This document shows positions 1 to 64,000 of a DNA stretch of 64,000 nt, piece by piece. This stretch comes from Limnoperna fortunei. Taxonomy: Eukaryota; Mollusca; Bivalvia; Mytilida; Modiolidae. A model generated the notes under the pieces. It worked only from the letters and a program-made list of their open reading frames with translations, had not been told where the DNA came from and did not search any database. How positions within the stretch are numbered: position 1 is the first letter of the stretch; each line of letters begins with the position of its first letter. Where the stretch lies: assembly GCA_944474755.1 (NCBI GenBank), contig OX104117.1:70904926-70968925 (forward strand), in the 5' to 3' direction. The position numbers and the translations under genes are program-made.

Positions 1-2120
1 CGACATACATACATAGAACACATACTAAAATTGATACAAAGCTATAGCACATAAAATATATAAAAGCATAGCAAGGCAGATACAATGCATAGCAAAACAG
101 CACCCATAAAAAGCAAAGCAAGGCATACAAAATAGCAATCAAAGCACTAAATTCTATATGAAATATACATTGAACATACAAAACACCAAAGCATATTGAG
201 GTTCAGCTTTGCTACAACGAAACAGATCTAAACATCACTCCATGTAACTCTTACAAAAACTGCATAAACATCCATCGCACGTATTAATCAAATTCTTACA
301 ATGATCTAAAGACATGCCCTCCCTACAATTTTGAAGCACATTATTCCATAATTGAGATGCAGCATACATGAAGCTAAAGGAGTAAAGCCTATATCTGGTA
401 GCTCCTACCCTAGGGATGTTGACAGTATTTTTGTATCTGAACGAATATGTGTGATGTTTAATATTAATAAGATCACTTAGATAAAGAGGAGAGTTTCTAT
501 TTAAAATTTAGAAAGACCGTATAGCATAAGCTCTTAGTATTCTAATTCTGAGTGAAGGTAGATTTGATCTGTCCACTGACTGTTCTTATGTACTTGTGGA
601 ATCATTGTATTTAAAACGTAAAGCTCGCTCTTGTATTTTTTCAATCATTTTAATGTTGTTTTCTCCACAAAAATTCCATACTAGTAGAAAATAATTAAAA
701 TTTGACAATATGAAGGAATACTAAATGATTAATCTGCAAGCCTATTCAGATAGATTCCAATCCTTTTAAGAACATTCGCTGCTGAGAGGCTTTCTGACAA
801 ACTATTGAAACATGTGAATTAAAGTTCAAAGGTTACTCCCAGTAGTTTCAGTTCATCATCACAATTAACTGTAATCCCCTCAAAGTGAAATTTTACATCC
901 ACTTTTTTAGTTTTATTACCAATAGCAATAGCTTGGAATCTGGATTTACCAGCATTTGATTGTCTTTAAACAATTTAATAAGTATTTTACTTTCTTGTTC
1001 TAAAGTGTTAACTAGATTGGTAACATTAACATCAGCGTAAGATAAAGTATTTTCATCTGCATAATTATATAGACTACCTTTCTTAATATATTCAAAAATA
1101 TCGTTTCTAAAAATATTAAAAAGTAACTGTCCCAAAATGGATCCCTGTGGTACCTCTTTGTACAACTCTTCAAAAGAGCTACATAGTGACGATATTTTTA
1201 CACATTGTTTCATATTACTAAGATAACTAAGTTGTAGTGCGTTATCGGATGCACCATACTGTTTAATTTTTAAAAGTAAAATTTTATTTGGTAAGCTATT
1301 AAAAGCTTTAGATAAATCTATTAAAATAGCTGCTGCATATTTGTTTTGATCTAATTGACATTTTAAATCTTTAAGACATGCATAACCATTTCTAAAAGCT
1401 GATAAATACATGTTAAAAACATTTTCAAAAAATTCTGAGAAATTTGAGAATAAATAGCACGTTCAAATAATTTAGACACTGAACGGATCACGATGACAGG
1501 TCTATAGTTACCTTGTCAAGGGTACTGCTTTTTTATGCACTGGGACAACCTGCGCTACTTTAAGCATATCTGGAAAAACAGATGTTTCCAAACTTGTATT
1601 TATTAATTCGTTAATAGGCATAGATAATGCTGGCTCTGCTATTTTAAGAATTTTTGGAGATATTTGATAATAGCCAGTTCCTTTTTTAATACCAAGTCGA
1701 TTATTGTGCTTTTGAACAAAACTGTTTAGGTTTAAAATTAAAACTATTTACATTTTTGCTTTCGTATATTTCCTTGACTTTTTAGATACTAGGATGATCA
1801 TTATTTACCAGTTGAGACCAATATCTTTTGCATCATTTATGAAAAAAATCATTAAAACATTTGAAACATCACACTGTAAGTAAACTATCATTTTCATTAA
1901 GTATCATATCCGACTCAAAATTACACCCCTTATTTGTCAAAAATGGTTTTATTGTGGGCCAAAAACTTCCCGTGAGGGCCACCAGCACATATATGTAAAA
2001 AATAGTGTTTGACAGATTCTGTCTTTATTTTTGTAAATTATTTCTTTGTATCCTATACCTCTCCTAGGATGTTTCATATTTATACCTCTTATAGTTGTTA
2101 TGTAGTTGTTATGTAACATG
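1..2120 (-). mobile_element. Decayed CR1/jockey-type non-LTR retrotransposon, 3' half
   Basis: Minus-strand LINE remnant running off the left edge of the window. In order on the minus strand it shows the linker before the polymerase (around 2,000-1,700), the polymerase start (LPKILKIAEPALSMPINEL-like and VAQVVPVHKK, around 1,660-1,530), the palm (1,411-893), and a C-terminal piece near 420-240 with PRVGATRYRLYSF and QLWNNV, which is typical of this LINE class. The order is colinear with a full element, but it is broken by frameshifts and stops. Positions 1-240 are 3' UTR with a degenerate AGCATAGCAAGACA-type internal repeat. The same 3' UTR recurs at about 57,161-57,509. The clade (CR1, L2 or relative) is inferred from motif style only. 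Confidence 0.85.
893..1411 (-). pseudogene. Reverse transcriptase palm fragment of the LINE
   Basis: A 172-residue open stretch matching the RVT_1 palm of non-LTR retrotransposons. Visible motifs are ILIDLSKAFNSLPNKILL (motif A, catalytic Asp in DLSKAF), VPQGSILGQLLFNIFRNDI (motif B) and LYNYADENTLSY (motif C). The family's YADD is changed to YADE, so the second catalytic Asp is lost. The expected upstream polymerase sequence continues at 1,411-1,660 only after frame changes, so this is a broken copy and not a cellular gene. The open frame begins inside the domain, and its first Met has no meaning as a start. Confidence 0.88.
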
Positions 2121-2321
2121 CGTTTTCTGTGTCTTTGTCAAAGTGCTGTTCAAAAAAGGTGAAGGGCTTTTAACAATTTTTCTTTGTTTAATGGGCACAT
2201 GTTTATTATATACATTCATAAATTTACAATTAAAATTTTTAAAACATTTAATTTTTTTTCTTTAAATACTCAGCAGCTGAGCAATATTGTTCATTTCGTA
2301 TAAGCTAACATCGTATTTCCG

Positions 2322-2403
2322 CACGTGACTGATTGTTGACGTCATAATTATATGTCTTGATGACGTCGACTAAACATGAATTCTTCCGCAAACAACACGT
2401 GAC
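2322..2403. promoter_or_regulatory. Cluster of CRE and E-box-like palindromes
   Basis: Within about 80 bp there are two copies of CACGTGAC (2,322-2,329 and 2,396-2,403), a perfect CRE palindrome TGACGTCA (2,337-2,344) and a near-copy TGACGTCG (2,361-2,368). Such sites bind bHLH-Zip and CREB/ATF factors in animals. No gene start can be tied to the cluster. It lies just upstream, in minus-strand terms, of the LINE remnant, so it could be LINE 5' sequence, a chance cluster or a real enhancer. Confidence 0.25.
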
Positions 2404-2500
2404 GACACTAACAACTGTGAATTGCAAATATTATTGGACTACTTGTAAAATATTGTTTTTGTTATTTCTTTTCATAATAATGAATTGAAAATATAAGAAT

Positions 2501-2638
2501 TGTTTTCAGTTGTTGGTTAGATTATTGGATAACGACGACTTTACCGGTTTAAGTTGTACACAAACAGCTTCACGGTTTATTGGCCTAAACCTACCCAAAG
2601 GCGTCTATATTCAATAATCTAACCAGCAATTGAAAACA
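2501..2638. mobile_element. Short hairpin element (MITE-like)
   Basis: Two arms of about 31 bp, at 2,501-2,531 and 2,608-2,638, are imperfect reverse complements (core GGTTAGATTATT / AATAATCTAACC) around a spacer of about 76 bp without coding potential. Length and structure fit a non-autonomous DNA transposon or a foldback repeat. No clear target-site duplication could be assigned, so the class is open. Confidence 0.55.
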
Positions 2639-5403
2639 TCCAGATTTGTGTCACATTTATAATTATCACCAAGTCCAGCACACTCTAGATCAGCAATAAA
2701 TTGATCATGATCAAAATGTTTATAGCTTCAGTATGATCTTTTAAAGCTTAGTCTGAGGGGTATCTCTGTTTTAAGTTGTACAGATATTAAATTGTGTCCA
2801 AATATTAAAAAGTGTACATCACTAAGACCACAGTCAAAATTACATAAGTCTGCACAAAATTTTGGTTGTCAGAATTAAATCGAGGAGGCTAGGCTCATAG
2901 CCTTCTTTTGGAATGCATGCTGGTTCTTTGACTAAAGATATTAACAATATTCAAATAATTTTTGTTCTTTTCTTTAATCTCCAAGAAATAAAAATTTATC
3001 ATATGAACTTGTAATTTTATCTGCATTTTTTACAAATCATTTAGGAAAACATCCTACTTCATAGAAAGGGGTCTGTACATAACAGATAAAAACCTCTCAA
3101 TTTCAACACCTAAAGAAATAATTTTGCCACCTTTGATTTACAATCTGATTCGTTTCTTTTTTATGATTTTTGCTATAGGCGACATTGCTTACTAAAAATC
3201 AAACAATCAATCAATCAAGAACTCCCCAGGATATTATAGACCCATGAAGAACATTTTCAATACGCTTGAAAATTAACTATAAAAGATATTAAGAGTTTTG
3301 CTTCTATCTGTAGGTTTAACAGTATGTAGTATAGAATTTCAAACATCTGTGTGACTTTTAAAATATGTATATAATTATGTTTTACCATCACCAGTTTTCC
3401 CCAATCATTAGGTTGAAACATTCATATATAGTATTTGAAATAGTAAAAATAACATTGTTTAGTAAATACTAGTACATATTTCTCAGAGCATTGACTAGCG
3501 ATATTTATTATCGAGCGTAAATGTATGCGTTAAAAATTTAAGAGAAAAATTCTACGATCTACATTAAGTTACAAAAAATCACAATATTTTGTTAACTTTG
3601 TGATATATTTTCTTGTAATTCATGTGTTTAACTTCCCGGTTCAATGTACATGACAAACAGATTTGTTTTCATGACCTCATTTGGAAAAAGCTCTTGAATC
3701 ACTTATGTCAAACAAATTATCTATATATGATTTACACGTTAAATATTCTTACTGGGAAACTTGTGTTTAGATATTTGCACTGGAATTCGCGAGATGTATA
3801 TCAACCATCTTTCCGTAGTGACAAGCTGATAAACAGTGGCATGATCATACATGTACTGGTCAGAAATGTGTTTTTAAGTATATAATGTCCCTGTTTCGAT
3901 CTTAGGCTAAATGTCTGTATAGCTGAAAAACTATAGGATAAAGCAATAGGCAAAATATCAGGCTTCTGTTATACCTGAATTATTTCCGATATACAAAATT
4001 AATTACTGTTTTTCTGATATAAAAAATCGAAGAAACATAAACAAAACTGTTGGAAAATATAAACATAGAAATCTACTTGAATTATTATGTACTGTATTAT
4101 AAATCGCTTACTAATATTAGATCCTGTGGAATCTAACAGTGATAATAGTACAAGATAAGAAAATCTGAGATACGCAGTGGTCAAATTATACCCAAGTATG
4201 TCTAAGATGTTATAAATATTGCGATGGCATCGGTGTTTGATCCTATATCTCATCCTCAACAGTTATTTACAGTTTTATTGACAATGACTCAGTGGTTAAT
4301 GATAATTGGGCTTCTTCCGTACCAATTATTATGACAAGCATGGAATGCGGTACGTAAAAAATATGTTATGTGCATATTTTCCTTTAACTAAAAAAAAATA
4401 ATTTCCCTAATCTTCAACAGTACAAACAGAACTAAACAGTACAATGTTTGTTTTCTTTCCAAGCCTGTATGCAACAACTACATTAAAAGAATTAACAACA
4501 CGGAGATGTGTTTATTTCAGGCGTAGTCTTTTCAGCTATACAGACATTTAGCCTAAGATTTCATGCTTCTTGGTCATCTACTTCCTGTTTAACAAATACT
4601 AACATTCACGGTGGCATACAGTGTATAGCAATTTTATTATTATAAAAATCCATTCTGTATAAATAAATTATGATGCCTTGCAAACATGTCAGATCGTATT
4701 TGAGACACTGATTTCCCATAACGATCAATTAAGTCATGGTGACGACCATAGAACTTCTGGAGAGATAGCATCAACCTAGGTACAACAAACCTTTGTTTGA
4801 GTAGTTTAGCAGGGATTAATTACAATTAAGTGTCATTCATTATAATTTATAAATATTTAAGTGGTAATTTGTCTTTGTATTTTGTGGGATAACTTTAAAG
4901 GTTACTTCTGCCTGTAACGAAGAAATATTTTGTATTTTTACTTCAGCAAGCAATGTTTTGTTTTTATTGTACAATAATTGCTTCCGAAGCTATATCCGCA
5001 GTTATCTGATATTCACGCCATTGCCAATTGTTTTGTCAGTTTGTTTTTGTTATTTTTGAAGGCGAACACTGAACATCATAGATCAGGCAGCCATTTGGAA
5101 AAATCTGGCTGCGTATTGTCGTATCCACGAAAGATGATTGCATTTGTCTTGATTTTCGTAAGTCCATAGAATTACAACGCATGTGTAAGTACGGGAGCAA
5201 TCATTATTTTTCAATAGTTTCTTATATAAGATATATTTTTTTTTATTTTATCAGAAAATCATTTTGGATAATATTTCTGCTTGACATAAAAATATTTATT
5301 TTCTATTTGTCTTACGAATGATGGTTCATTCTTTGGATATATCTGAGTTGACGAAGGAACACGTAAGTGACGAATTAAGTTCTCTATTTAATGAGGAAGG
5401 TTC
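2639..5403. other. Intergenic, no recognisable gene
   Basis: AT-rich sequence with only short open frames. None has motifs, splice-site support or base composition unlike its surroundings. A (AATC)n-like tail near 3,200 may be the end of an old SINE or LINE. Nothing else is supported. Confidence 0.5.
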
Positions 5404-5406
5404 TAG

Positions 5407-5520
5407 GCATTGACTATGTTAAAGCGTCTAATAATTAAGGAAAGTTATAGACATTGACTATGTTAAAGCCTCTAATAATTAAGGAAATTTATAGACATTG
5501 ACTATGTTAAAGACTACAGC
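5407..5520. repeat. 44-bp tandem repeat, about 2.5 copies
   Basis: The motif CATTGACTATGTTAAAG recurs three times at about 44-bp spacing (starting near 5,409, 5,453 and 5,497), with CTCTAATAATTAAGGAAA between copies. It is a small non-coding minisatellite, and the third copy is cut short. Confidence 0.7.
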
Positions 5521-5996
5521 GACTACAATTTTCATTTAATTTGACACTTCAAGTGTAGGCCTTTCCAATTACAATTCTTTGTCAACAGGAGATAAATCAC
5601 AAGCTTTAAACTATAGACCAATTGCATTATGTAGCATTGTTTGAACAATTTTTGAACAAAACAATTTTTACGCATATCTTAAATGATATCTGTGACCACA
5701 AGATGCACTAACAGTTCAGGTTTTGTTTCCGCACACTCTACATATCGCCACCTTATTGAATTGCGTAATGCAGTACCATTTGCTTGACCTTAGATTATCT
5801 GTACAGACAAAATAGTTTGGATTTTAACAATAATCTTATGATAATGACGAGCTAACTATATGTTTAATTTTAACTCGTGAACATAATTTCAAGAATATAT
5901 AGTATACTGACGTTTATCGATCAAATTTTTATAACCCGTATTAAGCCGCCATCTTTTCAATAACACCACAAGTGTTGACTGCATGTTTTGTTCTAT

Positions 5997-6002
5997 TTTA
6001 AT
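5997..6002 (-). terminator. Possible poly(A) signal ATTAAA of the small membrane-protein gene
   Basis: ATTAAA on the minus strand, about 50 nt past the stop codon at 6,050-6,052. It is the common variant hexamer. Position is the only support, and no cleavage site can be verified. Confidence 0.3.
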
Positions 6003-6049
6003 TCTAAATGCTAAATAAAGAAAAATGGAATGAAAACCGATTTTAGACC

Positions 6050-9000
6050 TCAAAGGCCTATTGGTATGTCAGTATAGTTTGCGATATTGGTATTGCGTAT
6101 TGTTTGGAGATTGGTTCGCAAGTCAGCTGCATATGAAGTATGTATTCTTCTCCTTTTTTTCCATACAAATATAACTATTAATATTACGAGGATAACTAGG
6201 ACACACAAAGCAACAGCTGCGGTACAAATTATAGTGATAGTGCTACCTGTGGAATAAAAATTAAAATATTAGAAACAAAATGAATAAACTTCTGGTCGGC
6301 AAATCTTGTTGTTAAGAACAGTTTAATCAAATATTTGTAATGGTTATAACGTCAACTGAGCAGTTTGTATTTGAGAGGAAGCCGGATTCACGGAGGCTCC
6401 AAAGCACAGCTTCGGTGGTTGCAGGCACGTGATCAATTGTAGATGATTAACTACCTTTAGTTAACAATTCGTGCGCGTTTTAGTTTGTTGTTAGTCTTAG
6501 AGATATGATTAACGGTATGTCTTCAACTATATTTTAGTGTGATCGACACAAAAAATCTCTTTTCCGATCTTATTTAAAGTTGTTCTGTCTGTCTTCTTAT
6601 GAAGTTAAATACAATGTTCAAAATTGAAAGTTTAAATATTTCCTATTTCGATTCATGAAATAGTTATCTGTAAACTTAATCACACTTGAATTTAATTTAA
6701 TTTGAATTTTGTTCTGCAATTAAATATTTGAGAAGTACCAGGTTAAAATTTTCAAATTATCTGCTAATTCAATTAATGTGTTATGTATTTGAAAAAAATA
6801 ATTACTGTGATGTGTGTTTTAGTGCAAAATATTAAACTAACATAGTGTTCTTTTCTGTTTACAACCCCCACCTTAATTGTACAGTTGATTGCTTTAATTC
6901 AAGATACATTGTACAGTTTATCTTCTGCGTTGGTTTTTGCCTTTTTTACAGTCTTAATCGACATTCACATAAGAAGTATGAAGATAAGAAGCAAGATAAT
7001 GAAATGAGTGTGACGGGATTATTAAATTAAATGCATTACTCTGAGTGGTAAGCAAGGTGGTAAACAGATGCTTTACAGCCATCACCTGCTACTTGTGCAT
7101 CATGTTCCTCTTTGGTGGTGTTTGAATCTGGATTTAATTTTAAAAATCTCATTAAAGATATTAAAAACGGAACACATACATATGTTCCATGGAGAAATGG
7201 CTTTTCATAACAATTTACAGTTGGATTCGGTGTTACCTCTATGTTGAAATAATTTTAAACATTTGGCTATTTCGTCTGCTTTTTGGTTTCCAAAATATAG
7301 CAAAGAAATCGACCCACCAATAAAAGCCAAAATTCAAGGGGTAATAAAATTCGGTTTCGGACAAACACAAAACGGAAACCAAAAACACACAAGAAGTTCA
7401 TGGGTAACCCGAATTCAATATAAACCAAGAATGCAATCAGTAAGAAGTGACTTCCTTTAAACAGACTTATGTTTAGTTGCTCATTGCCATGTCCTTGGAA
7501 AAGTCAAGTTCAGAAATAATAAAAACCATTACTCGCCGAAATATCGTGTCGTATATTATAAATGAATTTTCCATAACCGTTACGATCAATTACTGGGATT
7601 TCTAGATCTCATTCATAATGTGCAGTACAGACAAACTCAGTGAATCTCCGTTTCTGGCCTTTACACCCAGCTTTGTTGTTTTGACCATTGCTTAAAGTTG
7701 CTTGAATTTCAGTTTGTTTTAGCTGTGAACCATCGTCGATCCTTAGCAAACGGTGTTCATCTATATATACCTTCAAACATTTTATTCTACACTTAATATT
7801 AATAATGACAGCAGGGAGATTCAGCGACATAATCCAAATTTTTCAGGGTAACAAATATGAAGGGACAAGTTATTCGTGACTTCCTTGGTGTTATTCTGAA
7901 ACCTATGTACTCATAGTTCACTGCGGCTTCCTCATGGCATAGTCTAGAACTAAAACAAATACTAGTAAGAAAGCAGATAGTTTGTCTCCTTGAAGTGTCC
8001 CTGCATACCAAAATAATTGTGTGTTACCATCAGACCCAGCGCTTTTGCCTTTTGTGGATATCGTTTTACTCTGGCGAAATCCAACACTGTAAACGGTTCA
8101 CCATCAATTTCAAGGTTGGTATCTCCTCGTCTTCCTTGTCTTCTGTGGGTGAATTGTGGAGAAAGTTCTTTAAGTGGGTGAACCAAGTGCTTACCCGATC
8201 TGCCGAAGCAGCTCTACTCACTTCTTCTTTTAGCAGAAAGGAGACAGAGAGCATATAGACTTTTGATGCACAGAGATCCTAAACACAATCGTCAGTCTTT
8301 GTCGTTAAGTAGCCAGAACGTGCCTATTGTACTGACTTTTAGGCGGCCACTACATCAGAGTGTATAATTATAAGATCACTCTTGCTTTCTTAATAAATGG
8401 AACCATGTAAATTGATGTCGACGGTTTGAGCTTTGGACACATGGTACCTCACCTTTTTGGTTTCCCGTACACGCAATCTTGAGCCTAACTGTTGCAAGCA
8501 CAAATCTGTAATCGGAGTTCAAAGATTTAAAGCCGTTGTAAGCATTAGTGATGGTGATGTTTATCCTGCAATTCGTCAAATGTAGTAAATTTGACGTTTC
8601 TCGTATTATCTTTCAAAATTGTCTAATTCTTTCCGAGTCCCTTTTTGAAGATTGCGTTTGCAATCTGCTAGTTCTTCTCACCTCTCTATTTTGCGTCTTG
8701 ACAGTAAAGCCATCGAGTGAACGCCTTACTGATGGGATGATGAGGGTCCTCTACTCTATCCTCCTATGCATGTTTTTTGAGAAGCGCTGTTGTAGGCTGC
8801 ACAGCTCATGTGATTTTCAGCTACTAGAAGTATACCATTTGCAAGTTTGTTGTATTTCTAATGATTGCCTGTCTATGTAAATAAGGGTCGAGATCACAAT
8901 TCCTCGCTCTTCTAACCCGTCATGATCTATCAACTGCAAAGCAGCATCCTTCATCACCAAGGTAGTCCGGACGTTTAGGAAGCCATAAGTGAGAAGTAAC

Positions 9001-10309
9001 GGAATAAATACCCATATTGAAAAAGAAAAAATGGTTAGTACTTTACTTTCTGTAAATAAATAACCATCTATTAAACTAACAGCAGCTTACCTGTGATCCG
9101 TACACAATTTTCCTCTTTCGGGACTTCTGGAACTGATTAAATTAAAAAAAACAAAATAAATACCACTTAAAAGTTGTGTGTGAATAAATCATGTAATATC
9201 TAATGTTGTTACATAAATTTTTGGTAAATGTTAAAATAAAAAAGAAAATAAAAATAAACCTAGACTGCACAATATAATCTTTGTGTGCGATTTCCTGTAG
9301 TTGGCTTTTTCTTCTAATTATTCCTTCCGATGTCTAAAAATTGCTGTTAGTATAAATATCCGATTACGTTCATCCGATATTTCAGCTTTCCGGTCATTAT
9401 TATCCATAATTTCACAGATGTACGATATATCTGGTAAAATTTGGCATATCAAATCGTCACCATAATACGTTACAAATTATTGTTGTACAAGGAAAACTGT
9501 ATAACGTTTTACGTGAGTGTTTTCAATAATGTTTTGCGAAAGAGTCTACTATTCTCCGGTATCTTCTTACCAGATTTATATTACTTTGCTTTAAATGTAG
9601 GATATTATTCCTTGTCGACGCACTTGGTCTCGTTCTCTCGCTACTTCAATATGTCAGTGTAATGTAATCTGTTTTATTTTCTCGTTTTAATAATTTTTGT
9701 TTTCATGGGCTTTAGCTTCAGAATATCATGCTGGTAATCTACTCCTTTTTGTTTTCGAACTCCTTGCGATTTTTTCGAAAATGTAGGTGAAGCAAGGAGA
9801 CGAATGCTGAATAAGTTTTACATTGCATGAAGCGATTTAAGCGAATACTAGAAATGAGTAGGCATTACCCATCATAGGCATCAGGATAGTTGATCCCTTT
9901 CCATTCCCATCTCTATATTTTGACAAGCATTGTTCATAGTAACATTTATCTTGATCGAATGCAAAGCATCCTGCAAAAATGTTAAACAACAATTCTGCTA
10001 CAAATATAATAGTGATCTTCGCACTTAGTATGTTTCTCTTGTATACAAATACATGTTTTAAAACGAAACAGACTATTAACTTATACTGATACATTTTATA
10101 GGAATCTGCGGCGAGTAGAATGACTTATCTTGGCGATTATGAATGAATGGCTAGTGATCTTTCAGACGCACTCCAAGACATGTTACACTTTATGACTATT
10201 TTTCTGTTTTAACAAATTTCCAACTATGTAATTCTCCAAAAAAGCACTTACCGGCTGCTGATTGCCCAACACTGACCAATAACATGACATGGGTAAATGA
10301 TATCAACAT
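6050..10309 (-). CDS. Four-exon gene for a 132-residue single-pass membrane protein, family unknown
   Basis: Exons on the minus strand: 10,309-10,252, 9,970-9,869, 9,132-9,091 and 6,246-6,050. Each junction has a usable site: donors GTAAGTG, GTAATG and GTAAGC, and acceptors ending TTTTTGCAG, TTTAATCAG and TTATTCCACAG. All three introns are phase 1. The joined frame is 399 nt with no internal stop. Exon 1 is a signal peptide (MLISFTHVMLLVSVGQSAA). Exon 2 gives a short ectodomain with CFAFDQDKCYYEQC, and exon 3 (14 codons) adds one more Cys. Exon 4 starts just before a hydrophobic span at about residues 70-96, followed by KKRRR and a tail of about 35 residues ending in PIGL and TGA. A type I plasma-membrane protein is inferred. 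I recognise no family. Intron 3 (2.8 kb) holds a LINE remnant, and further phase 1-1 exons could be hidden there. Confidence 0.68.
7609..8580 (-). pseudogene. Broken RTE-like LINE: endonuclease end, linker and reverse transcriptase
   Basis: Colinear minus-strand fragments in changing frames. 8,579-8,440: GFKSLNSDYRFVLATVRLK, the C-terminal endonuclease motif, with the usual SDHR His changed to Tyr. Just below it is KKVRYHVSK. 8,254-8,100: STWFTHLKNFLH, then EDEEIP. About 8,120-8,025: LEIDGEPFTVLDFARVK, then AGSDG in a shifted frame. About 8,015-7,920: YAGTLQGDKLSAFLL and VLDYAMRK. About 7,905-7,805: GFRITPRKSR, then LDYVAES where the active site would read YADD. 7,800-7,680: DEHRLLRIDDGSQLKQ. 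A large part of the polymerase fingers between AGSDG and GTLQGD is deleted. It lies in an intron of the small membrane-protein gene, on the same strand. Confidence 0.8.
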
Positions 10310-13300
10310 TCTAACAGTGAATTCTGTAGATGTCTGAATTGTCGTGGGAAAATGTATAGGGAAGTAATTCTATTGATATTATCATATACGAGAAACATAG
10401 GAAGTTGAAATGGAAAATAATATTATAAACATTAAACCATTACATGGTACTACACGTATGTCAAGTCAAATGTCAAATGGCAAGCGCATCCTCTAATGTC
10501 TGATTCTATATAAGGTAAATTGACATGATAAAGTACATTTAGAAATAACGGAAGTTTCAAGTGTTTTTTATGCTGGAATAAATATAAACATAATGTTTGC
10601 TTAGCAATTTCCTTCAGTAACAGTACATTTCTGCTGACCTGTAACAAACCGGCTTATTGAAAACTCTTTTTTTATTCAATGTACACTTTAATAGTCATAG
10701 ATAGCGTCTGTTATCATATTTGACTGTAATTAAGAGTGCTTGGAGCATGAGTATTTTCCCTTCCGGAGCACCTAGACGTACTACCGGTTTTCAGAGTGTT
10801 TCCTTTTACCCAAGTTTTTTATGTTGTATTCTTGTTTTATTTCTTTTTTTTGGTTTAGTTTGTCTCTGACTTATCGTTTTAGAATACTCCTCTGTAAATT
10901 TGATTCTTTTTTTCTTGCATCCTCGATTCAATATAAATTGTGAGTTAGCATTCCATTATACAAGGTCTTTAAAAGCACTTGTTATCCCCTTATTGTCACC
11001 ACTACCCGTAATTTATGTGCTAGCGTAATACCATGAATTTCCGTTGACTCTTGGGATTAGCAAAACTTGATTTATAGGTTCCTGGTTGACTCTAACGAAT
11101 ACTTTTTATCGAGGGCATCTTTAACTCTAGTGTTTTTATGGAGAAGTAGATAACTGCAAATATATGGCACTAAACCTGACATGACGTCTTCTCATCCATA
11201 CTATGATAACTGGATTTGGCTCTTCATTTAAAACATTTTTTTGTATTTACAGATCAGGGACAGTAAAGTATTCACATTTTTTCCTCTGTGTGGTTTCATA
11301 TTTTAATACTGAAAAAACTTTGAAGTAAAAATTTATAAAGGAGATTATAAAATCCCAGAGAATCTTTGTATCTGCAAATTAGTCTACTTAGTTGAAATCT
11401 TGTTTAAGTTTTTTATTTAATGTTCAATTTAAATGTTGTTTTATGGTAAATATACAAGAATTGTGCATGCTGTTGCAGTATGGTCACATGAAAGTGTAAA
11501 CCTGTCATGAAAATTCTTCTACAAGTCTAAAAAAAGGAAAGACGTTCATTATAGCAAAGCAATGTTTATTTAATGCGTACTTACATTGTAAAATGTGGAC
11601 AATTAGACATTTTAATGGGGGACAATCAGGAATAAGCCATATCAAAAGACGTAGCTTTTGTTGCTTTAATCGTCGAGAAACGTTCAAAATAATCACAAAG
11701 ATACAGGACAGGAAAAATAATATCAAGATAGTTAAATGTTTATAATTCGATTTCGATATTGTTATAATAATACAAAGAATTCTAGTTAATATACTTAATG
11801 ACACTATTTTACAGTTTCAGCTATATTAACAATCAATTTCCAAAACCTCCCCAGATTGAGAAAACACACTCAGTTGTAATTGCAGATTCCTACAGTTTTA
11901 AATATTAAAAGACTCATTTTAATTATTAAAAATAATCAGTTATTCTTTTAGACTAGTAGCCATTTTCGTTGGATGACCGAGTTTTGGGATACAAGTTTGG
12001 TAAGAGACCTTCCAATGAATGTACATACAAAGCTAAGTTAAAATTGACTACTTGCTTTCAGAGCAGATTGTGGGTGATGTTTGGTTACAATAAGCCTTAT
12101 ATATGCATCCAACCAGTGATGTTGCAAGGTTATATTTAGAAGACACGGCTATTTTTACCAATTTGGAATTCCCCTTTAAGCAGCTTAATATTTGAATTAA
12201 CATGTGTCTAGTGTTCCGGTTCGAAAGTTCGGAAAATATGTACATTCTGAACAATTTCAAACATTTTAATATGTTGCTTGTTTATTGCTTTAATATATCT
12301 TTTGAATAAAACGTTTTCATAATTTCTGCTGATATTGAAATAAAATGTGTTATTTTCATACATGAGACAAAAAACCATCAAAACATTCAACTAATCAAAA
12401 GAAACATTGAACTGAATTCCTTTACAATATCAGTATATACAAATGTGCATACAAATATAAATTAAAAATATAACAATTGTAGCATTTTAATAAGGTCGAT
12501 ATGAAAAATATCGACACGAGATAACATATATTCCTCCACCTTCGTTGTCGGTCGATATGTTCTCATGTCGATATGTTTTCTTATTGACCTAATTAAAGGC
12601 TATAATTATATGTTTTTCAAATGTTTAACTAACATGTATGTATGTTCATTTTCACTAGGTAGCAAAGACTATTTTACTCGGATGGTTTTCTAATATTTGT
12701 AATTGTTAGACAATAGCTATGCAATAAAACTTTATTTAAAGTTCACGATCAATTGTCAGAATAATATTCTGGAAAAATCTCAGAAAATTCAGGTTGGTAA
12801 TAGATTTTGTAAAAATATGAAAGGAATAAATCATATTTATTAATCACCACAACCACATTTATTCCAATCAATTATTTGTTGATAACAATAAAAAATAAAT
12901 TCATCTGTAAAATACCGAAAAATTATTAAAACGTAACAAAAGGTAGAAAATATTTTATAAAGAAATATCAAAATATATTTAGTAGTTGAAAATAATTGCA
13001 AATTATCAAAATGTGTCAAAAAGTTGAAATATTTGAAAAAGCTATCACAGCCATCCACACTGTAACATATATTATGCCATATATTTTGTAAAACTAGTTT
13101 TGTTAGTTAACTGTTTCTGTCAATATATGTAATTTCAGTAAACCCTGTAAACATCATTAAACTTATACAATGCTGCAGTGTTTTGTATAAACAGACAATA
13201 TAACTGAACACTGTAACATAATAATGGCTTTTGCAAAAATAATATACATAGTGCTAAGATATGTCAGAAGAGTGTCCGTTTAAATATAAATAGACCACAA

Positions 13301-13437
13301 CAAACAAAACAAAAATAATTTGCATATACAACCATGAAATTTTAGCAAACAATTACTAGTACATTTATCATTGTTAGGTTTCATCTGAAATAAATGCATT
13401 GCATTGATTACTTGGTGAGATTTGTATATAATATTTT
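10310..13437. other. Intergenic, one hairpin element, no gene seen
   Basis: This is the 5' flank of the small membrane-protein gene (minus) and the 3' flank of the annexin-like gene (minus). Apart from the hairpin repeat at 12,493-12,590, only short AT-rich open frames occur, without motifs or splice support. No TATA-type promoter could be assigned with confidence. Confidence 0.45.
12493..12590. mobile_element. Small inverted-repeat element of about 98 bp (MITE-like)
   Basis: The two halves form an imperfect hairpin. The left end AGGTCGATATGAAAAATATC matches the reverse complement of the right end, AGGTCAATAAGAAAACATAT, and the similarity continues through CGACAYGAGA and ACATAT. A nested perfect palindrome, GTCGATAT and ATATCGAC, lies at the left end. 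It has no coding potential. Size and structure fit a MITE or foldback element. The flanks are too AT-rich to call a target duplication. Confidence 0.6.
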
Positions 13438-13443
13438 TTTATT
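13438..13443 (-). terminator. Possible poly(A) signal of the annexin-like gene
   Basis: AATAAA on the minus strand, about 150 nt downstream of the annexin-like stop codon at 13,590-13,592. Position and hexamer are the only support, and AATAAA is common by chance in sequence this AT-rich. Confidence 0.35.
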
Positions 13444-13589
13444 ATCACAGAAATATTAAAATAACATACAAGCTGTACAGGTGGCGTAGTTAGAAAACCG
13501 TGCAATAAGTAGCGCTAAAAATTGCAGATAAAAATCTAATAGCTCTTGACAACCCTAGTACAATTTTTGTTCAAAATAATTACAGAAAA

Positions 13590-13727
13590 CTAATAACTAT
13601 TAGCCGTTACCGGAGTAATACCAAGGAGTAATTTTTTATAATCCCCAGTGGTCTCTGCAGCCACTTCTTCGTGGAGTGATTTCTTGTAAAATTTCCTGTT
13701 CTCGTCCATTATGTCCCCCAGATCAAT
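13590..13727 (-). CDS. Annexin-like terminal exon (end of repeat 4)
   Basis: 46 codons after the acceptor GTCTAG: IDLGDIMDENRKFYKKSLHE, then ETTGDYKKLLLGI and a short tail ending SY and TAG. This is the standard C-terminal helix set of an annexin repeat (RSE-IDLGDI, YKKSL, ETSGDYKKLLL). The exon itself is intact and in phase 0 with the exon at 14,543-14,655. Confidence 0.8.
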   Translation of the reverse strand: MDLGDIMDENRKFYKKSLHEEVAAETTGDYKKLLLGITPVTANSY

Positions 13728-14542
13728 CTAGACGTACTGACAATAGCTGATAAGTTTTATAATGTATTTATCTAAAATGAAGTATGTATTTTCTCAAAAT
13801 CTGAAAAATTTGCATTTAGAATTACATGGTAATACAAAACCTTGAATTACCTACTTAAATGATACTTTTGTCGGATCTTCTTTTTGACGTCATAATGAAT
13901 GTTATAACTAATGATTCTAAAGGACAACATTTCTTGCTCATGCCTTTTGATTGGATGACGCAACGAGCACAGATGTGTGCAAGTGAACTCATTTGTACTG
14001 GGTCATCTATACCAGAAATTGGCCATTTACGAAGAAATATACATGTATACTATCGACAGAAGTTAAGATGAGTATTGGAAAGAAATGTGCATGCATCTTT
14101 GCAACAAAAATGTGCATGTAAATTATCAAGAGATGCACATTAAACTGGCTCAAAAATTAACAAAGTAGATGTCTTCAGTTATTTTAACTTACTGCAGCGA
14201 CATTCTGCTAAAGAAATAATGTCGTAACATATATACAATTGCTAAAATCATCGGGCATGAAAACTATCTGTTAATTACAATGTAGATAATGATTCTTCTC
14301 CAAGACGAAACACTTGTAAAAAGATCTGTTTTCTACTTGCTAAAAAATTGTATGGGTCAAAGATGCAGCCAAGAAAAAAGAGAATCGGAAAAAACAAAAT
14401 ATTAGAAATAACTATTATCACAGTTTTAAACAGTTGTTTTGTATGTTGTCGAGAATAAAAACTTTGAAATAATCCAGTTGATATAATAATTGGCTGTAAT
14501 TGTCACTAGACACTCCTGCGGAATATTTCACAAAACTCTTAC

Positions 14543-14655
14543 CTCAGACCTCGAAACAACTACTCTAATAAGAGTGGAGTCATTGGTGCCAAGTCCGGCC
14601 ATAACCTTATGCAGCCTCTCTGCAAGGTATTATGGTATAGTCTTGACAGTCCTCA
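14543..14655 (-). pseudogene. Annexin-like exon, start of repeat 4, with in-frame stop
   Basis: Flanked by acceptor TTATTTTCAG and donor GTAAGAG. The relevant frame reads RTVKTIP, then TAA, then [20 protein letters not shown] and IRVVVSRSE. This is the classic fourth repeat, with the Ca-binding loop AGLGTND and the RVVVSRSE helix. The TAA stands where annexins commonly have an aromatic or hydrophobic residue before YLAER. It is either a true nonsense mutation or a sequence error. Confidence 0.78.
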
Positions 14656-15059
14656 CTGAAAATAACATAAATTTATTACTGACAACGAATTGTACTTAAC
14701 ATGAAATATCAAAGAAAATGAATTCCTTGCGACTTCTTATATGAGTAAAATCTACCAAATAGGTATTTATTGCTTAACAAATAAGAAATAGTTAACTAAG
14801 GCCATGAATCAATCCTCCGGGTTTCACATTTTACAGCAGGCAAGATGCCAGCTGTAATAAGTAATGTACATCATATACTTAACATATTTTCATCAAACAC
14901 ATGTTTTAGAATAATAAGAAACGAACTGTTAGAAACAGAAATCTTCATGTCTGAATTAGCCTTATCTATTATTAATGCAACGTTCAGCAATATCGTGGCA
15001 TCCAGTTTTTATTGGGGGAGAAAGCCAGAGTACCAGAAGGAAATCCTCCACCTTTGGTA

Positions 15060-15200
15060 AGATAACTCTCAATAATTGTCATGAATAAGGATTAGAATCA
15101 ATCTCACCCTGCTCACACTAAGATTCGAAGACACAACCACAGTGTTGATAGTCATGATAATAACTACCATAACCACTCGGCCAGCAAGGCCTCTCCATAT
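15060..15200 (-). mobile_element. Degenerate tRNA-derived SINE head
   Basis: On the minus strand, GGCCGAGTGGTTATGG (A-box-like) is followed by CAACACTGTGGTTG and CTTCGAATCTT (B-box-like), then GAGCAGGGTGAG. The order matches the SINE at 47,000-47,215, which has GTCGAGTGGTTAAAG, CAACACTGAGGTTG, GGTTTGAGTCTC and GGGCAGAGTG. Its 3' part is unrecognisable here. It lies in an annexin-like intron. Confidence 0.55.
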
Positions 15201-15214
15201 CTATTACAAGACAT

Positions 15215-16101
15215 TCATGTGCAACACAAAGTATGTACAGCCATTTCGGTTGGTATTGACTCTTCATATACATGGTCAACTTGAAAAGTGAGCGGGTCAT
15301 CTAATGTTTGAAAAGAAAGTAAACTATCTACATGTATACAAATGTATTTGTCTTCATACAAATTTTGCACAACTTTAAGCAATTTAACTGCTATATTATA
15401 ACAACAAGGCAACTTGGAGAAAAAACTTTGGAACACATCAGTAATAAATATATTCACTGATGAAGTACAAGAAAAACAACAATTTTACCTTCTGATATTC
15501 CTCAAATGTTGCTCGTAGATGATATGATGGCGCAGAGTCATGACTTGTAAGAATGCTGACTCGTCTATTGCAATCTTATTAACACCTGCATTGAACATCT
15601 TCTGGGAATCCTCCCTGGCAAGGTCCCGGTCAATGACTGACTCCACACCCTGAGTTGCAGCTCTTTGCAACTGTTCTGGTGTATATTCTGTTATGTTATC
15701 CTGCATTTTAGAGAACTTACTTTTAATACTTTTTACGAAACAGTCTGTTTAAAGTGTGTAAGTAGTTTATTTTAAACAAAGAATACCTATAAGTCTTGAA
15801 ATGTACGATGTCTCTACAACATCTCCGGATCTGTAAATTAAAATTCATAAATAAGAATCCTAAATATACAAATGAAGATTCTAAAAACCGGAGCAGGCTG
15901 ACTGGCATTGTACATCTACAGGTCTGTATTCCATCTTTATGTTAGATGAGAACAAACTAAAGATCAAATCAAACCAATAGGTAAATGATTAAATATTTTT
16001 GACTTACCTGGGCAGTATACTAACAGTAACAGACAAATCAAATTCATTGCCAAGATATACAAGGACATATATTTGACTTTGAACAGGAAGTTGTTTTTCA
16101 T
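15215..16101 (-). CDS. Candidate two-exon secreted peptide (59 residues), weak
   Basis: Exon 16,101-16,008 begins with ATG and encodes 31 residues, rich in hydrophobics from residue 12 on (MSLYILAMNLICLLLLVYCP), followed by the donor GTAAGTC in phase 1. A pyrimidine-rich acceptor (TTTCTTTTCAAACATTAG) precedes 15,300. Joining gives DDPLTFQVDHVYEES and more, ending TLCCT and TGA at 15,215. The total is 59 residues, plausibly a secreted or membrane-anchored peptide. Against it: the second exon lies beside a SINE and has no known motif, and an annexin-like exon on the same strand sits inside the proposed intron. The first exon alone, with its good donor, is the stronger part and may join other exons. 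Confidence 0.2.
15489..15649 (-). pseudogene. Annexin-like repeat-3 exon with 1-nt deletion
   Basis: Reads GVESVIDRDLAREDSQKMFN, then AGVNKIAIDESAFLQVMTLR. After a one-base shift near 15,530 it continues SYHLRATFEEYQK to the donor GTAAAA. The annexin pattern (QG-x-DE-x-VD, LA-x-x-DAQ-x-LF-x-AG, TDESAF, LRATFEEY) is clear. The exon is 161 nt; 162 would keep phase 0 at both ends, so exactly one base is missing, probably one C in a CC run. The Ca loop residues GT are replaced by AI. Confidence 0.8.
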
Positions 16102-16261
16102 TTTACAAGTATTTATATGGTATTATGATATAAGGAAACAAAGACATCTGATGGGACATTAAAGGTTACCCCGCCACGTTGAACAGCTGAGCATGATAAC
16201 AGTCCATCTCAGAAGAAAATTTTCACCTTGACCTTGAACCTATCAAAATGATTTCAAATTG

Positions 16262-18320
16262 AAACTAGAGGCTCCTAGGAGCCTATATCGCTTACCTGAA
16301 CCTGAAACCAATTGAACAAATATGCAATTCTTTTAAATCTAGTTTTTCTTTCCTATAAGGAAATGTCCAACACTTCTGCTCCTATAAGAAGTTGTCCAAC
16401 ACATATGCAGCAATAATCATTTTGCAGATCCTGATGAGCTGAATAAATCTGTATAGAACAGATTTTCTCTAGCTATTATGGCAGTTACTGAGGAAAACTA
16501 CAAAATAGAGAGTATTGCTATAGAGGTTCACTTTAAATTTTTCTGTATCTGTTACACTTTTTTAACTATCACCCCTGTATCTGTTACACTTTTTTAACTA
16601 TCACCCCAAAACTATCTTGATCTCCCCCTCTCGTTCTATTTTAAGCTTAGGTAGCCATGTTGGTGGTCAGCTGTCATGATTTGCAAAATATAGGTAGAGG
16701 ACATCATAAAGAACATGTGTGAAATGTTTCAAGGAGTCCTTTTATTGGTTTAAGAGGTAGAATCCGTAGAATTCATTTAAAAAAACGTTGAAGGATAATG
16801 ATCATTATTCAATATTGACCTCAAGTCAGTTTTGTAGCTCTCATAGAGGGGAACATTTCAGCAATGCTAACTTTTTCTCTTGTTCTAATAATTTTCAACC
16901 TTTTTAGGAAAAAAATGACACAATTCATCCGTTTTGAAGATTAAGGGGAAATAATTCTGACAAGGGGAGGTCGCACAACTTCAACTCAATGTAGAATTTT
17001 ACAGAGCGTTTGATGCTGACGAATGAGAGTCTCTTCGGTTTTATTGTATCCGTATACTTTTTGAGCCAAACACTGTATTTGACCCCCAGTTTATTTTCAG
17101 CCATGGTGGCCATTTTGAATAATGTGGCCATGGTTTGTGTCAAATTGGTAGAGGACTACTACTAACCAATAATGTGTAGAAAGTTACAAAGCAGTTCTGT
17201 AGAACTGTTGATGCTGAAGAAGGAAAGTTTGTTTGGTTTTCCTGTATCTGTTATTCTTTTTGAAGTGTCAGGCAAAAACTATATTTTGACCTATACTTTA
17301 AGGAGGGGTCGCACAACTTCAACTCAATGTAGAATTTTGCAGAACGTTTGATGCTGAAGATTGAGAGTCTCTTCGGTTTTACTGTATCCGTATACTTTTT
17401 GAGCCAAAAACTGTATTTTGACCCCCAGTTTATTTTCAGCCATGGTGGCCATTTTTATTAATCTGTGGCCATGGTTTGTGTAAACTTGGTAGAGGACTAC
17501 TACTAACCAACAATGTGTAGAAAGTTACAAAGCAGTTCGGTAGAGCTTTAGATGCTGAAGAAGGAAAGTCGTTTGGTTTTCCTGTATCTGTTATACTTTT
17601 TTAACTGTCAGGCAAAACTATATTTTGACCTCTGAGTTATATTTTTATTCGAGGCGGCCATGTTGTTAGGTCTGATGCCATGATTTTGCAAACTTGGTAG
17701 AGGACAATTTACTGGTGATGTGTGCCCCGTTTCAAAGCATTCCCTTCAGTGGTGTAGTAAAAGAAGATTTTTCAAGAATTGTTAACGACGACGGACGCCA
17801 AGTGATTTCAATAGCTCACCTGACCCGAAGTCCAAATCAAAGACAACAAATTGGACAATTAAACTTTATCTTAATTTTATAGTAATTTACAGCTGTTCAA
17901 GTTTTAACAGAATATGTTGATGTTTTCTGGTAATAATTGGAAACAGTTGACAAAAACAATTAATTTGCCATTGTCAAAAAATAAACAAATTGTGCTAAAA
18001 ATAGAACTTGATCTTCATTTGATAGAACGGCTGTTCAAAGTTTAAACAAAAATGTTGGCGCTTTTTCATCTGGAAACCACCAACTGATTGCCAAAATAAA
18101 AATATGAGTTAGTGCAAGTAAAACAAACTGTAAACTGGATTATGCTGCAAATTGAACTTGATCTCCATTGTATAGTATTTAACGTTTGTGGAAAATTTAA
18201 ACAAAGTATGTTAACACGTTTTTAAGTTATCATTTGGAAACCACCAAGGCAAAGATAGACGGACGAACACTCGTATAACCAGAGGGTATCTCATAATACC
18301 CGGCCACTTTGTGTGGCTGG
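16262..18320. repeat. Composite dispersed repeat with internal 338-bp tandem duplication
   Basis: It begins near a perfect 14-bp palindrome, GGCTCCTAGGAGCC (about 16,269-16,282), followed by TATATCGCTTACCTGA. It includes GACGGACGCCAAGTGATTTC and AGCTCACCTGA near 17,790-17,825. A block starting TCGCACAACTTCAACTCAAT occurs at 16,971 and again at 17,309 (period 338 bp), each followed by CATGGTGGCCATTTT and TTGGTAGAGGAC. Weaker third and fourth matches flank these. A 32-bp direct duplication (CTGTATCTGTTACAC...) lies at about 16,544-16,608. It has the look of an old non-autonomous mobile element family. There is no coding support. Confidence 0.6.
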
Positions 18321-18603
18321 ATATAAAAATTCAACATTTTTTTCTGGAAACTTTTGGACATTGTTAAGCACCCCGTCAAATACTTAGCTAGGCAACCATT
18401 TTTAAGCAAATGTCTAGGTCAATTTGACTATGTCGCAGAAATTGTTGTTTTAAAACATCATTAAAGCAGAATAGCAATAAAAATGATGTTAGTTATAGGT
18501 TTCCTTCCTGTCGGCATCACACCTGAGGCTTGGCTAAAGTATTTATAAATTACCGAATTGCGAGATTACACACAGAGCTACTTATATATATATCAGTACT
18601 TAC

Positions 18604-18685
18604 AATAAAAGCTGACACAAGATGTCTTTTAAAATGTCTACTGGTTTCATCCATATCTTTCTCCAAGCTCTTCCAATAGTCAGTG
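18604..18685 (-). CDS. Annexin-like exon, second half of repeat 2
   Basis: Reads TDYWKSLEKDMDETSRHFKR, then HLVSAFI, then donor GTAAGTACTG in phase 0. Annexins here read Y-GKSLEKDI-DTSGHFKRLLVSA-Q. The Gly before KSL is Trp, SG is SR and LL is HL, so the copy is diverged. It joins in phase to GVESVID of the repeat-3 exon at 15,649. The acceptor is uncertain: TTTTTTATGAG at 18,686 is the best, but its phase does not fit the upstream donor simply. The exon sits about 150 bp left of the tandem array. Confidence 0.72.
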
Positions 18686-18838
18686 CTCATAAAAAATACT
18701 TAACTTACAATGCATTTGGCTGGAGAGGGCAATGCATTTGAAAAAGGACATTTTATTCAGCATTTGTCTAAAAAATTCACTAAAATGAAATTGTTTTATA
18801 TCTTTACAATATGTTTACAGCAAATAATGATAAAGAAT

Positions 18839-21800
18839 TATAATTTCTGTTTCTATAGCTAATACACAGTTTTCTGATAGCAGGCAACAATTTCTTTGTT
18901 TCTATAGCTACTAACAATTACTTTTCTAATAGCAGGCAACAATTTCTTTGTTTCAATAGCTACTAACAATTACTTTTCTAATAGCAGGCAAGAATTTCTG
19001 TGATTTTTGTTTCTATCGTTACTAGCACTTACGTTTCTGATAGCAGGCGACAATTTCTTTGATTTCTGTTCCTATAGCTACTAACACTTACTTTTCTGAT
19101 AGCAGGCGACAATTTCTTTGATTTCTGTTTCTATCGCTACTAACACTTACTTTTCTGATAGCAGGCAACAATTTCTTTGATTTCTATTTCTATAGCTACT
19201 AACACTTACTTTTCTGGTTGCGGGCAACAATTTCTTTGATTTCTCTTTCATTTGCTACTAACACTTACTTTTCTGATAGCAGGCGACAATTTCTTTGATT
19301 TCTGTTCCTATAGCTACTATCACTTACTTTTCTGATAGCGGGCAACAATTTCTTTGATTTCTCTTTCATAGCTACTAACACTTACTTTTTTGATAGCAGG
19401 CAACAATTTCTTTGATTTCTCTTTCATTTGCTACTAACACTTACTTTTCTGGTAGCGGGCAACAATTTCTTTGATTTCTCTTTCATTTGCTACTAACACT
19501 TACTTTTCTGATAGCAGGCGACAATTTCTTTGATTTCTGTTCCTGTAGCTACGAACACTTACTTTTCTGATAGCGGGCAACAATTTCTTTGATTTCTCTT
19601 TCATAGCTACTAACACTTACTTTTCTAATAGCAGGCAACAGTTTCTTTGATTTCTCTTTCATAGCTACTAACACTTACTTTTCTGATAGCAGGCGACAAT
19701 TTCTTTGATTTCTGTTCCTATAGCTACTAACACTTACTTTTCTGATAGCAGGCGACAATTTCTTTGATTTCTGTTCCTATAGCTACTAACACTTACTTTT
19801 CTGGTAGCGGGCAACAATTTCTTTGATTTCTCTTTCATTAGCTGCTAACACTTACTTTTCTGATAGCAGGCAAAAATTTCTTTGATTTCTGTTCCTATAG
19901 CTACTAACACTTACTTTTCTGATAGCGGGCAACAATTTCTTTGATTTCTCTTTCATTGCTACTAACACTTACTTTTCTGATAGCAGGCAACAATTTCTTT
20001 GATTTCTCTTTCATTTGCTACTAACACTTACTTTTCTGGTAGCGGGCAACAATTTCTTTGATTTCTCTTTCATTTGCTACTAACACTTACTTTTCTGATA
20101 GCAGGCGACAATTTCTTTGATTTCTGTTCCTATAGCTACTAACACTTACTTTTCTGATAGCAGGCGACAATTTCTTTGATTTCTGTTTCTATAGCTACTA
20201 ACACTTACTTTTCTGGTAGCAGGCAACAATTTCTTTGATTTCTCTTTCATAGCTACTAACACTTACTTTTCTAATAGCAGGCAACAATTTCTTTGATTTC
20301 TCTTTCATTTGCTACTAACACTTACTTTTCTGATAGCAGGCGACAATTTCTTTGATTTCTGTTCCTATAGCTACTAACACTTACTTTTCTAATAGCAGGC
20401 AACAATTTCTTTGATTTCTCTTTCATAGCTACTAACACTTACTTTTCTGATAGCAGGCGACAATTTCTTTGATTTCTGTTCCTATAGCTACTAACACTTA
20501 CTTTTCTGATAGCGGGCAACAATTTCTTTGATTTCTCTTTCATAGCTACTAACACTTACTTTTCTGATAGCAGGCGACAATTTCTTTGATTTCTGTTCCT
20601 ATAGCTACTAACACTTACTTTTCTGATAGCAGGCGACAATTTCTTTGATTTCTGTTCCTATAGCTACTAACACTTACTTTTCTGATAGGAGGCGACAATT
20701 TCTTTGATTTCTATTTCTATAGCTACTAACACTTACTTTTCTGATAGCGGGCAACAATTTCTTTGATTTCTCTTTCATAGCTACTAACACTTACTTTTCT
20801 AATAGCAGGCAACAATTTCTTTGATTTCTGTTCCTATAGCTACTAACACTTACTTTTCTGATAGCGGGCAACAATTTCTTTGATTTCTCTTTCATTTGCT
20901 ACTAACACTTACTTTTCTGATAGCAGGCGACAATTTCTTTGATTTCTGTTCCTATAGCTACTAACACTTACTTTTCTGATAGCAGGCAACAATTTCTTTG
21001 ATTTCTCTTTCATTTGCTGCTAACACTTACTTGTCTGATAGCAGGCGACAATTTCTTTGATTTCTCTTTCATAGCTACTAACACTTACTTTTCTAATAGC
21101 AGGCAACAATTTCTTTGATTTCTCTTTCATTTGCTACTAACACTTACTTTTCTGATAGCAGGCGACAATTTCTTTGATTTCTCTTTCATAGCTACTAACA
21201 CTTACTTTTCTGATAGCGGGCGACAATTTCTTTGATTTCTCTTTCATAGCTACTAACACTTACTTTTCTAATAGCAGGCAAAAATTTCTTTGATTTCTGT
21301 TCCTATAGCTACTAACACTTACTTTTCTGATAGCGGGCAACAATTTCTTTAATTTCTCTTTCATAGCTACTAACACTTACTTTTCTAATAGCAGGCAACA
21401 ATTTCTTTGATTTCTCTTTCATTTGCTACTAACACTTACTTTTCTGATAGCGGGCAACAATTTCTTTGATTTCTGTTCCTATAGCTACTAACACTTACTT
21501 TTCTGATAGCAGGCGACAATTTCTTTGATTTCTGTTTCTATCGCTACTAACACTTACTTTTCTGATAGCAGGCGACAATTTCTTTGATTTCTCTTTCATA
21601 GCTACTAACACTTACTTTTCTGATAGCAGGCGACAATTTCTTTGATTTCTGTTCCTATAGCTACTAACACTTACTTTTCTGATAGCAGGCGACAATTTCT
21701 TTGATTTCTCTTTCATTTGCTACTAACACTTACTTTTTTGATAGCAGGCGACAATTTCTTTGATTTCTGTTCCTATAGCTACTAACACTTACTTTTCTGA

Positions 21801-24800
21801 TAGCGGGCAACAATTTCTTTGATTTCCCTTTCATAGCTACTAACACTTACTTTTCTAATAGCAGGCAACAATTTCTTTGATTTCTGTTCCTATAGCTACT
21901 AACACTTACTTTTCTGATAGCAGGCGACAATTTCTTTGATTTCTGTTCCTATAGCTACTAACACTTACTTTTCTGATAGCGGGCAACAATTTCTTTGATT
22001 TCTCTTTCATTTGCTACTAACACTTACTTTTCTGATAGCGGGCAACAATTTCTTTGATTTCTCTTTCATAGCTACTAACACTTACTTTTCTGATAGCAGG
22101 CGACAATTTCTTTGATTTCTGTTTCTATAGCTACTAACACTTACTTTTCTGGTAGCAGGCAACAATTTCTTTGATTTCTCTTTCATAGCTACTAACACTT
22201 ACTTTTCTAATAGCAGGCAACAATTTCTTTGATTTCTCTTTCATTTGCTACTAACACTTACTTTTCTGATAGCAGGCGACAATTTCTTTGATTTCTGTTC
22301 CTATAGCTACTAACACTTACTTTTCTAATAGCAGGCAACAATTTCTTTGATTTCTCTTTCATAGCTACTAACACTTACTTTTCTGATAGCAGGCGACAAT
22401 TTCTTTGATTTCTGTTCCTATAGCTACTAACACTTACTTTTCTGATAGCAGGCGACAATTTCTTTGATTTCTGTTCCTATAGCTACTAACACTTACTTTT
22501 CTGATAGCGGGCAACAATTTCTTTGATTTCTCTTTCATAGCTACTAACACTTACTTTTCTGATAGCAGGCGACAATTTCTTTGATTTCTGTTCCTATAGC
22601 TACTAACACTTACTTTTCTGATAGCAGGCGACAATTTCTTTGATTTCTGTTCCTATAGCTACTAACACTTACTTTTCTGATAGCAGGCGACAATTTCTTT
22701 GATTTCTATTTCTATAGCTACTAACACTTACTTTTCTGATAGCGGGCAACAATTTTTTTGATTTCTCTTTCATAGCTACTAACACTTACTTTTCTAATAG
22801 CAGGCAACAATTTCTTTGATTTCTGTTCCTATAGCTACTAACACTTACTTTTCTGATAGCGGGCAACAATTTCTTTGATTTCTCTTTCATTTGCTACTAA
22901 CACTTACTTTTCTGATAGCAGGCGACAATTTCTTTGATTTCTGTTCCTATAGCTACTAACACTTACTTTTCTGATAGCAGGCAACAATTTCTTTGATTTC
23001 TCTTTCATTTGCTGCTAACACTTACTTTTCTGATAGCAGGCGACAATTTCTTTGATTTCTCTTTCATAGCTACTAACACTTACTTTTCTAATAGCAGGCA
23101 ACAATTTCTTTGATTTCTCTTTCATTTGCTACTAACACTTACTTTTCTGATAGCAGGCGACAATTTCTTTGATTTCTCTTTCATAGCTACTAACACTTAC
23201 TTTTCTGATAGCGGGCGACAATTTCTTTGATTTCTCTTTCATAGCTACTAACACTTACTTTTCTAATAGCAGGCAACAATTTCTTTGATTTCTGTTCCTA
23301 TAGCTACTAACACTTACTTTTCTGATAGCGGGCAACAATTTCTTTGATTTCTCTTTCATAGCTACTAACACTTACTTTTCTAATAGCAGGCAACAATTTC
23401 TTTGATTTCTCTTTCATTTGCTACTAACACTTACTTTTCTGATAGCGGGCAACAATTTCTTTGATTTCTGTTCCTATAGCTACTAACACTTACTTTTCTG
23501 ATAGCAGGCGACAATTTCTTTGATTTCTGTTCCTATCGCTACTAACACTTACTTTTCTGATAGCAGGCGACAATTTCTTTGATTTCTCTTTCATAGCTAC
23601 TAACACTTACTTTTCTGATAGCAGGCGACAATTTCTTTGATTTCTGTTCCTATAGCTACTAACACTTACTTTTCTGATAGCAGGCGACAATTTCTTTGAT
23701 TTCTCTTTCATTTGCTACTAACACTTACTTTTTTGATAGCAGGCGACAATTTCTTTGATTTCTGTTCCTATAGCTACTAACACTTACTTTTCTGATAGCG
23801 GGCAACAATTTCTTTGATTTCTCTTTCATAGCTACTAACACTTACTTTTCTAATAGCAGGCAACAATTTCTTTGATTTCTGTTCCTATAGCTACTAACAC
23901 TTACTTTTCTTATAGCAGGCGACAATTTCTTTGATTTCTGTTCCTATAGCTACTAACACTTACTTTTCTGATAGCGGGCAACAATTTCTTTGATTTCTCT
24001 TTCATTTGCTACTAACACTTACTTTTCTGATAGCGGGCAACAATTTCTTTGATTTCTCTTTCATAGCTACTAACACTTACTTTTCTGATAGCAGGCGACA
24101 ATTTCTTTGATTTCTGTTCCTATAGCTACTAACACTTACTTTTCTGATAGCAGGCGACAATTTCTTTGATTTCTGTTCCTATAGCTACTAACACTTACTT
24201 TTCTGATAGCGGGCAACAATTTCTTTGATTTCTCTTTCATTTGCTACTAACACTTACTTTTCTGATACCAGGCGACAATTTCTTTGATTTCTGTTTCTAT
24301 AGCTACTAACACTTACTTTTCTGGTAGCGGGCAACAATTTCTTTGATTTCTCTTTCATTTGCTACTAACACTTACTTTTCTGATAGCAGGCGACAATTTC
24401 TTTGATTTCTGTTTCTATAGCTACTAACACTTACTTTTCTGATAGCAGGCAACAATTTCTTTGATTTCTGTTCCTATAGCTACTAACACTTACTTTTCTG
24501 ATAGCAGGCGACAATTTCTTTGATTTCTGTTCCTATAGCTACTAACACTTACTTTTCTGATAGCAGGCGACAATTTCTTTGATTTCTCTTTCATTTGCTA
24601 CTAACACTTACTTTTCTGATAGCAGGCGACAATTTCTTTGATTTCTGTTTCTATCGCTACTAACACTTACTTTTCTGATAGCAGGCGACAATTTCTTTGA
24701 TTTCTCTTTCATAGCTACTAACACTTACTTTTCTGATAGCAGGCGACAATTTCTTTGATTTCTGTTCCTATAGCTACTAACACTTACTTTTCTGATAGCA

Positions 24801-27800
24801 GGCGACAATTTCTTTGATTTCTCTTTCATTTGCTACTAACACTTACTTTTTTGATAGCAGGCGACAATTTCTTTGATTTCTGTTCCTATAGCTACTAACA
24901 CTTACTTTTCTGATAGCGGGCAACAATTTCTTTGATTTCTCTTTCATAGCTACTAACACTTACTTTTCTAATAGCAGGCAACAATTTCTTTGATTTCTGT
25001 TCCTATAGCTACTAACACTTCCTTTTCTGATAGCAGGCGACAATTTCTTTGATTTCTGTTTCTATAGCTACTAACACTTACTTTTCTGATAGCAGGCAAC
25101 AATTTCTTTGATTTCTGTTCCTATAGCTACTAACACTTACTTTTCTGATAGCAGGCGACAATTTCTTTGATTTCTGTTCCTATAGCTACTAACACTTACT
25201 TTTCTGATAGCAGGCGACAATTTCTTTGATTTCTCTTTCATTTGCTACTAACACTTACTTTTCTGATAGCAGGCGACAATTTCTTTGATTTCTGTTTCTA
25301 TAGCTACTAACACTTACTTTTCTGGTAGCGGGCAACAATTTCTTTGATTTCTCTTTCATTTGCTACTAACACTTACTTTTCTGATAGCAGGCGACAATTT
25401 CTTTGATTTCTGTTTCTATAGCTACTAACACTTACTTTTCTGATAGCAGGCAACAATTTCTTTGATTTCTGTTCCTATAGCTACTAACACTTACTTTTCT
25501 GATAGCAGGCGACAATTTCTTTGATTTCTGTTCCTATAGCTACTAACAGTTACTTTTCTGGTAGCGGGCAACAATTTCTTTGATTTCTCTTTCATAGCTA
25601 CTAACACTTACTTTTCTGATAGCAGGCGACAATTTCTTTGATTTCTGTTCCTATAGCTACTAACACTTACTTTTCTGGTAGCGGGCAACAATTTCTTTGA
25701 TTTCTCTTTCATAGCTACTAACACTTACTTTTCTGATAGCAGGCGACAATTTCTTTGATTTCTGTTCCTATAGCTACTAACACTTACTTTTCTGGTAACG
25801 GGCAACAATTTCTTTGATTTCTCTTTCATAGCTACTAACACTTACTTTTCTAATAGCAGGCAACAATTTCTTTGATTTCTGTTCCTATAGCTACTAACAC
25901 TTACTTTTCTGATAGCAGGCGACAATTTCTTTTATTTCTGTTCCTATAGCTACTAACACTTACTTTTCTGATAGCGGGCAACAATTTCTTTGATTTCTCT
26001 TTCATAGCTACTAACACTTACTTTTCTGATAGCAGGCGACAATTTCTTTGATTTCTGTTCCTATAGCTACTAACACTTACTTTTCTGATAGCAGGCGACA
26101 ATTTCTTTGATTTCTCTTTCATAGCTACTAACACTTACTTTTCTGATAGCGGGCGACAATTTCTTTGATTTCTGTTTCTATAGCTACTAACACTTACTTT
26201 TCTGATAGCAGGCAACAATTTCTTTGATTTCTGTTCCTATAGCTACTAACACTTACTTTTCTGATAGCAGGCGACAATTTCTTTGATTTCTGTTCCTATA
26301 GCTACTAACACTTACTTTTCTGATAGCAGGCGACAATTTCTTTGATTTCTCTTTCATTTGCTACTAACACTTACTTTTCTGATAGCAGGCGACAATTTCT
26401 TTGATTTCTGTTTCTATAGCTACTAACACTTACTTTTCTGGTAGCGGGCAACAATTTCTTTGATTTCTCTTTCATTTGCTACTAACACTTACTTTTCTGA
26501 TAGCAGGCGACAATTTCTTTGATTTCTGTTTCTATAGCTACTAACACTTACTTTTCTGATAGCAGGCAACAATTTCTTTGATTTCTGTTCCTATAGCTAC
26601 TAACACTTACTTTTCTGATAGCAGGCGACAATTTCTTTGATTTCTGTTCCTATAGCTACTAACAGTTACTTTTCTGGTAGCGGGCAACAATTTCTTTGAT
26701 TTCTCTTTCATAGCTACTAACACTTACTTTTCTGATAGCAGGCGACAATTTCTTTGATTTCTGTTCCTATAGCTACTAACACTTACTTTTCTGGTAGCGG
26801 GCAACAATTTCTTTGATTTCTCTTTCATAGCTACTAACACTTACTTTTCTGATAGCAGGCGACAATTTCTTTGATTTCTGTTCCTATAGCTACTAACACT
26901 TACTTTTCTGGTAACGGGCAACAATTTCTTTGATTTCTCTTTCATAGCTACTAACACTTACTTTTCTAATAGCAGGCAACAATTTCTTTGATTTCTGTTC
27001 CTATAGCTACTAACACTTACTTTTCTGATAGCAGGCGACAATTTCTTTTATTTCTGTTCCTATAGCTACTAACACTTACTTTTCTGATAGCGGGCAACAA
27101 TTTCTTTGATTTCTCTTTCATAGCTACTAACACTTACTTTTCTGATAGCAGGCGACAATTTCTTTGATTTCTGTTCCTATAGCTACTAACACTTACTTTT
27201 CTGATAGCAGGCGACAATTTCTTTGATTTCTCTTTCATAGCTACTAACACTTACTTTTCTGATAGCGGGCGACAATTTCTTTGATTTCTCTTTCATAGCT
27301 ACTAACACTTACTTTTCTAATAGCAGGCAACAATTTCTTTGATTTCTGTTCCTATAGCTACTAACACTTACTTTTCTGATAGCGGGCAACAATTTCTTTG
27401 ATTTCTCTTTCATAGCTACTAAAACTTACTTTTTTGATAGCAGGCGACAATTTCTTTGATTTCTGTTCCTATAGCTACTAACACTTACTTTTCTGATAGC
27501 GGGCAACAATTTCTTTGATTTCTCTTTCATAGCTACTAACACTTACTTTTCTAATAGCAGGCAACAATTTCTTTGATTTCTGTTCCTATAGCTACTAACA
27601 CTTACTTTTCTGATAGCAGGCGACAATTTCTTTGATTTCTGTTCCTATAGCTACTAACACTTACTTTTCTGATAGCGGGCAACAATTTCTTTGATTTCTC
27701 TTTCATTTGCTACTAACACTTACTTTTCTGATAGCGGGCAACAATTTCTTTGATTTCTCTTTCATAGCTACTAACACTTACTTTTCTGATAGCAGGCGAC

Positions 27801-30800
27801 AATTTCTTTGATTTCTGTTCCTATAGCTACTAACACTTACTTTTCTGATAGCAGGCGACAATTTCTTTGATTTCTGTTCCTATAGCTACTAACACTTACT
27901 TTTCTGATAGCGGGAAACAATTTCTTTGATTTCTCTTTCATTTGCTACTAACACTTACTTTTCTGATACCAGGCGACAATTTCTTTGATTTCTGTTTCTA
28001 TAGCTACTAACACTTACTTTTCTGGTAGCGGGCAACAATTTCTTTGATTTCTCTTTCATTTGCTACTAACACTTACTTTTCTGATAGCAGGCGACAATTT
28101 CTTTGATTTCTGTTTCTATAGCTACTAACACTTACTTTTCTGATAGCGGGCAACAATTTCTTTGATTTCTGTTCCTATAGCTACTAACACTTACTTTTCT
28201 GATAGCAGGCGACAATTTCTTTGATTTCTGTTCCTATAGCTACTAACACTTACTTTTCTGATAGCAGGCGACAATTTCTTTGATTTCTCTTTCATTTGCT
28301 ACTAACACTTACTTTTCTGATAGCAGGCGACAATTTCTTTGATTTCTGTTTCTATAGCTACTAACACTTACTTTTCTGGTAGCGGGCAACAATTTCTTTG
28401 ATTTCTCTTTCATTTGCTACTAACACTTACTTTTCTGATAGCAGGCGACAATTTCTTTGATTTCTGTTTCTATAGCTACTAACACTTACTTTTCTGATAG
28501 CAGGCAACAATTTCTTTGATTTCTGTTCCTATAGCTACTAACACTTACTTTTCTGATAGCAGGCGACAATTTCTTTGATTTCTGTTCCTATAGCTACTAA
28601 CAGTTACTTTTCTGGTAGCGGGCAACAATTTCTTTGATTTCTCTTTCATAGCTACTAACACTTACTTTTCTGATAGCAGGCGACAATTTCTTTGATTTCT
28701 GTTCCTATAGCTACTAACACTTACTTTTCTGGTAGCTGGCAACAATTTCTTTGATTTCTCTTTCATAGCTACTAACACTTACTTTTCTGATAGCAGGCGA
28801 CAATTTCTTTGATTTCTGTTCCTATAGCTACTAACACTTACTTTTCTGGTAACGGGCAACAATTTCTTTGATTTCTCTTTCATAGCTACTAACACTTACT
28901 TTTCTAATAGCAGGCAACAATTTCTTTGATTTCTGTTCCTATAGCTACTAACACTTACTTTTCTGATAGCAGGCGACAATTTCTTTTATTTCTGTTCCTA
29001 TAGCTACTAACACTTACTTTTCTGATAGCGGGCAACAATTTCTTTGATTTCTCTTTCATAGCTACTAACACTTACTTTTCTGATAGCAGGCGACAATTTC
29101 TTTGATTTCTGTTCCTATAGCTACTAACACTTACTTTTCTGATAGCAGGCGACAATTTCTTTGATTTCTCTTTCATAGCTACTAACACTTACTTTTCTGA
29201 TAGCGGGCGACAATTTCTTTGATTTCTCTTTCATAGCTACTAACACTTACTTTTCTAATAGCAGGCAACAATTTCTTTGATTTCTGTTCCTATAGCTACT
29301 AACACTTACTTTTCTGATAGCGGGCAACAATTTCTTTGATTTCTCTTTCATAGCTACTAAAACTTACTTTTCTAATAGCAGGCAACAATTTCTTTGATTT
29401 CTCTTTCATTTGCTACTAACACTTACTTTTCTGATAGCGGGCAACAATTTCTTTGATTTCTGTTCCTATAGCTACTAACACTTACTTTTCTGATAGCAGG
29501 CGACAATTTCTTTGATTTCTGTTTCTATCGCTACTAACATTTACTTTTCTGATAGCAGGCGACAATTTCTTTGATTTCTCTTTCATAGCTACTAACACTT
29601 ACTTTTCTGATAGCAGGCGACAATTTCTTTGATTTCTGTTCCTATAGCTACTAACACTTACTTTTCTGGTAGCGGGCAACAATTTCTTTGATTTCTCTTT
29701 CATAGCTACTAACACTTACTTTTCTGATAGCAGGCGACAATTTCTTTGATTTCTGTTCCTATAGCTACTAACACTTACTTTTCTGGTAACGGGCAACAAT
29801 TTCTTTGATTTCTCTTTCATAGCTACTAACACTTACTTTTCTGATAGCAGGCGACAATTTCTTTTATTTCTGTTCCTATAGCTACTAACACTTACTTTTC
29901 TGATAGCGGACAACAATTTCTTTGATTTCTCTTTCATAGCTACTAACACTTACTTTTCTGATAGCAGGCGACAATTTCTTTGATTTCTGTTCCTATAGCT
30001 ACTAACACTTACTTTTCTGATAGCAGGCGACAATTTCTTTGATTTCTCTTTCATAGCTACTAACACTTACTTTTCTGATAGCGGGCGACAATTTCTTTGA
30101 TTTCTCTTTCATAGCTACTAACACTTACTTTTCTAATAGCAGGCAACAATTTTGATTTCTGTTCCTATAGCTACTAACACTTACTTTTCTGATAGCGGGC
30201 AACAATTTCTTTGATTTCTCTTTCATAGCTACTAACACTTACTTTTCTAATAGCAGGCAACAATTTCTTTGATTTCTCTTTCATTTGCTACTAACACTTA
30301 CTTTTCTGATAGCGGGCAACAATTTTTCTTTGATTTCTGTTCCTATAGCTACTAACACTTACTTTTCTGATAGCAGGCGACAATTTCTTTGATTTCTGTT
30401 TCTATCGCTACTAACATTTACTTTTCTGATAGCAGGCGACAATTTCTTTGATTTCTCTTTCATAGCTACTAACACTTACTTTTCTGATAGCAGGCGACAA
30501 TTTCTTTGATTTCTGTTCCTATAGCTACTAACACTTACTTTTCTGATAGCAGGCGACAATTTCTTTGATTTCTCTTTCATTTGCTACTAACACTTACTTT
30601 TCTGATAGCAGGCGACAATTTCTTTTATTTCTGTTCCTATAGCTACTAACACTTACTTTTCTGATAGCGGGCAACAATTTCTTTGATTTCTCTTTCATAG
30701 CTACTAACACTTACTTTTCTGATAGCAGGCGACAATTTCTTTGATTTCTCTTCCTATAGCTACTAACACTTACTTTTCTGATAGCAGGCGACAATTTCTT

Positions 30801-33800
30801 TGATTTCTCTTTCATAGCTACTAACACTTACTTTTCTGATAGCGGGCGACAATTTCTTTGATTTCTCTTTCATAGCAACTAACACTTACTTTTCTAATAG
30901 CAGGCAACAATTTCTTTGATTTCTGTTCCTATAGCTACTAACACTTACTTTTCTGATAGCGGGCAACAATTTCTTTGATTTCTCTTTCATAGCTACTAAC
31001 ACTTACTTTTCTAATAGCAGGCAACAATTTCTTTGATTTCTCTTTCATTTGCTACTAACACTTACTTTTCTGATAGCGGGCTACAATTTCTTTGATTTCT
31101 GTTCCTATAGCTACTAACACTTACTTTTCTGATAGCAGGCGACAATTTCTTTGATTTCTGTTCCTATAGCTACTAACACTTACTTTTCTGATAGCAGGCG
31201 ACAATTTCTTTGATTTCTGTTCCTATAGCTACTAACACTTACTTTTCTGATAGCAGGCGACAATTTCTTTGATTTCTATTTCTATAGCTACTAACACTTA
31301 CTTTTCTGATAGCGGGCAACAATTTCTTTGATTTCTCTTTCATAGCTACTAACACTTACTTTTCTAATAGCAGGCAACAATTTCTTTGATTTCTGTTCCT
31401 ATAGCTACTAACACTTACTTTTCTGATAGCGGGCAACAATTTCTTTGATTTCTCTTTCATTTGCTACAAACACTTACTTTTCTGATAGCAGGCGCCAATT
31501 TCTTTGATTTCTGTTCCTATAGCTACTAACACTTACTTTTCTGATAGCAGGCAACAATTTCTTTGATTTCTCTTTCATTTGCTGCTAACACTTACTTGTC
31601 TGATAGCAGGCGACAATTTCTTTGATTTTTCTTTCATAGCTACTAACACTTACTTTTCTAATAGCAGGCAACAATTTCTTTGATTTCTCTTTCATTTGCT
31701 ACTAACACTTACTTTTCTAATAGCAGGCAACAATTTCTTTGATTTCTGTTCCTATAGCTACTAACACTTACTTTTCTGATAGCGGGCAACAATTTCTTTG
31801 ATTTCTCTTTCATAGCTACTAACACTTACTTTTCTAATAGCAGGCAACAATTTCTTTGATTTCTCTTTCATTTGCTACTAACACTTACTTTTCTGATAGC
31901 GGGCAACAATTTCTTTGATTTCTGTTCCTATAGCTACTAACACTTACTTTTCTGATAGCAGGCGACAATTTCTTTGATTTCTGTTTCTATCGCTACTAAC
32001 ACTTACTTTTCTGATAGCAGGCGACAATTTCTTTGATTTCTCTTTCATAGCTACTAACACTTACTTTTCTGATAGCAGGCGACAATTTCTTTGATTTCTG
32101 TTCCTATAGCTACTAACACTTACTTTTCTGATAGCAGGCGACAATTTCTTTGATTTCTCTTTCATTTGCTACTAACACTTACTTTTCTGATAGCAGGCGA
32201 CAATTTCTTTGATTTCTGTTCCTATAGCTACTAACACTTACTTTTCTGATAGCGGGCAACAATTTCTTTGATTTCTCTTTCATAGCTACTAACACTTACT
32301 TTTCTAATAGCAGGCAACAATTTCTTTGATTTCTGTTCCTATAGCTACTAACACTTACTTTTCTGATAGCAGGCGACAATTTCTTTGATTTCTGTTCCTA
32401 TAGCTACTAACACTTACTTTTCTGATAGCGGGCAACAATTTCTTTGATTTCTCTTTCATTTGCTACTAACACTTACTTTTCTGATAGCGGGCAACAATTT
32501 CTTTGATTTCTCTTTCATAGCTACTAACACTTACTTTTCTGATAGCAGGCGACAATTTCTTTGATTTCTGTTTCTATAGCTACTAACACTTACTTTTCTG
32601 GTAGCAGGCAACAATTTCTTTGATTTCTCTTTCATAGCTACTAACACTTACTTTTCTAATAGCAGGCAACAATTTCTTTGATTTCTCTTTCATTTGCTAC
32701 TAACACTTACTTTTCTGATAGCAGGCGACAATTTCTTTGATTTCTGTTCCTATAGCTACTAACACTTACTTTTCTAATAGCAGGCAACAATTTCTTTGAT
32801 TTCTCTTTCATAGCTCCTAACACTTACTTTTCTGATAGCAGGCGACAATTTCTTTGATTTCTGTTCCTATAGCTACTAACACTTACTTTTCTGATAGCGG
32901 GCAACAATTTCTTTGATTTCTCTTTCATAGCTACTAACACTTACTTTTCTGATAGCAGGCGACAATTTCTTTGATTTCTGTTCCTATAGCTACTAACACT
33001 TACTTTTCTGATAGCAGGCGACAATTTTATTGATTTCTGTTCCTATAGCTACTAACACTTACTTTTCTGATAGCAGGCGACAATTTCTTTGATTTCTATT
33101 TCTATAGCTACTAACACTTACTTTTCTGATAGCGGGCAACAATTTCTTTGATTTCTCTTTCATAGCTACTAACACTTACTTTTCTAATAGCAGGCAACAA
33201 TTTCTTTGATTTCTGTTCCTATAGCTACTAACACTTACTTTTCTGATAGCGGGCAACAATTTCTTTGATTTCTCTTTCATTTGCTACTAACACTTACTTT
33301 TCTGATAGCAGGCGACAATTTCTTTGATTTCTGTTCCTATAGCTACTAACACTTACTTTTCTGATAGCGGGCAACAATTTCTTTGATTTCTCTTTCATTT
33401 GCTGCTAACACTTACTTGTCTGATAGCAGGCGACAATTTCTTTGATTTCTCTTTCATAGCTACTAACACTTACTTTTCTAATAGCAGGCAACAATTTCTT
33501 TGATTTCTCTTTCATTTGCTACTAACACTTACTTTTCTGATAGCAGGCGACAATTTCTTTGATTTCTCTTTCATAGCTACTAACACTTACTTTTCTGATA
33601 GCGGGCGACAATTTCTTTGATTTCTCTTTCATAGCTACTAACACTTACTTTTCTAATAGCAGGCAACAATTTCTTTGATTTCTGTTCCTATAGCTACTAA
33701 CACTTACTTTTCTGATAGCGGGCAACAATTTCTTTGATTTCTCTTTCATAGCTACTAACACTTACTTTTCTAATAGCAGGCAACAATTTCTTTGATTTCT

Positions 33801-36800
33801 CTTTCATTTGCTACTAACACTTACTTTTCTGATAGCGGGCAACAATTTCTTTGATTTCTGTTCCTATAGCTACTAACACTTACTTTTCTGATAGCAGGCG
33901 ACAATTTCTTTGATTTCTGTTTCTATCGCTACTAACACTTACTTTTCTGATAGCAGGCGACAATTTCTTTGATTTCTCTTTCATAGCTACTAACACTTAC
34001 TTTTCTGATAGCAGGCGACAATTTCTTTGATTTCTGTTTCTATAGCTACTAACACTTACTTTTCTGATAGCAGGCGACAATTTCTTTGATTTCTCTTTCA
34101 TTTGCTACTAACACTTACTTTTTTGATAGCAGGCGACAATTTCTTTGATTTCTGTTCCTATAGCTACTAACACTTACTTTTCTGATAGCGGGCAACAATT
34201 TCTTTGATTTCTCTTTCATAGCTACTAACACTTACTTTTCTAATAGCAGGCAACAATTTCTTTGATTTCTGTTCCTATAGCTACTAACACTTACTTTTCT
34301 GATAGCAGGCGACAATTTCTTTGATTTCTGTTCCTATAGCTACTAACACTTACTTTTTTTCTGATAGCGGGCAACAATTTCTTTGATTTCTCTTTCATTT
34401 GCTACTAACACTTACTTTTCTGATAGCGGGCAACAATTTCTTTGATTTCTCTTTCATAGCTACTAACACTTACTTTTCTGATAGCAGGCGACAATTTCTT
34501 TGATTTCTGTTCCTATAGCTACTAACACTTACTTTTCTGATAGCAGGCGACAATTTCTTTGATTTCTGTTCCTATAGCTACTAACACTTACTTTTCTGAT
34601 AGCGGGCAACAATTTCTTTGATTTCTCTTTCATTTGCTACTAACACTTACTTTTCTGATACCAGGCGACAATTTCTTTGATTTCTGTTTCTATAGCTACT
34701 AACACTTACTTTTCTGGTAGCGGGCAACAATTTCTTTGATTTCTCTTTCATTTGCTACTAACACTTACTTTTCTGATAGCAGGCGACAATTTCTTTGATT
34801 TCTGTTTCTATAGCTACTAACACTTACTTTTCTGATAGCAGGCTACAATTTCTTTGATTTCTGTTCCTATAGCTACTAACACTTACTTTTCTGATAGCAG
34901 GCGACAATTTCTTTGATTTCTGTTCCTATAGCTACTAACACTTACTTTTCTGATAGCAGGCGACAATTTCTTTGATTTCTCTTTCATTTGCTACTAACAC
35001 TTACTTTTCTGATAGCAGGCGACAATTTCTTTGATTTCTGTTTCTATAGCTACTAACACTTACTTTTCTGGTAGCGGGCAACAATTTCTTTGATTTCTCT
35101 TTCATTTGCTACTAACACTTACTTTTCTGATAGCAGGCGACAATTTCTTTGATTTCTGTTTCTATAGCTACTAACACTTACTTTTCTGATAGCGGGCAAC
35201 AATTTCTTTGATTTCTGTTCCTATAGCTACTAACACTTACTTTTCTGATAGCAGGCGACAATTTCTTTGATTTCTGTTCCTATAGCTACTAACAGTTACT
35301 TTTCTGGTAGCGGGCAACAATTTCTTTGATTTCTCTTTCATAGCTACTAACACTTACTTTTCTGATAGCAGGCGACAATTTCTTTGATTTCTGTTCCTAT
35401 AGCTACTAACACTTACTTTTCTGGTAGCGGGCAACAATTTCTTTGATTTCTCTTTCATAGCTACTAACACTTACTTTTCTGATAGCAGGCGACAATTTCT
35501 TTGATTTCTGTTCCTATAGCTACTAACACTTACTTTTCTGGTAACGGGCAACAATTTCTTTGATTTCTCTTTCATAGCTACTAACACTTACTTTTCTAAT
35601 AGCAGGCAACAATTTCTTTGATTTCTGTTCCTATAGCTACTAACACTTACTTTTCTGATAGCAGGCGACAATTTCTTTTATTTCTGTTCCTATAGCTACT
35701 AACACTTACTTTTCTGATAGCGGGCAACAATTTCTTTGATTTCTCTTTCATAGCTACTAACACTTACTTTTCTGATAGCAGGCGACAATTTCTTTGATTT
35801 CTGTTCCTATAGCTACTAACACTTACTTTTCTGATAGCAGGCGACAATTTCTTTGATTTCTCTTTCATAGCTACTAACACTTACTTTTCTGATAGCGGGC
35901 GACAATTTCTTTGATTTCTCTTTCATAGCTACTAACACTTACTTTTCTAATAGCAGGCAACAATTTCTTTGATTTCTGTTCCTATAGCTACTAACACTTA
36001 CTTTTCTGATAGCGGGCAACAATTTCTTTGATTTCTCTTTCATAGCTACTAACACTTACTTTTCTAATAGCAGGCAACAATTTCTTTGATTTCTCTTTCA
36101 TTTGCTACTAACACTTACTTTTCTGATAGCGGGCAACAATTTCTTTGATTTCTGTTCCTATAGCTACTAACACTTACTTTTCTGATAGCAGGCGACAATT
36201 TCTTTGATTTCTGTTTCTATCGCTACTAACATTTACTTTTCTGATAGCAGGCGACAATTTCTTTGATTTCTCTTTCATAGCTACTAACACTTACTTTTCT
36301 GATAGCAGGCGATAATTTCTTTGATTTCTGTTCCTATAGCTACTAACACTTACTTTTCTGGTAGCGGGCAACAATTTCTTTGATTTCTCTTTCATAGCTA
36401 CTAACACTTACTTTTCTGATAGCAGGCGACAATTTCTTTGATTTCTGTTCCTATAGCTACTAACACTTACTTTTCTGGTAACGGGCAACAATTTCTTTGA
36501 TTTCTCTTTCATAGCTACTAACACTTACTTTTCTAATAGCAGGCAACAATTTCTTTGATTTCTGTTCCTATAGCTACTAACACTTACTTTTCTGATAGCA
36601 GGCGACAATTTCTTTTATTTCTGTTCCTATAGCTACTAACACTTACTTTTCTGATAGCAGGCGACAATTTCTTTGATTTCTCTTTCATAGCTACTAACAC
36701 TTACTTTTCTGATAGCGGGCGACAATTTCTTTGATTTCTCTTTCATAGCTACTAACACTTACTTTTCTAATAGCAGGCAACAATTTCTTTGATTTCTGTT

Positions 36801-39800
36801 CCTATAGCTACTAACACTTACTTTTCTGATAGCGGGCGACAATTTCTTTGATTTCTCTTTCATAGCTACTAACACTTACTTTTCTAATAGCAGGCAACAA
36901 TTTCTTTGATTTCTCTTTCATTTGCTACTAACACTTACTTTTCTGATAGCGGGCAACAATTTCTTTGATTTCTGTTCCTATAGCTACTAACACTTACTTT
37001 TCTGATAGCAGGCGACAATTTCTTTGATTTCTGTTTCTATCGCTACTAACATTTACTTTTCTGATAGCAGGCGACAATTTCTTTGATTTCTCTTTCATAG
37101 CTACTAACACTTACTTTTCTGATAGCAGGCGACAATTTCTTTGATTTCTGTTCCTATAGCTACTAACACTTACTTTTCTGATAGCAGGCGACAATTTCTT
37201 TGATTTCTCTTTCATTTGCTACTAACACTTACTTTTCTGATAGCAGGCGACAATTTCTTTTATTTCTGTTCCTATAGCTACTAACACTTACTTTTCTGAT
37301 AGCGGGCAACAATTTCTTTGATTTCTCTTTCATAGCTACTAACACTTACTTTTCTGATAGCAGGCGACAATTTCTTTGATTTCTGTTCCTATAGCTACTA
37401 ACTCTTACTTTTCTGATAGCAGGCGACAATTTCTTTGATTTCTCTTTCATAGCTACTAACACTTACTTTTCTGATAGCGGGCGACAATTTCTTTGATTTC
37501 TCTTTCATAGCTACTAACACTTACTTTTCTAATAGCAGGCAACAATTTCTTTGATTTCTGTTCCTATAGCTACTAACACTTACTTTTCTGATAGCGGGCA
37601 ACAATTTCTTTGATTTCTCTTTCATAGCTACTAACACTTACTTTTCTAATAGCAGGCAACAATTTCTTTGATTTCTCTTTCATTTGCTACTAACACTTAC
37701 TTTTCTAATAGCAGGCAACAATTTCTTTGATTTCTCTTTCATTTGCTACTAACACTTACTTTTCTGATAGCGGGCAACAATTTCTTTGATTTCTGTTCCT
37801 ATAGCTACTAACACTTACTTTTCTGATAGCAGGCGACAATTTCTTTGATTTCTGTTTCTATCGCTACTAACATTTACTTTTCTGATAGCAGGCGACAATT
37901 TCTTTGATTTCTCTTTCATAGCTACTAACACTTACTTTTCTGATAACAGGCGACAATTTCTTTGATTTCTGTTCCTATAGCTACTAACACNNNNNNNNNN
38001 NNNNNNNNNNNNNNNNNNNNNNNNNNNNNNNNNNNNNNNNNNNNNNNNNNNNNNNNNNNNNNNNNNNNNNNNNNNNNNNNNNNNNNNNNNNNNNNNNNNN
38101 NNNNNNNNNNNNNNNNNNNNNNNNNNNNNNNNNNNNNNNNNNNNNNNNNNNNNNNNNNNNNNNNNNNNNNNNNNNNNNNNNNNNNNNNNNTTTTCTGATA
38201 GCGGGCAACAATTTCTTTGATTTCTCTTTTTTCTGATAGCGGGCAACAATTTCTTTGATTTCTCTTTCATAGCTACTAACACTTACTTTTCTGATAGCAG
38301 GCGACAATTTCTTTGATTTCTGTTCCTATAGCTACTAACACTTACTTTTCTGATAGCAGGCGACAATTTCTTTGATTTCTCTTTAATAGCTACTAACACT
38401 TACTTTTCTGATAGCGGGCGACAATTTCTTTGATTTCTCTTTCATAGCTACTAACACTTACTTTTCTAATAGCAGGCAACAATTTCTTTGATTTCTGTTC
38501 CTATAGCTACTAACACTTACTTTTCTGATAGCGGGCAACAATTTCTTTGATTTCTCTTTCATAGCTACTAACACTTACTTTTCTAATAGCAGGCAACAAT
38601 TTCTTTGATTTCTCTTTCATTTGCTACTAACACTTACTTTTCTGATAGCGGGCTACAATTTCTTTGATTTCTGTTCCTATAGCTACTAACACTTACTTTT
38701 CTGATAGCGGGCAACAATTTCTTTGATTTCTCTTTCATAGCTACTAACACTTACTTTTCTAATAGCAGGCAACAATTTCTTTGATTTCTCTTTCATTTGC
38801 TACTAACACTTACTTTTCTGATAGCGGGCAACAATTTCTTTGATTTCTGTTCCTATAGCTACTAACACTTACTTTTCTGATAGCAGGCGACAATTTCTTT
38901 GATTTCTGTTTCTATCGCTACTAACATTTACTTTTCTGATAGCAGGCGACAATTTCTTTGATTTCTCTTTCATAGCTACTAACACTTACTTTTCTGATAG
39001 CAGGCGACAATTTCTTTGATTTCTGTTCCTATAGCTACTAACACTTACTTTTCTGATAGCAGGCGACAATTTCTTTGATTTCTCTTTCATTTGCTACTAA
39101 CACTTACTTTTCTGATAGCAGGCGACAATTTCTTTTATTTCTGTTCCTATAGCTACTAACACTTACTTTTCTGATAGCGGGCAACAATTTCTTTGATTTC
39201 TCTTTCATAGCTACTAACACTTACTTTTCTGATAGCAGGCGACAATTTCTTTGATTTCTGTTCCTATAGCTACTAACACTTACTTTTCTGATAGCAGGCG
39301 ACAATTTCTTTGATTTCTCTTTCATAGCTACTAACACTTACTTTTCTGATAGCGGGCGACAATTTCTGATTTCTCTTTCATAGCTACTAACACTTACTTT
39401 TCTAATAGCAGGCAACAATTTCTTTGATTTCTGTTCCTATAGCTACTAACACTTACTTTTCTGATAGCGGGCAACAATTTCTTTGATTCTCTTTCATAGC
39501 TACTAACACTTACTTTTCTAATAGCAGGCAACATTTCTTTGATTTCTCTTTCATTTGCTACTAACACTTACTTTTCTGATAGCGGGCTACAATTTCTTTG
39601 ATTTCTGTTCCTATAGCTACTAACACTTACTTTTCTGATAGCAGGCGACAATTTCTTTGATTTCTGTTTCTATCGCTACTAACATTTACTTTTCTGATAG
39701 CAGGCGACAATTTCTTTGATTTCTCTTTCATAGCTACTAACACTTACTTTTCTGATAACAGGCGACAATTTCTTTGATTTCTGTTCCTATAGCTACTAAC

Positions 39801-42800
39801 ACTTACTTTTCTGATAGCAGGCGACAATTTCTTTGATTTCTCTTTCATTTGCTACTAACACTTACTTTTCTGATAGCAGGCGACAATTTCTTTGATTTCT
39901 GTTCCTATAGCTACTAACACTTACTTTTCTGATAGCGGGCAACAATTTCTTTGATTTCTCTTTCATAGCTACTAACACTTACTTTTCTAATAGCAGGCAA
40001 CAATTTCTTTGATTTCTGTTCCTATAGCTACTAACACTTACTTTTCTGATAGCAGGCGACAATTTCTTTGATTTCTGTTCCTATAGCTACTAACACTTAC
40101 TTTTCTGATAGCGGGCAACAATTTCTTTGATTTCTCTTCATAGCTACTAACACTTACTTTTCTGATAACAGGCGACAATTTCTTTGATTTCTGTTCCTAT
40201 AGCTACTAACACTTACTTTTCTGATAGCAGGCGACAATTTCTTTGATTTCTGTTCCTATAGCTACTAACACTTACTTTTCTGATAGCAGGCGACAATTTC
40301 TTTGATTTCTGTTCCTATAGCTACTAACACTTACTTTTCTGATAGCAGGCGACAATTTCTTTGATTTATGTTCCTATAGCTACTAACACTTACTTTCTGG
40401 TAGCGGGCAACAATTTCTTTGATTTCTCTTTCATTTGCTACTAACACTTACTTTTCTGATAGCAGGCGACAATTCTTTGATTTCTGTTTCTATAGCTACT
40501 AACACTTACTTTTCTGGTAGCGGGCAACAATTTCTTTGATTTCTCTTTCATTTGCTACTAACACTTACTTTTCTGATAGCAGGCGATAATTTCTTTGATT
40601 TCTGTTTCTATAGCTACTAACACTTACTTTTCTGATAGCAGGCAACAATTTCTTTGATTTCTGTTCCTATAGCTACTAACACTTACTTTTCTGATAGCAG
40701 GCGACAATTTCTTTGATTTCTGTTCCTATAGCTACTAACACTTACTTTTCTGATAGCAGGCGACAATTTCTTTGATTTCTCTTTCATAGCTACTAACACT
40801 TACTTTTCTGATAGCGGGCGACAATTTCTTTGATTTCTCTTTCATAGCTACTAACACTTACTTTTCTGATACCAGGCGACTATTTCTTTGATTTCTGTTT
40901 CTATAGCTACTAACACTTACTTTTCTGGTAGCGGGCAACAATTTCTTTGATTTCTCTTTCATTTGCTACTAACACTTACTTTTCTGATAGCAGGCGACAA
41001 TTTCTTTGATTTCTGTTTCTATAGCTACTAACACTTACTTTTCTGATAGCAGGCAACAATTTCTTTGATTTCTGTTCCTTAGCTACTAACACTTACTTTC
41101 CTGATAGCAGGCGACAATTTCTTTGATTTCTGTTCCTATAGCTACTAACAGTTACTTTTCTGGTAGCGGGCAACAATTTCTTTGATTTCTCTTTCATAGC
41201 TACTAACACTTAGTTTTCTGATAGCAGGCGACAATTTCTTTGATTTCTGTTCCTATAGCTACTAACACTTACTTTTCTGGTAGCGGGCAACAATTTCTTT
41301 GATTTCTCTTTCATAGCTACTAACACTTACTTTTCTGATAGCAGGCGACAATTTTTTTGATTTATGTTCCTATAGCTACTAACACTTACTTTTCTGATAG
41401 CGGGCAACAATTTCTTTGATTTCTCTTTCATTTGCTACTAACACTTACTTTTCTGATAGCAGGCGACAATGTCTTTGATTTCTGTTTCTATAGCTACTAA
41501 CACTTACTTTTCTGGTAGCGGGCAACAATTTCTTTGATTTCTCTTTCATTTGCTACTAACACTTACTTTTCTGATATCAGGCGACAATTTCTTTGATTTC
41601 TGTTTCTATAGCTACTAACACTTACTTTTCTGATAGCAGGCAACAATTTCTTTGATTTCTGTTCCTATAGCTACTAACACTTACTTTTCTGATAGCAGGC
41701 GACAATTTCTTTGATTTCTGTTCCTATAGCTACTAACACTTACTTTTCTGATAACAGGCGACAATTTCTTTGATTTCTCTTTCATAGCTACTAACACTTA
41801 CTTTTCTGATAACAGGCGACAATTTCTTTGATTTCTGTTCCTATAGCTACTAACACTTACTTTTCTGGTAGCGGGCAACAATTTCTTTGATTTCTCTTTC
41901 ATAGCTACTAACACTTACTTTTCTGATAGCAGGCGACAATTTCTTTGATTTCTGTTCCTATAGCTACTAACACTTACTTTTCTGGTAGCGGGCAACAATT
42001 TCTTTGATTTCTCTTTCATAGCTACTAACACTTACTTTTCTGATAGCGGGCAACAATTTCTTTGATTTCTGTGCTTATAGCTACTAACACTTACTTTTCT
42101 GATAGCAGGCGACAATTTCTTTGATTTCTCTTTCATTTGCTACTAACACTTACTTTTCTGATAGCAGGCGACAATTTCTTTGATTTATGTTCCTATAGCT
42201 ACTAACACTTACTTTTCTGATAGCGGGCAACAATTTCTTTGATTTCTCTTTCATTTGCTACTAACACTTACTTTTCTGATAGCAGGCGACAATGTCTTTG
42301 ATTTCTGTTTCTATAGCTACTAACACTTACTTTTCTGGTAGCGGGCAACAATTTCTTTGATTTCTCTTTCATTTGCTACTAACACTTACTTTTCTGATAT
42401 CAGGCGACAATTTCTTTGATTTCTGTTTCTATAGCTACTAACACTTACTTTTCTGATAGCAGGCAACAATTTCTTTGATTTCTGTTCCTATAGCTACTAA
42501 CACTTACTTTTCTGATAGCAGGCGACAATTTCTTTGATTTCTGTTCCTATAGCTACTAACACTTACTTTTCTGATAACAGGCGACAATTTCTTTGATTTC
42601 TCTTTCATAGCTACTAACACTTACTTTTCTGATAACAGGCGACAATTTCTTTGATTTCTGTTCCTATAGCTACTAACACTTACTTTTCTGGTAGCGGGCA
42701 ACAATTCTTTGATTCTCTTTCATAGCTACTAACACTTACTTTCTGATAGCAGGCGACAATTTCTTTGATTTCTGTTCCTATAGCTACTAACACTTACTTT

Positions 42801-44605
42801 TCTGGTAGCGGGCAACAATTTCTTTGATTTCTCTTTCATAGCTACTAACACTTACTTTTCTGATAGCGGGCAACAATTTCTTTGATTTTCTGTGCTTATA
42901 GCTACTAACACTTACTTTTCTGATAGCAGGCGACAATTTCTTTGATTTCTCTTTCATAGCTACTAACACTTACTTTTCTGATAGCAGGCGACAATTTCTT
43001 TGATTTCTCTTTCATAGCTACTAACACTTACTTTTCTGATAGCAGGCGACAATTTCTTTGATTTCTGTTCCTATAGCTACTAACACTTACTTTTCTGATA
43101 ACAGGCGACAATTTCTTTGATTTCTCTTTCATAGCTACTAACACTTACTTTTCTGATAACAGGCGACAATTTCTTTGATTTCTGTTCCTATAGCTACTAA
43201 CACTTACTTTTCTGGTAGCGGGCAACAATTTCTTTGATTTCTCTTTCATTAGCTACTAACACTTACTTTTCTGATAGCGGGCAACAATTTCTTTGATTTC
43301 TGTTCCTATAGCTAGTAACACTTACTTTTCTGGTAGCGGGCAACAATTTCTTTGATTTCTCTTTCATAGCTACTAACACTTACTTTTCTGATAACAGGCG
43401 ACAATTTCTTTGATTTCTCTTTCATAGCTACTAACACTTACTTTTCTGATAACAGGCGACAATTTCTTTGATTTCTGTTCCTATAGCTACTAACACTTAC
43501 TTTTCTGGTAGCGGGCAACAATTTCTTTGATTTCTCTTTCATTGCTACTAACACTTACTTTTCTGATAGCGGCCAGCAACAATTTCTTTGATTTCTCTTT
43601 CATTTGCTACTAACACTTACTTTTCTGATAGCGGGCAACAATTTCTTTGATTTCTGTTCCTATAGCTACTAACACTTACTTTTCTGGTAGCGGGCAACAA
43701 TTTCTTTGATTTCTCTTTCATAGCTACTAACACTTACTTTTCTGATAACAGGCGACAATTTCTTTGATTTCTGTTCCTATAGCTACTAACACTTACTTTT
43801 CTGATAGCAGGCGACAATTTCTTTGATTTCTCTTTCATAGCTACTAACACTTACTTTTCTAATAGCGGGCAACAATTTCTTTGATTTCTGTTCCTATAGC
43901 TACTAACACTTACTTTTCTGGTAGCTGGCAACAATTTCTTTGATTTCTCTTTCATAGCAACTAACACTTACTTTTCTAATAGCAGGCAACAATTTCTTTG
44001 ATTTCTCTTTCATTTGCTACTAACACTTACTTTTCTGATAGCAGGCGACAATTTCTTTGATTTCTGTTCCTATAGCTACTAACACTTACTTTTCTGGTAG
44101 CGGGCAACAATTTCTTTGATTTCTCTTTCATAGCTACTAACACTTACTTTTCTGATAGCAGGCGACAATTTCTTTGATTTCTGTTCCTATAGCTACTAAC
44201 ACTTACTTTTCTGGTAGCGGGCAACAATTTCTTTGATTTCTCTTTCATAGCTACTAACACTTACTTTTCTGATAGCAGGCGACAATTTCTTTGATTTCTG
44301 TTCCTATAGCTACTAACACTTACTTTTCTGATAGCAGGCGACAATTTCTTTGATTTCTGTTCCTATAGCTACTAACACTTACTTTTCTGGTAGCGGGCAA
44401 CAATTTCTTTGATTTCTCTTTCATAGCTACTAACACTTACTTTTCTTCTGATAGCAGGCGACAATTTCTTTGATTTCTGTTTCTATAGCTACTAACACTT
44501 ACTTTTCTGATAGCAGGCAACAATTTCTTTGATTTCTATTTCTATAGCTACTAACACTTACTTTTCTGGTAGCGGGCAACAATTTCTTTGATTTCTGCAT
44601 TTGTT
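18839..44605 (-). repeat. Giant 58-59 bp tandem array made from an annexin exon-intron junction
   Basis: About 25.8 kb, roughly 435 copies. On the minus strand each unit carries codons for EIKEIVACYQK or EIKEIVARYQK, then a donor GTAAGTG and GTTAGTAGC. The right edge merges into the annexin-like exon at 44,562-44,639, whose last 44 nt and following 15 intron nt have the same sequence; 44+15 gives the 59-bp unit. Three unit types differ at the join: two are 59 bp (plus-strand TTCCTATAG or TTTCATTTG) and one is 58 bp (TTTCATAG). The TTTCATTTG type keeps most of the exon's ACAAATG. Many units have CTAATAGC, which turns the Gln codon into a stop. Left-edge units near 18,840-19,020 are the most degenerate. 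Larger blocks are duplicated within the array. Confidence 0.92.
37991..38190. other. Assembly gap of 200 N inside the array
   Basis: Exactly 200 Ns. The repeat continues on both sides. Immediately right of the gap, 38,191-38,240 contains a shortened, out-of-register unit (CTCTTTTTTCTGATAGCGGG), as expected at a forced join. True array length is therefore unknown. Confidence 0.97.
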
Positions 44606-44639
44606 CTTGTCAGAAAGATTTCAAGACTCCTTTTAACAC
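44562..44639 (-). CDS. Annexin-like repeat-2 exon, parent of the tandem array
   Basis: After acceptor CTTTTAG, the useful frame reads VKRSLEIFLTRTNAEIKEIV and ARYQK, then A and the donor GTAAGTG. This matches the annexin repeat-2 helices (LIEIL-TRTN-EIKEIV-YQ). The last 44 nt (44,562-44,605) are the exon part of the array unit; 44,606-44,639 are single-copy. The expected start (GAGT-E-x-LIEI) is shortened, and the phase from the exon at 46,080 does not connect cleanly, suggesting a small deletion. Confidence 0.82.
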
Positions 44640-44924
44640 CTAAAAGTGTACTTCAATGAAATTTGTAACCAATTCAAAATTAAAACCCCAGAAATTTTAA
44701 TATTATCATGGATTATAATTACAGCATGGTACTCTTATACAATATTTTTGAAAATTGTTTGTGATATATGTTTGTTTTATGTAAACTGTCATATTTCCTG
44801 TCCACCTCTTATATAAACCAAATCATGTCATTGTTGAAAGTACATGTTACACAAATAAATACGTTATTATATATTAATAGTGTAGTGAAGATGTACCCAC
44901 ATTAAATTTTCACCTCTCGTCTTT

Positions 44925-45310
44925 CAAAAATATTTTAGGTAGACTGAAAGAAACAAGTGTGGGTAGGATAGTATTGACTATGCAATACTAAGTCACCTAC
45001 TGGCAAGCCCAGGGGGCATAATTTCATTAAAAATCATTCGACTGGAACAAAACTTCGAGATCTGTAACTGATGATGGTTGACACTCATACTAAATATGCG
45101 CTCAAAACAAACAAAGTCAAAGGGACATAACTTTGTCAAAAACCAACAGACAGTAACAAAATTCAAACTTCAGTGGTAACTTTTGATATCATACAAAATA
45201 TCAGCTCAAAATCTGCAACCATTTAGAAAAAATAGTCTGGAAAGCATGCATGTGATGGACTGGGTGCAAACCTATAGTTCCCTTTGGCTATGCAGGGACT
45301 AATAAAAATA
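44925..45310. repeat. Dispersed repeat with about 108-bp degenerate duplication
   Basis: Two diverged consecutive copies share the order GGG(G)CATAA / AGGGACATAA, TTTCATTAAAAATCA / TTTGTCAAAAACCAA, GGAACAAAACTTC / AGTAACAAAATTCA and ATGCGCTCAAAA / ATCAGCTCAAAA. Blocks of this kind look like dispersed repeat sequence. It is non-coding and lies in the annexin-like intron between 44,639 and 46,080. Confidence 0.5.
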
Positions 45311-45569
45311 AACTAGTAGTCTATGAGATGTGGAAATTTTTACAAGATTTTTTTAACATTATTTCGATTTTAAAGCATTTATTAATTACATCAGAAGATA
45401 CTGCTTATTGTTTTCGTATCCCTATACTAATCTTATGTTTTATTAAATAGTTGTTTATTCTTTCTTAAATACTCAATGACATTCAGAATAAATTAAGACA
45501 CTCAGTATAAAACATGTTTTATCTGGGATTTGCTTCTAGTTTGCATCAGAACAAACCAAGGTTTTCTCC

Positions 45570-45662
45570 AATTACTACAGCTTTCACCAACAATAAAAAC
45601 GGTACACCATGATACAGCTGAAAAATCGCTAAGTGGCGTTATACCCCATCCAAACAAACAAC
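45570..45662 (+). mobile_element. SINE 3' fragment
   Basis: AATAAAAACGGTACACCATG, then CAGCTGAAAAATCGCTAAGT, GGCGTTATACC and a CAAACAAACAA tail. It is colinear with the 3' domain of the better-kept copy at 53,064-53,281. The tRNA-like head is missing. Confidence 0.75.
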
Positions 45663-46079
45663 TACTATGTAAACATGAGAATAGATCGGCAGCATGTGGA
45701 TCCATATGTTGAATTAATGTGATAAAGAGGCACATCAAATTCTTCATACATTTGACAATGTTTAAGTTTTAATTTTAACAATTCCACCTACTGAAGGAAA
45801 ATATATTATCAAACTTCAGTAAAACACCATTGTATGTTATAGCCTATTACTCTATGCAGAGACCTACTTGCCTTAATTTTTGACTAACTTTACATAAGAT
45901 AATGTAAATTGTATTGATCGTAAACAAACTTTGTGAAAATGGTAATGGACATACGCTTAACACATATAATAAACTAAAAGAACTTTACAGAGAACGAGAT
46001 ACAAAGAGGTAGTTCATCTAGCTGCACATATGTATGAATTACAAACAATACACAGAATTATATGTGGTTGTTGACTCAC

Positions 46080-46169
46080 CATCATCGCTTTATGGAGAGA
46101 ATAATCATCATAGAATGTAGTAGGCTTAAAGATGGCAAGAATCAACTCTTCCAAATCTCCAAAAGCCTG
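46080..46169 (-). CDS. Annexin-like exon, end of repeat 1 to start of repeat 2
   Basis: Reads QAFGDLEELILAIFKPTTFY, then DDYSLHKAMM, then donor GTGAGTC. The annexin pattern is SGDFEELI-A-M-PP-YDAY-L-KAM-G. The first codon is either at 46,169 (after GATAG) or 46,166 (after CAG). It lies on the far side of the tandem array from the other exons, on the same strand and in the right order, which shows that the array is intronic. No exon for the first half of repeat 1 or the N-terminal tail was found further right in the window. Confidence 0.78.
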
Positions 46170-46464
46170 CTATCAAATCCTGGAAGATATAATATTACAT
46201 ATATATCCAGCAGTAAACACATGTATAATTGACACTTGTAAGTACATTTGATCGCAATTGTCATGAAACCAAATTAACAAATCAATGAACGAATGATTTA
46301 AGCCACAAACCACCATTTCATTTCAGACAAAGATTTATGTAAATGTGCCTCATAATTAATGCTTAACTAAATGATCAACCGTTGTGCTTTCCACTCTAGA
46401 ATATTGAGATAATTAATGTTTTCAACAAAACATTTTGTTATTTTATTAGGACAGACAATTATTC

Positions 46465-46745
46465 CATTTATTTATCGTGTTTAACGTCTGCTTTTTTATA
46501 GATATCTTTTTGGAAAAGACGAACAGTCGCTCGGCTATGCATTAAATAATAATTGATAACGTGATACGAATTGCGAACAGAAATGCAATTAACTGATCTG
46601 GATCCCCCGGGACGTGACCCAGTCATTTAAACGTTTAATCAAAAGAAAAACAAAATGTTGTTGCATTCTGACGTTCAATTCAATGTGGCAGATTTCATCA
46701 ACATCCTCCAATGTTCGATAAGCTGACTTATCTGTCGCTAACTGC
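46465..46745. repeat. Segment with a diverged partner at about 57,825-58,050
   Basis: Shared landmarks in the same order: CATTCCATTTA / ATTCCATTTA, CAGTCGCTCGGCTATGC / TAGTCGCGAAGCTGTAC, GTGATACGAA / GTGATATGAA, TTGTTGCATTCTGACGTTCA / TTGTTGCGTTCTGACAGACA and ATCAACATCCTCC / GTAAACATCTCCG. The plus-strand frame reads LLHSDVQFNVADFINILQ here and LLRSDRQFNLEDLVNISD there, but upstream frames are broken. It could be an old dispersed repeat or a duplicated exon; function unknown. Confidence 0.5.
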
Positions 46746-46999
46746 TTCAGGACTCTCAATAATGGGAAGTCTATATTTTATGTAAGGGCAGAAACAATCA
46801 CGATCTGTAATTTTAAAAGGAATCCACAACTAAGCATGTTAAAGGAGGAAAAAGTTGTTTGACATATTAAAAAAAGATATAGAAAAGAAAATGTGACCTT
46901 GATTCAACACTACACATAAACCATGTAACATGTGAATAAACAAAGCAGAAAAATGTCACATCAAACACGTATATGGATCTAATTGGAGGAACATCAATG

Positions 47000-47215
47000 T
47001 CGAGTGGTTAAAGTAGTAAGTCATCTACTATTGATTACGTGCTTGTCAACACTGAGGTTGCTGGTTTGAGTCTCACTCTGGGCAGAGTGTGCTCGACTTC
47101 TATCTTAATTGACAAGGATTTCCAGTTTTTGTACCGAAGGTCTGCAATTTTATCTGGGTACTTCCGCTTTCTTCCCCAATAAAAACTGGATGCCACAATA
47201 TGGAATGATTAAATA
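47000..47215 (+). mobile_element. tRNA-derived SINE, nearly full head
   Basis: A-box-like GTCGAGTGGTTAAAGTAG, then CAACACTGAGGTTG, B-box-like GGTTTGAGTCTC, then TTAATTGACAAGGATTTCCA, GGGTACTTCCGC and CCCCAATAAAAACTGGATGC. The 3' GGCGTTAAA and CAAACAAA tail is missing. Among the copies in this window it preserves the most of the tRNA-like head. Confidence 0.78.
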
Positions 47216-47649
47216 TTCATAAAATTGAGGTAAAAACCACATTCAAAAATATAAACATATTATAGGGAAAAAATGGAATATGATTTAGTTTTATAATACA
47301 TTGGACTTACAGATAATTGTGTGTATGTATGAATTATATTTAAAAAAAGTCACGGTATCAAATGCGGTATGCCTCGTCATGTTTGGGTGTACATAAAGTG
47401 TGTAAAATGAGCTAATCGAATAGTGAAAAGTTACCATAATTATATTATCAGGCAGTTCTTTTACAGAAACGATGATGTTTATACAGGCCATTATAGGTTA
47501 AATTGCATATAAATACAAACAATTAAACTCAGCAAATATATAGTTTTGATTTTGTATATATAATTTTGTAGAGTTGTAGTCGGACACGTTAGACACATCT
47601 CACGTCAAACTTTATTATTGTTTAATAAATTAATTCTACCTAACAGTGT

Positions 47650-48665
47650 CTCAAAAACTCGCGGTAGAACTGTCCATGCCTCATACACTGTACTGGTAGA
47701 CTAGACTTTGGTCCATGCCTCATACACTGTACTGGTAGACTAAACTTTGGTCCATGCCTTATACACTGTACAGGTAGACTAAACTTTGGTCCATGCCTCA
47801 TACACTGTACAGGTAGACTAAACTTTGGTCCATGCCTCATACACTGTACTGGTAGACTAGACTTTGGTCCATGCCTCATACACTGTACTGGTAGACTAGA
47901 CTTTGGTCCATGCCTCATACACTGTACTGGTAGACTAGACTTTGGTCCATGCCTCATACACTGTACTGGTAGACTAAACTTTGGTCCATGCCTCACACAC
48001 TGTACTGGTAGACTAGACTTTGGTCCATTCCGCATACACTGTACTGGTAGACTAGACTTTGGTCCATGCCTCATACACTGTACTGGTAGACTAAATTTGA
48101 TCCATGGCTCCTACGCTGTACTGTTAGACTAGACCTTGGTCCATGTCTCATACACTGTACTGGTAGACTAGACTTTGTTTCATGCCTCATACACTCTATT
48201 GGTAGACTAGACTTTGGTCCATGCCGCATACACTCTACTGGTAGACTAGACCTTGGTCCATGCCTCCTACACAGTACTGGTAGACAAGACCTTGGTCCAT
48301 GCCTCATAAACTGTACTGGTAGACTAGGCTTTGGTCCATGCGCATACACAGTACTGGTAGACTAGACCTTGGTCCATGCCTCATACACAGTACTGGTAGA
48401 CTAGACCTTGGTCCATGCCTCATAAACTGTACTGGTAGACTATACTTTGGTCCATGCGCATTCACTGTACTGGTAGACTAGACCTTGGTCCATGCCTCAT
48501 ACACAGTACTGGTAGACTAGACCATGCCGCATACAATGTACTGGTAGACTAAATTTTGGTCCATGCCTCATACACTGTACTGGTAGACTACACCTTGGTC
48601 CATGCCTCATACACTGTACTGGTAGACTAGACTTTGGTCCATGCCTCATACACTGTTCTGGCATT
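47650..48665 (-). repeat. 39-bp minisatellite, about 26 copies
   Basis: The unit on the plus strand contains CTGTACTGGTAGACTAGACT and TTGGTCCATGC. On the minus strand it reads MRHGPKSSLPVQC, 13 codons per unit, giving open stretches of 144 and 92 residues at 47,640-48,074 and 48,071-48,349. Units vary most at the SS / PS and CMRH / CIRH positions. Indels at about 48,335 and 48,455 break the frame. No start context, signal peptide or flanking exon supports a gene, so I call it a repeat. Confidence 0.85.
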
Positions 48666-48861
48666 TAATGCATTACACTCACAGTAACCATCCAACCATC
48701 TTTAATCTGTAATATGGCTTCAATGCTTAAGACGAGTAACCCCATACCACCTGCGCAGGAAATATGGGTACATTACTTAGAACCGGTAACCATCCGGCTC
48801 CTCTGCAGCAAAATATTAAAATATTAAGAGCAAGTTATACCCAGCTACCTGTGCAGGCAAT

Positions 48862-49110
48862 ATGAAGGTAAAACCAAAATACCAAACACCGAGAAAATTG
48901 TCAAAAAGACAAAACACAAATCAAAGACCGAGAAACCGGCAAACTACAGAACCAACAACCAAAAATATAGTAACTACAGCAGTAGTCCTAACTTGGTACA
49001 GGCTTTTCAATAGAAATGATGGTTTATTTTATGGCATACCAAACCTCCCGCTTCCAATTACTGTAGTATGTGAGTTGGTTTGTTTAGTAAAATAGATGGG
49101 TAACATATAC
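48862..49110 (+). repeat. Non-array insert between minisatellites, probable dispersed repeat
   Basis: About 250 bp unlike the surrounding repeats, starting ACCAAAATACCAAACACCGA and including AACTTGGTACAGGCTTTTCA, then ATGATGGTTTATTTTATGGC and CCAAACCTCCCGCTTCCA. The 77-residue open frame across it is Lys/Thr/Gln-rich and shows no domain. I regard it as a fragment of a mobile element and not a gene. Confidence 0.4.
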
Positions 49111-52100
49111 CACTAGTCAGAAAAGTACAATAACCCAACTCAACCTGTACAGGCAATATGGTAAAATACTTAGAACCAGTAACCATCCATCCAACGGTAC
49201 GGGCAATATGGTACTATACTTAAAACAAGTAACCCCCGCGATCCGTACAGGCAATAGGTACGATAATCAGTAACAGTATCCATCTAGCCAACTGTACAGG
49301 TAATATTGTACAACACGTAGAACCAGTTACCGTCTAGCCACCTGTAAAGGCAATGCGTTACAATACTTAGGACCAGTAACCGTCTAGCCACCTGTAGAGG
49401 CAGTATGGTACAATACTTAGAACCAGTAACCGTCTAGCCATCTGTACAGGCAATATGGTACAATACTTAGAACCAGTAACCGTCCAGCCACCTGTACAGG
49501 CAGTATGGTACAATACTTAGAACCAGTAACCATCTAGCCACATGTACAGGCAAAATGGGTACGATAATTAATACCAAAAACCATCCAGCCACCTGTACAG
49601 TCAATATGGATGCAACTTAGAACAAGTGATCATCCAGCCATATGAACCGAAAATGTAGAAACAATATCTAATACCAGCAACGCTCTAACCACATGTACTG
49701 GCATCTATCGGTAAAAAGATTACAATCAGTCACCACCCAGCCCCCGTATACAGGCAATATGGTACACTACTGAGAACCAATCACCGCCCAGCCCCATATA
49801 CAGGCAATATGGTACACTACTGAGAACCAGTCACCGCCCAGACCCCGTATACAGGTAATATGGTACACTACTGAGAACCAGTTACTAACCAGCCCCCGTA
49901 TACAGGCAATATGGTACACTACTGAGAACCAGTCACCACCCAGCCCCCGTATACAGGCAATATGGTACACTACTGAGAACCAATCACCGCCCAGCCCCAT
50001 ATACAGGCAATATGGTACACTACTGAGAACCAGTCACCGCCCAGACCCCGTATACAGGTAATATGGTACACTACTGAGAACCAGTTACTAACCAGCCCCC
50101 GTATACAGGCAATATGGTACACTACTGAGAACCAGTTACTAACCAGCCCCCGTATACAGGCAATATGGTACACTACTTAGAACTAGTCACCGCCCAGCCC
50201 CCGTATACAGGCAATATGGTACACTACTGAGAACCAGTCACCGCCCAGACCCCGTATACAGGCAATATGGTACACTACTGAGAACCAGTTACTAACAAGC
50301 CCCCGTATACAGGCAATATGGTACACTACTGAGAACCAGTTACTAACCAGTCCCCGTATACAGGCAATATGGTACACTACTGAGAACCAGTTACTAACCA
50401 GCCCCCGTATACAGGCAATATGGTACACTACTGAGAACCAGTTACCGCCCAGCCCCCGTATACAGGCAATATGGTACACTACTGAGAACCAGTTACCACC
50501 CAGCCCCCGTATACAAGCAATATGGTACACTACTGAGAACCAGTTACCACCCAGCCCCCGTATACAAGCAATATGGTACACTACTGAGAACCAGTTACCG
50601 CCCAGCCCCCGTATACAGGCAATATGGTACACTATTGAGAACCAGTTACCACCCAGCCCCGTATACAGGCAATATGGTACACTACTGAGAACCAGTCACC
50701 GCCCAGCCCCCGTATACAGGCAATATGGTACACTACTAAGAACCAGTCACCTCCCAGCCCCCGTATACAGGCAATATGGCACACTACTGAGAACCAATTA
50801 CCACCCAGCCCCCGTATACAGGCAATTTGGCACACTACTGAGAACCAGTTACCACCCAGCCGCCGTATAGCAATATGGTACACTATTGAGAACCAGTTAC
50901 CACCCAGCCTCGTATACAGGCAATATGGTACACTACTGAGAACCAGTCACCGCCCAGCCCCCGTATACAGGCAATATGGTACACTACTAAGAACCAGTCA
51001 CCTCCCAGCCCGGTATACAGGCAATATGGCACACTACTAAGAACCAATTACCACCCAGGCCCCGTATACAGGCAATTTGGCACACTACTGAGAACCAGTT
51101 ACCACCCAGCCGCCGTATAGCAATATGGTACACTACTGAGAACCAGTCACCGCCCAGCCCCGTATACAGGCTATATGGTACACTACTGAGAACCAATTAC
51201 CACCCAGCCCACCGTATACAGGAAATATGGTACACTACTGAGAACCAGTCACCACCCACCCCCGTATACAGGCAATATGGTACACTACTGAGAACCAATC
51301 ACCGCCCAGCCCCATATACAGGCAATATGGTACACTACTGAGAACCAATTACCACCCAGCCCCCGTATACAGGCAATTTGGCACACTACTGAGAACCAGT
51401 TACCACCCAGCCGCCGTATAGCAATATGGTACACTACTGAGAACCAGTCACCGCCCAGCCCCGTATACAGGCTATATGGTACACTACTGAGAACCAATTA
51501 CCACCCAGCCCACCGTATACAGGAAATATGGTACACTACTGAGAACCAGTCACCACCCAGCCCCCGTATACAGGAAATATGGTACACTACTGAGAACCAG
51601 TCACCACCCAGTCCCCGTATACAGGCAATATGGTACACTACTGAGAACCAGTCACCACCCAGCCCCCGTATACAGGCAATATGGTACACTACTGAGAACC
51701 AATTACCACCCAGCCCACCGTATACAGGAAATATGGTACACTACTGAGAACCAGTCACCACCCAGCCCCCGTATACAGGCAATATGGTACACAACTGAGA
51801 ACCAATCATCGCCCAGCCCCATATACAGGCAATATGGAACACTACTGAGAACCAGTCACCGCCCAGACCCCGTATACAGGCAATATGGTACACTACTGAG
51901 AACCAGTTACTAACAAGCCCCCGTATACAGGCAATATGGTACACTACTGAGAACCAGTTACTACCCAGCCCCCGTATACAGGCAATATGGTATACTACTG
52001 AGAACCATTCACCACCCTGCCCCCGTATACAGGCAATATGGTACATTACTGAGAACCAGTTACCGCCCAGCCCCCGTATACAGGCAATATGGTACACTAA

Positions 52101-53755
52101 TGAGAACCAGTCACCGCCCAGCCCCTTATACTGGCAATACAGTACACTATTGAGAACCAGTTACCACCCAGCCCCGTATACAGGCAATATGGTACACTAC
52201 TGAGAACCAGTCACCGCCCAGCCCCCGTATACAGGCAATATGGTACACTACTAAGAACCAGTCACCTCCAAGCCCCCGTATACAGGCAATATGGTACACT
52301 ACTGAGAACCAATTACCACCCAGCCCCCGTATACAGGCAATTTGGCACACTACTGAGAACCAGTTACCACCCAGCCGCCGTATAGCAATATGGTACATTA
52401 CTGAGAACCAGTCACCGCCCAGCCCCCTATACAGTCAATATGGTACACTACTTAGAACTAGTCACCGCCCAGCCCCCGTATACATTCAATATGGCACACT
52501 ACTGAGAACCAGTTACCACCCAGCCCCCTATACAGGCAATATGGTACACTACTTAGAACCAGTCACCGCCCGGCCCCTTATACAGGCAATATGGTACAAT
52601 ACTTAGAACTAGTTACCACCGATCCACCTGTACAGAGATAAGATTACAAAACTTAGAACCAGTAACCACCCATCAACATGTACAGGCGTAATAGGTAAAC
52701 TACTTAGAAGCAATAACCATCTAGCCACCTGTACAAGTAATATGGTACAATACTTAGAACCAGTAACCACCCAGCCACATGTACAGGCAATATAGGTACA
52801 ATACTTAGAGCCAGTAACCACCCAGCCACCTGTACAGGCGGTATGGGTACACTACTTAGAACCAGTTACCAACCAGCCCCCGTATACAGGAAATATGGTA
52901 CACTACTGAGAACCAGTTACTACCCAGCCCCCGTATTCAGGCAATATGGTACACTACTGAGAACCAGTTACCACCCAGCCCCCGTATACATGCAATATGG
53001 TACACTACTGAGAACCAGTCACCGCCCAGCCCCCTATACAGCCAATATGGTACACTACTTAGATGTCAACACTGAGATTGCGGGTTCGATTCTCACTGCA
53101 GGCAGGGTGTACTCGACTCCAATCTTAATTGACAAGGATTGCCAGTTTTCCTACCGCAGGTCGGGGGCCTCTCTCCGGGTACTCCGGCTTCCCCCCCCCC
53201 CCCCAATAAAAACTGGACGCCATGAAATAGCTGAAAAATTGCTGAAAGTGGCGTTAAAACACCATTCAAACAAACAAACAAACACTACTTAGAACTAGTC
53301 ACCGCCCAGCCCCCGTATACATTCAATATGGCACACTACTGAGAACCAGTTACCACCCAGCCCCCTATACAGGCAATACAGTACACTATTGAGAACCAGT
53401 TACCACCCAGCCCCCTATACAGGCAATATGGTACACTACTTAGAACCAGTCACCGCCCGGCCCCTTATACAGGCAATATGGTACAATACTTAGAACTAGT
53501 TACCACCCATCCACCTGTACAGAGATAAGATTACAAAACTTAGAACCAGTAACCACCCATCAACATGTACAGGCGAAATAGGTAAACTACTTAGAAGCAA
53601 TAACCATCTAGCCACCTGTACAAGTAATATGGTACAATACTTAGAACCAGTAACCACCCAGCCACATGTACAGGCAATATAGGTACAATACTTAGAGCCA
53701 GTAACCACACAGCCACATGTACAGGCAATATGGGTACACTACGTATATAATTAGA
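49110..53755. repeat. 51-bp minisatellite array, degenerate at the ends
   Basis: The unit contains AATATGGTACACTACTGAGA, ACCAGTCACCGCCCAGCC and CCCGTATACAGG, 51 bp in total. Copies are near-identical at about 49,740-52,430 and degenerate on the flanks. Weaker relatives begin at about 48,670. The minus strand reads VYHIACIRGLGGNWFSV, 17 codons per unit, in open stretches of up to 149 residues; the plus strand also stays open in places. Larger blocks repeat: the variant GCCGCCGTATAGCAATATGG recurs near 50,858, 51,108, 51,410 and 52,374. The block at about 52,445-52,830 is copied at about 53,282-53,720. A SINE interrupts it. Confidence 0.9.
53064..53281 (+). mobile_element. SINE inserted in the 51-bp array, with target duplication
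   Basis: Starts TGTCAACACTGAG, B-box GGTTCGATTCTCACTGC, then TTAATTGACAAGGATTGCCA, GGGTACTCCGGC, a run of 14 C, AATAAAAACTGGACGCCATG, GTGGCGTTAAAAC and a CAAACAAACAAACAAA tail. It is flanked on both sides by ACACTACTTAGA (53,052-53,063 and 53,282-53,293). The duplication supports retroposition, although the array itself contains that word. The copy is truncated at the 5' end (no A-box). Confidence 0.88.
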
Positions 53756-53789
53756 ACCAGTTACCATCCACAGACCTGTATTGCAATAA

Positions 53790-53888
53790 GGTTACAAGAT
53801 CCGAGATTTTGCCGAGAACTTTGGTTTCCTCCCAGATAAAACTAGACGCCATGTAGAAGCGGCGTTAATCCCCATTCAAACAAAACAC
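53790..53888 (+). mobile_element. SINE 3' fragment
   Basis: GATTTTGCCGAGAACTTTGG, then CTCCCAGATAAAACTAGACG, CCATGTAGAAG, CGGCGTTAATCCCC and ATTCAAACAAAAC. It is colinear with the 3' end of the SINE at 53,064-53,281 but diverged. Confidence 0.65.
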
Positions 53889-53889
53889 A

Positions 53890-56220
53890 GACACTGTTCA
53901 TGAATCATAATCATTGATATCGTCGACTTCTGTATGGTTAACTGACTTTAAGATTATCTAGAGAGTGCAGAGTTCATTTCGTGTGAAGTATCCTCTTTAA
54001 GCCAAAAAAGAAATGGTGCATATTAGTCTCTTCACCTATAGAGCTGTCTAGCTTGTGATCGAGTGTAGTAATGTGGATCTTTTATTGGTTAAGTTCGTGC
54101 GAGTTATAGTACTTAAAGCCCGATCCCGAAACAAAATGGGTGACGTATTTGAAGAGTGTAAAGCACGTTCCATGTCAAATATCCCTTTTGTATATAATGG
54201 AAGACTAGGGGCGTAACCCAGGTCTGAATATTACCAGGGTACGATAGAACTTCCAGAGTCGCATCCTTTATTCGCCACCCAGTCACACGCAGGGCAGCTC
54301 TTTGCCTCTGGTCATTTGAAAGAACGCAGTGTCCACACAACAAATGACACCACTGACCTATACGTTTATATTGACGTTTTGCCAATCTGCGAAATAAACT
54401 ATTGTTAAAATGCATACTTCGTCTATTTCTAAAAATAATATACATTAACCCTCGTTAAGATGATCCATTATAATACATTTCATGTTAATCTTTAAAAAAA
54501 ATCTTATAGTCGTTCTGCGGATTCCAGTGACATCTTTAAGGCTAATCTATCAAACATCCTGGGAAAAATATAATTTATTAGAATAAAAACGGATCTCAAA
54601 CAGTTTGACGGAAACGTTAGGTTTCGCAAATATGACAGTAACATTATTATATCCAGATATATGAAGCAAACAATTCTAATTTACATGCATCACATACAAC
54701 AACGGAATTGTGAGTACAGTCAGCAAAAATGAATTAAAGTAAGACACGCACTTGTAACTAAATCAGTAGAACTTTTATCGTCAAAATTCCTAAACGTTAT
54801 GCCAAATCCGGTTAAGGCCGTCTTAATTAAACACCTTAGAGTTATAAACATTTGGGGAATTGTAACGCCAAGATAACATTGAATCCACCTTAGGTCAATT
54901 TTACTGTCGACATCATGGGCTTGTTGATAGATACAAGACAAGTGTAACAGATACGATTCATGCCTGAGCTTCAATAGTTAGTGTTTGCTTTGATCCTAAC
55001 CTCAGCTTCATTTCTTTGTTTTTCCATGTTTCAGGTTCTCATCGAGTACTCGGGATGGCTGCCCCCACCCCCCCCCCCCCAAGCTCAAGTAAAATCTATA
55101 ATAAAGCTATATTTAAGTTGCCTTTACATTCCCCGCGTCCGGTTTTTACAAATATCTAAAAACATTTGTTAAAATTATAATAGATAATATATTTTAATGT
55201 AAAGTTTCGATAAGACTGATACATTTTTGACAAAAGGTAATAACGTCACCGATCAAGTAAGCATTATGGCTTTTGTGTTACCTATTACATTTTTAAAATG
55301 TTCTTCTTTATCCAAACTGTTGTAAAATAAGAAAAAAGTTGTGGTCGTTTGTCTACATTTAAGAACATGATAATTTTTTCCATAAATCTCATAAATAAGT
55401 TATCCAACCTGACAAAATTTTCTGTTTTCAGTAGGTGATATTTAAAAAAAAATATGATGATAAGGAATTTAAATGCATATGATTATCATTTAAGATGCAT
55501 AATATTCCAATTAAGCAAATTTTTGTTGAAATCTATCTAATTATAATTTTACAGTATTTTATTTTCAAAACGTTATTATAACGAAATCAAAATAGCGGAA
55601 GTCCCTAGAGCGCCCGCTTTTGAACAACAAATGTCAATATTGATCTTCTGCAAATTCTTTAAGGGTAAAGATGGCAAGCTAAACATGAGTATCCTTGTCT
55701 CTAATGCAAAAAATGCCAAAGAGGGCGATTATTAAGATCTATGCATTTTCAAACAGAAAACACACAGAATTCCAAAGATGGCATACGCAAACAGACGCAG
55801 TTCGTAACATGCACACCGTTCCCAATTTTAATGGTAATTAGCTAAGTTTAACGTCCTTACATACGTGTGAATCAAAGATCGTTTTTATAAACATTCACAA
55901 TTGATTGTCAGAACATCGGGATAAGTGCTAGAAGTGACCAATTGGCGCCATTGGACTCCATATAGGTGAAGATAGTTTTAATCTGCATGCTTGTCTAGAA
56001 TGATCAAAGCTGCCTGATTTTGAGTCTTAATCTTTAGCTGATATAGTATACTCCTTTCCGGTATCAATTATGTCTTCTTTATCCTTACGACACACACATT
56101 TTCACCTTAGGACAAACCAAACGGCTTGGATAATATTTTACTCACGCAAAAGTAATAAAACATCAACAAGATCAATAAATTGTATAGATACAAGTTGATA
56201 AAACTTAAAATCTCGATGTA
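53890..56220. other. Intergenic, no recognisable gene
   Basis: A minus-strand open frame at 54,113-54,445 (110 codons) and one at 54,720-54,974 (84 codons) have no recognisable domain and no splice support. A run of about 15 C lies at 55,066-55,080. The first frame may be part of a dispersed repeat. Nothing else is supported. Confidence 0.4.
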
Positions 56221-56227
56221 ATAGCTG

Positions 56228-57690
56228 ACCAGAGTAGAATTTACTTGATAGCAGACGACAGTAGTATCGAAATGATAGCAGACGACATAAGTATCCACAT
56301 GATAGCAAATGATAGCAGACGACAGTAGTATCGACATGATAGCAGAGCACAGTAGTATCTACATGATAGCAGACGAGAGTAGTATAAAAATGATAGCAGA
56401 CGACAGTAGCATCGAAATGATAACAGACGACAGTAGTATCGACATGATAGCAGACCACAGTTGTATCGACATGATCGCAGACGACAGAAGTATCGAAATG
56501 ATAGCAGACGACAGTAGCATCGAAATGATAGCAGAGCACAGTAGTATCTACATACATGTAATAGCAGACGACAGTAGTATCGAAATGATAGCAGACGACA
56601 GTAGTATCGACATGATAGCAGACCACAGTTGTATCGACATGATCGCAGACGACAGTAGTATCGAAATGATAGCAGACGACAGAAGCATCGAAATGATAGC
56701 AGAGCACAGTATATCTACATACATGTAATTTCAGACGACAGTAGTATCGAAATGATAGCAGACGACAGTAGTATCGAAATGATAGCAGACGACAGTAATA
56801 TCGAAATGATAGCAGACGACAGTAGTATCGAAATAATAGCAGACGACAGTAGTATCGAAATGATAGCAGAGCACAGTAGTATCTACATAATATCAGACGA
56901 CAGTAGTATCTACATGATAGCAGACGACAGTAGTATCTACATGATAGCAGAGCACAGTAGTATCGAAATGATAGCAGAGCACAGTAGTATCTACATGATA
57001 GCAGACGACAGTAGTATCGAAATGATAGCAGACGACAGTAGTATCGACATGAAAGCAGAGCACAGTAGTATCAACATGATAGCAAACGACAGTAGTATCG
57101 ACATGATAACAGAGCACAGTAGTATCGAAATGATAGCAGACGATAGTAGTATCTACATGATCAAGTCAAGTAATATTTATTTAAAGTCGGTGCACATGTT
57201 ACAATAACATAAGCTCTTTAGAGCTTTTAAAACCGACATACATAAATAAAGCACACACTCTAAAAATGATACAAAGCTATAGCCCATTAACACATATAGA
57301 AGCATAGCAAGACACATAACATGCATAGCAAAACAACAGATATAAAAGCACAGCAAGACATATAAAGCATAGCAAGACATACAAAGCATAGCAAGACATA
57401 TAAAAAGCATCGCAAGACACGTTAAAAAGCACATCAAGACATAAAAAATAGCATTCAAAACACTGAAATCTATATGAAACATACATTCAGACACAGACTA
57501 ACACAGACGGCAGTAGTATCTACATGATAGCAGACGACAGTAGTATCGACATGATAGCAGACGACAGTAGTATCGACATGATAGCAGACGACAGTAGTAT
57601 CGACATGATCGCAGATGACAGTAGTATCGACATGATAGCAGACGACAGTAGTATCTACAAAATAGCAGACGACAGTAGTATCTACATGCG
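56228..57690 (+). repeat. 27-bp minisatellite, about 40 copies, interrupted by a LINE end
   Basis: The unit is GATAGCAGACGACAGTAGTA plus TCGAAAT, TCGACAT or TCTACAT: 27 bp, 9 codons. The plus strand reads MIADDSSIE / MIAEHSSIY and the minus strand CYHFDTTVV / CYHVDTTVL. Both strands stay open over long stretches (up to 189 residues on minus and 151 on plus). Two block types, GACGACAG and GAGCACAG, are interleaved. Positions 57,161-57,509 are a foreign LINE 3' end. No gene features surround it. Confidence 0.88.
57161..57509 (-). mobile_element. 5'-truncated CR1-like LINE end inserted in the 27-bp array
   Basis: On the minus strand it ends CACCGACTTTAAATAAATAT, then TACTTGACTTG. On the plus strand the stretch GATACAAAGCTATAGC and several AGCATAGCAAGACATA repeats match 1-180 of this window, the 3' UTR of the LINE there. 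The 27-bp array is interrupted at CTACATGAT and resumes at CAGACGGCAG with almost no loss, so the insertion is clean. CR1-type elements often make no or very short target duplications, consistent with what is seen. Confidence 0.82.
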
Positions 57691-57824
57691 CCGAAGCAGA
57701 TACACCGAGGAATTAGGGCTTACGAACGATATCATATCAAATGATTTTCGTTTATTTTCTAATTGTACGCTGCCGTTTATTGACATGTTGAAATAATCGC
57801 TAAATGTAAGAGCAGACTTTATGC

Positions 57825-58050
57825 ATTCCATTTACCATATGATCCTGGATGTCTTTTTGTAGATCTCTTTCTGAAATGATTAATAGTCGCGAAGCTGTAC
57901 AAGAAACTATAATCAACAGAGTGATATGAAATCAAACCAAGAGTGTAATAAATCTCTGGAGCATTCGTTGTTGCGTTCTGACAGACAATTTAATTTAGAA
58001 GATCTCGTAAACATCTCCGACCAGTTACTATCTGTAGTTAATATTGAAAA
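57825..58050. repeat. Partner of the segment at 46,465-46,745
   Basis: Lies just right of the 27-bp array. The plus-strand frame from about 57,927 reads MKSNQECNKSLEHSLLRSDR and QFNLEDLVNISDQLL, then a stop near 58,062. The first copy has DTNCEQKCN before a stop, and LLHSDVQFNVADFINILQ. The conserved residues hint at an ancient coding sequence, but the copies differ by indels, and neither has a complete gene around it. Confidence 0.4.
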
Positions 58051-58079
58051 CACATTTTACTAAGCTTCCTATTATTATA

Positions 58080-58202
58080 ATGACATCAACTCCATGCAAA
58101 TGTCTCATTAAAGAGAAACTATCAAGACTTAAAATTCAAAAGAGGCAATTAAAGACAGCAGTACGCAAAATAAAAGCGAACTACGAAGAGGCAAAGAAGT
58201 AA
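58080..58202 (+). CDS. Possible first exon or micro-ORF, 40 codons, Lys/Arg-rich helix
   Basis: ATG at 58,080 reads MTSTPCKCLIKEKLSRLKIQ, then KRQLKTAVRKIKANYEEAKK and TAA. It is strongly basic and helix-forming. The last codons overlap a good donor (GCAAAGAA, then GTAAGA at 58,199), so it could instead be a first coding exon ending in phase 2. No downstream plus-strand exon was found before the minus-strand GPCR. Family unknown. Confidence 0.2.
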   Translation: MTSTPCKCLIKEKLSRLKIQKRQLKTAVRKIKANYEEAKK

Positions 58203-58781
58203 GAAATTATGTTTACATACGCATGGGCATATGAGAATAATATAACGTAAGAATGTAAAGTCAAATTATGTTTAGAGTAATTATAAAATTAATGCACATA
58301 CAACTTTAACAGAATTCCGATAATTATCGTTCTAACAATGACTGAAGTACTAAATCTAATTAGTTTGTTCTGCATGACTATATAGAACCATATCCCCGGC
58401 ATTAATTTTTTTGAAGATGAGTAGCTTCTTATTTTATGTAAATGTTTTAAGTCTTGTTTGTTTCTTTGAAAGCTTTATCAGCAATGTGTGCACATTTGAA
58501 ATACTGCCTTATCAATTAATGTTTTGTAAAACATAAAACGTGTTTTTTCTGAAAAATTATACGTTTATAGAAAATGTTAATGAGGCCTTTTCTTATTTTT
58601 GCGAATTATAAAACAAATTATTACAGAGATATAAATTCCGGTATGTACAAAACCTTCTTTCGTTCTTAAAGAAGCGCAGTTATCATAATTATGTGCTTTT
58701 GGCGTTGTAAAGCATAAATATTTCTAATTTATAGTTACTTTATAAAATTCCTAATGTTGGCTGCACAAACTCCGTCAAATG

Positions 58782-59831
58782 CTATAAGACATTCCTATCC
58801 ACTTTTGAAAACTTAGTTGATCTGGTGTGCATAACAGATAATCCAAACCGGAAACGTGTTCCACAAAAGATAGACTTTATCGCTCGAACGAAACGCTTAT
58901 TAAACGCACAGTAGAATAGGAAATTCATTGACAAATTGCATAATAACAAGACATTGCTTGCATGACGTAACTTCTGGTATTTGTCTAAAGGAATCCCTAA
59001 TAATTGTGTGAAATATCCTATCGTAGACGGAATGATGGCGATAATAGAGGACAATACAATGGCAATAAGTGTTATGGTAAATCGACGTTGGTCTTTTTGC
59101 CATTCTTTTTCTTTATTATTCCTAATATCATTCTCGCGGCGGATTGATCTTGCACGATACACTGCACAAATTAAAAATGCATTACAAACAATAAATATCA
59201 ACAATGGCGCGACATGAAATAGTACGATACAAATAATGTCATATATTCGATAATAATTTGATCTCCTAAACCACGTGGCTTTCATGTTATATTCCTCATT
59301 GTTTCCAACGATGCTGTAACAAAAAAATCTCGGAATCGTGATAAGAAATGTAAGTATCAATATAAAGAATATTCGTGACCTGGCTCTGTTGACGCTACAA
59401 TACCCTCGGGCCCACAGAGGAGATTTCACATACATAAACCTGTCAATAGTTACTCCAACTGTCAGCCACACGCTCACAGCCATAAAGGAATTAACCATTG
59501 GGAAATATACAAATCCGTTAAACAACTGACATGCGTATTGTGTACACGTTCTTGAAATCAACATCCAAACAAACGATAGAATCAACGCACACATGTCTGT
59601 CATTGCCAAGAGTTTTAGGTATAAATATGGAGATTCGTTAAGATTTCCCTTAAACAGAATGACAATGTTAAGAATATTTCCACAAATTCCGAACATACAT
59701 ATGATAGGTCCAACATATGTATTTGATATTTCAGCTGCCGTGTCTACTTGACTTTTAGATTGGTTTGGAAATAGCGGTACCAGGGCAGAGGAATCGTTAA
59801 TGTAATACGTCATCATACCGCTGCTATTCAT
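58782..59831 (-). CDS. Class A GPCR, FMRFamide/short-peptide receptor-like
   Basis: Single-exon coding region, 349 residues from ATG at 59,831. Seven hydrophobic spans. N-terminal N-glycosylation sites: NSS, NDSS, NQS. TM1 has GN (residues 51-52); TM2 has LAMTD with Asp79; Cys101 lies before TM3. TM3 ends IDRFMY (DRF at 130-132, in place of DRY), then KSP. TM4 ends IPRFF. TM6 has IIPS. TM7 reads NLSMNFLFYCAFNKRF (NPxxY replaced by NFLFY). IPRFF and CAFNKRF-type ends are typical of FMRFamide-receptor-like and related protostome peptide GPCRs. Ligand unknown. The frame stays open 7 codons further upstream without ATG, and an acceptor TTATTTATTTCAG ends 5 nt before the ATG, so a 5' UTR intron is likely. 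G-protein coupling at the plasma membrane is inferred from the family. Confidence 0.9.
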   Translation of the reverse strand: MNSSGMMTYYINDSSALVPLFPNQSKSQVDTAAEISNTYVGPIICMFGICGNILNIVILFKGNLNESPYLYLKLLAMTDMCALILSFVWMLISRTCTQYACQLFNGFVYFPMVNSFMAVSVWLTVGVTIDRFMYVKSPLWARGYCSVNRARSRIFFILILTFLITIPRFFCYSIVGNNEEYNMKATWFRRSNYYRIYDIICIVLFHVAPLLIFIVCNAFLICAVYRARSIRRENDIRNNKEKEWQKDQRRFTITLIAIVLSSIIAIIPSTIGYFTQLLGIPLDKYQKLRHASNVLLLCNLSMNFLFYCAFNKRFVRAIKSIFCGTRFRFGLSVMHTRSTKFSKVDRNVL

Positions 59832-59908
59832 TCCCACTGAAATAAATAACAAAACAGTAATATTAATAATAATTTAAGACTTCCATAATTCAATTATGAA
59901 ACTTCTTA

Positions 59909-60132
59909 ATACTAAAATATTAAGATTGCGGGTTCGTTTCCCACTGCAGGCACGGGGCGCTTGACTCTTAATTGACAAGAATTGCCAGTTTTCCTACTGA
60001 AGGTCGGGCATGTTCTTCGGGTACTACGTATTCCTTTCCCCACCTTAGAGACTGGACGCTATTATATAGCAGAAAAAAATGTTGAAGGTGGCGTTAAACA
60101 ACATTCAAACAAACAAAACTATACTAAAGTAT
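59909..60132 (+). mobile_element. SINE copy with target duplication
   Basis: GATTGCGGGTTCGTTTCCCA (B-box), TTAATTGACAAGAATTGCCA, GGGTACTACGTATTCC, GGTGGCGTTAAACAAC and a CAAACAAACAAA tail. The flanks ATACTAAAATATTA (left) and ATACTAAAGTATTA (right) are a 14-bp duplication with one mismatch. It is truncated at the 5' end like the copy at 53,064. It sits in the 5' flank, or 5' UTR intron, of the GPCR. Confidence 0.82.
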
Positions 60133-60895
60133 TACCTGAATATTCAGCATAGTCGTCTGCTAGTAAGAATGTTTAATATAGGTACTGAAGCAATACATAC
60201 ATTTTTATTAGTTTCACCCAGACATTCATAAAGATGTAAGTAAAAGAAAAAGACATTGATACCAGTCACACTGTTTTATGTTCAAATGTGATGATTTGAT
60301 TTTGTACATTATCTTAAAACCCAGCGTATATATTTAACAGATAAGTTTTTAAACTATCAATACATCTGGATGTTTTTCCGTATTTTTAGAATGAAAACAT
60401 TTTGAAATAGAGGTTAAAACTGATAAAATTGTCCTGGTATTCTTTACTGAAATGGAGGTTAAAATGCGATTAACTTGAAAGATTGCAAGTGGTTTCTCTG
60501 TACGTTCCCAAGTGATATTTTGCATGACGGACGCCAATTCTAAAGTCGCGAATTCGAAAAATTTTCTGTCACATATACACAATTGTTATAAAAAAATAAA
60601 AGCTTATTTAACAAAGGTGTGTAAGTGTTTTTTTTGTTAACTATACAATGATTCATTGGTTGTTATTCCATTCAAATCCAAATATACATGTAGCTTCAAA
60701 TAAACATTTAATATTAAATGAAGAGACTACCGTGCCAGCAAAAACGATTGTCAGAAATCTTCTGTGTTAGCGAGTATTTCCGCTTAGGACGTGCACCTTA
60801 AATGCTTGACATTAGTTTCCGGGAAAATTAACACTGTCCATACAAAATGGACCTTCTGCCGTATAGATGATTGGATTAGAGTATTGCAATATATA

Positions 60896-62409
60896 CTCAC
60901 TCAAAAAAGAAACGCAACATACAAAAAATGGGAATTTTACTTCATATATTATTTAAACAATTTATCATATAAATAATTGATACAGAAATGTAATAATTGG
61001 CGCACTTCTTGTTCATGAGTTCTTTTACCATGGAATATAACATTTTGTCGCATATTGTCAGTAAATTAAGCAAAAACTGTCAGCATCTGTTGTGCCCACC
61101 ATTTGCTTGTAACACAGGTCTTACGCTTCTTGGCATGGATTCAATTAAACGTTGAGTACGAACACGCGGTATCCTATGTCACTAATACTGAAGTGCTTGC
61201 TCTAATTGTTGCAGATTTTGCGGCGGTGGTTGTCGTTGGCGCACGCGCCGATCCAGTTCATCCCACAGATGTTCAATTGGGTTAAGATCTGGAGATCGTG
61301 ATGGCCAACGGATCACATTGACATTCAGTTGCTCTAAAAAATCTACCGCTACACGTGCTGCATGTGGTCGGGCATTGTCGTGTTGAAAAATTTCTCTTTG
61401 AATGTCAATTACGGGCAATAAATGCGGCCATATAATTTCGTCTCTATACGTAACAGCGTTAAGATTACCTTGGATATGTATCAGCTGTATGTTCTTGGCG
61501 TAAGAGATAGAGGCCCACATCATAACACTGCATCCGCCTAAATTGTCTCTTTCTACAACACAGTTCTGCGCAAAACGTTCGTCTGTACACTCGTATGCGA
61601 CCATCTAGCTTTTCAAGCTGAAAACGTGACTCATCGCTGAACCACACTCTTCTCCAGTTCAGTAAATTCCAAACACGAACGGTAGTACACTATTTAACCC
61701 TTGCCCGACGGTGTTGGCGTCTCAGTGTTGCTCCGACGTAAGATCTGTTTGCCCGCTATCCATGAGAGCGTAACCGATGGCGTACTGTCTGTGGTGATAT
61801 ACGGCGCAACCCACGGACGTTTACAGCTGTTTCTGTTGCAGCAATAGTCCTGTTCCGTAGATGGAATAATCTAATGTAACGATCCTGCGCCCGAGTTGTA
61901 ACACGCGGACGGCCTGAACGTAATCGGTCTGTCGTAGTACCAAGCTGCTGGTAGCGTCTCCAAAGGCGTGAAATTGTGCTACGATGAACATTGTACGTTC
62001 TGGCAACAACATCCTGTGATTCCCCGGCCTCAATTCGGCCGATAGCGATATTCCGGGTAGCAGCCTCTAACCTTGGCATAGCGTCACCTCATCAGAATTT
62101 TATTTTACTAATGCAGTCAAGAAAAAGAAATAGCGGGGTTTTATACCGATTGTCTGAGTTAAAAAAAATACCCATGATTTGCACGTGAAAGTCGACCCTG
62201 TTTTTAGCAATGCGTAATTCATTGCGTGTTCCAGAATTCGAACACAGTTGTTCACGGGTGGATAAACTTAAATTCTTTCACCTGGAAACCTTTAATTAAG
62301 ATGTAATTATGATGTTGTGTATATATATTTGAATATTTATAGGTTATTTGTCCGCAAAAAATTGATTTGAAAAAATTTATCCGATGTTACGTTTCTTTTT
62401 TTGAGTGAG
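60896..62409 (-). mobile_element. Complete Tc1-like DNA transposon, 1,514 bp
   Basis: Terminal inverted repeats: left CTCACTCAAAAAAGAAACGC, and the right end, reverse complemented, CTCACTCAAAAAAAGAAACG. The element is flanked by TA at 60,894-60,895 and 62,410-62,411, the Tc1/mariner target duplication. The left TA lies in TATATA, so the exact border could shift by two bases. It encodes one transposase on the minus strand, now broken. Near-perfect ends suggest a fairly recent insertion. Confidence 0.92.
61080..62079 (-). pseudogene. Tc1-like transposase (DD34E), inactivated
   Basis: Starts MPRLEAATRNIAIGRIEAGE with two N-terminal helix-turn-helix parts (VARTYNVHRSTISRLWRRY; SGRPRVTT linker). 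The catalytic core shows VWFSDESRF (first Asp), FQHDNARPH (second Asp) and, 34 residues later, the Glu in DLNPIEHLWDEL. Then follow RRVRQRQPPPQNLQQLEQAL and RLIESMPRSVRPVLQANGG. Defects: in-frame stops after RSHG (61,756) and near 61,712, a frameshift near 61,585 between RVYRR and DERFAQNC, and stops after LQY (about 61,180). The full frame would be about 333 codons, normal for Tc1. Probable end is the TGA at 61,080-61,082. Confidence 0.9.
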
Positions 62410-62411
62410 TA

Positions 62412-63741
62412 TATTAACAGAAGAATTGGAAACAAGTTATATCAACCATATACACAGGTCCTCTTAGAGCAGCAATTATATTTAACATATTGCGCCAGCA
62501 TTGATACACACATAATACATGAAGATGTTAAGTTTGAAATATTTTACATATATACAGATATATCAAAATCGTACAAAAAAGAAACACTAAACAAGACAAA
62601 AACCTAAAAGAAAAATTAAAAAGGATCTAATTTATCTTAAAATATAAAGTAGAATATAATTATAGTAGATCGTGGTCACTTCATATCGAAACGTTTTGTC
62701 TATTGAATGTACACTGAAGAGAGTAGTACAATCTATGCTAATTAGTTATTCTCTTGCGCATGTAAACCGATCGCACTCAAGAAGAAAATGAATGGCGTCT
62801 TCATTTACCTGGATCGTTTATAATATGAAATCAAAATAAGTGCATTCAGTAAACTGCATCTATGACGGATATATGTATGTACCATATTAAGTTATATATC
62901 ACCAACAGGGTAATAAGAGGTTGGTTATGAATAATTTACAAGTTTTCTTGATTTTAGGGCAGTTTTAAACCTTTCGATTTCTAATTATTTCCATGGGGTA
63001 TACAAAGAGTTAGAAGAACACGAATGAGAGGAATAATCTTTAATTCGTATTGATTCGTAGATTCTGTCATTTTGAAGAAAATCCAATCGTGTCAGTACGA
63101 AGGACAGTTATTATAATGAAAGTTTTGCTTTTTTAATTGTAAAGGTTCCCCTCCCGTTTCAAGATAAACTGACTCAGTGCTAACGACTTTGTGTTACCCA
63201 GTGATAAGTCTAACTGCGTCATGTTGATATTGTTTATTTGTATTAATATCTAGATTTGATGATCAACTAAGCCGCAATTCAAATTCATATTCTGGTCATA
63301 ACATAGAAGATGTGTAATATATGCAAAATAAATTATTTCCAGGTTTTGCCTCCTGAAGGTAAATTTTAACTTTCTTAACGCAGAAATTTGGTGATATGTT
63401 CCCTTTCATAATGTTATCAATAAAACTATTCCATTGACATCTGAATTGGCACTAAGTATTATGTTTAAGTGTTTATAGTTATCCGTGTATTAGACCGGTC
63501 CACCATTAAAAATTTAGATGATAAAAATATCTATCAGCATTCAACTGTCTGATCAACATAAAAATCTATAGTTTATTTGGTATTTGTATTTTTGTCTGGA
63601 TACTTGTAATGTGTGTAATGTCTACAAATATTATATTTGTTGTCCAATAGCATATTAAAACACGATCTTTGATTTGAATAATTTAGAGTTATAAATTCAG
63701 AATTTAAATAAAGCCACATTCTTATAAACATAAGTGAATAA
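62412..63741. other. Intergenic, no recognisable gene
   Basis: AT-rich sequence without domain-bearing frames or recognisable repeats. Confidence 0.45.
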
Positions 63742-63851
63742 TCATTGACAGACGAGTCAGGCGGCGAGACGAGTCAGGCGGCGGATATATCATTGACAGA
63801 CGAGTCAGGCGGCGGATATATCATTGACAGACGAGTCAGGCGGCGGATATA
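63742..63851. repeat. 31-bp tandem repeat, 3 copies plus a core duplicate
   Basis: Units TCATTGACAGACGAGTCAGG plus CGGCGGATATA. In the first unit the core GACGAGTCAGGCGGCG is doubled, giving four cores in all. It is strikingly GC-rich for the surrounding AT-rich sequence and non-coding. Confidence 0.85.
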
Positions 63852-64000
63852 ACATTAGTTTCATTAGTCAAGTCTTTAATTCAAGACATGATTAATGAGA
63901 AACTCCAGTGGAATTGTTTACGTAACAAATCAAAACTGGTTACAAGGTTGAATATAACAATAAATGTGTTTCTGGATAATAGATCACTGTTGATCAGTGC

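Follow-up and report, generated by a model that had tools for sequence, protein, structure and literature searches.

A 59-bp tandem array spanning an exon–intron boundary in a probable annexin pseudogene of Limnoperna fortunei

A stretch of 64,000 nucleotides from the bivalve Limnoperna fortunei (assembly GCA_944474755.1, contig OX104117.1, positions 70,904,926 to 70,968,925 of the forward strand; here termed the window) contains a long tandem array whose unit carries annexin codons that run up to a splice donor, GTAAGT. This raises the question of how a repeat that is part exon and part intron came to be present in hundreds of copies beside an annexin exon: did it arise in place from the exon–intron junction, or did a repeat of other origin come to lie there? 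The state of the host gene and possible functions of the array are also considered.

The repeat unit and the extent of the array

Tandem Repeats Finder (TRF) detects 437.0 copies of a 59-bp period (score 40233), and overlapping TRF rows place the array ends at 18843 and 44597. Hundreds of tandem copies had been reported in a first-pass annotation, and this is borne out. The far edge, previously given as 18839, is corrected to 18843. The length of 25.8 kb proposed earlier is not established, as an assembly gap of 200 N at 37991–38190 had been overlooked. The array consists of two sequenced pieces of one scaffold, and its length bridges the gap and is not fixed by the assembly. The exon-side piece (38191–44597, minus strand) has 107 parsed units and the far, intron-side piece (18843–37990, minus strand) has 325, the last of which are degenerate. 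The two halves are joined on the basis of the scaffold, the matching array type and the exon order.

Minus-strand parsing of the array gave 434 anchors and hence 433 intervals, mostly of 59 bp (292) or 58 bp (127). Column counts are based on the 429 intervals of 50–64 bp, with four left out. Most unit positions are near-invariant, and a few sites together with the last ten bases vary among a small number of types. The sequence AGTAAGT is present in 411 of the 429 units.

The scaffold gap lies beside a 38-bp truncated unit at 38262-38191, which is perhaps an assembly scar, and it may be asked whether the array is itself an artefact in which a repeat was collapsed, expanded or misjoined. This is very improbable, as there are 98 distinct sequences among the 433 intervals, their order is non-random by a run test, and the annexin exon order is correct on both sides; such an error would moreover alter the length of the array and not its existence.

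The unit comprises the last 36 nt of the annexin exon at 44639-44562 and the first 23 nt of its intron, a division that replaces the 44 and 15 nt assigned to exon and intron in the first-pass annotation. The first, exon-end copy (44539–44597, minus strand) thus has 36 nt of exon (44597-44562) and 23 nt of intron (44561-44539), and the array passes unbroken into the exon, as had been claimed. With one copy of the unit the intron would be ~192 nt in length; the assembled intron is 25,881 nt. No further copy of the 59-bp unit was found within the 64-kb window, where the longest short match is 16 nt with one mismatch. Collections of virus and prokaryote contigs gave 0 matches, which is uninformative for an animal repeat.

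The annexin host gene

The peptide of exon 44639-44562 joined to the next exon matches solved annexin structures, the best being annexin VI (E 9.5e-19). Annexin A7/11 of Mytilus galloprovincialis gives the best protein match (61% across 87% of the query), and Dreissena comes next among named bivalves with 49%. Searches by tblastn with ten relatives (rows considered at E < 1, up to 10 for relatives P0001 and P0002) place the exons in gene order on the minus strand, from 46160-46083 to 13727-13614, and with the Mytilus annexin P0001 the exons matched on either side of the array are in the correct order. Pfam detects the peptide of the repeat-2 exon as annexin only below the cut-off (17.5 vs 25 bits) and does not call the repeat-3 peptide annexin at E 0.1; tblastn with P0001 detects repeat 3 at E 3.5e-23. 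At the level of sequence, homology to annexins is established for the host exons.

All exons are on the minus strand. The first (46077–46160; tblastn match 46160-46083) encodes the end of repeat 1 and the start of repeat 2 (GDLEELILAIFKPTTFYDDYSLHKAM). The repeat-2 exon that adjoins the array is 78 nt long (44562–44639; match 44643-44563), has an upstream acceptor, TTTTAG, and the donor GTAAGT, and shows a two-residue gap relative to its relatives. Beyond the array, the next exon (18604–18680; match 18681-18610) encodes the end of repeat 2, with a one-residue gap relative to relatives. The acceptor expected before it, at 18682-18681, is TG and not AG, and use of the nearest upstream AG (18687-18686) would shift the annexin frame. 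The repeat-3 exon (15484–15706; match 15712-15486) has a one-nucleotide frame break near 15524. The first of the repeat-4 exons (14535–14656; match 14656-14540) is interrupted by an in-frame TAA stop codon (14632-14630) at a site that codes for an amino acid in nine aligned relatives. The exon encoding the end of repeat 4 (13610–13727; match 13727-13614) is open and is 71% identical to the Mytilus annexin. Within the window, tblastn did not detect the first half of repeat 1 or the second half of repeat 3; it should be pointed out that P0001 is itself without repeat 1, and that repeat 1 of the host could also lie outside the window.

Within the window there is no continuous frame across four annexin repeats joined by canonical splice sites, as an intact A7/11-type gene would have. 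Because of the stop codon in repeat 4, the frameshift in repeat 3, the TG in place of an acceptor AG and the missing parts of repeats, the host is best regarded as a pseudogene, although single-base breaks can also stem from errors of assembly. The array had been described as flanked by further annexin exons; annexin-like exons are indeed present on both sides, but they belong to a gene with several lesions rather than to an intact one. Single-copy annexin sequence had been said to continue only on the exon side. This does not hold, as the next annexin exon starts ~160 nt past the far end. On either side the flank of the array reads as annexin exon with a short stretch of intron.

Origin, growth and exchange

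Both ends of the array carry the same 7-mer, CAGAAAT, which is found at 44591–44597 on the exon side and at 18843–18849 on the intron side (both minus strand), the latter being followed by the single-copy sequence TATAATTC. A single-copy version of the locus would have CAGAAAT twice, 59 bp apart. An overlap of at least 7 nt at a random junction of flanking DNA occurs at a rate of 0.0011 in 400,000 draws. Because both array ends fall on CAGAAAT, the edges point to seeding of the array by slippage or microhomology between two CAGAAAT words at the splice-donor boundary. However, the original far breakpoint could be eroded, and chance could account for the shared 7-mer. Copies at the far edge have diverged (identity to the consensus 0.78 and 0.80), so that this edge may have changed; the last bin of 20 units has an identity of 0.908, and bins elsewhere range from 0.938 to 0.959.

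The proposal that the array arose in place from the exon–intron junction was already made in the first-pass annotation. It gains support because the unit has annexin codons up to the donor GTAAGT, because the single-copy annexin flanks are ordered and oriented, and because the two ends share a 7-mer. The alternative is that the unit is a dispersed satellite that came by chance to touch the annexin exon, or was joined to it. Satellite-like arrays abound in bivalve genomes, and mobile elements carry some of them according to the parts of the literature drawn on here (PMC7492417, PMC11136912), and a 27-bp array at 56221-57688 matches the 59-bp consensus at 14 of 15 nt (equalled in 8 of 2000 shuffles; one of four arrays tested). 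Yet annexin codons make up 36 nt of the unit, end at the annexin donor and are continuous with the single-copy exon, and the window holds no second copy; a later spread from the annexin locus would in any case leave the origin there. On the evidence of this window, we regard a dispersed satellite as improbable. The reading that we hold to be quite likely is a boundary minisatellite, similar to the ‘mirages’ of lancelets, that grew to satellite size within one intron of a decayed annexin A7/11-type gene.

In-place growth may be envisaged as follows. One CAGAAAT word would have lain 36 nt ahead of the donor, in the exon, and another 24–30 nt beyond it, in the intron. Mispairing of the two during replication or end joining would then have duplicated the intervening segment, as the array edges suggest. 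Unequal exchange and block duplication would subsequently have raised the number of copies and homogenized them, with duplication of blocks of up to 19 identical consecutive units, and the intron would have expanded from ~192 nt to at least 25.7 kb. In this assembly the host gene is broken; the model sets no order between expansion of the array and death of the gene.

Traces of block duplication are found in the order of the units. Runs of identical consecutive units reach a length of 19 (27288 and 26172), compared with maxima of 3–5 in 20 shuffles and 6–8 in 20 first-order Markov simulations. A nine-unit run is common to both sides of the N gap (39258 and 37383), which is just above the range simulated for the whole array. 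Unit types are also shared across the gap: 74 of the 107 exon-side units are of a type found on the far side, and 245 of the 325 far-side units are of an exon-side type. In addition, the pair of units at the exon end (44595-44478) and a pair close to the far end (19243-19126) are identical at 116 of 118 positions.

Does the exon itself take part in this homogenization? The exon-end copy has the codon CGC (Arg) at a site where 289 of 429 array units carry TGC (Cys) and 138 carry CGC. Among the ten nearest relatives, nine have Cys at this site and one has Ala. Judged from these relatives, Cys is likely to be ancestral, although this is not certain, as the column is mixed over 110 aligned annexins (14 Cys, 4 Arg, 22 Ala and others). 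The four-site haplotype of the exon copy is carried by 44 of 429 units, the exon copy being one of them, and these extend from 19243 to 44595. As variants of the exon-end copy recur in units throughout the array, the simplest reading of the sequences is that the exon edge and the array probably exchange sequence. It is a more tentative idea, and one that we think rather doubtful, that the exon's coding end evolves in concert with its own intronic satellite. Unequal exchange or conversion would then have carried array variants back into the exon, and the repeat would have both rewritten coding sequence and contributed to the death of the gene. An independent T-to-C mutation in the exon, or transfer of the exon variant into the array, would leave the same pattern as writing from array to exon. 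Should exchange between array and exon be true, it would provide a route by which a neutral repeat can change a coding sequence and end a gene.

Possible functions, known systems and neighbouring features

More than 400 consensus donors in one intron might suggest a functional array, perhaps a decoy or sink for U1 snRNP, or a role in regulation of splicing. On the coding strand there are 416 GTAAGT motifs in the array and 8 in the remaining 38,245 nt. However, conservation of the donor does not surpass that of the intron bases which follow (mean 0.993 vs 0.996; the exon part has a median of 0.998), and the +5 G of the donor, at 0.967, ranks with the less conserved near-invariant positions. In addition, the downstream acceptor is TG and the host gene is broken. 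A functional array is therefore highly unlikely. The tail columns of the unit average 0.729. A selected splice donor is unsupported, as the donor columns do not exceed their neighbours in conservation. A coding array was also rejected: a single stretch between stops attains 60 aa on the minus strand, on the plus strand none is that long, and a protein search with the minus-strand stretch gave no candidate. With respect to structured RNA, the window has no Rfam match at the gathering score. Nothing found suggests a function for the array, and none is proposed.

Tandem repeats that span exon–intron boundaries have been termed mirages in lancelets, where the portions of the papers drawn on here describe them in Branchiostoma Adh3, the globins BflGb6 and BflGb9, PGBD5 and troponin C (PMC3087553, PMC3902484). 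In these genes blocks of repeats are homogenized with the array edges left out, and splicing is unharmed (PMC3087553, PMC3902484). The annexin array is minisatellite-like, and as in the mirages its unit spans an exon–intron boundary, carries a splice signal and adjoins the authentic exon of the same gene. Its unit of 59 bp compares with 10–72 bp in lancelet Adh3 and 150–160 bp in the globins. Copies number ~437, in contrast to 3 and 6 in BflGb6, and the lancelet hosts are spliced normally whereas the bivalve annexin host is broken. The annexin array is thus of a known kind, and what is new is the mollusc host and the scale. The earlier view that such an array is unusual must be tempered to this extent.

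No boundary-spanning array was recognized in bivalves in the literature surveyed by title and the start of the abstract; a paper on Lucina haemoglobin describes, in the part consulted, intronic MITE-like repeats, which are unlike a boundary-spanning array (PMC4732748). Intron gain by tandem genomic duplication, as outlined in the parts of two papers drawn on, likewise duplicates a segment with a splice signal (PMC4974935, PMC3443670). That process creates a new intron, whereas the annexin array enlarges an existing one and no new intron is seen. Bivalve satellite DNAs are similarly long, homogenized tandem arrays in the accounts consulted (PMC7492417, PMC5874043, PMC11136912), but the annexin unit differs from them in that it can be traced to an exon and intron of its host gene.

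The locus shows the birth point of an array of satellite scale, in that both ends trace to a named single-copy exon or intron and there is a candidate seeding direct repeat. Satellite origins are seldom so readable. It also adds a mollusc to the lancelets as a host of boundary-spanning minisatellites, and raises their scale from a few copies to hundreds.

Other repeats are present in the window. The sequence TGTCG[C/T]CTGCTATCA of the 27-bp array is the part common to the 59-bp consensus, and it resembles the exon copy less; it gives a weak hint of kinship between the two arrays. A 16-nt version of the shared motif has 32 single matches in viral contigs, which are taken as chance. Further tandem arrays at 47672-48661, 49148-53063 and 53282-53742 have units of 39 and ~50 bp, and tandem repeats, with the main array included, make up roughly half of the window.

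A single-exon gene for a rhodopsin-type G protein-coupled receptor (GPCR; PF00001, E 1e-18) is found at 58785-59873, upstream of the annexin exons and on the same (minus) strand. Its product shows 58–59% identity to Mytilus proteins and 65% to another protein. The minus strand at 61185-62088 has the remains of a transposase in two pieces, with DDE_3 and helix-turn-helix domains, which we take to be of the Tc1/mariner type.
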